Assembly (NCBI RefSeq): GCF_003610535.1
Contig: NZ_RAPN01000001.1
Span: forward strand, 1,537,320-1,601,319
Direction: 5' to 3'
DNA: 64,000 nt
Source of the DNA: Mangrovibacterium diazotrophicum
GTDB taxonomy: Bacteria > Bacteroidota > Bacteroidia > Bacteroidales > Prolixibacteraceae
Shown here: piece by piece, positions 1 through 64,000 of the stretch
Position numbering within the stretch: the first letter of the stretch is position 1
How the letters are laid out: the number at the start of each line of letters is the position of its first letter
Position numbers and translations under genes: made by a program
Notes under the pieces: generated by a model
Databases searched by the model: none
Seen by the model: the letters and a program-made list of their open reading frames with translations, nothing else
What the model was told of the DNA's origin: nothing

Positions 1-895
1 AAGCATGGGCTTTTTCAGCCTGGGAATCATATGAAGCTACCTTCAACATTGCTCCGCTTATGGTCACAGCTTTATGGAAGAGCCCTTTAGCAGCAGGCAT
101 AGCCATCAGAATACTGACTTTGGCACCACCACCGGATTGCCCGAAAATGGTAACGTTACCGGAATCACCTCCAAAACTGGCAATATTCTCGTTTACCCAT
201 TTTAAAGCTGCTACACAATCCTGCATTCCTGCCGTTGCAGAATCTTTGTATTTATTTCCGCCAATAGCCCCAAGATTCAAAAATCCAAAAAGATTCAGGC
301 GGTGGGTTACGCTAACAACAACCACGTCACCTATTTTACTGAGATTTTCTCCGATGTATGCTTCGATCTGGATCGATGAGCCCCCGGCAAAACCACCACC
401 ATGAAACCAAACGAGTACGGGTCGCTTCGTATTATTATTAATTTCCGGAGTCCATACATTAACAGACAAGCAATCCTCATCATATCTTTTCTCGGCCCAA
501 TCATAAGTAAACCAATCACTAAAATGGCTGAAATCAGGACGCATCGGGTCTCCCAATCCTCCACCTTGAGGAGCTGCGTTCCCAAAACTTAAAGCATTGC
601 GTACTCCAGTCCATGCTTCAGGTTCCTGCGGTGCCATAAACCTGTTTTTACCCCCAGTTGAAGCACCGTAAGGTATGCCTTTATAGGTATAAATCCCGTT
701 TCGCCGGTAGCCCCTTATTTTTCCGAACTTGGTTTCGACAATAGCTCCGTTTTCTGATATCTCCACTACCTGCTCCGGCAGAGATGGCTTTTTATCGGAT
801 GGAATTGAGCAAGATGTTATTCCAACGCCACTTAATCCCAGTGTCGCAGATCCAACACCTAGAGTCTTTAAAAAATCTCGTCTGTTGTTTGTCAT
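1..895 (-). CDS. Type B carboxylesterase, exported (3' end beyond window)
   Basis: The first 298 codons of a carboxylesterase type B / para-nitrobenzyl esterase family protein; the C-terminus lies left of base 1. The start is the ATG at 895, which opens a Tat-like signal (MTNNRRDFLK) followed by a possible lipobox ending at a Cys (GITSC). Family motifs are in order: KGIPYG, EDCLSVNVWTP, the oxyanion loop HGGGF and the nucleophile elbow GQSGGG with Ser at about residue 254. The rest of the catalytic triad is outside the window. It is the last visible gene of the PUL A enzyme operon, 46 nt after the LamG gene. By family it would hydrolyse carboxylic esters, so removal of acyl groups from the glycan is plausible. 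The substrate is inferred only. Confidence 0.9.
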   Translation of the reverse strand, partial: MTNNRRDFLKTLGVGSATLGLSGVGITSCSIPSDKKPSLPEQVVEISENGAIVETKFGKIRGYRRNGIYTYKGIPYGASTGGKNRFMAPQEPEAWTGVRNALSFGNAAPQGGGLGDPMRPDFSHFSDWFTYDWAEKRYDEDCLSVNVWTPEINNNTKRPVLVWFHGGGFAGGSSIQIEAYIGENLSKIGDVVVVSVTHRLNLFGFLNLGAIGGNKYKDSATAGMQDCVAALKWVNENIASFGGDSGNVTIFGQSGGGAKVSILMAMPAAKGLFHKAVTISGAMLKVASYDSQAEKAHA

Positions 896-941
896 AGGTT
901 TAGTTTTTACAGGTTGTTAGATTTCGATCGTCAAGAGATAG

Positions 942-1652
942 CTAGTCAAAATTTAAAAACTCGCAAGGCATTAATACTTTGTTGGTAATTCGAACGCAAT
1001 AAATTGCTCCTTTAAACCAGGATATTTTATTCTGTCGAACACCAATAGACGTATTTCCCTCTTCTATTGGTGAAAAATCAACAGAACCTTCCAATTCTTT
1101 TTTTCTATTAACGAAGGTAGCCTGCTCACCATCCTTTACCGTAAATGCTATATGATACCATTTGTCCAATGGATGTGTCAGCACCGAATCCATTAACACG
1201 ACCCATTTCTCGTTCGAATCGAACATTCCATCCAAGTACCACGTTGTGTCATCCGATCGCATCTCCATTAAAACACGATCTTGCTTAACCGTACCTGTAT
1301 GAAAATAACGTTGTTCTTCTGTGCCACCACGATCAAACCGGATGAGCATTTCAATGGTAAATTCTGAATGATCTTTCAACGGCATCTCTTCCAGAAGGAA
1401 GCCATCATCCATACCATCAAATTGGACAGCATTGCCATAAGGAGAATCAATTATTTTAGGATCACCCAAAACCGTGACATCTTCTCGTTCTTTCAGCAAA
1501 TCTGTAATAATCCAAGTCTTCTTTGACATCACCTCCTGAGAGAACGCAGAGGAAGAAACAAACAAAAACAAGGAACAGAACACAAACGGCATAAACAAAG
1601 CGGCCCTGCGAGCGAAGACATTTCTATTATTTAAAACATTGAGTTGTTTCAT
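942..1652 (-). CDS. Secreted LamG-domain protein
   Basis: A 236-aa protein with a long N-terminal signal peptide (hydrophobic stretch at about residues 18-38, ending ...SSAFSQ) and a single concanavalin A-like/LamG_3 domain filling the rest. The pattern is typical: AVQFDGMDDGFLL, FTIEMLIRF, KWYHIAFTV, and a final strand GAIYCVRITNKVL. No catalytic motif is visible. It lies 32 nt after the esterase at 1685 and 46 nt before the carboxylesterase, so it is part of the PUL A operon. LamG domains of this kind commonly bind carbohydrate or act as spacers, and in this operon a periplasmic or surface glycan-binding role is plausible. The same fold is inserted in the GH2 enzyme at 7992. Confidence 0.8.
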   Translation of the reverse strand: MKQLNVLNNRNVFARRAALFMPFVFCSLFLFVSSSAFSQEVMSKKTWIITDLLKEREDVTVLGDPKIIDSPYGNAVQFDGMDDGFLLEEMPLKDHSEFTIEMLIRFDRGGTEEQRYFHTGTVKQDRVLMEMRSDDTTWYLDGMFDSNEKWVVLMDSVLTHPLDKWYHIAFTVKDGEQATFVNRKKELEGSVDFSPIEEGNTSIGVRQNKISWFKGAIYCVRITNKVLMPCEFLNFD

Positions 1653-1684
1653 CTATCCTTCTTATTAGTTTTTCTGGTTACTGA

Positions 1685-2557
1685 CTAATATTTTCTCAGA
1701 AACCCTTGATTAATCATCCATTCCTCGAAAAGGGAAGGCCATTGGTCTGAGGGTTTGTTTTGTTTGACGACTGAAAATCCGTGTCCACCAGAATAAAAGC
1801 AATGCATTTCAACAGATTTCCCCGCATCTCTCCACTGCTCATAAAGACCCGGATTTCCTTTTGCAATCGGATCGTCAGTTGCCCAGGCAAGAAACATCGG
1901 AGGTGCATCTTCAGGAACACGATCTCCCAGAATGGCACCGCAATAAGCATAGACTGGCGCAACAAAATCGGGGCGGGACTCCGGCGTATAAGTCCGTCCA
2001 ACAGAACCCGTAACAGTCCCTCCCGCCGAATAGCCGACGATTCCTATTTTTGCCGGATCAATTCCGAATTCAGCTGCGTGGCTTCTAACGTACCTAATCG
2101 CCTCAAGTCCATCTGCAACCGCAAGACGAACAAATGGGATAAAAATTGAATCTCGTTGTGATTGCTCTGCTTTATCTAATTCCGGATAGGGAAAAGGCAT
2201 CAATCGATATTTTAAAATAAATGCTGTAATCCCTTTCTCTACACACCATTTAGCCGTCTCGGCACCTTCGTGTTGAAATGCCAGGCCCTGAAAGCCACCA
2301 CCGGGGCAAATTATAAGGGCAGTTCCATTCTTTTTGCCTTCTTCAGGTTGGATGACTGTCAACGTAGGCATAGAAACATTCCGTATCGTAACAATCTCTC
2401 CATTCTCATCACGGCGGGCTGTTTCTTCCCTTGTCAATAGTTCAGATCCTGGAGGAACCCCACCATCATATAGAGGAATAACCGTTTGTGCTTGACAAAC
2501 CACTGCTATTAGGTTAAAGAAGAGCAAGGAAAAGATTTGTAATGTTTTGTTCACCAT
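1685..2557 (-). CDS. Alpha/beta-hydrolase esterase, acetyl-xylan-esterase-like
   Basis: A 290-aa exported alpha/beta hydrolase with a signal peptide of about 24 residues ending CQAQ. The catalytic machinery is readable: oxyanion region CPGGGF (about 85-89), nucleophile elbow GYSAGG with Ser about 177, Asp in ATDDP about 229 and His in GGHGF about 259. This arrangement is typical of BD-FAE/acetyl-xylan-esterase-like enzymes that deacylate plant polysaccharides. It sits 20 nt after the GH78-like gene and 32 nt before the LamG gene, in one operon with the second esterase at 1-895. Two unrelated esterase folds together suggest an acylated substrate. The exact ester (acetyl, feruloyl or other) cannot be told from the sequence. 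Confidence 0.85.
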   Translation of the reverse strand: MVNKTLQIFSLLFFNLIAVVCQAQTVIPLYDGGVPPGSELLTREETARRDENGEIVTIRNVSMPTLTVIQPEEGKKNGTALIICPGGGFQGLAFQHEGAETAKWCVEKGITAFILKYRLMPFPYPELDKAEQSQRDSIFIPFVRLAVADGLEAIRYVRSHAAEFGIDPAKIGIVGYSAGGTVTGSVGRTYTPESRPDFVAPVYAYCGAILGDRVPEDAPPMFLAWATDDPIAKGNPGLYEQWRDAGKSVEMHCFYSGGHGFSVVKQNKPSDQWPSLFEEWMINQGFLRKY

Positions 2558-2577
2558 GGGGTATTTTTTTAATGAAT

Positions 2578-4359
2578 TTAATTTTCAACGATTACCGTGA
2601 TTTCATCAGGTTTCTCATAGGTTGTCCGAACTGATCCATCAGGCAGTTTCTGATGTTCAATCGTCAATATTCCATGAGGCGTCGGAAAAGTACCTTTGAC
2701 CCATTGCAGATCACCCAAATGAGGAGATAGTTTAATTACCTTGCAACCAGGCTCAACAACATTGACACCCAGCACATATTGAGTCAACCAAGCGGTAGGC
2801 CCGGATGCCCAGCCGTGGCATAGACTGTGACGATATCCAACATAACAGTAATCGCCATAATTAGCATGCACATCAATTTTCCCTTCGGGGATCAGTTCAT
2901 CTATCCGGGCAGCGTTTGTCATCCAGTCGATGTCAAAATCTTCCCAAAAAGTAGTGGCTCCCAAATCAAGCATAGCTCCCCAGTACTCCCGGATATTGTC
3001 AATTGCCCCCTGATAGTCTCCAGCCATTGCACGAGCAGTGAGCATATAATAACCATAGAAAGTTGACATTTTATGAACCCCATCCAGGCTCAGAGCTTTT
3101 TCATTTGCCAGTTGAGGGGAAATCAAACCAGATATCGCAAGCAAAGCAGCATCTTGCTTGGTGCCTGCCATTTCCGGTACATATTTCTCTATCTTCGCTA
3201 TTGATTGTTCACAAAGTGCAACGGTTCCGGTTTCATCCAGAATCCTACACAACTCGGCTCCAGCGTTAAAGGCCATCATCATCATAGCTTGGTAACCAGC
3301 ATCAGTTGCTTCTTTATTCTCACTGGTAGGCCAGTCCAAAAATCGTTCTCCGTCCAATATTTCCTTCCCGTCTTCATCAATATATTTTGCAAGTTGGTGG
3401 AGCAAACCAACCAAGTATTCTTTCTGTTCCTTGAGGTAGCTCAGATCACCTTGGTAATTATACCAATCCCGTTGTACCATTATCCACCACATGGAGTATG
3501 AACTTATGCCGTTCATCCAGTTGGGAAGTGGATATTGATTTTTGGCGAAATCCAGCGTTTTGGGTACGACATCATTGTGTCCAAAAACAGAATTGATGGT
3601 CATCACTTCGGGGTGCATATCGCCTACCCACACAAGTCGGTCACGTTTAATTCCATCCCAGAGATAATTCTGCATATTCAGATGTACGGTGTATGCTCCG
3701 GTCATCCATATTGTATTTAGTTTTTCATCATTGCATGTAAAAGAGCCCAGGTATGGAATATCCCGATACCTGAAAATAGCGCTTATCTCCTTGATCCGTA
3801 TTTTTGCATCAGCTCCCACCAAATCAATTCTGACAAAGCGAAAACCGGATTCACCGATTTCCAGGCGCCCCATATTCGTCAGGGCAACTTCAAAATCGCG
3901 CATCGCATGATCGTTTGTGGCCCCATTTACTCCTACATCAGTCATGGTCTCGCCCACCGACTCTCCCAATCGTATGCGCACTTTAACCGGAGGACCTGGA
4001 TTTCCACGTGAAGTAACAATTTCAATTCCACCCTGAATTTCTCTTCCAAAATCAAGAACAACTCCATGTTGCATTACTCCATCATTCTTGATGGTAAATA
4101 CATCCCCCCTGCTTAAATCCGATTGCCCGGTTGAAGGGTTCAACAACATTTCGGTGTTTTGTACGAATTTTCCGGTACTATCCGAAGTCCAGACAATTCC
4201 TTGTGGAACAATAAAAGCCTGGCTTAAATCCGATGTACGCACTCGTTGAAGATCCTGGTTATCAAAAACCGGTGGAAGTTGAGCCTTTACAACCGATACG
4301 CATAAACAAAGGATCGCCAATACGATTATTCGAATGTCTTTTATCTTTAAGTTTTTCAT
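2578..4359 (-). CDS. GH78-like alpha-L-rhamnosidase
   Basis: A 593-aa protein with a signal peptide ending VKAQ, an N-terminal beta-sandwich (about 30-200) and an (alpha/alpha)6-barrel of the bacterial alpha-L-rhamnosidase type. The signature LWDGIKRDRLVWVGD lies at about 233-247. Acidic motifs WEDFDIDW (about 478) and CHGWASGPTAWL follow in the barrel, and a small C-terminal beta-domain closes it. GH78 enzymes invert and release terminal alpha-L-rhamnose. The protein is shorter than multidomain GH78 enzymes because the extra N-terminal carbohydrate-binding domains are absent. It is tightly coupled to its neighbours (18 and 20 nt). Family assignment is strong; subfamily and linkage are not determinable by eye. 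Confidence 0.85.
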   Translation of the reverse strand: MKNLKIKDIRIIVLAILCLCVSVVKAQLPPVFDNQDLQRVRTSDLSQAFIVPQGIVWTSDSTGKFVQNTEMLLNPSTGQSDLSRGDVFTIKNDGVMQHGVVLDFGREIQGGIEIVTSRGNPGPPVKVRIRLGESVGETMTDVGVNGATNDHAMRDFEVALTNMGRLEIGESGFRFVRIDLVGADAKIRIKEISAIFRYRDIPYLGSFTCNDEKLNTIWMTGAYTVHLNMQNYLWDGIKRDRLVWVGDMHPEVMTINSVFGHNDVVPKTLDFAKNQYPLPNWMNGISSYSMWWIMVQRDWYNYQGDLSYLKEQKEYLVGLLHQLAKYIDEDGKEILDGERFLDWPTSENKEATDAGYQAMMMMAFNAGAELCRILDETGTVALCEQSIAKIEKYVPEMAGTKQDAALLAISGLISPQLANEKALSLDGVHKMSTFYGYYMLTARAMAGDYQGAIDNIREYWGAMLDLGATTFWEDFDIDWMTNAARIDELIPEGKIDVHANYGDYCYVGYRHSLCHGWASGPTAWLTQYVLGVNVVEPGCKVIKLSPHLGDLQWVKGTFPTPHGILTIEHQKLPDGSVRTTYEKPDEITVIVEN

Positions 4360-4377
4360 AATTGTAGGTTTTAAATT

Positions 4378-6498
4378 TTATGGTGCAGGTTTGAGCCCTT
4401 CCCATTTTACCACCCACGATCCGTCGTCTGGAAATCCGGGGGCGTTTCTATCGGGCGCACCATCCCAGCCTGCAGCCATCATTGCAACGGCGTATAACAG
4501 CCCACCATTACCTGGTAAATACGGACAAGGCCCACCGGTACACACCCCACGTTCATCATAGTGGTTTTTAGTACCAGCGTCCAACAATAGCGCGTCAACA
4601 GCCATTTTAGGTTCTCCAAGGCGCGCAGCAGCCATCGCTGTCCATGGAAAATCCCAGCCCCAGCAACGCTTCCACTGCCAAGTCTCCCATACTTTTAGCA
4701 GGCTGCGATGTGCTGTATCAAAATCCATATCTTTTTGAGGAGGTAGCATCCCCAAAACACCAACCGTATTAGGGTGTTCCCAGTTACGTTCTGTGTATGT
4801 ATCTTCCCACTCCGGCGAATGCAAATAAAGCCCGTCCTTCACCGGTAGTTCTGCAAGATTTTGTATGACTTCATCCCAATGAGAGTTTCTCTCAGCTCCC
4901 ATACGTTCCCGCCAAAGTTGAGCTTGTTGCAAGCCCCACTTCCAATAGGCCAAATCAAATATGTCATCCTTCGTGACTCCCTGTTCGCTCGGCGGCATAA
5001 CAGGATCCAAATGAAAGATCCCGGTTTGTTGGTCGCGAACAGGATAGTCTGCCATGTATTCTGCAGTTCCCTCAATAATCTCTGCCCACTTTTCAAGCGT
5101 TTCATTTGTCGGATGAAGTCGGTAATCTAACTCTGCAAAAAAGATGGGGTGAGGCTGTTTCCAAATTAGAACCTGATTCCCCTCCCACGGGGCTGTTCTT
5201 CCTCCCGGACTTGCTGATTTTTGCCACTGGAAACCCTTGTACCCGAGCTGCTGTGCCAGTTCACGTGCCGTTGGGATGAAACGCTCGTAGATTGTCAAAG
5301 CACTATCTGCCATTTCCCAACGATCCCACAAGGCATAGTGCGCCAAATGCCACCAAATCATTTCCATATGAAATTGTCCCCGCCATGAATCGATTCCCAT
5401 CAATCCAACTTCGGCAGGCGGATAACTTCCGGCAGACTGTACTGCCGTCAAATATTGCGAAAGAACAATGCGACGCTCCAATTCCTCCCAACGTTCATCT
5501 TTACTTTCAGATAGGTCTATTACGCCGCCTTTTTCCCAAAAGGCAGGCCAATGTTCTTTGTTTGCTTGTTCTGTCTCCTGAACGCCGGGGAGACTCTTTT
5601 TCAATGGATTAGAAGAAAAAGCACAGGTAAATTGCATCGAGGATACACTATTAGCCTCTAGACGCCACGTATTTGGTTCGGATTCTACCGGTGCCTTCAG
5701 TATACCACCATCACTCCAGTTTAAAGTCGTATAATAAACCACATCATCTATTTCCCTACGAAAATCAGCACGTTTATCACTCCTTTGATCATTCATGCGA
5801 ATTGTGGAGTTCCCCTCAGTTCGTTTAAAATTGCCCACCCAAGGTTTATTCCGTTGAATCGCAGGATAAGGAAAATCGATTGCAATTCCCAACTCTCCAT
5901 TCTCGAAAAGTGGTGATTCAATCCGAATTGAAACCATATCCGCAGAGGGATCTACGCAGGTTTCTACCTGCACCGGTTTGCCTTCCACTGAAAAAGAAGA
6001 AGTCTGAATCCCGGTCCATAAATCCATCGTCCGGGATAAATTCTGAATTTGTTCCGTAGCTACCGATTGGCCATCAGATTTGACCAAACGGATTCGCCCA
6101 AGATTAAAGCTGTGGGGATTGTCAAACATATACTGACGAATAGCTGAAGTTCCTTCGGGGAAAATATCTGGCCCGGTATTGCGTCCATTCTGAAAAGTAC
6201 CGGTAGAAGGAATCTGATCCTTAGTTACACCTTCCGGAAGAGGAAACGAATGCCAGGCCCAGTGTGCCATCGTATTCCCACCGAAGGTCTGTAATCCGGT
6301 TCCGTCAACATTAAAGCAAAACTCACCATTACCAAGCGGAATTTGTCCGTCCAGATCATTCCACTCAATATTATGCCTGGTTACCAATGCATGTCGATCA
6401 ATTAATCTTGCAGGCTTATCAGCATTACACTGAATACAAAAAACTGCAACTAGGCAGAGAATTACGATCGTTATTATAGAACTATTTTTTCGGTTCAT
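4378..6498 (-). CDS. Unassigned exported protein, candidate (alpha/alpha)6 glycosidase
   Basis: A 706-aa putative lipoprotein (hydrophobic leader ending IQC at Cys about 24). I do not recognise a named family. The N-terminal half looks like a beta-sandwich beginning HALVTRHNIEW, QIPLGNGEFC and GTGLQTFGGNTM. The second half is alpha-helical and rich in Trp/His/Glu, as in clan-L-type (alpha/alpha)6 barrels (compare GH65/GH95 layout): WRGQFHMEMIWWHLAHYALWDRW and APWEGNQ. The end carries GWDGAPDRNAPGFPDDGSW. The 722-aa protein at 12047 has all these motifs, so the two are paralogues in one operon. It lies between GH43 and GH78-like genes (14 and 18 nt), so a glycosidase or binding role is likely. 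No reaction is claimed. Confidence 0.75.
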   Translation of the reverse strand: MNRKNSSIITIVILCLVAVFCIQCNADKPARLIDRHALVTRHNIEWNDLDGQIPLGNGEFCFNVDGTGLQTFGGNTMAHWAWHSFPLPEGVTKDQIPSTGTFQNGRNTGPDIFPEGTSAIRQYMFDNPHSFNLGRIRLVKSDGQSVATEQIQNLSRTMDLWTGIQTSSFSVEGKPVQVETCVDPSADMVSIRIESPLFENGELGIAIDFPYPAIQRNKPWVGNFKRTEGNSTIRMNDQRSDKRADFRREIDDVVYYTTLNWSDGGILKAPVESEPNTWRLEANSVSSMQFTCAFSSNPLKKSLPGVQETEQANKEHWPAFWEKGGVIDLSESKDERWEELERRIVLSQYLTAVQSAGSYPPAEVGLMGIDSWRGQFHMEMIWWHLAHYALWDRWEMADSALTIYERFIPTARELAQQLGYKGFQWQKSASPGGRTAPWEGNQVLIWKQPHPIFFAELDYRLHPTNETLEKWAEIIEGTAEYMADYPVRDQQTGIFHLDPVMPPSEQGVTKDDIFDLAYWKWGLQQAQLWRERMGAERNSHWDEVIQNLAELPVKDGLYLHSPEWEDTYTERNWEHPNTVGVLGMLPPQKDMDFDTAHRSLLKVWETWQWKRCWGWDFPWTAMAAARLGEPKMAVDALLLDAGTKNHYDERGVCTGGPCPYLPGNGGLLYAVAMMAAGWDGAPDRNAPGFPDDGSWVVKWEGLKPAP

Positions 6499-6512
6499 AT
6501 CATTTTTCTTTA

Positions 6513-7847
6513 CTATTCATTTTCAGAATTATTGGCGAATTCAAACCAATCTAATTCAAACAATTCGTTCTTATCACCGGAAAAGGCCAACCAGACAGCA
6601 TGAACACCCTCAACCTTTTTCATTTTTGAAGTCACTGTGTCCCAATCGCCGGACTCGTCTCCAGAAATATTCAAGACTCCAACTTCAGGCCCCCAGGGCT
6701 GATCAATCCTCACACTTATTTTTCCTCCATTTTGAAGAGCTTTTACCCTAAACTGAATTTGATCTGCTCCATCTTTGAAGTCAATATACTTGTAGGCCAC
6801 CTTATCTCCATTTTGAATGCCTCCAAGTTTTTCGTTCATCGTTTCAAATAATTCAATCCTCGAATTACCCAAAAGCAAACAGGCGCGTTCTGCTTCAATT
6901 TTATCCAGCGATTTTAGCGGAGGTCCAGCCCCCTGAGAAGTCATCTCCACTTCATTTATGCTACCATCCATATTAAAAGTGATGGGCTCAACACATGCTT
7001 TTCGCATCATTCTACTGTTGTGTGTGGATCGATGATAGAAGACATACCATTGACCTTTAAATTTTACCACAGAACCATGGTTATTCCATGTTGACGGATC
7101 ACAATTGTCATTATCAACTATAACTCCACCATATTTAAAAGGCCCCCAAGGCGAATCACTGGTAGAATACCCAATACAGGTTGGTTGGTTTCCCCTGCTT
7201 ATATCGGAATAAACAAGATAATAGATTCCGTTTCTTTTAAACATAAAAGCGCCTTCGTGAAAAAAGTGTTCCTTCTCAGTAGCTAATTCGGGAACAATGG
7301 ATAAGGAATCGATCTCCGTCATATTAGGCTTCAATCTGGCAATTTTCGCATCGAATTGACCCCAGATATAATAGGCCTGTCCATCATCGTCAATGAACAC
7401 TGCCGGATCGATCTCTTCTATTCCTCCGAGTGCAATTGGGGCCCCGGAGCTAAACGGTCCTATTGGGGATTTACTCGTAGCAACCCCTTCTGCAGCCTTA
7501 CGGTCTGGCTGGCAATAATACAGATAATACAATCCATTTTTGAATTGGCAGTCGGGTGCATAAAGTTCCTTATCAGAATAAAGGACTTCGTCGTTTTCGC
7601 CTCTCGATGCAAAAACATTTTCCTCCATATCCCAGTGAAGCAAGTCTGAGGTGGAGAGTACATGATAATCATAAGAACAGTAATACTCCGTACTTTCATC
7701 CAATGACCCGTAAACGTATAATTTACCATCCTGCCACACATGAGCTGAAGGATCAGCCAGATACACCCCAGCCGGAACAATCGGATTTTGGCAGAATGTT
7801 GAATTCGAAATAGTTAAAAAAAGAAGTAGCAATGGATAGTAAGTCAT
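6513..7847 (-). CDS. GH43 family glycosidase with C-terminal CBM6-like domain
   Basis: A five-bladed beta-propeller GH43 enzyme. The three catalytic acids are visible: Asp in LADPSAHVW (general base), Asp in EEIDPAVFID (pKa modulator) and Glu in FHEGAFMF (general acid). After the propeller, about 120 residues resemble a CBM6-type beta-sandwich (SRIELFETMNEKLGG ... FSGDKNELFELDWFEF). I chose the ATG at 7847 because it starts directly at a signal peptide (MTYYPLLLLFLTISNSTFCQ). An upstream in-frame ATG at 7934 would put 29 polar residues in front of it. GH43 members are mostly alpha-L-arabinofuranosidases or beta-xylosidases. The product lies between the GH2 and an unassigned protein in the PUL A operon. 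Confidence 0.88.
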   Translation of the reverse strand: MTYYPLLLLFLTISNSTFCQNPIVPAGVYLADPSAHVWQDGKLYVYGSLDESTEYYCSYDYHVLSTSDLLHWDMEENVFASRGENDEVLYSDKELYAPDCQFKNGLYYLYYCQPDRKAAEGVATSKSPIGPFSSGAPIALGGIEEIDPAVFIDDDGQAYYIWGQFDAKIARLKPNMTEIDSLSIVPELATEKEHFFHEGAFMFKRNGIYYLVYSDISRGNQPTCIGYSTSDSPWGPFKYGGVIVDNDNCDPSTWNNHGSVVKFKGQWYVFYHRSTHNSRMMRKACVEPITFNMDGSINEVEMTSQGAGPPLKSLDKIEAERACLLLGNSRIELFETMNEKLGGIQNGDKVAYKYIDFKDGADQIQFRVKALQNGGKISVRIDQPWGPEVGVLNISGDESGDWDTVTSKMKKVEGVHAVWLAFSGDKNELFELDWFEFANNSENE

Positions 7848-7991
7848 AGCCGAGTGAAACCTGGAATACGCCCCTTCTTTTGCTATTGTATTTCCAGTAT
7901 CCATAACTACATCTTTTTTCGTGCTTAATCTCATTTGAAATTGACCTTATCTGGGTTTATTATTCTGTCACAACTGAAAATGTCGAAGTGA

Positions 7992-10900
7992 CTATTTAAC
8001 TGGTTTTATCGTAATTTTTCTCGAATACTCTTGCGGATACACCCGGTATGAATTCAACACCGGCTGGGAGGTATCGCCAACACCGGTAGTTTTATAATCC
8101 AAATTAAGCGTGATTCCATCGGCCTTCTCCAGTTGAAATGTATAGAGTGCTTTGGTTATGTTTTCCGTCGTGTATGCATGAACATTGAAATTGAATTGCT
8201 GATCCATCGAAAACTCAAGGCCTTTACCCTCTCCATTTGTCATTTTCAAATAGCGGTTGTCCATTCTCAGACCGTAATCCTGAGGAACTAGATAAGGCTC
8301 GTACATGTCATCTACTGTCGAATTATAAATCCCAAGTCTGTAACCACTTTTGCGATCGGGATAATTTTCCTGAGGTCCCCTTCCATACCATTCTACCTGG
8401 TCATACTCATTATCCAACATCAGACATATTCCGATTCGAGGTAGCAATTGGGGCATTTGACCTTGCGGCATTACATTGTGATTAATCTCGATAGTCCCAT
8501 CTCCATATACCGTGTATTCATAGATACTTTCAAATCCGCCTATTGCACCGGCAGCTCCTCCTTCAATTAGGTAATCGAGGGATGCCGCATTCTGGTCTTG
8601 TCTTGAGAGAGCCACTTCCCGGACATAAATGCACACGACTCCTTCTGCCTCCTCCGCTCTTACCTCAAGCGGAATAAACTGGAGCTCATCCACTCCATTG
8701 GAATACAAATCCGTAGCCATAGTTCGTCCATACTCCGGTTTCCAGTTAGGCTGTCTGAAGCTGTAGCCTGCCCACCTGTCATTTTGGTTGTTAACCGGCG
8801 CTCGCCAAATATTTAGTTTGATTGGCGCCTTTAGCAGTTCATCTCCATCGACCAACATGGATTTAAGTTCGCCTGAATTTTCGTCGAAAGTGTATGAAAA
8901 TCCTTCTCCTGTAATGATATGGTTCCCCTCTCTGTTTGATAATGTTGCCGCCAGATTGGTCGGAACCCTGGGGGGTAAGGGATCGTTCCAGCCAGTTAAC
9001 TCAAACTGGTCCCATGAAATTTCATGGCCTTTTTTTGCCCATATTTCATCCTCCTTTAATGAGGAACTGATATTGAGCCGATACTCTTTACCACGAATAA
9101 TCTCAGGCTTTTTATAGTTGACCATCACTTTAGAACGATTTCCCGGCTCGACATTCAATTCCAAAACACCTTGCTGAAGCACCTTATCATCTTCTGTCAG
9201 TGTCCAGGTCGATTCCCAGTGGGAAGCATTTGTAAAATCGCTCCGGTTCCAAACTTCCAGTACACCTTTTTCAGTACTCAATAGCCTAAAAGAGAGTGGC
9301 TGTGCTGACTTTTTCATTTGCCATAACTCTGGCTGAGGTTTACGGTCTGGCCAAATACTACCGTAAGTTCTGGCCCCCATTCCATTACTATAAAAAGCAC
9401 CTCCATTAGTTTCTTTTTCAAAATCCAACCATAAAACGGCATCCGAAGGATTGAGGTTGCTGGAAGGTGATATGGCTTTTGCAAACAACCTGACATTGTC
9501 AATCTTCGAATCGCAGACATAGTCTTTCGTATCCTGCGTGTGAATTTCAGCGTTTCGACCAATATTCACAGGAAACGGCAAATTTTTGATTTTCCCACTC
9601 ACTTTCGCCGATCCAACTTCAACACCATCGATAAAAAGTTTCATCTGAGCACCATCATAAGTCGCTAAAATGTTATGCCAATGGTTCTCCCAAATTTCAG
9701 GCAGAGGTACACTTAAAGTTTGTTTTTCCTTGGTGAAAATGTAGAAATCCAGTGAATCTTTCCCGTTTTGTATCACCCCGAACTGGTTACTTCCTTTGGT
9801 CAAAAAGGAGCCAGCGCTACTATTCAGGTAGCGGGGAAATACATCCATCATGATTGACAACTGATCTCCCGATATTTCAAGGTTATTACTTCTATAAACT
9901 TCAACCCACTCATCATGTCCGTTAAGATCTAGGCACTTTCCGTTAACTCCATTTACCAATTTTGAATTGCCCATTGCGTAGGTTGGTGTTTCAAAAGGAG
10001 ATTTATCCGACAAAATACGAACCGAGTCGGTTAAACCGTTGCTCACAAAATCCCATATAGCACCACCCATAATTCTTGGGTGCCTATAAATAACGCGCCA
10101 GTACTCATCAAGCGCTCCTCCTCCATTACCGGTCACGGATAGATACTCGTCCATGAACGATGGCCGGCTATCAGTTGTGTCAAGTCCCAGATTAACTTCT
10201 TCCTGTAACGGAGACGGATAACGGGGACCGATTATGTCTTCGGCAGGATGAACCATATCATTGCCGCCATACATCCAGTAACGCGTAGGATCGAGCCGCT
10301 TACCTTCCTTTACGACCTCTGTGATATTTTCACCCTCACCTGCCTCATTACCAGCGCTCCAAAATAAAATACTTGGATGGTTTCGATCCCGAAGCACTGC
10401 CTTCCGAGTCCGATCTCTATACATTTCGGTGTACTCAGGCATATCCGACACATACTGTGTGGCGTGACACTCATTACCCACCTCATCAACGATAAACAAT
10501 CCGTATTCGTCAGCCAATTCCAAATACCTATTAACGGGTGGGTAGTGGGATATACGTACCAGATTGAAGTTGAATTGCTTTAGAAGCTCCATGTCTTTAC
10601 GGATGGTCTCTTCATCCACAACATGCCCCATTTCCGGGTGTTGCATATGCGTATTCGTACCATTCAGTTTTACCGGTACGCCATTGAGGTAAAAAACATT
10701 CCCAATGATTTCCGTCTTTTGAAAGCCAACTTTAGTTTGAATTTGGTCGATGATTTTGCCTTCATTATCAAGCAACTCCATCTTCAAATCATAAAGATTT
10801 GGAGTTTCAGAAGTCCATTTTTCCGGTTGTTTGATTAATTCGGAAAGATTGATCGTTTGCCTACCTTTTTTAACACTGAACTTTGAGCTGCCAAAGCTGG

Positions 10901-11768
10901 CAATCTTCCGGCCACTTCTCTCCAATGTTGCATTCAGCTTATAATCCTTTGTACTCTCTCCATAGTTTTTGATATCGATATTAAGCGATAGCTTCGAATC
11001 TGTATAACTTTCATCAAAATCGGTAATTACCTGCCAATCAAAGAGACGAACCTCAGGTGATGCGTACACCCATACATCGTCAAAAATACCAGCTAAACGC
11101 CAATAATCCTGGCCTTCCAAATAGTATCCATCAGAGAACTTCAACACGAAAACAGCAATCTCATTTTTTCCGGGTTTCAAATAGGATGTGATATTGTATT
11201 CAGAGGGCTCTTGTGCACCTTCATTATACCCAACCTCCTGACCATTTACCCATACAAAGGAAGCTGAAGCAATTTTCTCAAAATGCAAAAATACTTCCTG
11301 CCCTTGCCAATCAGCCGGCAAATCAAATGACTTTCTGTATGCTCCAGTAGGGTTGTATTCCTTCGGAACTTTCGGAGGAACAACCGCAAATTCTCCTGCA
11401 TTTTGCCTTGCTGCTTCCGATTGCGCATATTGGTAACCCAAACTGATATTACGGAACATTCGATCGCCGTAACCCTTCATTTCCCAATTAGAAGGTACCT
11501 CAATTAAGTCCCATTCAGAATCATCGAAATCCATTTCGAAAAAATCGGACGGTATACCTTCGGGAACATCACTATAAAAGAATTTCCAATTGCCGTTAAG
11601 TAATATGTTTTGATCAGGTATATGAAATGCTCTCCCTTCCTCCTGCCCGAGCTCAAATACCTCGGTATTCTCAATGTATTTTGACCGGTTTTGTATGAAG
11701 CCGCCGTCCTGTGTCCACCCACTGCTTAAATAAAGCGTGCATACGATTAGTATAAATAGTTTTTTCAT
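7992..11768 (-). CDS. GH2 beta-galactosidase with LamG domain inserted in the catalytic barrel
   Basis: A 1258-aa exported GH2 enzyme (signal peptide ending SSGWTQ). The order is sugar-binding, Ig-like and TIM-barrel domains, then a large LacZ-like C-terminal part with VEWYGRGPQENYPDRKSG. Acid/base Glu is about 475 (WSAGNEAG) and the nucleophile Glu about 541 (MDEYLS). Between the barrel strand GGAIWDFVSNGL (about 568-579) and the returning barrel element GSIWPDRKPQPELW (about 803-816) lies an inserted LamG domain of roughly 190 residues (about 595-785: CLDLNGHDEWVEV, ATYDGAQMKLFIDG, KIDNVRLF). By family it releases terminal beta-galactose in the periplasm. The 278 nt upstream to 12046 hold no gene, strong hairpin or -7 box that I can see. 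Confidence 0.92.
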   Translation of the reverse strand: MKKLFILIVCTLYLSSGWTQDGGFIQNRSKYIENTEVFELGQEEGRAFHIPDQNILLNGNWKFFYSDVPEGIPSDFFEMDFDDSEWDLIEVPSNWEMKGYGDRMFRNISLGYQYAQSEAARQNAGEFAVVPPKVPKEYNPTGAYRKSFDLPADWQGQEVFLHFEKIASASFVWVNGQEVGYNEGAQEPSEYNITSYLKPGKNEIAVFVLKFSDGYYLEGQDYWRLAGIFDDVWVYASPEVRLFDWQVITDFDESYTDSKLSLNIDIKNYGESTKDYKLNATLERSGRKIASFGSSKFSVKKGRQTINLSELIKQPEKWTSETPNLYDLKMELLDNEGKIIDQIQTKVGFQKTEIIGNVFYLNGVPVKLNGTNTHMQHPEMGHVVDEETIRKDMELLKQFNFNLVRISHYPPVNRYLELADEYGLFIVDEVGNECHATQYVSDMPEYTEMYRDRTRKAVLRDRNHPSILFWSAGNEAGEGENITEVVKEGKRLDPTRYWMYGGNDMVHPAEDIIGPRYPSPLQEEVNLGLDTTDSRPSFMDEYLSVTGNGGGALDEYWRVIYRHPRIMGGAIWDFVSNGLTDSVRILSDKSPFETPTYAMGNSKLVNGVNGKCLDLNGHDEWVEVYRSNNLEISGDQLSIMMDVFPRYLNSSAGSFLTKGSNQFGVIQNGKDSLDFYIFTKEKQTLSVPLPEIWENHWHNILATYDGAQMKLFIDGVEVGSAKVSGKIKNLPFPVNIGRNAEIHTQDTKDYVCDSKIDNVRLFAKAISPSSNLNPSDAVLWLDFEKETNGGAFYSNGMGARTYGSIWPDRKPQPELWQMKKSAQPLSFRLLSTEKGVLEVWNRSDFTNASHWESTWTLTEDDKVLQQGVLELNVEPGNRSKVMVNYKKPEIIRGKEYRLNISSSLKEDEIWAKKGHEISWDQFELTGWNDPLPPRVPTNLAATLSNREGNHIITGEGFSYTFDENSGELKSMLVDGDELLKAPIKLNIWRAPVNNQNDRWAGYSFRQPNWKPEYGRTMATDLYSNGVDELQFIPLEVRAEEAEGVVCIYVREVALSRQDQNAASLDYLIEGGAAGAIGGFESIYEYTVYGDGTIEINHNVMPQGQMPQLLPRIGICLMLDNEYDQVEWYGRGPQENYPDRKSGYRLGIYNSTVDDMYEPYLVPQDYGLRMDNRYLKMTNGEGKGLEFSMDQQFNFNVHAYTTENITKALYTFQLEKADGITLNLDYKTTGVGDTSQPVLNSYRVYPQEYSRKITIKPVK

Positions 11769-12046
11769 TTTTATTGGTTAGTAGTTTATCTTACCCGTGT
11801 TTTCTTTCTTTGAATACCTCTCTCCGAATCTATCTGTCCGCAGAAATTGGCTGGATCATCTGAAAAGAAAGAAACAAGGATCAGTTCAGTTAAAACTTAA
11901 TGGTTTTGAGGACTTACATACTAGACGGTTCAGTCGACATCATCCACTATTCAAAAATTGAATATTATCCGATTTTATTTGACAAAACTCCTGTCATGGA
12001 TAAAAGTCATATCGAGATACTTCTTGTATTTTCGTTATTTCGGGCA

Positions 12047-14215
12047 CTAAGGAGCTCGCTTAAGCCCCTCCCATCTAACAATCCAAGAACCATCATCCGG
12101 AAATCCGGGAGCATTCCGATCCGGTGCGCCATCCCATCCTGCAGCCATCACCGCTGCAGCATAAAGTAATGCGCCATTTGTAGGCAGATAAGCACCTCCT
12201 AATCCCCGATTGATCCCGGCAATATCAAAAGCTGTCCCCAAGCCTCCAAGCAAGGATTCAACAGCCCCTTCTGCGTCTCCCATTTTGGCCTGCCCTACAG
12301 CTCCCATCGCAACTCCCCATCCCATATTTCTGCTGCCAAAAGCGCCTTCTGATGATTGGCTTATCATCTCTTTCATTTTAGCATAAGTTCGAGTGGCCGT
12401 TTCGAGTGTGATCGCCTCCGATGGAGGCATTAATCCAAGAATACCAGTAAGGCGCAATGGCCGTCCTTGACTGTCGACATAAATACCATCTTTAATTGGA
12501 AACTTTACAAGATGATTTAGGACCTTGTCCCAGTTCGGTTCTCGACCAAGCCCCATACGTTCTCTCCAGGTTTGTCCCTGTTCAATTCCCCAGTGCCAGA
12601 AAGCCAACACTTGTGGATTATCTCGAGACTCTCCCCACTCTCCTCTTCCCATATTTAATTCAATGTGATAAGTCTCGGTCTCCTTGTCCAACGTCAAAAA
12701 GTCAACCATATAATCCACTGTACCGAAAACGACTTCGGCCCATTTCTCAAGAGTTTCGCCTGTTGGGTTTAGTCTGTATTCCAGTTCTGCAAAATGTAGC
12801 GGTTGAGGTTGTTTCCATAGTAATGCCTGATTTCCCTCCCACGGAGCACTGCGCCCTGAAGGAGTAGCTGATTTTGGCCACTCTAAACCTTTAAACCCAA
12901 ACTGCTTTGCCCTAGCTCGCGCAGTTGGCACAAAATGTTGATATGCTCGTACCGCCTCATCAGTCAATTGCCAACGATCCCAAAGCGCGAAATGTGCTTG
13001 GTGAAAGAAAATAATTTCAAAATGAAATTGTCCCCGCCAGGGATCTATATTCATCAGACCACTCTCGGATGAGGGCCAACTACCTGCAGCTTGAACAGCG
13101 GTTAAATATTGCGAAAGTACGATGCGACGTTCCAATTCAAACCACCTTGGATCAGTACTTTCAGAGAGATCAATAGCTCCTCCATTCATCCAAAAGTTTT
13201 CCCAGTATACTTTGTTAGCCTCTCGTGTTGATTCAAAATCAGCAATTATATCACCAATTGGATTAGGTGAATACGTGGTACTAAATTCTAAGGTTGACAG
13301 TCCATTTCCGTCAAGATACCAAACCTTATCCCCATCAAAAATCGAGGAAGTCACTTTAGCCCCTTCAGAGTAGCTCATCGCAACATGATAAGTGAAATCA
13401 TCCACCTGTCTTGTAAAGTCAGCTCTGACTTTACTGGTTTGAGTGAGGGTTGTTAAGTTATTTTCGGTTCGCTTAAAATCACCGACCCATTCAATTTCAT
13501 TGTTTAACGTCGGATAAGGAAAATCCAATGCCACTTTTATGATGCCGTTTGCTATTAAATCAGACTCAACTCTCACTGAAACCTGGTCGGTATGCGGATG
13601 CACATAAGTTGTTACCGTCACTTGTTGACCACTTCCTCCCATTTCAGCGGGATTGACCCAAACTCCTTTGTTTATCCATTCACCGCTCACGACAAAACTT
13701 GTGGTGTGTGTACCGGTCCATAGATCGATGCTTCTTTTGGCATTGCTTGTGATATCCTCAACGGTTAACTCAGCGCCATCATATCTGACAAAACGTAAGC
13801 GCCCCAAATTTACAATGTGGGGATTATCATACATCCAATTTGCAATCGCTTGTTTTCCCGTCGGAATAGTATCTGGCCCAATGTAATGATCTCCATTTTT
13901 CACATTGATGAATGAACCGGTTGGTGGAATTTGGTCAGGACTAATGCCTTGAGGTAGTGGAAATGAATGCCATCCCCAATGAGACATTGTGTTACCACCA
14001 AAGGTCTGAAGTCCTGTTCCATCCACACCAATACAAAACTCACCGTTCCCCATCGGGATCTGCCCTCGCTCCTCCCATGGCCACCGGATGTTATGTCTTG
14101 TCACCAAAGCATGACGATCTATTGGTTTGGGAGTTGTTGCGTAAGCGCCAACTGATGTATGTAGAAATACAAGTAGAAAAAAGGTAAAGATTGATGAATA
14201 TTTTTGGGGGTGCAT
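12047..14215 (-). CDS. Unassigned exported protein, paralogue of the 706-aa protein at 4378
   Basis: A 722-aa secreted protein with signal peptide (FFLLVFLHTSVGAYA). It shares its whole architecture with the 4378-6498 product: HALVTRHNIRW, QIPMGNGEFC, GTGLQTFGGNTM, RRIVLSQYLTAVQAAGSWP, APWEGNQALLWKQPQPLHFAELEYRLNPT and the C-terminal GWDGAPDRNAPGFPDDGSW. Where the paralogue has a lipobox Cys this copy has none visible, so the two may sit in different places (free periplasmic versus membrane-anchored). It is the first enzyme-type gene after SusC/SusD, beyond a hairpin at 14338-14379. An N-terminal beta-sandwich plus a Trp/His-rich helical domain suggests a glycosidase of an unassigned family; activity is unknown. 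Confidence 0.75.
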   Translation of the reverse strand: MHPQKYSSIFTFFLLVFLHTSVGAYATTPKPIDRHALVTRHNIRWPWEERGQIPMGNGEFCIGVDGTGLQTFGGNTMSHWGWHSFPLPQGISPDQIPPTGSFINVKNGDHYIGPDTIPTGKQAIANWMYDNPHIVNLGRLRFVRYDGAELTVEDITSNAKRSIDLWTGTHTTSFVVSGEWINKGVWVNPAEMGGSGQQVTVTTYVHPHTDQVSVRVESDLIANGIIKVALDFPYPTLNNEIEWVGDFKRTENNLTTLTQTSKVRADFTRQVDDFTYHVAMSYSEGAKVTSSIFDGDKVWYLDGNGLSTLEFSTTYSPNPIGDIIADFESTREANKVYWENFWMNGGAIDLSESTDPRWFELERRIVLSQYLTAVQAAGSWPSSESGLMNIDPWRGQFHFEIIFFHQAHFALWDRWQLTDEAVRAYQHFVPTARARAKQFGFKGLEWPKSATPSGRSAPWEGNQALLWKQPQPLHFAELEYRLNPTGETLEKWAEVVFGTVDYMVDFLTLDKETETYHIELNMGRGEWGESRDNPQVLAFWHWGIEQGQTWRERMGLGREPNWDKVLNHLVKFPIKDGIYVDSQGRPLRLTGILGLMPPSEAITLETATRTYAKMKEMISQSSEGAFGSRNMGWGVAMGAVGQAKMGDAEGAVESLLGGLGTAFDIAGINRGLGGAYLPTNGALLYAAAVMAAGWDGAPDRNAPGFPDDGSWIVRWEGLKRAP

Positions 14216-14337
14216 CTTGATTAGTATTACAGGTTTTAAGAGAATAAAAAAATGACTTAGAATGCCAGCTCTGTACGACTGGACATAAGCTAGATATTCC
14301 AGCTCTAAAATGAACCAGAAGAAATACGATGAAAGAT

Positions 14338-14379
14338 ATCTAAGGAAGGTATCTTCTTCTGAAAATACCTTCCTTAGAT
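14338..14379 (-). terminator. Terminator-like hairpin after PUL A susD
   Basis: A perfect 15-bp inverted repeat (arms 14338-14352 and 14365-14379, 12-nt loop) begins 20 nt after the SusD stop at 14399. The tract after it on the minus strand is only moderately T-rich (ATCTTTC), so partial termination is likely. It would set SusC/SusD expression above that of the enzyme genes. Confidence 0.65.
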
Positions 14380-14398
14380 CAATAGGAACTGCTATTTA

Positions 14399-15955
14399 TT
14401 AATAACCTGAATTCTGAGGGAATGTCCCCATTAACTCTATTTCTGATTGAGGAATAGGGTAATTAACCATATAGGGCTGCATAGTTCTCCCTGCTACATT
14501 CGTGGAATTTGAGCCGACCTTAAAATATAAGCTCACTCGTTCAGCTAATAAACCTAGCCTCTTCAGCACAAACCAGCGAGAATGCTCAAAGGCCATCTCT
14601 CTTGCATGCTCCTCGAGGTAAGAATCTAAACTTATGGATGTATAGTCGAAGGACGAGTCATTATTAAATGCTCTACGTCTAACCATATTAATGTATTCCA
14701 AGGCCGTAGCATCTGTGTCTCCGCCCAATCGCCAATGTGCTTCTGCTCCGAAGAGTAGTGTCTCCGCAAAGCGATAATGGATATAATTTTGGTAACTATC
14801 TGTAGATGTTGCCGGTTTGTTTTCGTCGTGAAACTTTTTAAGACTCCAATGGTACCGTCTGTAGTTGTCTTCAGTTGAAACAAATGGTTGCCCAAAATTC
14901 GGACTATCTGGATTATTCACAACATATGCACTTTGATCATAGTAATAAGTAACATATCGCTGGTCGTTTGTCTGATCATACAAGGACTGCAAATAATCGT
15001 TAGGAAATGCCCATCCAAATGCGTTTCCACCGTATTCAACTGCTTGAACCATTTCGCCACTTCCAGCTTCGTAATAACGATTGTTGAAAAAGCTTGCGTA
15101 AGCAGTTGCTCCACCACCTGCTGATTCGTTTCCACTTGCCAACTCTTGGCTGAATTGATAAGTATATAATGATTCTGCATTATTTCTGTCGCCAGAAAAT
15201 ACCTCATCCACCCCTACTAGATGATATGTTCCATTTTCAACGATAGCATCATACTGATCTGCAGCTTCCTGCCAATCTTCCTGCCACATCGCAGCGTTAC
15301 CTCTTAGCTGTCTTGCAACACCTTGTCCGTAACGTCCTTGTTCGACTACCCAATCAAGTTTTGATATTGCAAAATCAAGGTCACTGTTTACCAAAGCCCA
15401 AATGTCGGCAGGTTCTGCCGCCGCATATTCCACGTCTTCATTTGGTTCCGTCTTAAGTACAATGTTGTGATAAATAGTATATAGTTCCATGTATACTTCA
15501 CCCCGCATTGCTCTCACCTGAGCTACAAGTACATCTTTTTTCGTTTCGTCCATATCAATATTTGGAGCATTTGCAATGAGAGCGTTGCATCGTTCAATTA
15601 TTAAATACAATTGATCCCATTTGCCTGTAGGTCCGATTGCCGCAGGGTTATATTGATTCGGATCATAAGCCCAACTTGACGCAATTCGAGCAACGCCTAA
15701 GTCAGTGGCGATTCTGAAAAACGCACTTGCTTGTATAGGTGCATCTGTTCCTGCAGGATAATACAACTCTCGCATCAAATTATAAAGTCCAGTTACACCT
15801 GACTCTAAACCAGCCTCTGTGGTGTATAAAAACTGTGCATCAATAACGTCAATAGGCTTTTCATCTAATAAACTATCACATGAGCTTATTAACAAGAACG
15901 ACAATAACAGAATATAGATATTCTTGAATTTATTTAATTTATTAATTAATTTCAT
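14399..15955 (-). CDS. SusD/RagB-family outer-membrane glycan-binding lipoprotein (PUL A)
   Basis: A 518-aa SusD homologue. The signal peptide ends at lipobox Cys26 (LLISSC), followed by DSLLDEKPIDVIDAQFLYTT, the usual start of SusD proteins. TPR-like helices run through the middle (MRGEVYMELYTIYHNIV, ADIWALVNSDLDFAI). The C-terminal signature is intact: YIHYRFAETLLFGAEAHWRLG, ALEYINMVRRRA, EEHAREMAFEHSRWFVLKRLG. SusD proteins lid the SusC channel on the cell surface and capture oligosaccharide. The gene follows SusC by 23 nt, so the two form the transport pair of PUL A. The glycan bound cannot be read from the sequence. Confidence 0.95.
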   Translation of the reverse strand: MKLINKLNKFKNIYILLLSFLLISSCDSLLDEKPIDVIDAQFLYTTEAGLESGVTGLYNLMRELYYPAGTDAPIQASAFFRIATDLGVARIASSWAYDPNQYNPAAIGPTGKWDQLYLIIERCNALIANAPNIDMDETKKDVLVAQVRAMRGEVYMELYTIYHNIVLKTEPNEDVEYAAAEPADIWALVNSDLDFAISKLDWVVEQGRYGQGVARQLRGNAAMWQEDWQEAADQYDAIVENGTYHLVGVDEVFSGDRNNAESLYTYQFSQELASGNESAGGGATAYASFFNNRYYEAGSGEMVQAVEYGGNAFGWAFPNDYLQSLYDQTNDQRYVTYYYDQSAYVVNNPDSPNFGQPFVSTEDNYRRYHWSLKKFHDENKPATSTDSYQNYIHYRFAETLLFGAEAHWRLGGDTDATALEYINMVRRRAFNNDSSFDYTSISLDSYLEEHAREMAFEHSRWFVLKRLGLLAERVSLYFKVGSNSTNVAGRTMQPYMVNYPIPQSEIELMGTFPQNSGY

Positions 15956-15978
15956 CTTTCTTCAATTTTTAAATTCTA

Positions 15979-18900
15979 CTAAAATCCAACTTGAATACCT
16001 GCAGTTACTGAAATCGACTCAGGATATGAATAGGCATTGTTTTCGGGACTAAAAGACTGAAAATCTGTCACCGTAATTAAATTGTGCCCTGTGACGTAGA
16101 CTCTAAATTTACTCAAGCTCCATTTATCAATAATTTTCTTTGATAATGAATAACCTAGTGTTACGTTTTGCAGTCTAAAAAACGAAGCGTCCTCCAAACC
16201 GGCTGTTACGTTACCCAAATCCATAAATCGTCTACCTCTGGCTTCCAATGGTCTAGGGCGATCTCCTGTTGGATTTTCCGGTGTCCAATAATTTACTTTA
16301 ACCCCCGACAAGATACCTCTCGGATTACCACCAGTCTGATAGTCGACTAAAAACGGATTAAACTTGGTAACACCTTGAACTGTATACAGACTCATTGAGA
16401 AATCAATATTCTTGTATTCCATACTCAAATTGAACGTACCGTACCAGTCTGGAGTTTGGCTTGTAATAACCCGGTCGTCAGCATTCAGTTCACCATCATT
16501 AGGATCTCTGTCCCAAACTTGAATATCTCCCAATTCGGCATTAGGTGTGTTCGAATTGTCTATTTGTTCTTGAGAACTAAAAATACCAACCATTTTATAG
16601 TCATAATAAGCATCAATTGGCTTTCCAATAAACCAACGGTTGGCAACATCATCATCTTCTTTTCCGTCACCATCTTTGTCCTCGCCATACAAACTGATTA
16701 TTTTGTTTCGGTTACTATTAATAACAACGCCTGCGCTTAAGGTGAAATCTTCCTTTTTAATGATATCAGCATTTAGCGAAGCCTCAATACCTTTATTTTC
16801 GATCTCACCAACATTGGTTTTGCTAACAGAGTAACCTGTTACTGCCTCGAGTGCACGATCTACAAGTAAATCTTTAGTTCTGGTATTATAAAATTCAACC
16901 GTCCCACTTAACCTGTTATCAAGAAAACCATAATCAAGCGCTAAGTTTAGCGTCGTAGATGTCTCCCATTTAAGATCAGGGTTAGGAAGGCTGGCGCCGG
17001 GCAAAAGACCTCCTGTCTTAACTCCATTAATAATATAATCCCTGGGCACTAAAGTACTGAGGCTTTGATAGGGCTCTATCCCCTCATTACCAACACTACC
17101 GTAACTAGCCCTTAGTTTTAACACATTGATACCACTGTTAGCCATGAAATCTTCATGATGAACATTCCATCCACCTCCTACTGCCGGAAAATATCCCCAT
17201 TTGTTATTAGCACCAAACACACTGGAGCCATCTGCACGCATTGAAGCTGACAAATAGTACTTACCTGCAAAGTTATATTGAGCCCGACCTACAAAGGAAA
17301 CCAGATTTCTATCTAATCCCCCAATCGAAGTTTGATTTGTACCTGCCGCTGATATCGCGTAAATCCCTAAATTATCATTAGGAAAATTCTTTGCTTCATT
17401 GGTTAAATAATAGGTCTTTGTATTTAAAACACTTTGTACAAATGTTAGATTTAATTTATGATCCTCATTATCAAAATCAAAATCATAGTTAACGATATTC
17501 TCCAATTGCCATGATTTATTCTCATCATAAGTGATTGAGCCCAACCCTTGACCTCCGGCCTGAATACCTAACAATGATTTAGAAGAGTTGTAAATGATGC
17601 TTTTTCTGTTTACAGTCGTTCTGCTGGCATTAAATCTATAGCTGAATCCTTTGAACGGTTTAACATCTAAAAACACGTTTATGATGTCTCTCTTATCATC
17701 AATTGTATTGGTTATTTCATTTAAATCCAATAAGGGGTTGAAACTATCCTGAACATCACTTGGATGTATTTTTAGACTACCGTCCTCATTATACACTTGC
17801 CCTAAAGGAGAAGTAGTTATAGACCTTAACAACATTGACCCTGCATCATCGGTATAAGCAACCCCTGGATTATCCTTATTCGAAATTTGGTAGGATGTAT
17901 TTACACCCAATTTTAGCCAATCACTAATTGTTTGGTCTAGATTTAAACGAATCTGACCTCTCTTAAAGTCTGACCCTTTAATAAGTCCTTCTTGTCTAAA
18001 GAAATTAAAACTACTGTAAATCTTCGTCTTTTCTGTACCTGCAGCAACACTAATATCTGCATTCGTGATATTAGCATTGCTGTTAATAATCTTGTCCTCC
18101 CAATTTATGTAGTCACGCGAGGCTATGGTCTCAAGTTCTGAAGCCGAAAAGACTTGATCATCGGGTAAAAATACCCCTCCGTTAGATGCTCTAAAAGCTT
18201 CACGCTTGTACGCGATAAATTCATCACCGTTATAGGTTTCAAAATGCTTTTGAAGGTTCTGCACTCCGGAATAACCTGAAAAATTAATCTGAATTTTCCC
18301 TTCTTTCCCTCTTGCAGTGGTTATTAATATGACACCATTTGATGCACGCGCCCCATATATTGCCTGCGCAGCTGCATCTTTGAGTACTTCCATGGAAGCT
18401 ATATCATTGGGGTTGACGTCATTTAGGCTGGAAACTTGAACGCCATCTACAATTACCAATGGGTCATTACCACCGTTTATCGATCTTTTTCCCCTTATCT
18501 GAATCGTTGAGGAACTTCCGGGACTCGCATCGGCAGTAGAAATGAGAACACCGGCAGCTTTACCTCTAAGCATTTCTCCTACATCCGATGAGGTTGTTTT
18601 CACCAGTTCGTCTGCCTTTACCGAAGTAACAGAACTGATAACATCGCTTTTTTTCTGCACACCGTAGCCAACGGCAACAACTTCTTCCAGACCAATCGTA
18701 CTTTGATCTAAAGTTACATTGATTGAATTTAGTCCATTTACTGGGATTTCTTTGGATTCCATTCCCACAAAAGAAAAAATCAATGTTGCGTTAGCAGCCA
18801 CATTACTCAATGAATAATTTCCGTCGAAGTCAGTGATCACACCTTGGGTTGTTCCTTTCACCAAAATCGTAACTCCGGGTAATGGAGCCCCCGTGGAATC

Positions 18901-19332
18901 AGTCACTTTCCCACTAACGGTAACAGTTTGTTGGGAATTTTCCCAAAATTCATTCTGGCTACCTTCTCCTGAAAGAAGAATTTGCCGACCTTTAATCTCG
19001 TAGTGAATCCCATTGTTCTTCAGGATTACATCGAGAACTTCAGTAATGTTCTCATTATCGACATCAACATCAACTTTACGGTCAACATCAATAACTTCAG
19101 AACTATATAGGAAATAGAAATTAGTTTCGTTCTCTATTTTCTCTAAAACCTGTTTCAAAGAAGTGCTTTTGTAATTCAAAGTCAACTTTGTTTCCTGGGA
19201 GTACGATTCAAGTCCCATAACTTGAATTATCGTAACCAATAAGAAGAAGGCTGTTAGTTTCATTACCAATAAAATTTTTCGCGCAATACACGCATTTCCC
19301 ACCTCACTGGTGAGATAAATCGTTTTTTTCAT
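15979..19332 (-). CDS. SusC/RagA-family TonB-dependent transporter with STN signalling domain (PUL A)
   Basis: A 1117-aa TonB-dependent outer-membrane transporter. Domain order: leader/signal region to about residue 46, STN secretin/TonB short N-terminal domain (about 50-115, LKQVLEKIENETNFYFLYSS), carboxypeptidase-regulatory-like domain (about 138-215, TDSTGAPLPGVTILVKG), plug (VDGVQVSSLNDVNPNDIASM) and a 22-strand barrel ending with aromatic VGF. The STN domain identifies it as a transducer that contacts the FecR anti-sigma factor encoded just upstream, so substrate transport and gene activation are coupled. An internal ATG (residue 24, MKLTAFFLL) is an alternative start directly before the hydrophobic core. 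It imports oligosaccharides with the SusD at 14399. Confidence 0.95.
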   Translation of the reverse strand: MKKTIYLTSEVGNACIARKILLVMKLTAFFLLVTIIQVMGLESYSQETKLTLNYKSTSLKQVLEKIENETNFYFLYSSEVIDVDRKVDVDVDNENITEVLDVILKNNGIHYEIKGRQILLSGEGSQNEFWENSQQTVTVSGKVTDSTGAPLPGVTILVKGTTQGVITDFDGNYSLSNVAANATLIFSFVGMESKEIPVNGLNSINVTLDQSTIGLEEVVAVGYGVQKKSDVISSVTSVKADELVKTTSSDVGEMLRGKAAGVLISTADASPGSSSTIQIRGKRSINGGNDPLVIVDGVQVSSLNDVNPNDIASMEVLKDAAAQAIYGARASNGVILITTARGKEGKIQINFSGYSGVQNLQKHFETYNGDEFIAYKREAFRASNGGVFLPDDQVFSASELETIASRDYINWEDKIINSNANITNADISVAAGTEKTKIYSSFNFFRQEGLIKGSDFKRGQIRLNLDQTISDWLKLGVNTSYQISNKDNPGVAYTDDAGSMLLRSITTSPLGQVYNEDGSLKIHPSDVQDSFNPLLDLNEITNTIDDKRDIINVFLDVKPFKGFSYRFNASRTTVNRKSIIYNSSKSLLGIQAGGQGLGSITYDENKSWQLENIVNYDFDFDNEDHKLNLTFVQSVLNTKTYYLTNEAKNFPNDNLGIYAISAAGTNQTSIGGLDRNLVSFVGRAQYNFAGKYYLSASMRADGSSVFGANNKWGYFPAVGGGWNVHHEDFMANSGINVLKLRASYGSVGNEGIEPYQSLSTLVPRDYIINGVKTGGLLPGASLPNPDLKWETSTTLNLALDYGFLDNRLSGTVEFYNTRTKDLLVDRALEAVTGYSVSKTNVGEIENKGIEASLNADIIKKEDFTLSAGVVINSNRNKIISLYGEDKDGDGKEDDDVANRWFIGKPIDAYYDYKMVGIFSSQEQIDNSNTPNAELGDIQVWDRDPNDGELNADDRVITSQTPDWYGTFNLSMEYKNIDFSMSLYTVQGVTKFNPFLVDYQTGGNPRGILSGVKVNYWTPENPTGDRPRPLEARGRRFMDLGNVTAGLEDASFFRLQNVTLGYSLSKKIIDKWSLSKFRVYVTGHNLITVTDFQSFSPENNAYSYPESISVTAGIQVGF

Positions 19333-19395
19333 ACTTTTGTTTAGTTTTTAGTTTGAAATAACTCTTTCACTGAGAGTTGTTTTTTTAAAACTCAG

Positions 19396-19422
19396 GCAGA
19401 GTGATGTGGCGCATTACTCTGC
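19396..19422. terminator. Hairpin between fecR and susC (PUL A)
   Basis: An 11-bp inverted repeat (arms 19396-19406 and 19412-19422) in the 127-nt gap between FecR and SusC. In RNA the single mismatch is a G-U pair only on the plus strand, where the right arm is also followed by five T. It therefore looks better as a plus-strand terminator than as a minus-strand one. Its role is unclear; it may separate the regulator and transporter transcripts. Confidence 0.4.
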
Positions 19423-19459
19423 TTTTTAAGTTCAACAGCAGTTACGTTCCATGCTTTAT

Positions 19460-20539
19460 TTAGTTTATTTGATTACCTCCTTTTTTATGAATTAAAACTT
19501 TCTTTTCGGTGAATGTCCCGTCGGTTTTTTTACTTCGGGCAATTATCGTATAAGAAATTGGAGCGATGCTTTCCATCATCTCCAGAACCTGTTCTAATGG
19601 TTCGTCAACAAAAGTTGCAGTAAAAGTCAGATATTCCAATCCAGGATCTTCTAACTGTATTTTGACATTATACCAACGGGATAAGCGCTCAACTACCTCA
19701 TCCAACGGATTTTCTCTGAACACTAATTTACCCTCTTTCCAAGATACATAAGCAGTAAGATCTTCCGCATGAAGTGAATACTTATTCGTATTCTCATCAA
19801 AGACAAAATGTTCACCTGGAATCATTTCACAGACCTCTTTTGCGTCATCTTTGGAGCCATTTAAAATGATCACTTTCCCTGACTCCAGCGAAGTTTCAAA
19901 CTTAAGATCCTCTCTAAATGACTTTACATTAAAGGAAGTTCCAACAGCCTTAACCGCTAAATTTCCGGCCTGTACGACAAAAGGAATTTCTTTATTTGTC
20001 GCAACTTCGAAATAAGCTTCTCCATCTAATTGAACAGATCTCGTACTTCCAACAAAATGATGAGGATAAGTCAGTTTGCTCCCCTGGTTCAACCACACGA
20101 CAGTTCCGTCAGATAATTCAAACTGTGTCCTCGAATTGGGGGGAGCAACAACTTCATATTTCGAAGAGTCGCTTAAATAATCAAAGCGATCTGACTCAAA
20201 AAACTGAATGTAAACATACAAAGTTAACACTGGGAGCACCAGGACTGCTGCTACTTTTGAAACCAGCCGCACTAATTGCCGTGTCTTTCCGGATAGAGTG
20301 TGCTTTCTTTCTGCTAGTCTCTTTGATTGATTTAGATTTATGGTGTGGTGAACTTTATCTAGCCGAGACTGTGCTAACTGGAGATCTGGATTCAATTCAA
20401 CGCCAATTTCATCCCAAACGCTGCGAAACAAATTGACATCGGTGTTCCCCTGAGTTATTTCAGCATAGAATTCATCAACTTCCGTCGCGTTACATTTATT
20501 TAATCGGAATTTATTTAAAAGGTCTTTTGTCATAGCCAT
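19460..20539 (-). CDS. FecR-family anti-sigma factor (PUL A)
   Basis: A 359-aa inner-membrane anti-sigma factor. A cytoplasmic N-terminal segment (about 1-85) is followed by one transmembrane helix (about 92-112, VAAVLVLPVLTLYVYIQFF), the periplasmic FecR domain (about 125-225, RTQFELSDGTVVWLNQGS, YFEVATNKEIPFVV) and a C-terminal DUF4974-type domain (about 280-345, NPLDEVVERLSRWYNVKIQL). By family it holds the ECF sigma encoded upstream until the STN domain of the substrate-loaded SusC signals release. Sigma, FecR and SusC run in order on one strand, with gaps of 130 and 127 nt. Confidence 0.95.
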   Translation of the reverse strand: MAMTKDLLNKFRLNKCNATEVDEFYAEITQGNTDVNLFRSVWDEIGVELNPDLQLAQSRLDKVHHTINLNQSKRLAERKHTLSGKTRQLVRLVSKVAAVLVLPVLTLYVYIQFFESDRFDYLSDSSKYEVVAPPNSRTQFELSDGTVVWLNQGSKLTYPHHFVGSTRSVQLDGEAYFEVATNKEIPFVVQAGNLAVKAVGTSFNVKSFREDLKFETSLESGKVIILNGSKDDAKEVCEMIPGEHFVFDENTNKYSLHAEDLTAYVSWKEGKLVFRENPLDEVVERLSRWYNVKIQLEDPGLEYLTFTATFVDEPLEQVLEMMESIAPISYTIIARSKKTDGTFTEKKVLIHKKGGNQIN

Positions 20540-20669
20540 TCATTTTCAATTGATCTTAATAAAGCTATTAAAATCACTTGACTAAACAGAAAATCCAAAG
20601 ATGATTTCTGCGGTCAACTAATGGTTAGACGTCCAAGCTTAAAAAACCACTATTCCACTAGTGATTTTT

Positions 20670-21290
20670 TTATAAAAAAAGATGAATAAAGAATAGCATC
20701 GCCAAATATGACTTGCCCATATGCTCTTTCAAAAAGCGATGGGCTTTCACGATGTGATTTTCGACTGTATTTACAGATATATTGAGGGCTTCAGCAATCT
20801 CTTTGTAGGAACAATTCTCAAAATGTTTCATTTTAAATACCTCACGTTGACGCTCCGGCATTTTTTCCACTAGAACGTTCAGTGCTTCCCTCATTTCTTC
20901 GGTATCCAATTGCTCCACCAGATCAACCTCATCTGTCTCAACTTGTACTGACTTTACGTATTCGACATAGCGTGTATCGTGCACCCTTCTTCTTAAAAAG
21001 CTGATCGTCGTATTATAGCCAATCGTAAATAAATAGGAGTTGAATGCAGAATGCGCTTTTAACTTTTCTTTGTTTTCCCAGACCTTCACAAAAACCTCAT
21101 GGACAAGATCTTCTGTATCTGTAGGATTCTTGACAAGAGAAAAAATAAATTTCTGCAACTTGTAATTAAACATTGAATAGATTTCATCAAATGCCTGCAT
21201 ATCTCCGAGAGTAAATCTTCTGACTAAAGATTCGTCAACGCGATGCATATTATCTTTCAGTGTTTTATCTGCCATAAAAAGTGAGACCAA
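20670..21290 (-). CDS. ECF-type RNA polymerase sigma factor (PUL A)
   Basis: A 206-aa sigma-70 family ECF factor. Region 2 is at about 22-95 (DESLVRRFTLGDMQAFDEIY, DTEDLVHEVFVKVWENKEKL). Region 4 is at about 140-195 with the helix-turn-helix YKEIAEALNISVNTVENHIV. The C-terminus adds a short hydrophobic tail (YLAMLFFIHLFL), unusual for a sigma factor. An alternative ATG at 21275 (MADKTLKDN) gives a 201-aa product. The gene is first in the PUL A regulatory cassette and should direct transcription of its susCD-enzyme operon on release from FecR. No TAnnTTTG box was found just upstream. Confidence 0.93.
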   Translation of the reverse strand: MVSLFMADKTLKDNMHRVDESLVRRFTLGDMQAFDEIYSMFNYKLQKFIFSLVKNPTDTEDLVHEVFVKVWENKEKLKAHSAFNSYLFTIGYNTTISFLRRRVHDTRYVEYVKSVQVETDEVDLVEQLDTEEMREALNVLVEKMPERQREVFKMKHFENCSYKEIAEALNISVNTVENHIVKAHRFLKEHMGKSYLAMLFFIHLFL

Positions 21291-21372
21291 CTAGCAGACA
21301 CGAATGTACAAAAGAATGTTCGTAAACCAAATTGCAATCACTATTTAGCCCCATCCATGGTTCGTAGATGTT

Positions 21373-21419
21373 AGTCGCCACTTATTCCGTCCGGGCATCC
21401 GGACAAAAAAGTGACGACT
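21373..21419 (-). terminator. Two-tier terminator at the end of the PUL B operon
   Basis: An outer 11-bp stem (21373-21383 with 21409-21419; its one mismatch becomes U-G in the minus-strand RNA) encloses an inner perfect 6-bp stem (GTCCGG/CCGGAC, 21389-21404). It begins 23 nt after the stop of the GH39-like gene (21442) and separates PUL B from the PUL A sigma gene. Confidence 0.65.
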
Positions 21420-21441
21420 CTCCTTTAATAGACAAATATTT

Positions 21442-23010
21442 CTACTGCTCAAGCACGACAAGCTGTAATGTATTTGGTTCTAACTCCAAAGACATGCTAT
21501 AATCTTTACCTCCGTTGAGATATCCCTCTTGAACCAATTGAAGATTGCAATTATCCGGATTTGCATGATAATTGCTCGTATTTCGGTCGATTCGATAATT
21601 TCTAACCGTTAATTTTTTACCTCTTAATGATTCGGGCAAATTCGAAATATTTAGTTCACATTTAAATCCTTCCGTCAATTTACCTTGATAATTCCAAACC
21701 ATCACAGCAACACCTGAAGAATCCAAAGACGCCATTGAATACAGCCCTTTCCCTTCTGTCGGTTCAGAGGAAATCTCCGCAGCGACCCTCGTATCTTTCA
21801 TTTTAGAAAGCATAACCATCATATTACCATAAGGGGTGAATTTTTCTGTTTGGACAAAAGGTAGTCCAAGATCAGTCCTTGTAACCAATTGGTCCTTCCT
21901 ACCTTCACTGCGATGGCGCATTACCCAATTGAAAGGGTAAGTATTTTTACTTTCCATATACCAATACAGGATTGACGCCATCCCCGCCGCCTGACGGAGA
22001 TGATCGTTTTTCATGGAAGTAAAATCGTCGAAAGCCGGGCCTGGGTACATCCCCATTTCTGTAATAAATACGGGAATATCAACACTGATATTCCTGCTCG
22101 CAAGTTCTTGATTCAAGATTGCACGCTGATCCTTTACGAGTGAAGGATCGTCTTTAAACAGAATATACGCTGCATCCGGTTTTGTATAATACCCATGAAA
22201 CGATATAAAATCGATCCTTTTATCGGACGATGGATCTTCGAGATAGGCATCAAGAAAAGGTTGCAGCCATGTAAGCGAAAATTGTGAAATTGACGGTCCT
22301 CCAACCAACAATGGGGTTTCAGGATTCAAGTCTGCATTAACTTTATTTACGGCCTTATAATAGATTTTATAATACTGATAATAGTTTGCGGGGGTCACTC
22401 CCTCGTTGGCATAATCTGGTTCATTAGTAGCCTCAATATATTTTATCTTAGGGAAGTTCGTTTTTAATTCCTTCAGAATTCGAGCCAGACGTTCGATTTT
22501 TTCATCATCACTAACGTCCCATCCACGCACGACTCCAAGATGACTGCAATTGACCATCACATCATCCGAGATTCTACAGGCATCTGATAAGTAGTCCGAC
22601 ATTTCACGAATATCAACTTTACCCGTCGTATCATTGTAGTACTTGTTCCCAATAAACCAAACACGATAGATCGTTCCGTGTAATCCATTTTTGTTGTAAA
22701 AGTCAACATCTGAATCTCGCTGCTCGACAAACACGCCGCTACTTTCAAAGTTATTATATCTTTCTGCATGCAAGAATTCACCATTTGAATTCGCACAATT
22801 GACGTTCACCGTTGCATTTGTCTCGCGGGTTGCGAGCATTGGCACAATGGGTGCATTTATATCAATTCCTTGCTGCTTCAAATATTGTTTAACCTCTTCC
22901 GATATTGCTGGTTGACTCGTTTTTTGTTCTGGTTTCGATTGTTGAGCATTTGTACAGTTTGAAAAAGCCAACATGGAAAACAGAAATATTAGTATTTGTA
23001 GGTTTTTCAT
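21442..23010 (-). CDS. GH39-like clan GH-A glycoside hydrolase
   Basis: A 522-aa exported TIM-barrel glycosidase. The N-terminus is a signal peptide with a possible lipid-anchor Cys (LAFSNC, about 19). Clan-A retaining-enzyme residues are visible: acid/base Glu about 197 in YIEATNEPDY (Asn-Glu-Pro on strand 4) and nucleophile Glu about 318 in PVFITEMGMYP (strand 7). A C-terminal beta-sandwich follows (about 420-522, ending LELEPNTLQLVVLEQ). The layout matches GH39-type beta-xylosidases/iduronidases best, but GH30, GH51 or an unassigned GH-A family cannot be excluded by eye. It is the last gene of the PUL B operon, 11 nt after GH3, and is followed by a terminator. Confidence 0.8.
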   Translation of the reverse strand: MKNLQILIFLFSMLAFSNCTNAQQSKPEQKTSQPAISEEVKQYLKQQGIDINAPIVPMLATRETNATVNVNCANSNGEFLHAERYNNFESSGVFVEQRDSDVDFYNKNGLHGTIYRVWFIGNKYYNDTTGKVDIREMSDYLSDACRISDDVMVNCSHLGVVRGWDVSDDEKIERLARILKELKTNFPKIKYIEATNEPDYANEGVTPANYYQYYKIYYKAVNKVNADLNPETPLLVGGPSISQFSLTWLQPFLDAYLEDPSSDKRIDFISFHGYYTKPDAAYILFKDDPSLVKDQRAILNQELASRNISVDIPVFITEMGMYPGPAFDDFTSMKNDHLRQAAGMASILYWYMESKNTYPFNWVMRHRSEGRKDQLVTRTDLGLPFVQTEKFTPYGNMMVMLSKMKDTRVAAEISSEPTEGKGLYSMASLDSSGVAVMVWNYQGKLTEGFKCELNISNLPESLRGKKLTVRNYRIDRNTSNYHANPDNCNLQLVQEGYLNGGKDYSMSLELEPNTLQLVVLEQ

Positions 23011-23021
23011 TTTTCAGATTT

Positions 23022-25361
23022 TTACAGTTCGTTTTTCATTTCGTTAATTTCAACTTTCGGCACGAGTGACTTGCTTACCGCCTCAATCAGAATATCATTT
23101 TTCAGATTGAATTTTTGTGACAATCTAATATCCTCGCATGAAGCACCGATTTTCACAGTATACTCTCCCGCATCAGCTATCCATGCAGACTTCTCGGAAT
23201 AAAAAGACGCCAGTTTATTTCCATCGATGTTGAAGGAAATAGTTTGTGACTCACCAGGTTGTAACAATTTAGTTTTTGCGAAACCTTTGAGCTCTTCAGC
23301 TGGTTTATCGAGTTTATTTTTCGGGGCACTAATGTACAGCTGAACAACCTCTTGACCAGCCACTTTACCGTTGTTGCTCACTTTAATACTGACCTCAATT
23401 TGATTTTTAAATTTTGGAGAGCTCAATTTTAAACCGCTGTAGTTAAACTCGGTATAACTTAGCCCATACCCAAAGGGGTAAGCAGTTTCTACATTGTACG
23501 TATTGTAATATCGATAACCGACATAAATACCTTCTTCATAAACAACCTCTTCCGGCTTATAGGCTGGTGATCCGGGAAAATTTCTTGCAGAAGGAACATC
23601 TTCATATTTGACAGGGAATGAAGCAGGAAGCTTTCCCGATGGATTAATTCTTCCACTTATTATGTCTGCGACAGCATTTCCTGCTTCCTGTCCGGGCTGC
23701 CAGGCTATTAAAATAGCATCCGGCATATCTTTCCAACTTGTTGTTTCAATCACACCGCCGACATTCAACACAACGACTACTCTCTTCGCCTTTGCGTGAA
23801 AAGCTTTCGTTATGGTTTCAATATTGCCTACTTCTGTTTCCGTTAGATTAAAATCTCTTTCAATTTTTCGATCCTCCGTTTCGCCTGAATTACGACGAAT
23901 GGTTATTAATGCTACCTCTGCATTATCTGCAATCATCTCTGCAAATTCCTTGGTCACAGGCATCTCTGCTGCTCTTTTTATCCGACCTCTTATAGCATCC
24001 ATCATGTTTTGCTTGGGTGTGTTTTCTTGGATGAAGTTGGTATATGCCTGTTTAGATACATTCTCGATCGAATAACCGCTATTTATCAGGCCATCAATAA
24101 TATTTACTGTTGGGCCTGCACGCATTACAAATCCACTACCTGAACCTCCTACATTGGTAACATACGATCCGTTTCCAAACAATGCAATGTCTTTGTCCTT
24201 GTCTTTTAAGGGCAGAGTGTTGACATCATTTTTCAATAAAACCATCCCTTCTGCTCCAGCGTTGCGGGCTATTTTAGCGTTATTGTCCAAATCAGGTTTA
24301 TTCGAATAGTTGTATCCCCTGAATTTTGGTGACCTCATTGTATTTTTCAAAATCCATGCGATATTTTTATCCAACACTTCTTCTTGCAGTTTTCCACTTT
24401 TAACTGCTTGAATGATTACCGTATCCTGATATGGACCGGGCATTATCAGGTTCAAACCTGCCTTCATTTGTTCGACAGGATCTTTGCCTGTATCCCAATC
24501 CGACATGATTATTCCCTCATATCCCCAATCGTTCCTAACGATAGTTGTCAGCAAATCGTAATTTTCAGTTGCTGTCACGCCGTTCACCGAATTATAAGAA
24601 GCCATCAGAGTCCAAGGATCTGATTCTTTTAATGCAATCTCGAAGCCCTTCAGATAAATTTCACGGAGAGCCCGTTCACTAATTACAGCATCTACCGCTA
24701 TACGGTTAGATTCCTGATTGTTTGCTACAAAGTGCTTAACCGAAGTTCCAACACCTTGCGATTGGATTCCGGTTACCATCGCTGCACCTATTTTGCCGGA
24801 GAGTAACGGATCTTCAGAATAATACTCAAAATTTCGCCCTCCCAACGGATTTCTATGAATATTCATACCAGGTGCCAGCAATAAATCAAGTCCGTATTCC
24901 AAGACTTCATTGCCCATACATTTCCCAATTTCACAGACAAGGTCGACGTCCCATGTTGAGGACAAGTTAATCGCTATCGGATATGCAGTTGTCCGTGAGC
25001 CAAAACTAGGGCCAGCGGGACCATCAACCATTTCAATGGTTGTAACACCCAAGCGTTGTATTTCCAGGGTTCTTCCCACTGCTCCTGAAACATAAACCTT
25101 TGTTTTATCAGCTAAACTACCGGGAATCGGTTGGTTGGGAATCTGAAAACCCATATTCTTTTCTTTCTCCCCCATTTTTAAACCAGTACCAACAACAAGT
25201 GCAGCTTTCTCTTCTAGCGTCATCGAAGCAATTACATCTTCAATTGTTGATTTCCCCAATTGAGAGAGGTTTGAGGCATCTTGTCCGTACATGTTTTCAA
25301 AAGGCACTAGATTACCTGTAAGCAAACAAAGACCGGCTATCATCAATTTGAATCGTTTCAT
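23022..25361 (-). CDS. GH3 family beta-glycosidase
   Basis: A 779-aa exported three-domain GH3 enzyme with signal peptide to about residue 27. The (beta/alpha)8 domain carries the substrate-binding KHFVANNQE (about 209-217) and the nucleophile Asp about 288 in IIMSDWD. The alpha/beta sandwich domain (about 370-600) includes VALITIRRNSGETEDR and WQPGQEAGNAVADI. A fibronectin III-like C-terminal domain runs about 650-760 (VVQLYISAPKNKLDKPAEELKGF). GH3 enzymes in such loci are beta-glucosidases or beta-xylosidases. Pairing with the GH39-like enzyme 11 nt downstream suggests they finish the same oligosaccharide. Expression lies beyond the hairpin at 25497-25522. Confidence 0.93.
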   Translation of the reverse strand: MKRFKLMIAGLCLLTGNLVPFENMYGQDASNLSQLGKSTIEDVIASMTLEEKAALVVGTGLKMGEKEKNMGFQIPNQPIPGSLADKTKVYVSGAVGRTLEIQRLGVTTIEMVDGPAGPSFGSRTTAYPIAINLSSTWDVDLVCEIGKCMGNEVLEYGLDLLLAPGMNIHRNPLGGRNFEYYSEDPLLSGKIGAAMVTGIQSQGVGTSVKHFVANNQESNRIAVDAVISERALREIYLKGFEIALKESDPWTLMASYNSVNGVTATENYDLLTTIVRNDWGYEGIIMSDWDTGKDPVEQMKAGLNLIMPGPYQDTVIIQAVKSGKLQEEVLDKNIAWILKNTMRSPKFRGYNYSNKPDLDNNAKIARNAGAEGMVLLKNDVNTLPLKDKDKDIALFGNGSYVTNVGGSGSGFVMRAGPTVNIIDGLINSGYSIENVSKQAYTNFIQENTPKQNMMDAIRGRIKRAAEMPVTKEFAEMIADNAEVALITIRRNSGETEDRKIERDFNLTETEVGNIETITKAFHAKAKRVVVVLNVGGVIETTSWKDMPDAILIAWQPGQEAGNAVADIISGRINPSGKLPASFPVKYEDVPSARNFPGSPAYKPEEVVYEEGIYVGYRYYNTYNVETAYPFGYGLSYTEFNYSGLKLSSPKFKNQIEVSIKVSNNGKVAGQEVVQLYISAPKNKLDKPAEELKGFAKTKLLQPGESQTISFNIDGNKLASFYSEKSAWIADAGEYTVKIGASCEDIRLSQKFNLKNDILIEAVSKSLVPKVEINEMKNEL

Positions 25362-25496
25362 TTCTTAAGTGTAAGATTAAACAGCCTCCAAGTCAGCTCC
25401 GAATAATGGATTAGAACCGTTTGGTTTCTGGCTAATGATAAAATTTGACATTGGATTGTTAAATTCTGTGTTTTAGAACTTAACAGCACTTTTGAA

Positions 25497-25522
25497 AAGA
25501 GGTGGCCATTCGACCACCTCTT
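25497..25522 (-). terminator. Hairpin after the PUL B surface-binding gene
   Basis: A perfect 9-bp stem (25497-25505 with 25514-25522) with an 8-nt loop lies 12 nt after the stop of the BACON-repeat gene, followed by TTTTC on the minus strand. It probably attenuates transcription into GH3 and the GH39-like gene. Confidence 0.7.
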
Positions 25523-25534
25523 AATTTATGACAG

Positions 25535-26806
25535 TTAATTGTGACAATGCATGCCGCTTACATCAAAGCCATCACGAAGGATGCCTGTAGTAATTCCTGA
25601 GGCCGCAGTGATTGTAGCTATTTCTTTGGTCCAAATAAAGCTAAACTCTCCGTTGACAGGACTTCCTCCTGCATATTCGGTATAGGTTGCATCTAGTAAC
25701 GAAATGGTGCCGGCATCACTTGGACATTCAAGAACAACTGTTGCTCCAATAGGAATTTTAGCACATTCTTCAAGCGATACAGAAAAAATAGTATAACCAC
25801 CACTTTCAACTATCGAATATTCAAGATCTGTATTCATGTCAATAAAGAATAGGGATGAAATGTCAAAACCGTCTCGAATAACTCCTGTCGATATCCCACC
25901 TTCAGCAGTAATTGTTGCAATCTCATTTGTCCAGCCGAAACTGAATTTGCCGTTGACCGGACTCCCTCCAGCATATTGAGTGTATGTAGCATCCAGTAGT
26001 GAAATCGATCCATCGTCGCTCGGGCAAGAAAAATTAACCGTTGCACCAACGGGTATTTTCTCACATTCTTCAGCAGTAACTGAGAATATTGTATACCCTC
26101 CTCCGGAAGTAATTGTGTATTCGAGGCTGGTTTTCGAATACAAGGCATAAGCACCTGAAATCTCAAATCCGTCACGAAGGACGCCTGTTGTTATTCCGCT
26201 CCCTGCGGTTATATTAGCAATCTCCTGGGTCCAAACAAAACTGAATGTTCCATCTACAGGAACACCTCCTGCAAATTCAGCATAGCTTGCATCAAGGAAT
26301 GAAATTGATCCTGATTCTCCGCATTCAAAAACGATTGTCGAGCCAATTGGAATTTGGTCACAATCTTCGTCTGGCACACTTAGAATAGTATATCCTCCAC
26401 CTGTAGTTACTGTATAATTTAAATCGACTTTGGTTACACTCGATGATGGGAAACCGTCCTGCTCCACATATAAAAATCTCATAACATCATCATTTATTAT
26501 AATCAGACGACTTTTTCTCACAAGAGTGCTATCGTTTTGGATATATGAGACCTTAAGGGAATCTCCGCTCTCAATTATTTCATAAGTTAACCAATCTGTT
26601 CCGGTCTCATCAACGGTAACAGTATATTCGTTATTTGCTGAAACACCTATGGTAAAGCTTCCGGTTGTATACGGAACTATTGTTTCTGATGTCTCCAATT
26701 CAAGGGTGGCCTTAATAATTACTTCGTCATCGTCACTACATGAGGTAAAAACACAGGCTGATGAAAAGATTATTAAAACAGCTAATATTATTTTAATTTT
26801 TATCAT
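25535..26806 (-). CDS. BACON-domain lipoprotein with three 100-residue repeats, probable surface glycan-binding protein
   Basis: A 423-aa lipoprotein (lipobox Cys about 23, VFTSCSDDD). Residues about 35-118 form a BACON domain (SETIVPYTTGSFTIGVSA ... FLYVEQDG). Three tandem repeats follow at about 129-221, 228-321 and 328-420. Each starts as LxYxxxxxGGYTIxSV, carries two Cys (EECxKIPxGATV ... CPS in repeats 2 and 3), an invariant LDATY/LDASY, an AGGxPVxGxFSF strand and the end TTGxLRDGFxxS. I do not recognise the repeat family. Position directly after SusC/SusD is the usual slot for SusE/F-type surface glycan-binding proteins. The repeats may be individual sugar-binding modules, which is inference. 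The protein ends GMHCHN. Confidence 0.8.
   Translation of the reverse strand: MIKIKIILAVLIIFSSACVFTSCSDDDEVIIKATLELETSETIVPYTTGSFTIGVSANNEYTVTVDETGTDWLTYEIIESGDSLKVSYIQNDSTLVRKSRLIIINDDVMRFLYVEQDGFPSSSVTKVDLNYTVTTGGGYTILSVPDEDCDQIPIGSTIVFECGESGSISFLDASYAEFAGGVPVDGTFSFVWTQEIANITAGSGITTGVLRDGFEISGAYALYSKTSLEYTITSGGGYTIFSVTAEECEKIPVGATVNFSCPSDDGSISLLDATYTQYAGGSPVNGKFSFGWTNEIATITAEGGISTGVIRDGFDISSLFFIDMNTDLEYSIVESGGYTIFSVSLEECAKIPIGATVVLECPSDAGTISLLDATYTEYAGGSPVNGEFSFIWTKEIATITAASGITTGILRDGFDVSGMHCHN
25547..26422 (-). repeat. Three tandem ~300-bp coding repeats
   Basis: The gene at 25535-26806 encodes three consecutive copies of a module with 99-100-residue spacing (approximately 26422-26144, 26125-25844 and 25825-25547). 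Copies 2 and 3 resemble each other most at protein level, suggesting stepwise duplication. Confidence 0.85.
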
Positions 26807-26876
26807 TATGTTCAGTTTGATTTGTTAAAACTATATACTTAAAAAGCATCTCATAATTGTTTAACAATGGCTCTTA

Positions 26877-28481
26877 TTACCAACCATTATTTTGTACCAA
26901 GTTGGGATTAAGAAGGGTTTCGGAATACGGATAAGGGAAAAGCTCATCACGCCCTGATTGAAAACCCGAAGCTCCTGCAAAATCCTCTGCATCGACATCG
27001 TAGTCGCTTGTTCCCGAAACATATCCGTAAAAAGTATAGGTTGTAATTCCTCGGTTTGCGAGTGCTGTGGGTGCATCCCCCCAACGTATAAGATCCAAAT
27101 AACGTTCTCCCTCAAAGGCAAGTTCTGCTCTCTTTTCATCTTTTACGTCCTGAAGATCCAAAGATCCCAGCGCACTAAGGCCGGCACGGACACGAACCTG
27201 ATTCAGTGCTGCCAATCCTTCGGAGATTTTTGTTCCTGATTCAGTACATGCTTCGGAATAGAGTAAAAGTACTTCTGCATATCTCATTCCCGGCCAATTG
27301 GTATAGGTATAAGGTAGCCCAGCTTCTCTTGAATCAGGCACCACTTCGTCGGACCAGGCAAGCATCTTACTTCTGAAATATCCCTGACAATTAATCATCG
27401 ATGCATCCGTCTTCCAAAATTTAGAAACTGCGTCTTCTGCGTCAGTGGCTAAATCAAGATCAACGAATCTCTGCAGAATATCTTCATAATCCCAAATAGT
27501 CCCGAAGTAGCGAGATTTTCCTTTTTCGCCCCTGGCAACCATAAAGTCATAAAAGTCCTTATTCAGGTCAGCTCCGCTTACCCCCTGCTCCGTAATACCT
27601 CCAGGAACCGTAACATTGGCAGTATTCCAAGTAAATCTCATAAATCTGAAGTCTCCTTCATTCATATAAGTGCTTGCCGTGGAGTTATCGTCAACATTCC
27701 ACTCCCACATATATTCATCACAAAAATCTGCAGACATATGGTACAACTCCGTAAAATCATCTATCAAGTCATATTTCCCCGAGCTAATAACCTTTTCCAG
27801 ACTTGCTATTGCACCGGTATAATCTCCTTTAAGTAATTGTGCTTTACCCAAAAGTGCATGAGCAGAATGCAAGGTTACCCGGCCTCCAATCTCCTGTTGA
27901 CCACCAAGTCCTGATTTTTCAGGCAGCCTGGTGATTGCCTCTTGCAAACTTGTTTCTACATAATTCCACAGCTCTTCCGTAGTTCCATTCTCAGGAGTCA
28001 ATTCACTAGCGGTCAAAACATGATCTACCAATGGAGGGTTACCCCATAAGCGGATTAGGTTAGTATAGGCATATGCTCTCCAAAAGTATGCTTCACCAAT
28101 AATCTGCGTCTTAACTTCTGAATCTGGTTCCAGCTTTTCAATTATCAGGTTACAGAGATAATTGATATTGTAAAAGTTCGTAAAATACTGGTTGCCTGTA
28201 TGATTTGACGCATTAACATTAATGTTAGAGTAGAGTCCGCCTGTTGAAGGGGAATCATCAGACAAGGAGTTTAACAAGTTCACCCAAAAATATCCGGTTA
28301 CATTATACACATCTGCATAGACATATGCGATTAGAGATTCCGCATCGGCGTCAGTCGCATTTGCATAATAACTGTCTAAGTTGGCAACACTTTGCTGATC
28401 AATATCCAAAAGATCCTCGTTACACATGGTAAATAACAACCCGGTAACCAGTAGTGCTACTATTGTATTGAATTTTCTCAT
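26877..28481 (-). CDS. SusD/RagB-family outer-membrane glycan-binding lipoprotein (PUL B)
   Basis: A 534-aa SusD homologue with lipobox Cys about 20 (LLFTMC) followed by NEDLLDIDQQSVANLDSYY. SusD hallmarks include FWRAYAYTNLIRLWGNPPLVD, ALLGKAQLLKGDYTGAIASL, and the C-terminal GMRYAEVLLLYSEACTESG, LNQVRVRAGL, AELAFEGERYLDLIRWGD and the end LLNPNLVQNNGW. It follows SusC by 17 nt and precedes the BACON-repeat protein by 70 nt, forming the surface complex of PUL B. The ligand is not predictable from sequence alone. Confidence 0.95.
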   Translation of the reverse strand: MRKFNTIVALLVTGLLFTMCNEDLLDIDQQSVANLDSYYANATDADAESLIAYVYADVYNVTGYFWVNLLNSLSDDSPSTGGLYSNINVNASNHTGNQYFTNFYNINYLCNLIIEKLEPDSEVKTQIIGEAYFWRAYAYTNLIRLWGNPPLVDHVLTASELTPENGTTEELWNYVETSLQEAITRLPEKSGLGGQQEIGGRVTLHSAHALLGKAQLLKGDYTGAIASLEKVISSGKYDLIDDFTELYHMSADFCDEYMWEWNVDDNSTASTYMNEGDFRFMRFTWNTANVTVPGGITEQGVSGADLNKDFYDFMVARGEKGKSRYFGTIWDYEDILQRFVDLDLATDAEDAVSKFWKTDASMINCQGYFRSKMLAWSDEVVPDSREAGLPYTYTNWPGMRYAEVLLLYSEACTESGTKISEGLAALNQVRVRAGLSALGSLDLQDVKDEKRAELAFEGERYLDLIRWGDAPTALANRGITTYTFYGYVSGTSDYDVDAEDFAGASGFQSGRDELFPYPYSETLLNPNLVQNNGW

Positions 28482-28498
28482 TGTTGTAATACCTTAAA

Positions 28499-31400
28499 TT
28501 AGAATGATACATTAAGACCAAATAACACCTGTTTCATTGCAGGATAGCGCACCCTGTCAACTCCCATTCCTCCACCTTGAGACATACCGTTTGAACTTCT
28601 TGGTTCATCTCCTTTTGAAAGGCCAGACATAACTTCAGGATCATTACCTGGATATTTCGTAAACGTGAAGAAATTATCCATTGACAAATAAGCTCGAAGT
28701 GACGACATCTTTAGTTTAGAGATCAACTTCCTTGGGAAGGTATAGCCCAGCTGTATTTGCTTAATCTTAAAATATGATGAATTAAATACGAAGTCATTCG
28801 ATGAGCCGTAATAATATAAGCTCGTCGTATTATTCCATAAACTTGGAGCGGGGTGTACTCCGTCAATGTTATCCATCGACCAGTGATCTTTCGTAATTGC
28901 TGTCGGTAAATTGCCTTTGGGTTGGTCCAAACGTGCTATAGCCCAAAACAGTTTTGATCCTTGAACACCAGAACCAAAAACTTTCAAATCGAAGTTCTTA
29001 TATTCTGCAGTTAACGTTATTCCGTATGTATAGTCTGGAATGCTTGATCCGACATAATCTTTTCCATCATCTGTCCCGAGTTCCTCACTTGTCTTATAAA
29101 TTGGCTGACCGGTCAAATAGTCGATGTGGTCGATAATATTTGTTCTGAGGTACCATATCGGATAACCAACTTCAAAATAGGTAGCTTCTGTGAAAAAACC
29201 ACCACCTCCAGGGTAACGACCTTCTTCATAAGGACTTTCCAAAACCTCATTATGAAGTGTGGAAATATTTCCTTGTATTCCATAGCTAAATTTACCAATT
29301 CGATCTTTCCAATCGAGTTCAAATTCCAAACCTGAGTTTTTTATTTTACCGAGATTCACCCATTGGCTTGAAGTTCCGGAAACTGCAGGAGCAGTCATCT
29401 CGGTAAGTAAATTCGTTGTTATTTTGTTGTAATAGTCGAATGAAAAAGACAAACGATCGCTAAAGAATCTAACATCAGCACCAATGTCATACTGTTTAGA
29501 CTCTTCCCAGGTTAAATCCTCATTTGGAAGAACATCTGATGGTGCAGATCCGGCTATAAGCGCATCATTAAAGTTATAATAATCACTTGCTAGAGTGACA
29601 TATGTTGTGTACCTGTAATTACTAAGTGAATTAACGTTACCGTTTATCCCCCATGAACCGCGAATTTTTAAATAGGAAAGTATGTCCTGATTCTTTTCCT
29701 GCATGAAATTTTCATTCGAAACAACCCAGCCGGCAGACACTGAAGGGAAATATCCCCAACGATTAGATTTCGAAAGTCTGGAAGCATCATAAGCATCCGC
29801 TCGGAAGTTAGCCTGAAGAATGTATCGATCCGCATAACTCCATCCAAGTCGCCCAAAGTAAGATATATTGCTCGTTTTATCGGAACTTCCACCAATAGCA
29901 TCATTTGCATCTGTAAATGAACTGTCTAAATTATGGAAATTCGGTAAAGTACTAACTAATTCGTCCGTACTTGCCGACATGTATTCCATAAGATTCTGAG
30001 TATACTGCATACCTGCCATGGTCGTGAATTCACTATTGCCTCTGGAGAAACTGTAATTCGCAAAATTTTCCCATTGGTAATAAGTGGATTGATACATGCT
30101 CTCGCTGAGCGCTGGATTTATAAGGTATTTTGTTGCACTCCACCAATAAGGCTCCCGATAGGTTTTTGTATGTGTAGATCCCAGTCCATACCCCAATCTT
30201 GAGGTAAAAGAGAAATTTTGAAAAGGAGTCAATTCTGCATAAAGTGTGCCGCCTAATGAAGAATTTCGCTTCAAATTATCGGAGTTATGTATCATCCCCA
30301 AGGGATTCTGTGGTTCTATAATAAACCGGGAAGTACCGTAAAGTTGGTTCTTGTCATTTCGAAGAACGTTATAACCTGCGGCTTCCGCTTCCAACAAGTT
30401 GTAGCCGTTTTCCGTAGGTGCGTCGGCATCATTTTCATAGAAAGTGGGTACAGTCGGATCGAAAAAATAGGCACTTCCGATTACACTATTAACAGAATTA
30501 TAGGCATTTTGAGATACTGATATCGTAGTGCTGTGCTCAATGGAGTTTGTTGTCCCTACCTTTATCCAATCATTTATTTTGTAGGAAGCGTTTAACTGTC
30601 CAATGTATCTTTTGTTGACATCCTTATCGCCAACAACCATACCGTCGTTTTTACTGTATTTAACAGATGCGAAAAACAAACCATCATCGTTACCTCCCTC
30701 AAATCCTATTATATGACTTTGTGTTTCTCCATTTTCAAAAACTTCGTTCTGCCAATCTGTATTAGCACTTTGAAAAGCACCTTGAGAAACACCTGCATCC
30801 GACCAAAACTGTTTAAATTCATCCGCATCCATCATGTCAACCTTATTTGTCATAGATTGAATGCCAAACTGCGTATTATAGAAAACACGACTTGTTCCCC
30901 TTTTACCGGTTTTAGTTGTTATGAGTACAACACCATTACCTGCTTCGGTTCCGTAGATTGCACCGGATGCAGCATCTTTTAATATTTCGATAGATCCGAT
31001 ATTTTCAGGATCAAGGAAATCAATATTATCTACTTTTAATCCATCAACAATAAATAAAGGATTAGATAAACCATTACTTGAATACCCCCTGATTCGAAAG
31101 CTTGTACCTGATCCAGGAGCTCCACTCAAAGCCATAATCTGAACTCCAGCAACTTTACCTTGAATCGCACGTCCAACATCACCTGTTGACCTATTTTCCA
31201 AAGCTTCTGCTTTTACCGATGCGATCGCTCCCGTGACATTACTTTTCTTTTGTGTACCATATCCAATGGCAACAACTTCATCTAGTTCATTAATTTCTTC
31301 ATCAAGAACAATATTTATTTCTTTTCGACCTTCAACTAAGACCAATTGATCATTATACCCAATGAACTTTACGAATAACCGCCCCGCACCTGGAATATTG

Positions 31401-31891
31401 CTTAAATTAAACTTCCCATTGGCATCTGAAATTGTTCCTATAGTCGTCCCCTCTAAAATAATCGTCGCACCTGGCAACGGATCTCCTACGCCGTCTGTGA
31501 TCGTCCCTTTAACTGAGATGTTCTTTGAAAGGTTCTCTTGGTTAGAACTATCTCCCCTCTTTAAAATCGTAATTATTTTGCCGTTTACTTTAAAGGTTAG
31601 ATCATCAGGTAAAATCTCTCTAAGCAAGTTCTCTACGGACTGGTTACTAACTTTGACTGACACTTGCTTATTGACATCGATGTCACTATTGTTATAAAAA
31701 AAAGCACAACCACTCTGCCTTTCGACTTCCCGCAATAACTCCTTTATAGATATATTATCATTATCTATTGTTACACTCTTTATTTCCTGCGCCATAACGT
31801 TTAAAGAGAGTATGGTACAAATGAATAATAGAAATAAAATCCTCCCCGGCTTCTTAGCTGTAAAAGCCTCGAATAAAACGTTTTTTTTCAT
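28499..31891 (-). CDS. SusC/RagA-family TonB-dependent transporter with STN domain (PUL B)
   Basis: About 1130 aa from the ATG at 31891, preferred because it directly opens a signal sequence (MKKNVLFEAFTAKKPGRILF ... LNVMAQ). An in-frame ATG at 31918 adds nine residues. Domain order: STN (about 45-110, ISIKELLREVERQSGCAFFY), carboxypeptidase-regulatory-like domain (GDPLPGATIILEGTTIGTIS), plug (FIVDGLKVDNIDFLDPENIG, IYGTEAGNGVVLITTKTG) and a TonB-dependent barrel ending LFGLNVSF. The STN domain fits the upstream FecR/sigma pair. It should import PUL B oligosaccharides and signal their presence. Confidence 0.95.
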   Translation of the reverse strand: MKKNVLFEAFTAKKPGRILFLLFICTILSLNVMAQEIKSVTIDNDNISIKELLREVERQSGCAFFYNNSDIDVNKQVSVKVSNQSVENLLREILPDDLTFKVNGKIITILKRGDSSNQENLSKNISVKGTITDGVGDPLPGATIILEGTTIGTISDANGKFNLSNIPGAGRLFVKFIGYNDQLVLVEGRKEINIVLDEEINELDEVVAIGYGTQKKSNVTGAIASVKAEALENRSTGDVGRAIQGKVAGVQIMALSGAPGSGTSFRIRGYSSNGLSNPLFIVDGLKVDNIDFLDPENIGSIEILKDAASGAIYGTEAGNGVVLITTKTGKRGTSRVFYNTQFGIQSMTNKVDMMDADEFKQFWSDAGVSQGAFQSANTDWQNEVFENGETQSHIIGFEGGNDDGLFFASVKYSKNDGMVVGDKDVNKRYIGQLNASYKINDWIKVGTTNSIEHSTTISVSQNAYNSVNSVIGSAYFFDPTVPTFYENDADAPTENGYNLLEAEAAGYNVLRNDKNQLYGTSRFIIEPQNPLGMIHNSDNLKRNSSLGGTLYAELTPFQNFSFTSRLGYGLGSTHTKTYREPYWWSATKYLINPALSESMYQSTYYQWENFANYSFSRGNSEFTTMAGMQYTQNLMEYMSASTDELVSTLPNFHNLDSSFTDANDAIGGSSDKTSNISYFGRLGWSYADRYILQANFRADAYDASRLSKSNRWGYFPSVSAGWVVSNENFMQEKNQDILSYLKIRGSWGINGNVNSLSNYRYTTYVTLASDYYNFNDALIAGSAPSDVLPNEDLTWEESKQYDIGADVRFFSDRLSFSFDYYNKITTNLLTEMTAPAVSGTSSQWVNLGKIKNSGLEFELDWKDRIGKFSYGIQGNISTLHNEVLESPYEEGRYPGGGGFFTEATYFEVGYPIWYLRTNIIDHIDYLTGQPIYKTSEELGTDDGKDYVGSSIPDYTYGITLTAEYKNFDLKVFGSGVQGSKLFWAIARLDQPKGNLPTAITKDHWSMDNIDGVHPAPSLWNNTTSLYYYGSSNDFVFNSSYFKIKQIQLGYTFPRKLISKLKMSSLRAYLSMDNFFTFTKYPGNDPEVMSGLSKGDEPRSSNGMSQGGGMGVDRVRYPAMKQVLFGLNVSF

Positions 31892-32021
31892 ACAGATTAA
31901 ATTAGGTTTTATTTTCATAGTTTAGATACTATTAAATTTATTAATTGGAATGGTTAGGTAAGTGAATTGTAAAGACTATGTTCATCGGCGTACTATTTAG
32001 ATTATTCTGTATATAGATTTT

Positions 32022-32990
32022 CTATTCTGAATGATAGTAAACAACGTTATTTGAAATCTTGTACTTAAAAGGAGTCAACATCGCAATCTGCTCTAACACG
32101 TTATCCAAGCTTTCATTATAGACCACAAATGTAAGACGGGGACTCGGGTCAAATTTGCCGGTTACCTCAAACTCCACGTTGTACCAGTGCTCAAGGTTCA
32201 CAAGAATATCTTTTAAAGGTAGGTTATCAATGAGCAATTGTTTACCCGTCCAACTGGTATAATTGGGCACATAGACCTCATTTAACTCAACTGATTTATC
32301 AATAACTAATCTTTCACCTGGAACCATTCGAATTGGCTTGAATATACTTTTCCCGGTAACTTCAACCAGTCCACGCTCTAGAACCACTTCAGCATATTCA
32401 CTCGACGAATAAGATTTCATATTAAAAATTGTCCCTACAACTTTAATATCAACATGCTCTGAAGCGATATTAAACGCGTGATCCGGATCTTTTTTGATAT
32501 TGAAATATCCTTCGCCATCGAGATGCACGTGTCTGTTATTATCGCTGAAATCAGCTGGCACCTCCAAACGGCTGGAAGCATTCAATATGACTTTTGAACC
32601 ATCTGGTAACTGGAACTCTCCTTTTGAATGGGAAGAGGTTATAAAAACTTCATTGTTGGCTACAGCTGCATATTTAACAGTTAAAAGGTATGTGGAGACA
32701 ATCAACACCAAGGATGCAGCAGCAATGGATGAAATCTGAATAAACAAGCGCTTGTTATAACGATTTTTTTTCCGGTCAATAGTCTCATTAACCTTTTGCA
32801 ACTTTTCACTAAATAACTGATGATCAAACTCTGGATTTAATCCAGTAGCATATTTCATCAGCGCATCATCCTTCTCCTTCCTGTTCTGAGAATTCAAAAT
32901 CCACTCCTGAAATTCGAGTTGAATCTCCTCCGGGTATTCATGATCCAGGAACTCATTCACAATATTCTCAATTATTTTCTCTTCGGCCAT
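32022..32990 (-). CDS. FecR-family anti-sigma factor (PUL B)
   Basis: A 322-aa anti-sigma factor. A cytoplasmic N-terminus is followed by one transmembrane helix (about 83-105, IQISSIAAASLVLIVSTYLL), the FecR domain (about 122-215, GEFQLPDGSKVILNASSRLE, VVLERGLVEVTG) and a C-terminal DUF4974-type domain (about 250-318, LPLKDILVNLEHWYNVEFEV). It lies 99 nt after the ECF sigma gene and about 130 nt before SusC. It should sequester the sigma at 33090 until the STN-bearing SusC of PUL B signals substrate binding. Confidence 0.94.
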   Translation of the reverse strand: MAEEKIIENIVNEFLDHEYPEEIQLEFQEWILNSQNRKEKDDALMKYATGLNPEFDHQLFSEKLQKVNETIDRKKNRYNKRLFIQISSIAAASLVLIVSTYLLTVKYAAVANNEVFITSSHSKGEFQLPDGSKVILNASSRLEVPADFSDNNRHVHLDGEGYFNIKKDPDHAFNIASEHVDIKVVGTIFNMKSYSSSEYAEVVLERGLVEVTGKSIFKPIRMVPGERLVIDKSVELNEVYVPNYTSWTGKQLLIDNLPLKDILVNLEHWYNVEFEVTGKFDPSPRLTFVVYNESLDNVLEQIAMLTPFKYKISNNVVYYHSE

Positions 32991-33089
32991 TTCTGATATA
33001 TTTTCTTTTTATTCTAATTTCACACACCCAGCCAACATCGATTAGTATGCAGTAAAACCAATGATATTGATCTTTGCAAACACCCGATC

Positions 33090-33626
33090 TCAAGATATCA
33101 CCCTACGAATCTCTTCTCTAGCCTGGGCTAAATGATTTTCGACTGTTCTCGTACTTATATTCAGTTTCTCAGCTATCTCCTTGTGCGATAAACCTTCCTT
33201 GCGGCTCATCAAAAACACAATCTTCCTCTTCGGAGGCATTCGGTTAATTGTCAAATCGATCAACATTGACAGATCTTTTGTATGAATCTCTTCTTCTGAC
33301 TCAGTTCTTAGAACAGAGAAACTACCTTTGCTCTCAATTGACTTCTTATACCTCATTTTTATTAAATTATGATCAAAAAGGTCAAATACTGAATTCCGAG
33401 CCATCTTAAAAACATACTGATTAAATGAATTTACCTTTGATATAATGTCCTTCTTCTCCCAAACCTGGAGGAAAACATTATGGGTAATATCCTCTGCAGT
33501 TTCTTTATTCTTCACCAACTTCTCGACAAAAACTTCAACTTTAGGTGCATACATTAAATAAAGTAAGTTATATGCCTGTCGATCGCCTTTAGCCAAAGAT
33601 TCCAGTAGATTACGTTCATTATACAT
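33090..33626 (-). CDS. ECF-type RNA polymerase sigma factor (PUL B)
   Basis: A 178-aa ECF sigma factor. Region 2 (about 8-85) contains NLLYLMYAPKVEVFVEKLV and AEDITHNVFLQVWEKKDI. Region 4 (about 115-175) contains RMPPKRKIVFLMSRKEGLSH and the helix-turn-helix HKEIAEKLNISTRTVENHLA. It is first in the PUL B cassette sigma-FecR-SusC-SusD-BACON protein-GH3-GH39-like. It borders the gene-free region 33627-34625, where I found no convincing minus-strand TAnnTTTG promoter. Confidence 0.94.
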   Translation of the reverse strand: MYNERNLLESLAKGDRQAYNLLYLMYAPKVEVFVEKLVKNKETAEDITHNVFLQVWEKKDIISKVNSFNQYVFKMARNSVFDLFDHNLIKMRYKKSIESKGSFSVLRTESEEEIHTKDLSMLIDLTINRMPPKRKIVFLMSRKEGLSHKEIAEKLNISTRTVENHLAQAREEIRRVIS

Positions 33627-34060
33627 TGTCGACGCTTTTTCTTAGTCAATTCAGTGAGTTCTTTTTCAACGATTCAATTATTTAGACGGCTGAGAAATAA
33701 ACTTCCCCTACTCCACATTAAAAAATTGATAATATTCGCACTAATTGAGATCGTAAATTCGATTCAGTTTTGCAATAAGTTCATGCAGAATGAGACGCAT
33801 AAATCTGGAATTCAGACTAATTACACGTTTGACAAAGAAGAGGCAAAACCATCCAACATCCGCATACTAATTAGTTAATCAACACTGCATCAACAAATTT
33901 TAGCGATGACATTGACAGTCGCGACAAAATGAATAAAAAATCAGCATTGAAGAATAGTACTGCATGTATTCACCTTATCCGCTGACATTTGAAGCTTTAT
34001 TTTGAGCTGAAAAATTCTTGTCTCCATCTTGAAAATAACATTCAAATGATCTAACTTTTG

Positions 34061-34190
34061 TACCTTTGAGCGGAAACAATAAGACGTTCTTTAAATGTGA
34101 ACAAAACGGTGAACCAAAGAATTCACAAGAATATAAATATTTGATATATAGACCATTTACAAGTCGGGTTCAAATTTTGTCATCCCGACA
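34061..34190 (+). pseudogene. Possible remnant of a tRNA-Pro gene (3' tail) behind a stable-RNA-like leader
   Basis: At 34169-34188 the sequence has a T-loop TTCAAAT, then TTTGT, then CATCCCG plus A. This is the usual 3' end of Bacteroidota tRNA-Pro (T-loop, T-stem 3' strand, acceptor 3' strand, discriminator). The matching 5' acceptor strand CGGGATG is absent, and the base just 5' of the loop (TCGGG) pairs poorly with TTTGT. ACAAG, which pairs well, lies five bases further upstream. A TACCTTTG box (34061-34068) and a GTTCTTTAAA leader element (34086-34095), reminiscent of rRNA/tRNA leaders, precede it. A strong terminator follows. It could be a decayed tRNA gene, an attachment-site copy or an unrelated small RNA. 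Confidence 0.4.
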
Positions 34191-34196
34191 ATTAAA

Positions 34197-34238
34197 AATA
34201 AAGGAGTTAAAGCAATGCTTTAGCTCCTTTATTTTTTG
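34197..34238 (+). terminator. Strong plus-strand intrinsic terminator
   Basis: 17-bp arms (34197-34213 and 34217-34233) around a 3-nt loop are fully paired in plus-strand RNA with one U-G, and are followed by TTTTG. The next plus-strand protein gene is the HTCS, 13 kb away, so this must end a non-coding transcript or be inherited from a tRNA locus. Confidence 0.8.
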
Positions 34239-34579
34239 CACGAGGGCGTTTTGAGGGCTATTTCGTAAAACTAATGACAGCCTCTAATATCACTGTTTCT
34301 CAGCGAAAACACTACCCAATAGGGACTTTTGCTTAACACTACTTTGAAAAAAAATGACTCAAAATGCACAAAAACCTGAAAACGAGTTTTTTTCAAAAAA
34401 AGTGAATAAAAATCGTCCGAAAAGTGTTAATCAAAATCGCTTCTGAAGACAGATTGTTAACCACAATTGTTAATCTAGTTTACACTGGGGATAAACAAGA
34501 GAAATAAACTTGACAACATCACATATTAACAGCCCTAACAACAATAGAATTCATCTTCGAATTAGACTATACAACAAAA

Positions 34580-34611
34580 AATAACAAGATTACTTTTAAA
34601 ACCTTGTTATT
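34580..34611 (-). terminator. Terminator of the GH43-GH2 operon
   Basis: A perfect 9-bp stem AATAACAAG/CTTGTTATT (34580-34588 with 34603-34611) begins 14 nt after the GH2 stop. It is followed by a run of six T on the minus strand. Confidence 0.75.
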
Positions 34612-34625
34612 ACTCTTTGTCTATT

Positions 34626-37121
34626 CTATTCCACTGTAAATTGTGTTTCAGCTGCCTTCAACCAATTGGCTGAGAATTTAAATTTCACCTCACCCGGTTG
34701 TTCGCCAGCACGGACATAGGCAATCAAGCGTCCGTGGAATACACGCTGCTTGTTATCGGTGTAATCACCCATATCTTCGTTGTTACTGGCCTCGAGACCG
34801 AGTAGTTTGGCATCACCCAAAATCTGGCAAGTAACATCGTCGTCCGACAACATTACAGGGACGCCATTTTCGTCAACAATCTGAATGGCAATCTGGGCTA
34901 CACCGTTCTTGCCGACGGTTTTATCTCCTTCGATAACTTTGATGGCATATGGCCGGCCTGAAGATTGAATTGCATCGCTACTCACTTGTTGGCCATCGGC
35001 ATCCAAACCAATCACTTCGAGCTTGCCATCCTGGTAAGGAATATCCCAGAAAATGATTCCGGTTTCGGAATTGTAGGGTTTCTTCTCTCCAACAACTTTA
35101 CCATTCAGATGTAGTTCGGCTTGTGCTGCATTGGTATAGCAAACCACGCGAATCAATTCGCCTTTCGGGTAGTTCCAGATTGGCCAGGCGTCCATCGAAG
35201 GTACTTTCTCTTCGTAATCTCCGCTCACATTTTCAGCATCCAGTTGCGACCAAACATCTTTCATCTGGCTCTTGCTGCCATGTCCCGGTGTTGGGTAGGT
35301 TCCCAGGTAAGCCATGGGTTTGTCCGACCATAGCGACTGACGGTAATAACCACGAGGCTTAATGAAACCACCGAAATCGAGCAGTCCTGAATAGAAACCA
35401 CGTGACGGCCAACTGCCGGATTCGCCGAGGTAATCGATTCCTGTCCACAAGAATTGGCCAAACACAAAATCACGAGATGTTACCGCTTTCCACGCCGCCA
35501 AATCATGACGGTTCTCGCTTCCAAACAACACGCGGTTCGGATATTTGGCGTGATCGTGATCGTACAAACTTTCGGTGTAATTATATCCGGTGATATCCAA
35601 CGCAAATGGGTAGCCGGTTTGGTTTGACATGGCCACACCCGCTAAACCGGCAGTCGTCGGGCGCGATTGATCATACTGCTTCACCACTTTCACCAGGCGC
35701 TCGGCAATAACTCCAAGTCGCATGGCATCGGGTGCATCCTTCTTATAACCTCCGAAAATTGGTTGGGTGAAACCCGTTTCCGCACCGCCGGCCAGCACCG
35801 GGTGCGAATAAGGGTCATTCGGGTAATCGACTTCGTTACCAATGCTCCAGGCGAAGATAGAAAGATGGTTTCGATCACGTTTTACCTGATCCACTAAATC
35901 TTTCTCACCCCATTCATCAAAGAAATCGAACGTTCCCTCGAAACCGGGAGTACCAACATTCCAGCCTTGCAGCCATTTGCGTTTCGGATATTCCCACTCA
36001 TCAAATGCTTCATCTAAAACAAGTAAACCAAGCTCATCGCACAACTCATATAAATCCGGAGCTTGTGGATTATGACTGGTGCGGATGGCGTTTACGCCAA
36101 TTTCTTTTAAGGTGATCAGTCTTCTTTTCCATACTTCACGAGGAACGGCCGATCCCAACACACCGGCATCGTGGTGTAAGCAAACACCTTTCACTTTCAT
36201 CGATTCGCCATTCAACGCAAAACCTTTATTCGCATCGAAGGTAAAATGGCGGAAACCGGTTGTTGTTTTAGTTTCGTCAATTAAATCTTTTCCGCGGTAA
36301 ACGGATGTTTTCAGCGTATATAAATTCGGTGTATCCAGTGACCAAAGTTCAGGGCTTGCCACTTTCAATGCAGTTTGAGTTTTGCCCGACTGGCTGGCGT
36401 CAACCTTCAATTTGCCGGATGACCTGGCAACCAGTTTGCCTGCTTTGTCAAACAGTTCGTTTTTCACTGTCAAAGCAGAGGACTCAGAAGAACCGTTGTC
36501 AACGTTCACTTCAACCTGCAGCTGATAGCCTTTCCCTAGTTGCTCCGGGTAAGCATAAACGCCCCACTCGGCAATATGAACCGGGTTGGCATACACCACC
36601 CAAACGTCGCGATAAATACCAGAGCCGGTGTACCAGCGCGAATCGGCCGACTGGCTGTGATCCACCCGAACAGCAATCACATTCTCCTCCCCAAAATTGA
36701 TGTAAGGCGTTGCATCGTACATGAAAGAAATGTACCCGTTGGGCCGCTTGCCCAGCGATACACCGTTCACGAACACCTCGCTTCTATTGTAAACGCCCCC
36801 GAAAAACAGGTATACTTTTTCACCTTTTTTATCGGCGGGAATTTCCACGTGCTTGCGATACCAGCCAATACCTCCTGGTAAATAGCCGGTAGCACTGGCC
36901 AATGTCGGACTTAACTGTCCTTTCACGCTCCAGTCGTGAGGCAGATCAATGGATTGCCAACGGCTATCGTCCAAACCGGGCTGCTGCCCGTTTTCGACAT
37001 CCTTCAGCACAAATTTCCAATCTTTGTTTGTGAGCATCGCTTCGCCAAATCCGGGTTGAGCGTGCAACGAGCCAATGCCAAGCAGGCAAAGCAAAAGCGG
37101 GAATATTAATTTCAGCTTCAT
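34626..37121 (-). CDS. GH2 family beta-galactosidase (DUF4982 type)
   Basis: About 831 aa from the ATG at 37121, which starts a signal peptide (MKLKLIFPLLLCLLGIGSLH). An ATG at 37151 would add ten polar residues and overlap the upstream gene by 8 nt. Domains: GH2 sugar-binding (LPHDWSVKG, YFFGG-type strands), immunoglobulin-like, TIM barrel, then DUF4982-like and Ig-like C-terminal domains (KGELIRVVCYTNAAQAELHL). In numbering from 37151, acid/base Glu is about 440 (WSIGNEVDYP) and the nucleophile Glu about 546 (LFGSENRHD). The related GH2 at 44431 has the same architecture. It is second in an operon with the double GH43 and probably removes beta-galactosyl (or related) units. Confidence 0.92.
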   Translation of the reverse strand: MKLKLIFPLLLCLLGIGSLHAQPGFGEAMLTNKDWKFVLKDVENGQQPGLDDSRWQSIDLPHDWSVKGQLSPTLASATGYLPGGIGWYRKHVEIPADKKGEKVYLFFGGVYNRSEVFVNGVSLGKRPNGYISFMYDATPYINFGEENVIAVRVDHSQSADSRWYTGSGIYRDVWVVYANPVHIAEWGVYAYPEQLGKGYQLQVEVNVDNGSSESSALTVKNELFDKAGKLVARSSGKLKVDASQSGKTQTALKVASPELWSLDTPNLYTLKTSVYRGKDLIDETKTTTGFRHFTFDANKGFALNGESMKVKGVCLHHDAGVLGSAVPREVWKRRLITLKEIGVNAIRTSHNPQAPDLYELCDELGLLVLDEAFDEWEYPKRKWLQGWNVGTPGFEGTFDFFDEWGEKDLVDQVKRDRNHLSIFAWSIGNEVDYPNDPYSHPVLAGGAETGFTQPIFGGYKKDAPDAMRLGVIAERLVKVVKQYDQSRPTTAGLAGVAMSNQTGYPFALDITGYNYTESLYDHDHAKYPNRVLFGSENRHDLAAWKAVTSRDFVFGQFLWTGIDYLGESGSWPSRGFYSGLLDFGGFIKPRGYYRQSLWSDKPMAYLGTYPTPGHGSKSQMKDVWSQLDAENVSGDYEEKVPSMDAWPIWNYPKGELIRVVCYTNAAQAELHLNGKVVGEKKPYNSETGIIFWDIPYQDGKLEVIGLDADGQQVSSDAIQSSGRPYAIKVIEGDKTVGKNGVAQIAIQIVDENGVPVMLSDDDVTCQILGDAKLLGLEASNNEDMGDYTDNKQRVFHGRLIAYVRAGEQPGEVKFKFSANWLKAAETQFTVE

Positions 37122-37143
37122 ATCTTTTCGTCTATCTAGTTTC

Positions 37144-39348
37144 TTATTCAACAGGAGAAATTCCTTTTACAGTAGGTGATACTTGTTTAATTGTACCGTC
37201 GGCATTGAATTCCATTTTGTCAATGCAAACTTCGCGGTGGTATCCGGGACCATCACTTAAATGTTTGTTATTGATGCGGTGATAAACGATGTACCATTCA
37301 TCTTTACCGGGAACCTTTACGACGGAGTGGTGACCAGTACCGTAAATGCCATTGGCGGCATCCTGAATCAACACAATTGGTTTTTCTGCTACTTTAATTG
37401 GCCCCATTGGTGATTTGGAAGTACCGTAGGCCACATGATAGTTTGCGGAACCGGTATCGTCAACCGACCACATAAAGTAGTAAGTTCCTTCGCGGTAAAT
37501 GACGTATACTCCTTCACGGAAAGCATAGTCTTCGAGTGTACCTCCGTCGGGCGTTAAAACCTTGATTGTTTTTGGCTTTATCGAAATCATATCGTCATTC
37601 AGCTCAGCTGCTGCCAGGTAACCGTTGCCCCAGTAAATATAGGACTTTCCGGAAGCCGGATCGATAAAGGCGCAAGGGTCAATTTGCTGTCCCCAACCAA
37701 CAGGAGATTCGGTAATCATAGGCTCTTTTTCAGCCACGAACGGACCAGTTGGATTGTCGGCTACTGCCACGCCAATTTGCTTCCCGCCGCCCGCAACATA
37801 GTTCCCACTGAAATAATAGTAGTACTTATAGTCGTCACCCACTTTCTTTTCAACAATGGTTGGCGCCCAGGAGCTGCCATCAGCCCATGGCACGTCGCCA
37901 GCTTTCATATCCAGGATTTTACCTTCATCTTTCCAGTTCACCAGGTCATCAGATGAAAACACCTTGAAGTAGTAACCTGACCATCCTGTAAAACCATCAG
38001 AAGTTGGATAGATGTAATATTTGCCTGTCTTTTGTGAGTACAACACTTGCGGGTCGGCATAAAAGCCAACCAATGCGGGGTTATGATCTTCTGCAGCTGT
38101 AAGCAAGTAGGTCACCGGATCCTGTCCGACAATGGTGAAGGTATATTCAACCGGACCTTTGGAGAAATCCTGCGGACCTTCCGGTGCAACAGTGATGCCT
38201 TTCCAGGCTGTGATCATTGGGTCGAACGCGGTTAGATCGGTTCCAACTTTCACCGGAAGGTGAATGGTCTTTTTCTCGCCGTTGATTGCCACATTGTTCT
38301 TTTTCAATTGATCAGAAGTGGCTGCGATAAACAAATCGTCCGCTTTGCCATAAGTTGTCATCAACCGGTTGTATTCTTCCGTAGTAATCGGCAATACCGT
38401 GCCGTGCCGCGGGTGAAAGTTCATCGAGATTTCTTCGTCAATTACAGAAAAGTGTTGCAGATCCGCACTCTTTGTAAACTGGTAGCGACCGCTGGTGTAC
38501 ATGTCGTACATCAGAATGTACTCGTTCGTATTATTCAGTTTGAAAATACCACTACCCTCAACAGGCACCGTTTGGCTATCTACACGTTTGTCGCTTACCA
38601 GCTGGTAACCTTCCGTCAGCTTATCGGAAATAGCCAGTTTAATTCCGGGGTCTCCATCTTCTGCCTTGTGAAACAGGTAGAATTTACCTTCATAAGGAAT
38701 GATATCGCCATCGATACACGCTTTGGTATTGCTTTCAACTGGTGGGAAATACAGCTGTTTGGGTGCTTCCTCCAAGCCTGTAAAATCCTTGTTGGCATAA
38801 GCGTAATAAATGATATCCGGGTGATTGCCTTTGTCTTTCATCGAAAAGTAAACCATGTACTTGCCAGTAACTTCATCGTAAATGGTTTGTGGGGCCCAAA
38901 CACGGTCCACATCAGCAAACTGATCGGGGTAAGTATTCGGAATGTTAATCACCGACGTTTCCCAGTTTATCAGGTCTGTCGATTTCATCAGGATCATGGC
39001 AAAATTGTTCCAGCCCTGTTCCGGCACGTACAAATCGGTAGCCACCATGTAAAAGGTTTTATCATCGGCACCGCGCAGAATATGCGGGTCGCGTACACCA
39101 CCCGAGGTGCTGATTTTCTTTGAATCCAATACTGGTTGATTGTCATTTAATGCCCGGTAGTTGTAGCCATCGGTACTAACCGCATAGCGGATCGCTTCCT
39201 CACCCGGACCATTTCCGGTGAAATAAACAAATAAGTAAGCATCAGTTTGAAGGGGCTGTGTCTTGCACGAAACAAACGAAATAAGTCCCGCGAAAACCAG
39301 GAAACATTTTGTAATTGCAGTTATTAATCCGGTCTTTGATTTGTCCAT
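37144..39348 (-). CDS. Double GH43 protein (two beta-propellers in one chain)
   Basis: A 734-aa exported protein, probably a lipoprotein (SFVSC, Cys about 28). It carries two complete five-bladed GH43-type propellers joined by an Ig-like linker (about 340-425, SKGPVEYTFTIVGQDPVTYL). The N-terminal unit has Asp about 87 (VRDPHIL), Asp about 213 (CIDGDII) and Glu about 264 (PVEGSGIF). The C-terminal unit has Asp about 432 (YADPQVLY), Asp about 557 (QIDPCAFID) and Glu about 612 (FREGVYVI). Both triads look intact, so it may carry two activities, for example arabinofuranosidase or galactosidase types. It is first in its operon, about 30 nt from the predicted transcription start, and under the repeat operator at 39419-39450. 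Confidence 0.88.
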   Translation of the reverse strand: MDKSKTGLITAITKCFLVFAGLISFVSCKTQPLQTDAYLFVYFTGNGPGEEAIRYAVSTDGYNYRALNDNQPVLDSKKISTSGGVRDPHILRGADDKTFYMVATDLYVPEQGWNNFAMILMKSTDLINWETSVINIPNTYPDQFADVDRVWAPQTIYDEVTGKYMVYFSMKDKGNHPDIIYYAYANKDFTGLEEAPKQLYFPPVESNTKACIDGDIIPYEGKFYLFHKAEDGDPGIKLAISDKLTEGYQLVSDKRVDSQTVPVEGSGIFKLNNTNEYILMYDMYTSGRYQFTKSADLQHFSVIDEEISMNFHPRHGTVLPITTEEYNRLMTTYGKADDLFIAATSDQLKKNNVAINGEKKTIHLPVKVGTDLTAFDPMITAWKGITVAPEGPQDFSKGPVEYTFTIVGQDPVTYLLTAAEDHNPALVGFYADPQVLYSQKTGKYYIYPTSDGFTGWSGYYFKVFSSDDLVNWKDEGKILDMKAGDVPWADGSSWAPTIVEKKVGDDYKYYYYFSGNYVAGGGKQIGVAVADNPTGPFVAEKEPMITESPVGWGQQIDPCAFIDPASGKSYIYWGNGYLAAAELNDDMISIKPKTIKVLTPDGGTLEDYAFREGVYVIYREGTYYFMWSVDDTGSANYHVAYGTSKSPMGPIKVAEKPIVLIQDAANGIYGTGHHSVVKVPGKDEWYIVYHRINNKHLSDGPGYHREVCIDKMEFNADGTIKQVSPTVKGISPVE

Positions 39349-39384
39349 TTGTATTTATTCTTTATTTAAACTTCATGATTGTCT

Positions 39385-39450
39385 CAAAGTTATTCAACAG
39401 ATGTAATCAGCAAGGTCACTGATTTGTCAAAATAGGTAACAAATTCAACA
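39385..39450 (-). promoter_or_regulatory. Promoter and predicted HTCS operator of the GH43-GH2 operon
   Basis: A minus-strand -7 box TAACTTTG (39385-39392) precedes the GH43 start by about 37 nt. Exactly 26 nt upstream of it begins a degenerate direct repeat: CTGATTTGTCA (39419-39429) and CAAATTCAACA (39440-39450), 21 nt apart (8 and 9 of 11 matches to the core CAAATTCGTCA). The same orientation and 26-nt spacing are found at 47254-47320 and 62076-62142. Confidence 0.5.
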
Positions 39451-39542
39451 CTAAAACGGAAATGTCCGCTTTTAAAGGTCGATGGTTCTAATCCCAGTTG
39501 TATTTCGTTGCTATTCTACCGAATCCTTCATTCAACAATTTC

Positions 39543-41396
39543 TTATTTCGACAAAGGCGAGATGCGATACAATCCGGCACCATGATAGTTAATCGTAGGA
39601 GCAAATCCTGAACCGGAATAGGTACCCAAGTCCTTTTTCGCCCACAGGTCGCGAATTTTACATTCGCCTGTAAACCCGAGCTCCTCCATGTTAATCGGAA
39701 TAGCAACCGCATCAACCTCTCCGGGAGCCGGGTCTTCTGTTGAGATCATAAACTCGACTGTGGCTCCTCCGTGCTGGCTGGTACCTCCCTGATCCAAGCC
39801 GGCAAAAGCTTTAAATCGCACCGTGTTCTCCGGAATCTTGTATTTGATAATCGATTGCGAATGCGTTCCAATTCCTTTTTCGTAAGTGGTTTCCTTGACC
39901 TGTAGTGGATTACCTGATAGACTTTTATTCAAAGCCACCTCTCCCCATCCAGCCGAAGCGAACTCCCAGTTCAGACTGGTCAGGCTGATCGAATCACCGT
40001 TATCCTGGTAGATTGTTGGGTTGATCCAATCGGCGTGGTCGCAGGCATGACCGTCACCGCCATCATTCACAATCAGGTATAACTGAGTACTTCCTTTAGG
40101 AAGATCAATATCGATCTTTTCTCCATATCCGTCGGTCAGCCTCGAAACGGTGCCGCTGCGATACAACAAATCTTTTGTTGTAATAAAACCATCGCCGGCA
40201 CTATTGAATACGGCTACTAACTTATCACCGGTATCCGGATCGTCTGCCGTCCAGCCAATCAGGTCATTCTCGTTAAACCATTGCTTGTTGTTCACAGAGT
40301 GGGCATGTACATCCAGAACTTCGCGGTTGGTTAATAGTGAATTTGTGAATTCATCGTTATCCGGCATGTTACCACCAAACATCAATGGCGACTTGAACAT
40401 CGTCCAAAGTGTCATCAACGTATATTGCTCGTCTGCAGTGAACTTTGTGTAACGGTCGGTGGCTCGTTCGCCACGAATGAATTTCCCCATGGGAAGCATA
40501 TCTGCATCAGGCCAGGCACCGGGTTGGATGTAGGGTGCCCATTCGGCACATTTTTCAAATGAATAGTTCAGCTGCGCCCAGTTATCCCAAAAATCGTCGA
40601 TGGTGCGCCACATGTTTGCATGCGCTGTAGCATGTTCATGCTCTTCAACGGGAGTTGCACCAGGTGACATGCTGAACACAATCGGACGTCCAGTTTGATC
40701 GATGGCTTTGCGAATCATCTCAATTTCATTTGCGTGGTAAGGGCGCGAAAGATCATCAACCTTGACGAAATCCAATCCCCACGAAGCATATAAATCGAAA
40801 ATAGAGTTGTAATATTCCTGTGCTCCTTCTTTACCGGCAACAACGGTGTAATTATCCTGCAGCCAGGTACATTCCGTGTCGATCGAATAAATATCAGCTG
40901 CAGTTTTATCTGTTCCTTTGATTGGCATTTTATTAAAAACGGCTTCTTTCGGTACACCCCGCATAATGTGAATCCCAAACTTTAGTCCAAGGCTATGGAT
41001 ATAGTCAGCCAGCGGCTTAAATCCTGCTCCATTCGCTGCCGAAGGGAACCGTGTTGGCGACGGCATATAACGTCCGTATTCATCCAGAATAAAGGTTGAA
41101 TTGTCGTAGGCGTTGTAATGCCCTGTCGTCTGGTTATCAACATACCAACGGATATCCACAACAACATATTCCCAGCCGTAATCCTTCAGGTTGGCAGCCA
41201 TGTAATCTGCATTCGCTTTTACCTCATCTTCAACTACCGAAGGGCCAAAGCAATCCCAGCTGTTCCACCCCATTGGCGGCGTTATCGCCCATTGATGAAA
41301 GGAATCTGTTTTATCTCCTGGCGTTTTCGTATTCGAACAAGAGAACAGAGAAAGTATAATTATTAAAAACGTGCTTAAAAAAATAACTCTTTTCAT
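39543..41396 (-). CDS. GH27 alpha-galactosidase / beta-L-arabinopyranosidase with NPCBM domain
   Basis: About 617 aa from the ATG at 41396, which opens a lipoprotein signal (FLIIILSLFSC). An upstream ATG at 41429 adds eleven polar residues. The GH27 barrel starts with TPPMGWNSWDCFG. In numbering from 41429 the nucleophile Asp is about 225 (DFVKVDDLSRP), the acid/base Asp is probably 278-279 (MWRTIDDFW), and the binding motif GAWPDADMLPMG follows. An NPCBM-like domain (about 470-570, GEVALNKSLS, KGIGTHSQSIIKYKIP) interrupts the beta-sandwich, which ends DLWAKKDLGTYSGSG and YHGAGLYRISPLSK. Retaining enzymes of this type remove alpha-D-galactose or beta-L-arabinopyranose. It is the last gene of the operon starting at 46863. 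Confidence 0.92.
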   Translation of the reverse strand: MKRVIFLSTFLIIILSLFSCSNTKTPGDKTDSFHQWAITPPMGWNSWDCFGPSVVEDEVKANADYMAANLKDYGWEYVVVDIRWYVDNQTTGHYNAYDNSTFILDEYGRYMPSPTRFPSAANGAGFKPLADYIHSLGLKFGIHIMRGVPKEAVFNKMPIKGTDKTAADIYSIDTECTWLQDNYTVVAGKEGAQEYYNSIFDLYASWGLDFVKVDDLSRPYHANEIEMIRKAIDQTGRPIVFSMSPGATPVEEHEHATAHANMWRTIDDFWDNWAQLNYSFEKCAEWAPYIQPGAWPDADMLPMGKFIRGERATDRYTKFTADEQYTLMTLWTMFKSPLMFGGNMPDNDEFTNSLLTNREVLDVHAHSVNNKQWFNENDLIGWTADDPDTGDKLVAVFNSAGDGFITTKDLLYRSGTVSRLTDGYGEKIDIDLPKGSTQLYLIVNDGGDGHACDHADWINPTIYQDNGDSISLTSLNWEFASAGWGEVALNKSLSGNPLQVKETTYEKGIGTHSQSIIKYKIPENTVRFKAFAGLDQGGTSQHGGATVEFMISTEDPAPGEVDAVAIPINMEELGFTGECKIRDLWAKKDLGTYSGSGFAPTINYHGAGLYRISPLSK

Positions 41397-41594
41397 TTTT
41401 ATTTTATTTGTTTTCTGAATCCAAATCACGAAGAATCCAATTCAAAGCCAGATCTTTCCGACTTGTTCTAATGGATCTGATTTGATCTGCAAATCGGCCT
41501 AATTTTGCTTTCACTTGTTGTATAAAATATCTCATTGTTTTCATCGCAGTCAGAATAAAGTAACCTAGCTAAGTTGATACAGGTCTCGTGCCTG

Positions 41595-44381
41595 TTAATG
41601 CTTTATCACAATCTTCTTTGTGATTGTTCCTTCACTTGTCGTTAATCTGAGCAAGTAAACTCCGGTAGCAATATTCGACACATTCAAGTCGGTATTTCCA
41701 CTCGACTGAATATCGATATTCATCACCACTGCACCACTCATGCTTAACAGTTGCAAGGTGGAGAAGTCACGTTTACTAAATTCCATGTAGTTGATGTGTA
41801 GGATATCATTCGCAGGGTTAGGCCATACTGAAAGGTCGCTCTCTTCCATCACCATATCGTACACATCGGTTGTGAGGTCGTTGTATAATTCTGTTACTTG
41901 CGTACCGGACAACTGATAATTGTATATTCTAAAATCGTCAATTGCTCCGCCGAATAATTTTTTGGTCGACGAATTGACTCCAATGTAATTCATGAAAGGG
42001 TTAAAATCGGATGGCCTGATTGTCATCGTTGCTGACTCCGCAACCAACGCACCATTAACATACATGGAGGCTCCGTTGTCTCCAAGAGTTACAACCAAGT
42101 GGGCCCATTCAGCAACTGGCAAAGTCGGAGCTGTCAAGGTTTGCTCTGTGCCATTATACTTGATTCCCAATTGCATTTGACCACCTGTTGCTTCCGACAG
42201 ATACATGTATTCGTCGTTGACTGAACTAAATTCGAAAATATGTCGATCAACTGTATAACCATTTCTCTTCACCCAAGCTACAACCGAAATTTGAGGATGG
42301 TTGGCAACATCTTCGGGAAGCTGAACAAAATCGCTTGAACCATTAAGTGATAACGCTCCCGTACCTTGTCGGCCGGTAATAAAGGTCCCTCCTTTGGCGA
42401 CGGCATGGTTAAGGTTTAGCGAATTATCCTTGGTATCACCCTCAAATTTGAGGTATTCAACCAAATCATTCTCGCCAGTAGAAGCAGCTGACGCTTCATC
42501 AGAATAACCGGAACGGTTGAGAGCCTTATCTACAGCTCTGATTTTATAGAAGTACGAAACACCAGCTAACGTTGTATTATCAACACAGGATGTCGCATCA
42601 ACATTCCTGGCTATCGTTTTGTAGTCGCCACCTGATGAACTGGCACGTAAAATATCGTAACCAGCGACATCTGTATCCGTACTGGCTGTCCACTCCAGTT
42701 TTACAGAACTTGCATTTCCTGTTGCAGTCAAATTCGTCGGAACGGCTGGAGCAGCAAACTCAACGGTCGCATCAACCGGTAAAAAGCGCCAGAGTATATT
42801 ATCATTAATGTTTTTTTCCCGCTGGACAATATTATTATCCGAAGATCCCTCCAGACACAGGGCACTATGGCGGCTTCGAATATAAAACCAACCATCACCG
42901 GCATACTCCAAATACCACTGTTGATTTGCGCCTTTCGTATAATCCCAGGTCGCAATGTTGTCGCCATCATTCAGCGACCAGTTATAAACATCGGGCGACT
43001 TACCACTGTGTACTGCTGTCATCGTGTAATAACTGAAATCGCCCCCAATCCGGGAATCGACAGGTGCCACATTCCACTGCTGGTAGGTGGCGTTTGCGTA
43101 TGTACCTTGCTGCAAGTTCGCACCTGCAGTTGTTGAGCCATCTGCTACCTCGGCAACCTTTCCGCTGGCTTTATTCACCAGAATATATTTGCCGTTAATG
43201 GCTGGTTGTACATCCTCGCCCCTGGTGATATTGACAACACGTTCCGCATTGGTCTGTCCATTCTGATAGCCGGTTCCTCCCGGCATCACTACTGTAAATT
43301 GACGCTGCGGGCCATTTCCATCGTAGTAAACTTTTTCGTCCTCCGAGACAAAACGGTAAGTTGTGGTTACCGCTTGTCTTTCTGAACTTCCAACAAAGGC
43401 TTGTACTTTTCCGTCGGGGGCGCGATAAACTGATGCTGCTGTCCAGTTCGGACGATGTTCAGCATAGCCCAATCGGGCACCGCCAGATCTGCTGGCTTTG
43501 CAAAACTCGCCCCGTGCATATTCGGCCCAGCCCCACCAAATGCCGGTTTGCATGCCGTATTCAACACCAACCATCGCTTCCATCACATTGTGCAACTCAT
43601 CGGCTGTCGCGTGATCGCCGTTGGCTCTAACTGCCTGAAAAAATGCAGCGTAATGATCGAAATCACCTGCGAGCTGGTGGGTATTTCCCTCGTCCAACCC
43701 CGCAGGATCCAGGTAATTGTACCATTCCAAAGCAACGTCATCATTCAGCGTGTTCCCTCCGGAAATGCGGATATTGTTGAAATTCGAATTCTTCTTCAAC
43801 TCCAAAATGATATCATAAAAGTCGTCGATTGTTCCTTGACCGGTAGCCGAATAATCCGGCTCATTGAAGGGTGAAACTGTAACTACCGTTCGCCCTGCAG
43901 CTACGTGCATCACCCGGGTTACATCAAGGAGCTCAGCCCAGTTCTTTGCCTGGTCCGGATTTGACGGAGCCAGCGTTGGATCGATGGACGGATGATCTGA
44001 ATTCAACACCACTTGAGTCGATGGATTGAGCCAGGTGTTGATGATATTAATCCGTAAATTGGTATTTGTGAGTGCAGTGCCTGTAAGCGCCCCATCCACG
44101 ACCGGATCTGTTGGCATAAATGACGAACGCACCACATCAACGATGTCTTTTCCCATGAATCTGCTTCCGCGAATAATGTTGTTTTGATCGAGCCAGGCCA
44201 GGTCCAATCCCCAGATAATGGGCTTTTCGACCCCCGGGGCCGATAAACTATAGGTGACTGTGCGGTCAGGAATCGGTTGAGTAACCAAATTGTCAGCGGT
44301 ACTGGCAGTTTGAGCATTGGCCAAGAATTGGCTGAATCCAATAATCAGCAAGGTAATTCCCAAAGTAAAGATGTATTTCAT
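41595..44381 (-). CDS. T9SS-secreted modular clan GH-A enzyme (GH30-like) with ricin, Fn3 and LamG modules
   Basis: A 928-aa secreted protein with signal peptide ending LANAQ. The N-terminal about 370 residues look like a clan GH-A barrel with Asn-Glu-Pro acid/base Glu about 174 (TVSPFNEPDY). A candidate nucleophile is Glu about 268 (HNVMEAMVGVEYG), with a beta-sandwich after it. Then come a ricin-type beta-trefoil (about 385-545, two QQW motifs), fibronectin III (about 550-640), LamG (about 645-820, GALSLNGSSDFVQL) and a C-terminal T9SS sorting domain (about 845-928, SVWPNPANDILHINY ... ITKKIVIKH). It is the one enzyme here clearly built for release outside the cell, so an endo-acting role is likely. 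I could not place the catalytic domain in a GH family with certainty. Confidence 0.8.
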   Translation of the reverse strand: MKYIFTLGITLLIIGFSQFLANAQTASTADNLVTQPIPDRTVTYSLSAPGVEKPIIWGLDLAWLDQNNIIRGSRFMGKDIVDVVRSSFMPTDPVVDGALTGTALTNTNLRINIINTWLNPSTQVVLNSDHPSIDPTLAPSNPDQAKNWAELLDVTRVMHVAAGRTVVTVSPFNEPDYSATGQGTIDDFYDIILELKKNSNFNNIRISGGNTLNDDVALEWYNYLDPAGLDEGNTHQLAGDFDHYAAFFQAVRANGDHATADELHNVMEAMVGVEYGMQTGIWWGWAEYARGEFCKASRSGGARLGYAEHRPNWTAASVYRAPDGKVQAFVGSSERQAVTTTYRFVSEDEKVYYDGNGPQRQFTVVMPGGTGYQNGQTNAERVVNITRGEDVQPAINGKYILVNKASGKVAEVADGSTTAGANLQQGTYANATYQQWNVAPVDSRIGGDFSYYTMTAVHSGKSPDVYNWSLNDGDNIATWDYTKGANQQWYLEYAGDGWFYIRSRHSALCLEGSSDNNIVQREKNINDNILWRFLPVDATVEFAAPAVPTNLTATGNASSVKLEWTASTDTDVAGYDILRASSSGGDYKTIARNVDATSCVDNTTLAGVSYFYKIRAVDKALNRSGYSDEASAASTGENDLVEYLKFEGDTKDNSLNLNHAVAKGGTFITGRQGTGALSLNGSSDFVQLPEDVANHPQISVVAWVKRNGYTVDRHIFEFSSVNDEYMYLSEATGGQMQLGIKYNGTEQTLTAPTLPVAEWAHLVVTLGDNGASMYVNGALVAESATMTIRPSDFNPFMNYIGVNSSTKKLFGGAIDDFRIYNYQLSGTQVTELYNDLTTDVYDMVMEESDLSVWPNPANDILHINYMEFSKRDFSTLQLLSMSGAVVMNIDIQSSGNTDLNVSNIATGVYLLRLTTSEGTITKKIVIKH

Positions 44382-44430
44382 AGTTATGTAGGTTATCGTT
44401 TTATGCTATAAGGCGAATTTGAATGTGAAA

Positions 44431-46863
44431 TCAATTTGAGCGAATTTGAATTTCGGCCCCCTCCAATCCGGGCGAACTTACATTGAGAACGAGTTCCCCC
44501 GGATTTTTAGGACTTCTAACTACTACTTGCGCACGGCCATTCCAAACCGTACATTGATCACTAACATATTGCTCTGTACTCTTCAGGTTGGCATTACCGA
44601 CTCCGGCAATAACACCTTCTCCACGAATCGAAAATTCAAGTTTATTTTCAGCATTGGGTACAAGGTTGCCTTCTGCGTCCGTCACCTCAACTGTGACGTA
44701 CGACAAATCCTGTCCGTTTGCTTTTAGTAATTGACGATCAGCTGATAATTTTAGCTGCGATGGTTCTCCCGCGGTTTTCAAAACGGTTGTTTCAACTTCA
44801 TTCTTTCCACCATCGATACCGACTGCTTTTAAGGTACCTGGAGCATATGGCACACTAAAAGTTGCCTTGTATTTCTGTTCCAATCCGGTCTGTTTTTCAC
44901 CGATTAACTTGTCGTTTAAATACAAGCGGACAATTGGATATTTTGAATACACTTCAACATCAATATTTTCATTTTCAAAGCCCGGCCAGTTCCAGCTTTC
45001 CCAAGTTGGCCAAACGGCCCACATGGTTGTTTTTATCGCTCCTTTGGCCGGATTGGGCTCACGAACTGCCAGGTAAAGTTTTTCCGTGTCGTTCCACAAA
45101 AGATTGCGATAATGCGAAATCGGCTTGCGCCATCCATTCAGATCAATATCACCGCAATACGCACCATGCCATGGGAAAAAGTTGCGTTCCCAGTGTTGCC
45201 CTTCCGGCTCCCACGGATAGTAGTAACGACCAATGCTGGATTCTCCCAGGTAGTCCATTGCCGTCCACACAAAGTCGCCAATAATGTAATCGTTATTGTG
45301 AACCATCTGCCAGTTGTAAAAAGCATCTTTCGGATACGACTCGGTTTGCAAAATTACCCGATTAGGAACCCGTTTGTGATCGGACTCAGATTCGTGCATC
45401 ATGTAGTTATAGCCGCAAATGTCGTGTTCGGCCATCAGTGGATCGAAAATTTCCCAGCCCTGATTCCAGCTGCACATGGCCGAAGTGACTGGCCTCGTGG
45501 GATCGAGCTCGCGAATATGACTATTCAGCATGTGGGCAGTCTTAACCGCTTCAGGCGACGTGCGTTCCATAATTTCGTTTCCACTGCTCCACATCACGAT
45601 CGACGGATGATTGCGATCCCTCAAAACCATAGCTTCCAGATCGCTTTGCCAATTTTCATCAAAAATAGTGGAGTAGTCATGCGGTGTTGGATCTTTGGCC
45701 TGTCTCCAGCCATCAAATGCTTCGTCAATTACCAGGAGCCCCAGTCGGTCGCAAGCATCCAAAAATGCTTCCGACGGCGGGTTGTGCGAGGTTCTTACCG
45801 CGTTGAAACCAGCGTCCTTTAACAATTCAACTTTCCGCTCTTCAGCCCGGTCGTAAGCCGCAGCTCCCAAAACACCGTTGTCGTGATGAACACAACCTCC
45901 GTTCAACTTGATGGTTTTACCATTGAGTTCAAATCCTTTTTCGGCCGAATAGTTGATGGTGCGAATGCCAAATTTGTTTGCTACTTTATCAATCTCATTC
46001 CCGTCTTTTTGAATGATTGAATTTGCCGTATAAAGTTCAGGACTGTCCGGCGTCCACAGCATCGGATTATGAACAAGAATACTTTGTGTTACCTCTTCCT
46101 GACTATTCGAGGCCATCTCAATGCTCAATTCGCCACTTCCAACCCTATCCGAATTTTTATCCATCAGTTCTGTCACCAACCGGATGGTTTGTTGTTTTCC
46201 CGTTTCATTTTTAACGATCGTCTTTATTTCGACGGTAGCACTATCCGTTGTAATCGCCGGAGCAGTGATCGCTACGCCCCAATGTGCAATGTGTACCGGA
46301 GTGTTCACTGTCAGCCAAACGTGACGGTAAATACCGGATCCGCTGTACCAACGGCAGTTTTTTTGCAATGAATTATCCACCCGAACCGCCAGTATATTTT
46401 CTTTTCCGAAACGGATAAAAGAAGTCAGATCGTAATCGAATGAAGTATACCCATAAGGATGCACTCCAAGCGATTTGCCGTTGATGAACACTTCCGAGTT
46501 CATGTAAACTCCTTCGAAATAGATTCCGATTTTTTCTCCATTCCACTCTTTGGGAATCGTAAAACTTTTCCGGTACCAGCCAATCCCTGCAGGGAAATAC
46601 CCTCCATCATTACCCGTTGGGTTATCCGGTGCAATCTTATCCTCAATGCTCCAATCGTGGGGTAAATCCAGTTGTCTCCAACCCGAATCATCGAAATTCG
46701 AATTCTCGGCATTCGGCTGTTCGCCCAAAGCAAACCGCCAGTCGAAATCAAAGCTTTGCTTCCTTTCGATATTTCCGGATGCCTGGTTGCTATGCGGAGT
46801 ACAAGCCCCCAAAAGGAAGACAAAAGACAACGTACAAATCAGAAGGTCTATTGATTTTTTCAT
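44431..46863 (-). CDS. GH2 family beta-galactosidase, lipoprotein (DUF4982 type)
   Basis: An 810-aa GH2 enzyme with a lipobox at LLGAC (Cys about 21). Domains as in the GH2 at 34626: jelly-roll (LPHDWSIEDK, GWYRKSFTIP), Ig-like, TIM barrel with acid/base Glu about 430 (WSSGNEIMER) and nucleophile Glu about 508 (ILQTESYPK), then DUF4982-type and Ig-like C-terminal domains (ENIDVEVYSKYPIVRLYLND). It is the first certain gene of the operon GH2 - T9SS enzyme - GH27, and 49 nt separate it from the next gene. The operator-promoter at 47254-47320 lies about 390 nt upstream, an unusually long leader. It is a paralogue of the other GH2 in the same PUL and perhaps differs in linkage or aglycone. Confidence 0.92.
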   Translation of the reverse strand: MKKSIDLLICTLSFVFLLGACTPHSNQASGNIERKQSFDFDWRFALGEQPNAENSNFDDSGWRQLDLPHDWSIEDKIAPDNPTGNDGGYFPAGIGWYRKSFTIPKEWNGEKIGIYFEGVYMNSEVFINGKSLGVHPYGYTSFDYDLTSFIRFGKENILAVRVDNSLQKNCRWYSGSGIYRHVWLTVNTPVHIAHWGVAITAPAITTDSATVEIKTIVKNETGKQQTIRLVTELMDKNSDRVGSGELSIEMASNSQEEVTQSILVHNPMLWTPDSPELYTANSIIQKDGNEIDKVANKFGIRTINYSAEKGFELNGKTIKLNGGCVHHDNGVLGAAAYDRAEERKVELLKDAGFNAVRTSHNPPSEAFLDACDRLGLLVIDEAFDGWRQAKDPTPHDYSTIFDENWQSDLEAMVLRDRNHPSIVMWSSGNEIMERTSPEAVKTAHMLNSHIRELDPTRPVTSAMCSWNQGWEIFDPLMAEHDICGYNYMMHESESDHKRVPNRVILQTESYPKDAFYNWQMVHNNDYIIGDFVWTAMDYLGESSIGRYYYPWEPEGQHWERNFFPWHGAYCGDIDLNGWRKPISHYRNLLWNDTEKLYLAVREPNPAKGAIKTTMWAVWPTWESWNWPGFENENIDVEVYSKYPIVRLYLNDKLIGEKQTGLEQKYKATFSVPYAPGTLKAVGIDGGKNEVETTVLKTAGEPSQLKLSADRQLLKANGQDLSYVTVEVTDAEGNLVPNAENKLEFSIRGEGVIAGVGNANLKSTEQYVSDQCTVWNGRAQVVVRSPKNPGELVLNVSSPGLEGAEIQIRSN

Positions 46864-46875
46864 AGATAAAGTTCT

Positions 46876-47178
46876 TTAAAAGCTTCGTGTCATTTTAGTT
46901 GATGGAAAACTGCGAACCGGAATTGGACGAACTTCCGACAACCGATTATTGAAAATAAAGGGTCTTTGCAAAATTACAGCGAATTCGTGGAAAGACATTT
47001 GGACTACTTTCTGAATCGCGGCGAACGAACGTGTTAGGATTCCGATTTTCCCTTGCACCGTACAAAACCAACGGTTCCTGAAATGCTCCCCCAAATCATC
47101 GAGGTTAATTTGAATTTTGGATGCCTTTCGGTTCCCCTGGCAGGCGAAAATTGGAAGGAAGTAAATGATCCGTTTCAC
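46876..47178 (-). CDS. Doubtful small ORF in the GH2 leader
   Basis: An open frame of 100 codons begins with a signal-like MKRIIYFLPIFAC. It lies wholly between the predicted promoter (47254-47261) and the GH2 start, ending 12 nt before that start, so its spacing is operon-like. The remaining sequence is rich in Arg, Phe and Ser, resembles no family I know and could easily be chance. Listed because it would explain the long leader. Confidence 0.2.
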   Translation of the reverse strand: MKRIIYFLPIFACQGNRKASKIQINLDDLGEHFRNRWFCTVQGKIGILTRSFAAIQKVVQMSFHEFAVILQRPFIFNNRLSEVRPIPVRSFPSTKMTRSF

Positions 47179-47253
47179 AAGTATCGATTTAGTTTTACTG
47201 GTTTGTGACGTCCATTCAAACTCATTTTGAATCGCAGTTGATGAACCTCACTA

Positions 47254-47320
47254 CAAAACTATTTTAAGACTATAAAATTGACGACTATAAATTCAGCAGA
47301 GGAGCTACACAAATTCGTCA
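47254..47320 (-). promoter_or_regulatory. Promoter and predicted HTCS operator of the GH2-T9SS-GH27 operon
   Basis: A minus-strand -7 box TAGTTTTG (47254-47261) is followed, exactly 26 nt further upstream, by the direct repeat TAAATTCAGCA (47288-47298) and CAAATTCGTCA (47310-47320), period 22 nt. The second half-site extends to CACAAATTCGTCA, identical over 13 bases to the susC operator at 62108-62120. It lies just before the HTCS start, in the 507-nt gap 46864-47370 between divergent genes, so it could also affect HTCS expression. Confidence 0.6.
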
Positions 47321-47370
47321 AACGACATTTTTCCCGCAGAATTACTATGTTTGCAGAAGAACCTATCCTT

Positions 47371-50300
47371 ATGAAACCGATATTATCATTGCTATTCCTG
47401 TTGGTCTGCTTGGGTACAAATGCTCAGTACCGTCAAATTAAAAAGCTTGGTATTGTAGACGGCCTGTCCAATAGTTTCATCATGGGGATCACCCAGGACA
47501 AAGAAGGCTTTCTTTGGTTTTCGACTGAATCCGGCTTAAACCGATTCGACGGAGAACAATTTAAAGTGTTTAAAAAAGGTGATGAGAATTCCGTTAGTGC
47601 CAATGAACTGAACGTAGTTTGTGCCGATCAATACGACAACAAAATATGGATTGCGACTCAGCGGGAAGGCTTAAATTCATTCGACTGCAATACCGGTAAA
47701 TTCAAGCACTACAAACACGATCCCCTGGATCCAACTAGTATCCCAACGAATGATGTTACCAACATCATCAATTCGCGGGACAGCAACCTGTGGATTACAA
47801 CTTACCACCAGGGTTTCGCTTATTTCGATAAAGAATCAGCATCATTTACAACTTACAACAAGACAACCATCCCGGATTTAGCCAGCAATACAATCTGGTC
47901 AATTGCCGAAGAAAAGGATGGTACCATTTACCTTGGGCACGAAAGCACCGGATTTAGCGTTTTCGATCCCAAAACCGGAGCCCTCAAAAATTTTCAAAAC
48001 AAACCGAACGATCCCACCAGTTTACCCGGGAATAAAGTCAATACAATTTTTATTGACCAGCATTCAAATATTTGGCTGGGCACCGATAATGGGTTGGCCT
48101 TGTTTAACAGACAATTCTCCAACTTCACGGTCTTTAGACACCGACAAGGAGATCCCGGCTCGTTGATTTCAAACTTTATTTTCAGCATCACACAAACCCA
48201 TAACGGCCAATTGTGGATTGGAACCGAAAACGGAGGTATCAGTATTCTCAATACAACGCAATACGTATCGCGTTCCGGAAATCAGATAAGTTTTGACAAT
48301 ATAACATCCGGCTACAACGATAACTCCTTGTCCAACCAAACGGTACACTGTATCTATCAGGATCGCTTTGAAAACATCTGGATGGGAACCTATGGCGGAG
48401 GAATCAATATCATCAGCCACCAAGCGCCTTTTTTCAACCAATGGACGTATTCTTCGAACCCGGAAGTCGCCAACAGGCTGTCAAACAAAACAGCTTACGG
48501 GATTTGCACAGATGAAGATGGTCGTATTTGGGTTGGAACAGACGGAGGCGGAATTGATGTATTTGAAAACGGGTTTAAAGTTAAGATGATAAACGAGTCC
48601 AATTCGAAACTCACCGATGATGCGGTACTTGCAGCATATCGTGATTCGAAAGGCAATCTTTGGTTTGGAACCTGGGCTGGCGGAGTCTCGATCCTAAAAC
48701 AAAATTCGACAAAAGTAGAACCTTTTCCAATCGAGGGTATTGGCGATGTGCGTTGTTTTTCGGAAGACAGGTACGGAAGAATTTGGATCGGTAGCTCGAA
48801 CCGACTTTACCAATACGATCCGCAAACTGACAAAGTAAATGCGTTTAACTCGACAAATTCTCCGTTAAATGGCGACTACCTCCGAAGTATCTGCCATACT
48901 TCCAACGGGCAAATGTGGATCGGGTATTTTGGTGCGGGAGTAGCTGTTTTTAATGAAAACCTGGAATTACTGAAGAGTTTTGATACAAACTCCGGACTTC
49001 CTTCAAATTTAATCAATCATCTTTTTTACGATCGTTCGGGTAATGTTTGGGCTGGATCCGGAGATGGCTTAATTCTGTTTCATCCCGAAGATCCGGATCA
49101 GTTTACCATTTTTAATGATAAGAATCTGATCAGTGATCCGCACATACGGGCAATTGCAGAAGATGCGAATAATAAACTCTGGTGCAGTACTACAAGCGGT
49201 ATAATTTGTTACGACCAAAATTCAAATAAATTCTACAATTATCTCCCCCGGCAGTACGAAGGCATTCCATTAGGGAGCTTCATCTCAGGTTCTGTTATAA
49301 ATGACAACAATGAATGGATCATGTTTGGGTCTGAAAACGGTCTCTGCTTTTTCGATCCAAGGCGCCTGCCCTCTGATTTGACACTTCCCCCGGTTGTAAT
49401 GACCGACTTCAGTGTGTACGACAAAAAAGTTCGGTTATCCGAACAAGAGAACTCAATTCCGGTGAAGTCACATATTAACTTATCCTATCAGCAAAACACG
49501 TTCAAGGTATCCTTCAGCGTACTTGATGTCGTCACGACCGACCTCGTGGAATACAGCTACCAGCTCCAGGGTTTGGAAGAACAATGGTACAATGCCCGCG
49601 ATGATCACTCAATCACCTTCCGTAATGTTCCTTACGGGAGATACAAATTCAACATTAAAGCAAAAATAAGAAACCAGGAAGGATCTGGAGAACTTTCGTC
49701 CTGGAGTATTTACATCCACCCTCCTTTTTGGCTGAGTTGGTGGGCAAAAAGTATATACGCGATCCTTTTCATCATCGCTGTTTGGTACACCTTACGTTTC
49801 TACAAGCGCAAAATGGATTTGGAAAATTCATTAATTATTGAGAAAAGTAACCACCAAAAAGATCAGGAGCTTCATAACGAAAGACTCCGCTTTTTCACCA
49901 ATATTGCGCACGAACTGCGAACACCGCTCACCTTGATTATGGGACCATTGGAGGACATGATTTCCGATGAGGATTTAACACAAAAACAAAGCGGGAAACT
50001 GAATGCTATCCGGAAAAGTACAAACCGGCTTTTGAACCTGATTAACCAGTTGATGGAGTTCCGAAAAACGGAAACACAGAACCGACAATTGACTGTTCGC
50101 GAAGGAATGCTGGATCGTTTAGTAACTGAAATTGGCTTGAAATACCAGGATCTGAACACCAATAAAAACCTGAAGGTTAGTGTTGACATCGCCGACGGTG
50201 ATTACCGCATGTATTTTGATCAGGAGGCCATCACAGTTGTTCTGGATAACCTCATTTCGAATGCTTTCAAATTTACCGACTCCGGCATTATCAATATCGC

Positions 50301-51471
50301 ATTGCACAATTTCGAGGAAAACGGAACGAGCTACACCGAAATTTCTGTCGCAGACTCGGGCAAAGGCATTCACGCCGACGCATTGCCTAAAATCTTCGAT
50401 CGGTACTTCCAGGAAAAGAAGAGTGCTCAACGTTCCGGTACCGGAATTGGATTGGCTTTGGCGAAAAATCTGATCACCTTGCACCAAGGTGAGATAAAGG
50501 TAGAAAGTACCCCCGGAACCGGTACAACCTTCCATGTTATTTTGCAAAAGGCAAACAATTACCCCGACGCACGCCACGAAATCATCGATGTTATTCCAAG
50601 CGAGGAAGCATCTGAACTGGACAAAGAATTGCTTGCCATCGCCGCCGATGTTGAGATGGATCCTGAAAACCAAACGGCAGAACTGGCCAGCCAGAAAAAC
50701 AAACAAATCATACTGGTAATTGAGGACAATAAAGACATCAACAACTACATCGTTGAATCATTATCCGAAAACTACCGGATTATTTCAGCCTTAAACGGCA
50801 CCATTGGTCTCGAGAAAGCACAGCAATACAGCCCCGACCTGATTATTTCGGATGTGATGATGCCTGAAATGGATGGATTTGAATTGGTCGGCAAATTGAA
50901 GGAAGACATCCGAACCAGCCATATTCCGGTGATTTTATTAACCGCCAAAGATTCGCTTGCCGATAAAACGACCGGGTACGAACTGGGTGCCGAATCGTAT
51001 ATCACCAAACCGTTCACGGCCAAGCTTCTGCTTAGTCGAATAAAAAACATCCTGGAGACCCGGAAAAAGATTGCCGAACAGTTTAAAGAATCTGTTGACA
51101 AGAAGAGCTTCATGAATGAGTCTCTGAACAATCTGGACAAGGAATTTATCGAGTCAATAGCCAAGATCATTGAAGATAACCTGGATTCGGCTGCACTCGA
51201 CGTCAACTTCCTGGCCGAGAAAATGGCCATGAGTCATTCAACCTTATACCGTAAGGTGAAAGCACTTACCGAGCAAACGGTTAATGAGTACATCCGGACC
51301 ATTCGGATTCGGAAAGCCGAGGAATTTTTGATTACCGGCCGCTACTCGATTTCAGAGATCGCCTACATGATTGGAATGAGCAGCGGCAACTATTTCCGGA
51401 AGTGCTTTAAAGACGAATTTGGCGAAACACCGAGTGATTACCTGAAAAAGATTGCAGGCAGGGACGAATAA
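47371..51471 (+). CDS. Hybrid two-component system regulator (HTCS) of PUL C
   Basis: 1366 aa from the ATG at 47371, chosen because it begins a signal peptide (MKPILSLLFLLVCLGTNAQ). The frame is open upstream to a TTG at 47278, but that stretch contains the operator repeats. The periplasmic sensor is two Reg_prop beta-propellers (many DxxGxLWxGT repeats) and a Y_Y_Y domain, then one transmembrane helix (SIYAILFIIAVWYTL). In the cytoplasm come HisKA with His about 847 (IAHELRTPLTLIMG), HATPase (DNLISNAFKFT), a receiver with Asp about 1161 (IISDVMMPEMDGFE) and an AraC-type DNA-binding domain (ISEIAYMIGMSSGNYFRKCF). It is the only plus-strand gene. It should sense an oligosaccharide and activate the flanking PUL C operons. 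Confidence 0.96.
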   Translation: MKPILSLLFLLVCLGTNAQYRQIKKLGIVDGLSNSFIMGITQDKEGFLWFSTESGLNRFDGEQFKVFKKGDENSVSANELNVVCADQYDNKIWIATQREGLNSFDCNTGKFKHYKHDPLDPTSIPTNDVTNIINSRDSNLWITTYHQGFAYFDKESASFTTYNKTTIPDLASNTIWSIAEEKDGTIYLGHESTGFSVFDPKTGALKNFQNKPNDPTSLPGNKVNTIFIDQHSNIWLGTDNGLALFNRQFSNFTVFRHRQGDPGSLISNFIFSITQTHNGQLWIGTENGGISILNTTQYVSRSGNQISFDNITSGYNDNSLSNQTVHCIYQDRFENIWMGTYGGGINIISHQAPFFNQWTYSSNPEVANRLSNKTAYGICTDEDGRIWVGTDGGGIDVFENGFKVKMINESNSKLTDDAVLAAYRDSKGNLWFGTWAGGVSILKQNSTKVEPFPIEGIGDVRCFSEDRYGRIWIGSSNRLYQYDPQTDKVNAFNSTNSPLNGDYLRSICHTSNGQMWIGYFGAGVAVFNENLELLKSFDTNSGLPSNLINHLFYDRSGNVWAGSGDGLILFHPEDPDQFTIFNDKNLISDPHIRAIAEDANNKLWCSTTSGIICYDQNSNKFYNYLPRQYEGIPLGSFISGSVINDNNEWIMFGSENGLCFFDPRRLPSDLTLPPVVMTDFSVYDKKVRLSEQENSIPVKSHINLSYQQNTFKVSFSVLDVVTTDLVEYSYQLQGLEEQWYNARDDHSITFRNVPYGRYKFNIKAKIRNQEGSGELSSWSIYIHPPFWLSWWAKSIYAILFIIAVWYTLRFYKRKMDLENSLIIEKSNHQKDQELHNERLRFFTNIAHELRTPLTLIMGPLEDMISDEDLTQKQSGKLNAIRKSTNRLLNLINQLMEFRKTETQNRQLTVREGMLDRLVTEIGLKYQDLNTNKNLKVSVDIADGDYRMYFDQEAITVVLDNLISNAFKFTDSGIINIALHNFEENGTSYTEISVADSGKGIHADALPKIFDRYFQEKKSAQRSGTGIGLALAKNLITLHQGEIKVESTPGTGTTFHVILQKANNYPDARHEIIDVIPSEEASELDKELLAIAADVEMDPENQTAELASQKNKQIILVIEDNKDINNYIVESLSENYRIISALNGTIGLEKAQQYSPDLIISDVMMPEMDGFELVGKLKEDIRTSHIPVILLTAKDSLADKTTGYELGAESYITKPFTAKLLLSRIKNILETRKKIAEQFKESVDKKSFMNESLNNLDKEFIESIAKIIEDNLDSAALDVNFLAEKMAMSHSTLYRKVKALTEQTVNEYIRTIRIRKAEEFLITGRYSISEIAYMIGMSSGNYFRKCFKDEFGETPSDYLKKIAGRDE

Positions 51472-51484
51472 TCCGGCGTTGAAT

Positions 51485-52507
51485 TTAACCAGGTGATCCA
51501 CTGAATAAGGCTAGCTTGGCAAAAAAATCTTCAAACATGAGTCGAACATCCAGGTCGTAATAGACTCTTATTCCCCGGCCGTTGCGATTCTCTTCGAAAT
51601 AGCCTTTTCCGTTTACTCTCGGCGCCTTTTTCACAGCATATTTGCTGGACGATGGGTCAACTTCCCATGCCGACTGCAGGGCTGTTAACAGCACCAACGG
51701 GCTATCGCCTAAAGCGTAAGCTTCGCCTAATCCCTTGTCAGCCCTTTTCATCAAATCGTCCAGGCGACTAACGAGAAAGCGTCCGGTATCTCCCATACCT
51801 TTTACCTTGTATGTGAGCTCAGCGTAGCTTGTCAAAGCCTGCCGGTAAGCATCGCGCGGCACTTGCCAAATCGGTATGTTCGACTGATTAAAGATTACCT
51901 GGCAAGCTTTTGCGTCAATTCCGGTATTGTACTCCCAATTCTTTGTTGCGCCCGGTGGTGGCGTTGCCAAGCCGTCATATTCGGTACCACCAATCCAAAT
52001 CAAAATAATCCGTTCTGCAATTTGAGGTTCCATTAACCAGGCACTGGCAATATTTGTCAGACCTGCGCCGCAAACAACATAAAGAGGCTCCTTTACATCA
52101 TCGCGCATAGCCTCCCGAACAATGGCTTTGGCCCCTTCAGACTCCATTGGTGTTAGGGTATCCTTCAACTCGGAACTGGAACCTTCGTATACGCTATATT
52201 TTTCGCTTAAATGCATAACCGCCAGTAACTCGCTGGCCATTTTAGCCGAATAGGTTGCATCTCCAGGGTAACCATAAAACCCGCCATCATAATGTTTAGA
52301 ACCAATAATTGCCTTCACATCAACTGTCGGCGACAGCAGGTGGTGTGCCAACTGAAACAATCCGTCGGGATCTCCGCCGAAGTCATTATCAATAATGACA
52401 CGCGTTCTGACTTTAATCACCTGATTATAGTCGACTGATTGTTCTTGTGCAAACGCTGAAGCCGTGAAAAGCAGTGCACTTAGCACCAATAATCCGAATC
52501 TTTTCAT
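51485..52507 (-). CDS. Exported nucleoside-hydrolase-like protein
   Basis: A 340-aa protein with a clear signal peptide (LLFTASAFAQ). The fold-defining N-terminal motif of inosine-uridine nucleoside hydrolases is present in variant form, VIIDNDFGGDPDG (about 38-49), instead of the usual DxDxGxDD. A second region YVVCGAGLTNIASAW and EYNTGIDAKACQVIF match the family order. Members normally cleave N-ribosides with Ca2+. Exported versions occur in PULs, where the substrate is unknown, and furanoside hydrolysis is an inference. It converges with the HTCS (stops 13 nt apart) and lies downstream of GH30 beyond a strong terminator, so its own promoter or read-through is needed. Confidence 0.75.
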   Translation of the reverse strand: MKRFGLLVLSALLFTASAFAQEQSVDYNQVIKVRTRVIIDNDFGGDPDGLFQLAHHLLSPTVDVKAIIGSKHYDGGFYGYPGDATYSAKMASELLAVMHLSEKYSVYEGSSSELKDTLTPMESEGAKAIVREAMRDDVKEPLYVVCGAGLTNIASAWLMEPQIAERIILIWIGGTEYDGLATPPPGATKNWEYNTGIDAKACQVIFNQSNIPIWQVPRDAYRQALTSYAELTYKVKGMGDTGRFLVSRLDDLMKRADKGLGEAYALGDSPLVLLTALQSAWEVDPSSSKYAVKKAPRVNGKGYFEENRNGRGIRVYYDLDVRLMFEDFFAKLALFSGSPG

Positions 52508-52562
52508 AAGTTGTAATTGTGTTGTAAAAATCCTCTCCTAAGTTAGTCAATCCAAGAAAAAA

Positions 52563-52590
52563 CCCCGAAAATGAAACTGCATTTCCGGGG
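52563..52590 (-). terminator. Terminator after GH30
   Basis: 11-bp arms (52563-52573 and 52580-52590) pair completely in minus-strand RNA with one G-U and are followed by six T. The hairpin begins 90 nt after the GH30 stop and 55 nt before the nucleoside-hydrolase-like start. Confidence 0.8.
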
Positions 52591-52680
52591 CAAACAATAC
52601 TACATAACTAACTAAACGAACCTTTAGCCGGCTGTCCCAAAATGAATCAACCGGGAAAAGACAGTATCTTAATTTTCAAT

Positions 52681-54156
52681 TTATTTCACTTCGAATGTGT
52701 TTAGTGAATGAGCTTTCAGCGAGACCTCTAAAAAACGCGCACCGAGTTTTACGGTCATTGATTTGCTTTCTTCATTAAAGTTTCCGGCAAAAACAACATA
52801 CTGCCCCTGTGGATTTTTGACGACCATCACCGGCATTTTGTCTTCTTTCCCCTTTTTGAAAGCCATAATTCGACTTCCCGAACTCAGGAAATGCGTGTAA
52901 TGCTTAACGGCAAAATATTCGGGCGTGTAGGTAGCTGTCTTTGCTTCCGAATCAACACGGATCAGCGCATTCTGTTTCCAGCCCCAGCCGCTCACGCCAT
53001 CATCTGCCAGGATCGCATTCCAGAAAGTGTATTCTTCGCAACCATTTCCAAGGTAATGGTTGATGAGGTTGAAGGTATGCTCGGCCGCTCCCCAGTCGAA
53101 CGAGCCCCAACCACACTCACTCTCGGTTTGCACGTATTTGTAGTTCGGGTATTTTTCGCGAATACGAGGAAGAATTTGTCCACCCTCCCACTGAAACCCG
53201 ACCCCTTTAAAGGTTTCCGGCATCCGCGGATCGGAAAGGACTTCGTCAATAACTTCGTAATGGTTGGTATTAATGGTTCCAAAATACAAATCAACTTCCG
53301 GATGTTGCTTTTTTAAGGTCGGAGCAAGGTATTCGGTATTAAAGCGAATAATCCCGTCCGGAGTCCAGGCACAGCCTGGATAAGGTGTGTAACTCCAGGC
53401 TTCATTCTGGAACATTACCTGGTTAACCGGAATTCCTTCTGCTGCATAGGCATCGATGAACTTGCAGAAGTAATTCGCATAGGTCTGCAAATATCGAGGG
53501 TCCTGGATAAAATAATCGTTTACTGCCAATTTTGCCGGGAATACTCCCTCATATGTTTTTTCGCTGTCTTCAAAAAGCAGGTAATTTAGTTTTGGATCTA
53601 ACTTATTGTGATCAGCATTGCTCACCACCGAATAGTAGTGATTGATTTTCATCCACGACGGTGGCGACCAGGGCGAAATCCAGAAAGTCAAATCCGGGTT
53701 CTTTTCCTGCGCTGCTTTGATGAATGGAATCAGTGTGGTTTTATCGCGATCGATGTTGAAATATTTCAACTGGAAATCGCCGCTTACTTCGTCGCAGCTG
53801 TACCAGTCGCGTGCATAATCGTTGGCATTAATGGAAAAACGGCCGATCGAAAACCGGAGATCACCATCGGGCGAAAATAACTGACTCAAAATGGTTTCTT
53901 GTTGATTGCGGGGAAGCAGATTCAGCGCATCCCAGCCACGTTCGTTAAAGCAGGTCCCCCAAGCTTTGAAGGTTAAAAGCTCTTCATCGCCGTTTAATTC
54001 TAAAACAGGACTTATCGCTGCTGCTTTTTCAAGTTTTAATGTCTTTTGTTCCCAGGTATTGTTTTCCGTACTACTTACCCAACTAACGGACTGCGCATTA
54101 AGCACAAAACTTGCTGACGCAAAGACCAACAGGGCAAAGATTTTCCTTATACACAT
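52681..54156 (-). CDS. GH30 family glycoside hydrolase
   Basis: A 491-aa exported enzyme with signal peptide ending VLNAQ. The clan GH-A barrel shows GH30 signatures: FSIGRFSINANDYARDWYS, ISPWSPPSWMK, acid/base Glu about 252 (MFQNEAWSYTPYPGC) and nucleophile Glu about 345 (YVQTESECGWG). The side beta-sandwich is formed by both termini (ending LKAHSLNTFEVK). GH30 includes endo-beta-1,6-galactanases, beta-1,6-glucanases and beta-glucosylceramidases. With GH2, GH27 and GH43 partners an endo- or exo-acting beta-1,6-galactanase is an attractive guess, not a demonstrated role. It follows the PKD lipoprotein after 138 nt with a hairpin between. Confidence 0.9.
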   Translation of the reverse strand: MCIRKIFALLVFASASFVLNAQSVSWVSSTENNTWEQKTLKLEKAAAISPVLELNGDEELLTFKAWGTCFNERGWDALNLLPRNQQETILSQLFSPDGDLRFSIGRFSINANDYARDWYSCDEVSGDFQLKYFNIDRDKTTLIPFIKAAQEKNPDLTFWISPWSPPSWMKINHYYSVVSNADHNKLDPKLNYLLFEDSEKTYEGVFPAKLAVNDYFIQDPRYLQTYANYFCKFIDAYAAEGIPVNQVMFQNEAWSYTPYPGCAWTPDGIIRFNTEYLAPTLKKQHPEVDLYFGTINTNHYEVIDEVLSDPRMPETFKGVGFQWEGGQILPRIREKYPNYKYVQTESECGWGSFDWGAAEHTFNLINHYLGNGCEEYTFWNAILADDGVSGWGWKQNALIRVDSEAKTATYTPEYFAVKHYTHFLSSGSRIMAFKKGKEDKMPVMVVKNPQGQYVVFAGNFNEESKSMTVKLGARFLEVSLKAHSLNTFEVK

Positions 54157-54243
54157 GTTGTTTATTGTTTATTATCTGACAATCATTCAAATAAGCCCCA
54201 ATGGCTTAAAACAGAAAGATGTTTAATTTCTTTTTAGTAGTAG

Positions 54244-54272
54244 AAGGCACGGGCTTTACACACCCGTGCCTT
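54244..54272. terminator. Hairpin after the PUL C surface-protein genes
   Basis: A perfect 10-bp stem AAGGCACGGG/CCCGTGCCTT (54244-54253 with 54263-54272) begins 22 nt after the stop of the PKD lipoprotein gene (54295). The T-run (six) is on the plus strand; on the minus strand only TTCTACT follows. It may attenuate rather than stop minus-strand transcription into GH30. Confidence 0.6.
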
Positions 54273-54294
54273 TTTTGATGATGAAATTGGAGAT

Positions 54295-55350
54295 TTATCT
54301 AACGAATAATTTGACATTATCAAATGCTGTCCAACCATTGTTAAGCCAACCTAAATTGCCAATTGCATTGGCTTTCAACTGAATTCCCAAGCGCCCTCCC
54401 ACTGATGCAGAAGTTGCCATGGTTACGAATTCGAGGCCCGTTCCCAAGGTTTCAAATGTGTGCGTTTCTATAACCTGGCGGATTCCGTCGCCATTGTTGT
54501 AGTACAATGTAACGGTAAAGTTATCACCACCTGACCAGGCATCCCATGCATCAAGGGTAATCTTGTATTCCTCACCTTCAGCAATCACATGGTTTGTCAA
54601 CTGATACACTTCGGGTTCTTTATTCCACAAATAGCCCCAGAAGTTTCCATTACCATCCGGCCCATCGACACCCGAATCATTGACTTGCGTATCACTACTC
54701 CAACCCGGCACGGTTTCCCAGTTTGGTATTTTTCCGGTTCCCGGAAGTTGGAAATCTCCGTTCTCAATCGCAATCGCTGTAAACGGAACTTCAGACGGAC
54801 TAACGGTTTTTGAGACGGATGAAGGATTAGATCCTGCGGCTCCTGTTACATTCAATGTCACGGTATAGTCGCCGGCAGCAGCGTAGGTGTGAACGGGATT
54901 CTCGTCTGTCGAGGTTTCACCGTCGCCAAAATCCCAGGAATATGAATCAGCATATGTGGTTGTATTGGTAAAGGTTATCATCATATATTCCTTTACAAAG
55001 GTAAATCCAGCCACCGGACTATCGACCACAACAACAGCCTGTGTAACTTTTGCGGGCGTTGAACCACTAGCTCCAAATAAAGTCAGCGTAACGGTATAAG
55101 TTCCACCTGCGGCATACGTGTGCACCGGGCGGATTGACGTGGACGTCTCTCCATCGCCAAAGTCCCAGGTCACTGCATCGGCATCAGCGCCAGACGCGGC
55201 AAAGGAAACCGATAGGGTATTATCCGAACTAACCGTAAAGCTAAAATCTCCGGTAGGATCTGCAGGGTCGTCCTTGCATCCCGCAACAAACAAGGCGAGC
55301 AGCGAAATAACCGCTAAAACTCTTAAATTGATTCTATTATAATATTTCAT
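54295..55350 (-). CDS. PKD-domain lipoprotein, probable surface glycan-binding protein
   Basis: A 351-aa lipoprotein (lipobox VAGC, Cys about 25). Two PKD domains (about 35-110 and 112-187) each contain WDFGDGETS and VHTYAAGG/VHTYAAAG. The C-terminal about 155 residues (IENGDFQLPGTGKIPNWETV ... WTAFDNVKLFVR) form a beta-sandwich-like module. The neighbouring 55376 protein ends with the same module (TNGNFELSTGGNRIQNWADV ... WTSFDNVELFAK). PKD domains act as surface stalks, so the C-terminal module is the likely glycan binder. The gene is the fourth in the SusC-SusD-surface-protein series, 25 nt after its neighbour. Confidence 0.82.
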   Translation of the reverse strand: MKYYNRINLRVLAVISLLALFVAGCKDDPADPTGDFSFTVSSDNTLSVSFAASGADADAVTWDFGDGETSTSIRPVHTYAAGGTYTVTLTLFGASGSTPAKVTQAVVVVDSPVAGFTFVKEYMMITFTNTTTYADSYSWDFGDGETSTDENPVHTYAAAGDYTVTLNVTGAAGSNPSSVSKTVSPSEVPFTAIAIENGDFQLPGTGKIPNWETVPGWSSDTQVNDSGVDGPDGNGNFWGYLWNKEPEVYQLTNHVIAEGEEYKITLDAWDAWSGGDNFTVTLYYNNGDGIRQVIETHTFETLGTGLEFVTMATSASVGGRLGIQLKANAIGNLGWLNNGWTAFDNVKLFVR

Positions 55351-55375
55351 TTTCGTTGATTTAAAAGATTATAAC

Positions 55376-56791
55376 CTACTTCGCAAATAATTCAACATTG
55401 TCGAAACTTGTCCAACTATCAGCGCCGTCTCCTGAAACACCCTTAAATTCGACTCCTAATTTTCCGCCAACAGATGTTGCGGTAGCAGTACCAACTAATT
55501 CAATCGATGTCCATTCATTTGAAACAACATCGAAAGTTTGTGATTTAATCACGTTTCGTGTTCCGTTGCTTGCCTGCGAAATGATGGAAACAGTAATCTT
55601 AGGGCCATTCCAGATATTGATGGCTTCCAAATTCATTTTGAAAATTTCACCGTCTAAGACAATGTGATCGGTAATGTTGTAGCCCGACGCATCAACATTG
55701 TAAAGCACGCCTTTGAAACTTTCGTTACCGGCTCCCCACCAGGTCCCCAAGTTCTCAACTCCTGAGTCTGTTGTCGGCGAATCACTATTCCAACCCAGAA
55801 CATCGGCCCAGTTCTGAATTCTGTTACCACCTGTGCTAAGTTCGAAATTTCCATTCGTCATTGGAACGGCTACATATCCAACGTTTACAGAATGAGTAGC
55901 GACCGCAGTAATCGTTCCTTCTCCTCCCATTGCAGTCAAAGTAACCGTGTAGTCTCCACCTTGAGCATAAGTATGCGTCGGATTCTCTTCCGTTGATGTG
56001 TCACCGTCACCAAAATCCCACATGAAGGATTCAACATACTTTGAAGTCGTTGTAAACGTAACTTCCCGGCCATTGACTACAGATGTGAAATCAGCTGTTG
56101 GGTTTTTCGGCCCATCGGGATCACCTTGTAATTCCTCAACCTGGGAATAATAGAATTCACTTGATTGGTCGGAACGAACACCGACCCGTGCAAAATAATA
56201 GTATTCGGCATCCAGAATTTGGGGTAATGTCGCGATCATTGTTACTTCTTCACCGGACACGATCGTTGACACATCGGCCTTTAAAGCAAAATCTTTCTGA
56301 TTTTCGTCAACAAGAATGTTTTTGCTGAGATACAGTTTAACATCTTGAAGGACAGCAGCGACATCAACCTGGTTAACTTTGAAAGTTGCCACAACGGCAT
56401 TTCCTTTTACCTCGAACGAGGCATCAGTTACGGTAAAAAATGGTTGGACTTCCACATCCTGAACCGTATTACCACTAACGTTGATGACAATTGTATCGCT
56501 CGATTCGGCATCCCACGGTGCACCTGCCAGGCGAACCATTTTATATTCGCCGTTGAACAAACGGGCGGAATAAGTACCATCCTGAGCGATGTGAACTGCT
56601 ATTTTTTCATTCAGCGCATAGCCGTCTTGCCACAATTCCAACTGCGTTCCGTTGGTGCGCACACCAACAGCGTTCCCGTTGTAGGTTACCGTACCCGTGA
56701 GCATCGACTCAGGAGCACTGAAGTTATCGATTTCGCAGCCCGTAAAAAAGATGCTAAAAACGGCTGCAAATAATATGATTAATTTTTTCAT
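55376..56791 (-). CDS. DUF3823/PKD lipoprotein, probable surface glycan-binding protein
   Basis: About 471 aa from the ATG at 56791, which opens a lipoprotein signal (MKKLIILFAAVFSIFFTGC). An in-frame ATG at 56818 adds nine residues. The N-terminal half resembles DUF3823: a carboxypeptidase-regulatory-like sheet (MLTGTVTYNGNAVGVRTNGT, YKMVRLAGAPW) plus a second beta-domain (about 125-220). A PKD domain follows (about 235-305, WDFGDGDTSTEENPTHTYAQ). The C-terminal module is shared with the 54295 protein. It sits 34 nt downstream of SusD, in the usual place of SusE/F-like surface glycan-binding proteins. The two paralogous binders may present two sites of differing specificity. Confidence 0.82.
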   Translation of the reverse strand: MKKLIILFAAVFSIFFTGCEIDNFSAPESMLTGTVTYNGNAVGVRTNGTQLELWQDGYALNEKIAVHIAQDGTYSARLFNGEYKMVRLAGAPWDAESSDTIVINVSGNTVQDVEVQPFFTVTDASFEVKGNAVVATFKVNQVDVAAVLQDVKLYLSKNILVDENQKDFALKADVSTIVSGEEVTMIATLPQILDAEYYYFARVGVRSDQSSEFYYSQVEELQGDPDGPKNPTADFTSVVNGREVTFTTTSKYVESFMWDFGDGDTSTEENPTHTYAQGGDYTVTLTAMGGEGTITAVATHSVNVGYVAVPMTNGNFELSTGGNRIQNWADVLGWNSDSPTTDSGVENLGTWWGAGNESFKGVLYNVDASGYNITDHIVLDGEIFKMNLEAINIWNGPKITVSIISQASNGTRNVIKSQTFDVVSNEWTSIELVGTATATSVGGKLGVEFKGVSGDGADSWTSFDNVELFAK

Positions 56792-56825
56792 TGGTGTTCT
56801 TTTTAAGTTTTTAACCATTCAAATT

Positions 56826-58640
56826 CTATTGGAACGGGTTCTTCACGAGTTTCGGGTTGTTGTTCAACACGCCTTGATCGATCGAAGCATAGTAGTTCGC
56901 CATTCTGAAGAACCGGGGTTGTTTAAATCGGATCGGTGCCGTTCTTACAAAAATGTATTTACCATCGTCGCTACCCTTGTTCGTAATTTGATACGGATAC
57001 AAACCCACAACCATTGCGTCCGGGTTGGAATTGTCGCCATCCCAAACCTGATCGGCTGTTCTCCAGCGTTTCAGGTCGAAGAAGCGCTGATTGCCTTCAA
57101 ATGCCAATTCTACGCGGCGTTCCTTTTGAATCGTTTCAATGGTAAGGCTTGACAGGCTATTGGCGTCAAAACCACCGTGTACTTCCCGCACCTTATTGAT
57201 GTAATCCACTGCATCTGATTGTCCCAGCTCGAAAGCAGCTTCCCCTGCATTCAGGTAGATTTCGCCTAAACGGAACCAAGGCCACCAGTTTTCACCCAAT
57301 GTTGGGCGGATACCGGCATCAGGATCTTCAGAAACCAGCTTTCGAAGATAGAATCCGGAATTACTAACAAATTGAGCATCGTTAACCGGACCGTCCAAGC
57401 CAGTCAGCTTTCCTCCGTTGTCTGTGGTGCTCCCCAAATCACCCGTCTTCAAATCATAGCCCGAACCATTCCACTCGGCAACACCGGCCTGGATATCAAC
57501 ATCCTTCGAGCGGAATTGTGCACCTGGATAAACGACTGTTGCTTCCAGACGTTTGTCTTTATTGGCAAAAATGGCACTCAGGCTGCTATAAATGATGTAG
57601 TCACCATTCGCATCCACGTCTTTCAAACTTCCTTCAGATCCATCCAGGTAGTCGAAGCTTTCTACCAACCCCAGAGAGGGAGATACCATTGAGGAACCTT
57701 CAATATCGGTCCGAAGACTTCTGACAACATTGTCATAAGTGAATCCATTCAACTTTTCAGCATCGCGGGAATAATCTTTTGCGAAGATGATTTCAGAAGA
57801 AGATTTGTCCATAAACAGGTCATAGAAATCTTCGTCCAAACTATATCTTCCGCTTTCGATGATCTCGGTTGAAGCGTCGAGCGATTTCTGATAGTATTCA
57901 GTCGCTCTGCTCGCCGGGATACCAACTTCGCCACCAGGCAGGGTAATCGGAGTACTCATTTCGTTGTTGTACTTAGCCAAAGATGCAGCGTAAAGCATGG
58001 CACGGCTCTGCAAAGCCAACGCAATATATTTGTTACCACGGGTATTGCTACTCTCTGTTTTTGTGAAGTTCTCTTTGATATCCTGAATTTCGTCGTAGAT
58101 AAAATCATACACTTCTTCCTCTTTGGATCGAGGAACTTGCAGCGATTCAACATCGCCGCTGCCATCGTAAATTAACTGCTCAGTTACCAGCGGAACACCG
58201 CCCATATTTTTAACCATGTTGAAATACACCAGGGCTCTGATCAGTCTCAACTCCGCATCATATTGCTGCACTTCTTCGATTGTCAAAGTGGAGTATTGCG
58301 CCAGATTCTCAATCGCTAAATTGATATCGCGGATAAATCCGTAATCCCAGTATCTGCCGTAATCGCCTCCAAATTGGAAATCGTTCACCCAGTTACCATC
58401 GTTGTGTCCCGAAAACATGGCGTCGTCCAACTGGCAATCAGCCGAAGTATTGAACACATCACCCGGGATACGATCGTAATAGTTTGACAATAAACTCAGG
58501 ATAAGTTCGGGGTCGCCCCAAAGCTGCTCATCGTTGATCCGGTTTTTAGGCTGCCGTTCCAACCAACTGTCATTGTCGCAACTCACAAACATGCCGAGAG
58601 TTGCTGATAATACCAGTAATAAGAATATTTTAGTTTTCAT
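56826..58640 (-). CDS. SusD/RagB-family outer-membrane glycan-binding lipoprotein (PUL C)
   Basis: A 604-aa SusD homologue, longer than the other two. Lipobox Cys is about 21 (LGMFVSC), followed by DNDSWLERQPKNRINDEQLW. SusD hallmarks: DAELRLIRALVYFNMVKNMG, GGVPLVTEQLI, WWPWFRLGEIYLNAGEAAFE, INKVREVHGG, RRVELAFEGNQRFFDLKRW and the end LNNNPKLVKNPFQ. It follows SusC by 15 nt. It forms the surface capture complex of PUL C together with two PKD lipoproteins. Confidence 0.95.
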   Translation of the reverse strand: MKTKIFLLLVLSATLGMFVSCDNDSWLERQPKNRINDEQLWGDPELILSLLSNYYDRIPGDVFNTSADCQLDDAMFSGHNDGNWVNDFQFGGDYGRYWDYGFIRDINLAIENLAQYSTLTIEEVQQYDAELRLIRALVYFNMVKNMGGVPLVTEQLIYDGSGDVESLQVPRSKEEEVYDFIYDEIQDIKENFTKTESSNTRGNKYIALALQSRAMLYAASLAKYNNEMSTPITLPGGEVGIPASRATEYYQKSLDASTEIIESGRYSLDEDFYDLFMDKSSSEIIFAKDYSRDAEKLNGFTYDNVVRSLRTDIEGSSMVSPSLGLVESFDYLDGSEGSLKDVDANGDYIIYSSLSAIFANKDKRLEATVVYPGAQFRSKDVDIQAGVAEWNGSGYDLKTGDLGSTTDNGGKLTGLDGPVNDAQFVSNSGFYLRKLVSEDPDAGIRPTLGENWWPWFRLGEIYLNAGEAAFELGQSDAVDYINKVREVHGGFDANSLSSLTIETIQKERRVELAFEGNQRFFDLKRWRTADQVWDGDNSNPDAMVVGLYPYQITNKGSDDGKYIFVRTAPIRFKQPRFFRMANYYASIDQGVLNNNPKLVKNPFQ

Positions 58641-58655
58641 GATTATCGTTTAAGT

Positions 58656-61600
58656 TTAGAATGTTAGATTAAAACCGACCATAATTGTGCGTTGCTGAGG
58701 ATACACCACGGCAGAACCTGACTGGATTTCAGGATCGATTCCGAATTGTTTCACATTGTCGATGGAAAACAGATTCGATCCGCTTACGTAAAACCGGGCT
58801 TTTGAGAGGCTTGCTTTCTTAGCCCATGCCTGAGGCAAAGTATATCCGAATTCGGCATTCCGAAGTCTCAGGAAACGCACCTTGTGCAACCAGAAATCCG
58901 AGTTTCGTCCATTGTTGTCAGAGGTACCATTCCGAATTGCCGGGTAACGACCGGGAATCCATTCACTTGTTGCGTCGTAAGGATCGGCACGGTGCCATCT
59001 ATCGGTAAGCAGGTATGCAGGAGAGTTACCGCCAGCATGGAAAGGATTCCGCAGCTCCCAATTTTGAAACCACGATTGCATGGCAGCGCCGGCAAAGTCC
59101 ATGTTCAGGTCAAAGTTTTTCCACTGTAAACCAATATTACCTCCAAAGCTTAACATCGGAGCCCAACCATCCGGATAGCCGATCGGCGTTTCATCCAACC
59201 AGTTAATTACACCGTCGCCATTGACGTCTTTGTAAATGATATCACCGGGTAACTGTGTACGGTTGTTTTGTCCGTCGTTATCGATCGCATAGTTTCTGAT
59301 TTCTTCCTCTGACTGGAAACGACCAATTGCCTGGTAGCCCCACCATACTCCACCCCAGCGGTCCTCATTTGAATAGCGCCATTCATTATAGGAGTTTCCG
59401 AAACGAGGCTTGTAGCTTTCAACATATCTGAAACGTGAATAAGTTGCATTGGCACTTACGTTGTACTTCAACTCGCCAATCTTGCTTTTAAACGAAATCA
59501 TTCCTTCAGCACCACGATACTCGTTCTTGTTCAGGTTTTCGTTTGGCAAACTATAACCAACTTCACTTGGAATCAAAACGTCATAACGTCCGGCCGGGAT
59601 TCCTGAAATCACTTTCCTGAAAATGTCGGCGGTCAGCGACAACTTATCGTCGAAGAATTTCGCATCGATCCCCGCGTCATACATGGTATGTTTTTCCCAC
59701 GAAAGGTTAGTTACCGGAAGACCTTGCGGCTGCATACCGGTTACATATTCCCCGTCGAGAACTGATCCACCGACTACCGCATTGTTATCAAATCGACCAA
59801 AGCTGTATCCCGGAAGATATCCAAATACACCAACTCCGGCCTCCTGTCCTGTCTGACCAACAGAAACCCTCAGTTTCAAATCGCTGACAGTGCTTTTCAA
59901 ACCATCGAAGAAACCTTCGTCAGAAATACGCCATCCGGCCGATACCCCGGGAAAGAATCCCCAACGATTTCCGGGCGCATACAGATAAGAAGCGTCGTAA
60001 CGACCAAGTACTTCCAGCAAGTATTTGTCTTTATAGGAATAGTTGAAACGGCCAAGGTAACCGGCACGTGCCTGGTAAGTCCATTCGTCGCCGTAACCGG
60101 TAAGAATTGCCAGACTGTTCAACGGAATGTAGTTGTTGGTTGGTGCAGCAGCAAGCCAGGTCAAATTGCGGTCCCAGTCACTTCTTTCGTAACCCAATAC
60201 CGCTGAAACCGTGTGATCTTCACCGAATGTATGAGAATAGTTCAACTGAAACTGGTGGTAATGCGACATCGATTCGATTTTTGTTTCAAACCGCCATCTT
60301 GCACTTTGTCCGCCTGTTCTGCTGTAACTATCATCCGCTTCGTTGTAGGTATACAAATCGTAGGTATATTGAAATCCGTCAAAATGTAGGTTCGTATAGT
60401 TTTGCGAGTAGGTATACTTCGCCGACAAACCAAAGTCGAACTTATATTCGGCAAATAAGTTCACGTTCACTGCCTTTGTATGAGTGTCCTTATAACCGAC
60501 GATATCTCTGCTAAAAAGCGCCGGGTTCAGGTCAGGTCTGTTAGGCGTATTATTGATGTACTCGGGATTATCATGTGCATAAGGTCCAACAGTTGGGCGG
60601 TTGGCATATACAGCCAAAAGAGAAGAAAAGTATCCGTCGCCCCCCTGCAAACCAACATCCTGTGTTTCTTCCAGTTTTAAAGCGGTTTGTGTTCCCAGGG
60701 TGAACCCTTTCAGAATTTCGCTTGACAAGTTAACCTGGAAGTTGGTCCGGTCGTAATTGAAATCTTTCATTGTCGCTTCCTGACCAACGTGAGACAGCGA
60801 CATGTAATATTTTGAGCGCTTTGTTCCCCCGTTCACGTTCGCGTTGATGTTGTACTGGGGAACATTTTTTCGCATAACAAGGTCGTAGTAATCATAGCTT
60901 TTGTAGCCCAGCTGATTGCCTGCTTCCCACTTCGCCAATTCTTCCGGCGAGTAAATAGTAGCAGGATCAATTCCGGCATTTTGGGCTGCTTCAACCTTAC
61001 CGCGTACATACTGTCCGGCATTGGCCAGATCTGGAAAGCGAGTCAAATTTTGCCATCCATAGTATCCGTTGACATTGACAGTTACTTTGTCGCCGGTGTT
61101 TCCTTTTTTTGTTGTAATCAAAACAACGCCGTTGGCCGCACGCAAACCATAAATAGCTGCCGCTGCGTCCTTCAGGATGGAGATACTTTCGATATCTTCC
61201 AAACTCAACGAGTTGAACACATCATTACCCGAAACACGAGTAACTCCCAACCAGTCTCTGGAAGCATCACCGCCATAGGGAATACCGTCAACAACGTACA
61301 AGGGGTTTCCCATGTTACGGATCTCCAGGTCGATACCTCTACCGGGACGAGCATCTTTTGCACGAGTTGACAAGCCCGGCATTTTACCGGCCAAAGCACC
61401 AGCAGTTGTGGTTGAAGCAGAACGCGTCAATTCTTCAGAATCTACACTACTTACAGCTGTAGTCACTTTCCGTTTCGATTGGGTACCATAACCAACGGCA
61501 ACGACTTCGCCGAGGCCGATGGATTCCTCAACCAGCGTAACATCAACAACAGTTTTACCTGTAACATTAATTTCCTGCGCTTTCATACCCACAAACGTGA

Positions 61601-61928
61601 ATATCAATGATGCATCTGCAGGCACCTTGGTGAGTGAATAACTACCATCCGCATCAGTTATGGTTCCGATGGTAGTACCTTTAACAACAACCGTTACCCC
61701 CGGAAGCGGCACTCCAGCCGTATCGGTTACTTTACCTTTAATAGTATTTTCAGCTTGTGTGTTACCGGAGTCTTCTGTTGCAGATACAACTTGATTTTGC
61801 TCCGATTCAGAGGTTGTAGCCCAGGATTGGAGGCCACAAACAAATAGCAGAAACATCGTAATTTTCAGAACTTTGATAAATTTCAGGAAATAGGATATCC
61901 CTATCCTTTCCATTCGATTTTTTTTCAT
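58656..61928 (-). CDS. SusC/RagA-family TonB-dependent transporter without STN domain (PUL C)
   Basis: A 1090-aa SusC homologue. The signal sequence (ITMFLLFVCGLQSWA) leads straight into a short polar linker and the carboxypeptidase-regulatory-like domain (about 63-135, DTAGVPLPGVTVVVKG). Then come the plug (YVVDGIPYGGD, IYGLRAANGVVLITTKKG) and a barrel ending IMVGFNLTF. Unlike the SusC proteins of PULs A and B it has no STN domain. That fits control by the HTCS rather than by sigma/FecR signalling. It is the first gene of its operon and the predicted operator-promoter lies about 150 nt upstream. It imports the PUL C oligosaccharide with SusD at 56826. Confidence 0.95.
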   Translation of the reverse strand: MKKNRMERIGISYFLKFIKVLKITMFLLFVCGLQSWATTSESEQNQVVSATEDSGNTQAENTIKGKVTDTAGVPLPGVTVVVKGTTIGTITDADGSYSLTKVPADASLIFTFVGMKAQEINVTGKTVVDVTLVEESIGLGEVVAVGYGTQSKRKVTTAVSSVDSEELTRSASTTTAGALAGKMPGLSTRAKDARPGRGIDLEIRNMGNPLYVVDGIPYGGDASRDWLGVTRVSGNDVFNSLSLEDIESISILKDAAAAIYGLRAANGVVLITTKKGNTGDKVTVNVNGYYGWQNLTRFPDLANAGQYVRGKVEAAQNAGIDPATIYSPEELAKWEAGNQLGYKSYDYYDLVMRKNVPQYNINANVNGGTKRSKYYMSLSHVGQEATMKDFNYDRTNFQVNLSSEILKGFTLGTQTALKLEETQDVGLQGGDGYFSSLLAVYANRPTVGPYAHDNPEYINNTPNRPDLNPALFSRDIVGYKDTHTKAVNVNLFAEYKFDFGLSAKYTYSQNYTNLHFDGFQYTYDLYTYNEADDSYSRTGGQSARWRFETKIESMSHYHQFQLNYSHTFGEDHTVSAVLGYERSDWDRNLTWLAAAPTNNYIPLNSLAILTGYGDEWTYQARAGYLGRFNYSYKDKYLLEVLGRYDASYLYAPGNRWGFFPGVSAGWRISDEGFFDGLKSTVSDLKLRVSVGQTGQEAGVGVFGYLPGYSFGRFDNNAVVGGSVLDGEYVTGMQPQGLPVTNLSWEKHTMYDAGIDAKFFDDKLSLTADIFRKVISGIPAGRYDVLIPSEVGYSLPNENLNKNEYRGAEGMISFKSKIGELKYNVSANATYSRFRYVESYKPRFGNSYNEWRYSNEDRWGGVWWGYQAIGRFQSEEEIRNYAIDNDGQNNRTQLPGDIIYKDVNGDGVINWLDETPIGYPDGWAPMLSFGGNIGLQWKNFDLNMDFAGAAMQSWFQNWELRNPFHAGGNSPAYLLTDRWHRADPYDATSEWIPGRYPAIRNGTSDNNGRNSDFWLHKVRFLRLRNAEFGYTLPQAWAKKASLSKARFYVSGSNLFSIDNVKQFGIDPEIQSGSAVVYPQQRTIMVGFNLTF

Positions 61929-62075
61929 AAATCTAAGCGATTAAGTGGTTAAATTTTTTACTGATTTACAAATGAGGAGATGTGACTGACACCTTCCACT
62001 CCAAATTAATTGTCACCTTTTCTTGTCTATCTGTGTCTCATGTTTAGATTAGGTTTTTGAGAAAATTTCATAAAG

Positions 62076-62142
62076 CAAATCTATCTTCAGACATGCAATT
62101 TTTTGATCACAAATTCGTCAGTTAGAGATCACGAATTCGTCA
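62076..62142 (-). promoter_or_regulatory. Promoter and predicted HTCS operator of the susC operon (PUL C)
   Basis: A minus-strand -7 box TAGATTTG (62076-62083) lies about 148 nt before the SusC start. Upstream is a near-perfect direct repeat gatcacaaattcgtca (62105-62120) / gatcacgaattcgtca (62127-62142): 15 of 16 identical, period 22 nt, two helical turns, as expected for AraC-type binding. The core CAAATTCGTCA starts 26 nt from the -7 box, the same distance as at 39385 and 47254. This is the best copy of the three. Confidence 0.65.
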
Positions 62143-62172
62143 AATACACCGTTATTAGCGGGTTATATGAAA

Positions 62173-62212
62173 AAAGGGAGCCAGATGTGTGTTGAAACAT
62201 CTGGCTCCCTTT
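62173..62212 (-). terminator. Strong terminator upstream of the PUL C susC promoter
   Basis: A perfect 16-bp stem (62173-62188 with 62197-62212) with an 8-nt loop is followed by six T on the minus strand. With the hairpin at 62375-62409 it forms a double stop between GH28 and the susC promoter. The 500-nt gap 61929-62428 holds no gene. A short transcript ending here cannot be excluded. Confidence 0.85.
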
Positions 62213-62374
62213 ACAAAAATATTGGATGAAGAACTTCTTTGAAAAAGACCGATCTAAGGATCATTACACTCTATAAAAAAGAATTCCCGTTGTGAAAAAA
62301 TTGATGCGTCGAAATATTCAGGGCTTATTTATCATTCGAATCGAATCTCAGGTCAATCGAATCCTATAAAACAA

Positions 62375-62409
62375 AAAATGCACCCCGAAACAAATTCGGA
62401 GTGCATTTT
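62375..62409 (-). terminator. Terminator of the GH28 gene
   Basis: 15-bp arms (62375-62389 and 62395-62409), fully paired in minus-strand RNA with one U-G, are followed by TTTTTTGTTTT. It begins 20 nt after the GH28 stop. Confidence 0.85.
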
Positions 62410-62428
62410 AGAATTTAGACTTTAATTT

Positions 62429-63790
62429 TTATTCTGCCCGGAAGTTGATCACATTTTCATGAATGTAAGGTTGCTCCCGGATGGTATCTGCCACAACGTT
62501 CGTCAAAAAGATATTCTCAACGGGTAGCTCCTTTTGCCCTAAAATTCGGGAAATAAACTTCGCGTTGTTGGCGTGTACATTTTCCAAATGGATATCCGAA
62601 ATAGGAGTCAACCGGCGCTCAACTGTTGGAACCAAATCCCGCCACTGGTATAAAACATCGGTCTCAATACCAAAAACCCCCTCACGCATTTTATCACCTT
62701 TTACGTTGGACACATAAATACTCCGGATAAAACCGCCGCGACGTTCGTTCGTTTTCAAAAACACCAGGTGAAACATGCTGGCACCATCGGCAACAGTACA
62801 ACTATCCATGTATACATTTTCCACTCCACCAGACATTTCACTACCCACAGCAAGCAGCTGGTGCCCATTTCTAACATAGCAATTGCGAATTACCAGGTTT
62901 TTAGTTGGTGTGTTCAAGCGCCAGGCATCCTGGTTCCGACCTGACTTAACAGCAATAGCATCATCACCCTGATCGAATTCACAATTTTCGATTAACATGT
63001 TTTGCGTCATTTCCGGATCAACGCCATCGTTATTGTGCCCGTGGGCGTATACATGCAAGTTGCGAAGCACGACGTTTTTGCACAAATAAGGGTGGATGGT
63101 CCAAAAAGGACTGTTTGTGATTTTCACTCCGTCGAGCAATATATTTTCGCTCCGGTTAAACTGAATAAAGTGCGGACGTAAGTTTGCCGTATCGTTCACC
63201 ATCACCCGCTCTTCAACCGGAACATCGTCGACCATCATAGTATACAAACGTTTTAAGCTGTTCATATGTCCAGAAGGACGCGGAAACCAGGTGCGCCAAA
63301 AATCCATTTTAGCTTTTAGCTCGCCCTCACCGGTAATCGCCACGTTTTTACATTCATAGGCATACACTAACGGCGAGTAATTGTAACATTCTAAACCTTC
63401 CCACGAGGTGTGAACCGGCGGCAGGTAATCTTTCGGATCGTCGTTAAAAAGCAAAACTGCTCCTTTTTCAAGATGTAAGTTCACATTGCTTTTAAAGTGA
63501 AGCTGCCCCGTCAGCCATTCTCCTTCAGGAATAACAACAATACCTCCTCCAGCTTTATTGGCTTCATCAATCGCCGCCGCGATTGCCGCTGAAGTTTTGT
63601 CTTTATCACCTTTTAAGGCGCCGAAGTCTGTTATCAAAAACTTCTTACAATTGGTAAAATCAGGAATCGTAACGGCCGGCATCTTAAAAGGTGCTTCAAC
63701 CTGAATAGTTGTTGTCGTTAATTTGGATTGTTTTGTTGAACACGAAAAGCAAATTAATGCAATGAGTAACGGTAGTAATAATGTTTTCAT
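62429..63790 (-). CDS. GH28 polygalacturonase-family glycoside hydrolase
   Basis: A 453-aa lipoprotein (LICFSC, Cys about 17) with the right-handed beta-helix pectin-lyase-like fold. GH28 residues are in place: Asp about 255 in GHNNDGVDPE, the Asp pair about 276-277 in FDQGDDAIAVKSG and His about 310 in NGHQLLAVGSEMSGGVENV. The last motif differs from the common GHG form. GH28 enzymes hydrolyse galacturonan or rhamnogalacturonan, and exo-acting members include related uronic-acid or rhamnose-releasing types. It is outside the susC operon (two terminators between) and probably belongs to the gene set continuing to the right. Whether it serves PUL C is not known. Confidence 0.92.
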   Translation of the reverse strand: MKTLLLPLLIALICFSCSTKQSKLTTTTIQVEAPFKMPAVTIPDFTNCKKFLITDFGALKGDKDKTSAAIAAAIDEANKAGGGIVVIPEGEWLTGQLHFKSNVNLHLEKGAVLLFNDDPKDYLPPVHTSWEGLECYNYSPLVYAYECKNVAITGEGELKAKMDFWRTWFPRPSGHMNSLKRLYTMMVDDVPVEERVMVNDTANLRPHFIQFNRSENILLDGVKITNSPFWTIHPYLCKNVVLRNLHVYAHGHNNDGVDPEMTQNMLIENCEFDQGDDAIAVKSGRNQDAWRLNTPTKNLVIRNCYVRNGHQLLAVGSEMSGGVENVYMDSCTVADGASMFHLVFLKTNERRGGFIRSIYVSNVKGDKMREGVFGIETDVLYQWRDLVPTVERRLTPISDIHLENVHANNAKFISRILGQKELPVENIFLTNVVADTIREQPYIHENVINFRAE

Positions 63791-63799
63791 AGTCGATAA

Positions 63800-63961
63800 T
63801 TATTCTTTTTTATTGAATTGATCCAGATCCGAACACTTAAGCAACACAATGCCATGAGCCGTAATCGTAAAGATTCCGGATTCGCCAACAGCGCCTAAAT
63901 CCAGCCCAAGCCAAAATGGTCGGATACCGAAGCTAAAATATTCAGCCCGGTATCCGACTAT
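63800..63961 (-). pseudogene. Decayed C-terminal fragment of a GH27-like glycosidase
   Basis: A 54-codon open frame with no start, blocked upstream by TGA (63962-63964), ends 10 nt before the GH28 ATG. Its second half, DLGAVGESGIFTITAHGIVL plus LK, resembles the last beta-strands of GH27 enzymes (compare DLWAKKDLGTYSGSG ... INYHGAGLYRIS in the intact GH27 at 39543). The first half is disrupted by an 11-bp inverted repeat. It is best explained as the remnant of a lost alpha-galactosidase-type gene; chance is possible given the length. Confidence 0.45.
63919..63958 (-). terminator. Inverted repeat after the gene at the right edge
   Basis: A perfect 11-bp stem gtcggataccg/cggtatccgac (63919-63929 with 63948-63958), with an 18-nt loop, begins 21 nt after the stop at 63979. 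The following minus-strand sequence has only four T, so it is a weak terminator or a palindromic site. Confidence 0.5.
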
Positions 63962-63978
63962 TCATTCAACAAAACCTA

Positions 63979-64000
63979 TTAGTTATCTTGACTCCAACCT
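63979..64000 (-). CDS. C-terminal end of an upstream gene (partial)
   Basis: The last bases read on the minus strand as GWSQDN and a stop (TAA at 63979-63981, followed directly by TAG). Such an end is common in SusD-like proteins, but six residues cannot identify it. The hairpin just downstream supports a real gene end. Confidence 0.35.

Follow-up and report, generated by a model that had tools for sequence, protein, structure and literature searches.

Three groups of enzymes are the closest described systems for the proteins considered here. GH139 contains 2-O-methyl-fucosidases of RG-II, with an active site formed by Gln411, Asn412, Glu561 and Trp683, and GH95 contains alpha-L-fucosidases and alpha-L-galactosidases. 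GH65 contains hydrolases, such as the kojibiose hydrolase FjGH65A (7fe3), and phosphorylases, the latter being most of its bacterial members. Excerpts of PMC8626586 assign the role of general acid in GH65 to the residue numbered Glu472 and attribute two phosphate-binding serines to the phosphorylases. For GH95 and GH139, an asparagine is proposed as the base in excerpts of PMC12282258.

We analysed a 64,000-nucleotide window of the Mangrovibacterium diazotrophicum genome, to which the coordinates below refer, with a focus on two of its encoded proteins, A and B. On the basis of predicted structures, both belong to a widespread family of exported (alpha/alpha)6-barrel GH proteins, which would share a common ancestry with GH65, GH95 and GH139. 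The activity predicted for A is that of an inverting exo-glycosidase, which we consider probable, in a family without a name in Pfam or NCBIfam.

The locus and its two paralogues

Protein A (706 aa; 4378..6498, minus strand) is exported and carries every active-site residue that is conserved in the family, as judged from conservation, model and fold match. Protein B (722 aa; 12047..14215, minus strand) is a diverged paralogue of A, as judged from conservation, dN/dS and model. The two aligned end to end with 49% identity (361/735 columns, 712 bits) and have 56 exact 6-mers in common, while the maximum over 500 shuffles of B was 2. An earlier note on this DNA had described them as full-length paralogues and quoted four motifs. 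The paralogy is borne out, and every motif was located exactly: PLGNGEFC at residue 54 of A and PMGNGEFC at residue 54 of B, GTGLQTFGGNTM at residue 66 in both proteins, APWEGNQ at residue 436 of A and 457 of B, and GWDGAPDRNAPGFPDDGSW at residue 677 of A and 693 of B. A third genomic copy, C (L003), lies 2.2 Mb away with 40% identity. The closest named record to A is from Mangrovibacterium lignilyticum, with 93% identity.

A has a cysteine at residue 24 with Ile-Gln just before it. Glutamine at position -1 does not make a textbook lipobox, and the nearest relatives of A vary in this respect, with L006 having ...SIYSC and L005 lacking a cysteine close to where its signal ends. It is plausible that one paralogue, A, is lipid-anchored and that the other, B, is free.

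Between A and B are the genes for a GH43 + CBM6 protein (6513..7934, minus strand) and for a GH2 beta-galactosidase-type protein with an inserted LamG-like domain (7992..11768, minus strand). On the other side of A are those for a GH78-like alpha-L-rhamnosidase-type protein of 593 aa (2578..4359, minus strand; PF17389, E 4.5e-17), a carbohydrate-esterase-like alpha/beta hydrolase (1685..2557, minus strand) and a LamG-like protein with a concanavalin fold (942..1652, minus strand). SusD (14399-15955, minus strand) and SusC (15979-19332, minus strand) are in the same locus as A and B. The adjoining locus holds a GH39-like protein (21442-23010, minus strand) and a GH3 protein (23022-25361, minus strand), both of which have counterparts next to the A orthologue in Draconibacterium (L107). 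As regards the suggested placement of A and B in one operon, a single strand carries the whole series from SusC to the LamG gene. B, however, lies 278 bp from GH2 and 183 bp from SusD, measured between ORF ends, with a hairpin of 19 pairs and a weak T-tail (14338-14379) in the gap between B and SusD.

Neither A nor B reached the cut-off of any Pfam or NCBIfam model, and the earlier proposal of an unassigned family thus withstood the HMM search; "unclassified" refers here to the lack of a class in Pfam, NCBIfam and the plasmid records. Below the cut-offs, A matched PF14498 with 20.6 bits (cut-off 27.7) and NF053734 with 19.2 bits (cut-off 800). B had no Pfam or NCBIfam match at E <= 1, NF053734 included, and PF03632 and PF22124 matched neither A nor B at E <= 1. 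Among 41 members scanned at E <= 1, the most frequent weak Pfam matches were those with PF14498 (20 members; best E 8.7e-5), PF03632 (6; 2.5e-4), PF18961 (3), PF03636 (3) and PF22124 (2; 0.0015). The likeness to the DUF5703 / Glyco_hyd_65N_2 models (PF14498 in 20/41 members, PF18961 in 3/41) is weak and N-terminal.

Relatives were found in 73 loci of Bacteroidota, Opitutales, Planctomycetia, Armatimonadetes and Clostridia by a scan that is biased because it requires exact peptides of A. Within the order, 100 genomes were scanned and 37 have members, the own genome included; outside the own genome, 295 were sampled from the phylum, 18 of them with members. Nine relatives are borne on plasmids of Asticcacaulis, Arthrobacter, Paenarthrobacter, Streptomyces and Nonomuraea; seven are annotated as "hypothetical protein", one record is unannotated and one has no feature at that place. 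No description of the A/B family was recognised in those portions of the literature that the search returned. In a midpoint-rooted tree, A and B fall within clade I (30 members, support 0.81) and C within clade II (73 members, support 1.0).

Fold, remote kinship and active-site residues

The AlphaFold2 model of A has a mean pLDDT of 93.7 and a pTM of 0.92, and it combines a beta-sandwich with an (alpha/alpha)6-barrel. The model of B, built on an alignment of 29 sequences, has a mean pLDDT of 86.0. The beta-sandwich plus helical barrel that the earlier note had read from the sequences is seen in both predicted models, barrel included. The best structural match of A was FjGH65A (Foldseek E 3.7e-25), with a Z of 38.2 and an rmsd of 3.1 over 585 aligned residues at 14% identity in VIA-align. 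The GH65 phosphorylases followed with Z values of 24.1-32.5, those for kojibiose and 2-O-alpha-glucosylglycerol at 29.5-32.5, and human PGGHG with 30.2-31.8. GH95 reached 28.2 (7kmq; rmsd 3.7, 607 aligned), 5z3a, an entry titled only "Glycosidase" in which the barrel is covered, 27.8, and a bacterial glucoamylase 25.5. B matched largely the same entries, each less strongly (Z 31.9 for 7fe3). The layout had been guessed to resemble clan GH-L (GH65/GH95), and at the level of fold this guess holds, with GH65 at the top and GH95 and GH139 close behind. GH139 (9hyq, Z 27.3) resembles the family in fold, plant pectic substrates and PUL setting, but it is absent from the sequence-profile matches at E <= 10 and was compared by fold only.

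A profile of the 41 members detected the PDB sequences of 7fe3 (E 1.5e-9, profile positions 124 to 665, which is most of the length), 3wiq (3.5e-7) and PGGHG (1.6e-4). The profile was necessary, since phmmer with A alone gave just a chance match in the PDB sequences. Single hhalign comparisons of the family yielded E values of about 1e-14 with GH65 and 1e-10 with GH95, the alignments of both having been built from the own genome and its relatives. Taken together, the fold matches, the profile and hhalign indicate that the kinship of the family with GH65 and GH95 is real but remote.

Conservation was assessed over 103 members, which form 101 clusters at 95% identity, and residue numbers are those of full-length A unless stated otherwise. 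The proposed general acid is Glu505 in the PPSEQ motif (codon 4984..4986, minus strand). It aligned with FjGH65A Glu472 in HMMER, with the GH65 acid in the seven of eight hhalign runs that show this segment, and with the glutamate of the GH95 SPE motif in three of four hhalign runs. The acid was counted within one column because mafft alignments of the 103 members displace its motif one column in the majority of rows; so counted, it is present in all 103. E363, H377, E379 and H384 are likewise invariant in 103/103, K427 has a conservation of 1.00 over the 103, and all 102 members that cover Y660 and N664 have these two residues. D616 is kept in 100/103 and is absent just in the clade of B. H575 is found in 99 of the 100 members with this column, the other being L049 with Arg, and is deleted in the B clade. 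The invariant residues together with H575, W613 and D616 were kept in 22/22 further distinct proteins (18 plus 4 distinct ones from 5 records), none of which exceeds 74% identity to a protein among the 103; with 21 of them closest to clade II and one (L168) to clade I, this is mainly a test on clade II.

Could the family be a distant branch of GH65 and thus already covered by it? The kojibiose hydrolase is the best match by both fold and profile, the two-domain fold is common over 585 residues, the acid occupies the same motif place (E505/Glu472), and PF03632 weakly matched six of the 41 members. However, identity is 14%, the models stay below their cut-offs (NF053734 far below), and the base, Lys538-Gln539 and the phosphate serines of GH65 are not conserved. 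HMMER aligned Glu616, the base of GH65 hydrolases, with Val652 of A, and the kojibiose-hydrolase hhalign runs that show it place it opposite a gap; at the Val652 column, 97/102 members have Y, L, V, I or F. Lys538-Gln539 of FjGH65A become E574-H575 in A (HMMER). At Pro575-Ala576 of FjGH65A, where the phosphorylases have serines, A has W613-G614 according to HMMER and C612-W613 according to hhalign; W615 and D616 come right after. GH65 membership failed the tests of the base and of the phosphate site and was rejected; we regard it as unlikely. The earlier note had named a confident hit to a characterised family as a refutation of its proposal. The match to GH65, at 14% identity and with the catalytic base missing from its place, is no such hit but a kinship at the level of the superfamily. 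It is more improbable still, to the point of being very hard to credit, that the family consists of phosphorylases like most bacterial GH65 proteins. Its fold likeness to the kojibiose and 2-O-alpha-glucosylglycerol phosphorylases would speak for this, but the residues at the serine positions, the Asp that follows them and the export signals speak against it.

With GH95 the family has in common the fold, the acid motif, a G-W motif (GWD/GWS) and a His in the EHP/HRH segment; His575 of the EHP motif (codon 4774..4776, minus strand) is the one aligned with the HRH segment. It differs from GH95 in that the Asp of the DGN motif, which we take to be Asp766, the activator of the GH95 base Asn423, aligned with Pro662 in three of four hhalign runs, the place of Asn423 aligning without confidence, and in that PF22124 reached just the two of 41 members and the E value given above. 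Neither the place aligned with the GH65-hydrolase base nor that aligned with GH95 Asp766 holds an acidic residue. Where GH95 has an Asn pair, the family has H-x-E (H377, E379), although the alignment is uncertain there. The search for the base used hhalign with four settings and three alignments, in which the acid was nearly stable and the E379 region unstable, and the surroundings of E379 and of WGWD were aligned differently by different programs. Two candidates for the base emerge from the sequences. Glu379 in FHMEM (codon 5362..5364, minus strand), which may be the base or position it, is our first choice since it is invariant, is kept in B as is E363, and lies in the segment of the GH95 Asn pair, where the local alignment is unstable. 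Asp616 in WGWD (codon 4651..4653, minus strand), near the segment of the phosphate site in GH65 phosphorylases, is the second and may have a similar role.

We propose that oligosaccharides of a plant glycan containing rhamnose and uronic acid would be imported through the SusC/D pair, and that A would cut off a single alpha-linked sugar in the exo mode of a pocket-type enzyme with inversion of the anomer. E505 would donate a proton to the leaving sugar, and E379 or D616 would activate water. Hydrolysis would be favoured over phosphorolysis because C-W-G residues replace the phosphate-site serines of GH65 and because the protein is exported. The +1 site may hold a uronic acid, since the invariant K427 aligns with Trp391, a +1 residue of FjGH65A. 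Fold and context alone do not prove catalysis by A.

Divergence of protein B

B and its two orthologues differ from the rest of the family at 19, 18 and 18 of the 90 positions that are common to at least 97% of the other 100 members. The next most divergent are L049 with 14 and L068 also with 14 (in L068 as gaps, mostly from truncation), followed by a member with 6, and the median is 0. B and both orthologues are without the H575 segment, W613 (Met631 in B) and D616 (Gly634 in B), and W383, H450 and R626 are also changed in them. The acid (Glu526), H398, E400, W633 and N680 remain in B, and in A numbering B and the orthologues keep the acid, E363, H377, E379, W615 and N664. B thus keeps the acid, the equivalent of E379 and, as predicted, the fold, and it appears from its sequence to have lost part of the pocket. 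The suggestion of a perhaps diverged function, made from the presence of two copies, is in line with these changes at positions conserved across the family.

The changes in B are accompanied by purifying selection. The dN/dS of B was 0.064 against M. lignilyticum (dS 1.46) and 0.090 against Draconibacterium, where a dS of 1.89 is near saturation; for A against M. lignilyticum it was 0.110. These pairwise values indicate that B is maintained with a different pocket and is not decaying. A and B are both retained in the loci of M. lignilyticum and Draconibacterium, and B orthologues are known from three genomes only. The search for B orthologues covered 296 phylum genomes. With the own one set aside, family members turned up in 18 of 295, and these members are all 32-40% identical to B and all retain the conserved residues that B lost. 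The model of B is weak at 521-530 around the acid (54) and at 621-630 just before Gly634 (44). A few other blocks of this model are low as well, and its alignment is smaller than that of A.

The partial loss of the pocket leads to two readings of B, which we hold about equally likely, neither of them more than tentatively. B may be an active enzyme with an altered -1 subsite, accommodating for example a bulkier or differently substituted sugar. The retained acid and E379 equivalent, the strong purifying selection and the joint retention of A and B in two further genomes are consistent with a re-specialised enzyme, but B is without D616 and H575, and among the other 100 members only L049 departs at either position. 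With nearly the same plausibility, B and its orthologues may be pseudo-glycosidases, that is, non-catalytic glycan-binding or helper proteins beside an active A. Such a role would fit the 19 departures from near-universal positions, among them the H575 deletion, W613M and D616G, at residues that were kept in 18/18 and 5/5 further records; it would also fit the selection on B and the low confidence of its model around the acid and before Gly634. A parallel exists in GH139, where a relative lacking the acid was inactive and a possible glycan-binding role was proposed for it, according to excerpts of PMC12282258. That protein had lost its acid, however, while B retains Glu526 along with H398, E400, W633 and N680.

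Pectin context and meaning for the family

The two clades differ in their neighbours. We counted as established pectin genes those for GH106, PL1-, PL11- or PL22-like proteins, pectate lyase, GH105-like proteins and GH28. The neighbour queries were partly derived from the family's own loci, and the sole yardstick for the counts is the presence of six GH106 genes (grouped from 11 rows) in the 5.8 Mb of the own genome. Among the 57 clade II loci of at least 9 kb, 35 have an established pectin gene as a separate neighbour and 18 have at least two kinds, the counts for single kinds being GH106 21, GH105-like 11, PL1-like 8 and GH28 7. Outside this set, GDSL esterases are found in 11 loci and DUF4450 in 16. 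The widest marker set, which adds DUF4450, GDSL and fused domains, covers 38/57 loci, 25 with at least two kinds; 19/57 have no marker even with this set. A literature search for "DUF4450" together with "pectin" found no paper.

Copy C sits between GH106 and GH2 in a locus that also holds PL22, DUF4450, two GDSL esterases, PL11 and GH88. A GH95 gene is located about 15 kb from copy C. Two members (L085, L087) have an N-terminal GDSL domain homologous to esterases of pectin-type loci. Four Prevotella-type proteins (L033, L036, L053, L065) have an extra C-terminal domain in which Pfam named just a TSP3 repeat. From its type of motif and from homologues beside other members of the family, we read this domain as PL1-like, presumably a PL1-type pectate lyase. 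On two Asticcacaulis plasmids the gene lies among pelA, oligogalacturonate lyase, GH88, kduI and DUF4450, with GH28 on one of them. On the plasmids of Streptomyces, Paenarthrobacter and Arthrobacter, none of its neighbours is a pectin gene; GH97 is present in one and GH3 in two. Clade II is tied to pectin/rhamnogalacturonan-I loci.

In clade I, a pectin/RG-I marker occurs in just 2/21 loci, and a link of this clade to RG-I was sought and not found. The substrate of A therefore has to be judged from its own few loci. A-type loci have a GH78-like protein, GH43 + CBM6, GH2 and an esterase in common. The Aestuariibaculum locus adds GH3 and the UxuA, GntR and SDR genes, and the Draconibacterium locus adds GH3, GH39 and a GH79-like gene. 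In our reading of the gene context, A would act on a glycan that contains rhamnose and glucuronate and is perhaps arabinogalactan-protein-like; this assignment is less firm than the link of clade II to pectin. GH78 and GH106 already supply rhamnosidase activity, which counts against naming the sugar removed.

A bolder reading, which we rate as rather unlikely, would have the proteins form an undefined GH family of the GH65/GH95/GH139 superfamily whose base would be a carboxylate at a novel position, E379 or D616 rather than GH65 Glu616 or the Asn of GH95/GH139. The family would be distributed over Bacteroidota, Actinomycetota, Alphaproteobacteria and further groups and would cleave a pectic linkage to which no enzyme family is assigned; B in Mangrovibacterium and Draconibacterium would then be a conserved offshoot that has lost part of the pocket and serves as a non-hydrolytic glycan-handling partner.

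New here are an active-site signature that runs through the family and mismatches both known arrangements of the base, the association of the larger clade with pectin genes, which includes domain fusions of two kinds, and an erosion of B that is itself conserved. The superfamily is known to move or replace its catalytic base, with Glu in GH65 and a proposed Asn in GH95 and GH139, and the family would add another solution. In the A/B pair, an intact active site and an eroded one are kept side by side, which lets them be compared as nature made them. If our interpretation is right, many "hypothetical" proteins would gain a family name as glycosidases, a large share of them for glycans of the pectin type.

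Synonymous divergence of B and the adjoining hairpin

The synonymous divergence (dS) between the window and Mangrovibacterium lignilyticum was 1.46 for B (12047-14215), the diverged member of the exported paralogue pair A and B, whereas it was 0.33 for the adjoining GH2 gene and 0.51 for the SusD gene. This disparity in dS suggests a possible recombinational exchange, affecting either B or the genes around it. The interval between the SusD gene and B contains a hairpin on the minus strand (14338-14379) with 19 pairs, a 4-base loop and a weak T-tail, and this structure might be an attenuator separating the transporter genes from the enzyme genes. Terminator-like matches in this region numbered three versus a shuffle mean of 2.2, which is no excess over shuffles; the stem at 14338-14379 far exceeds the other two in length.

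Other genes in the window

An additional locus at 34626-54156 carries GH2, GH43, GH27-type, ricin-lectin, HTCS regulator and GH30 genes, a set reminiscent of type II arabinogalactan degradation. A lipoprotein-like protein of 423 aa with three similar internal repeats (25535-26806) matched no Pfam family above the cut-off. It is kept in Draconibacterium, where it adjoins SusD, and is possibly a surface glycan-binding protein.

Relatives of A and B and their neighbours

Full-length relatives are encoded in a pair of human faecal records labelled 'Bacteriophage sp.' (MT835948.1, 6053-8125, 33%; MT836299.1, 5233-7302, 32%), which we take to be probably bacterial contigs deposited under a phage name. 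In four Prevotella-type proteins (L033, L036, L053 and L065), the A/B-family domain is fused to a C-terminal pectate-lyase-like domain for which Pfam gave no name. DUF4450 adjoins family genes in 16 of the 57 loci of clade II, the larger, pectin-associated branch. DUF4450 proteins are encoded at L026 (10022-13303) and L126 (7721-11452) and also in L169 and L170. They are also present in Asticcacaulis pectin loci. DUF4450, which has no assigned function, is a further candidate pectin enzyme.
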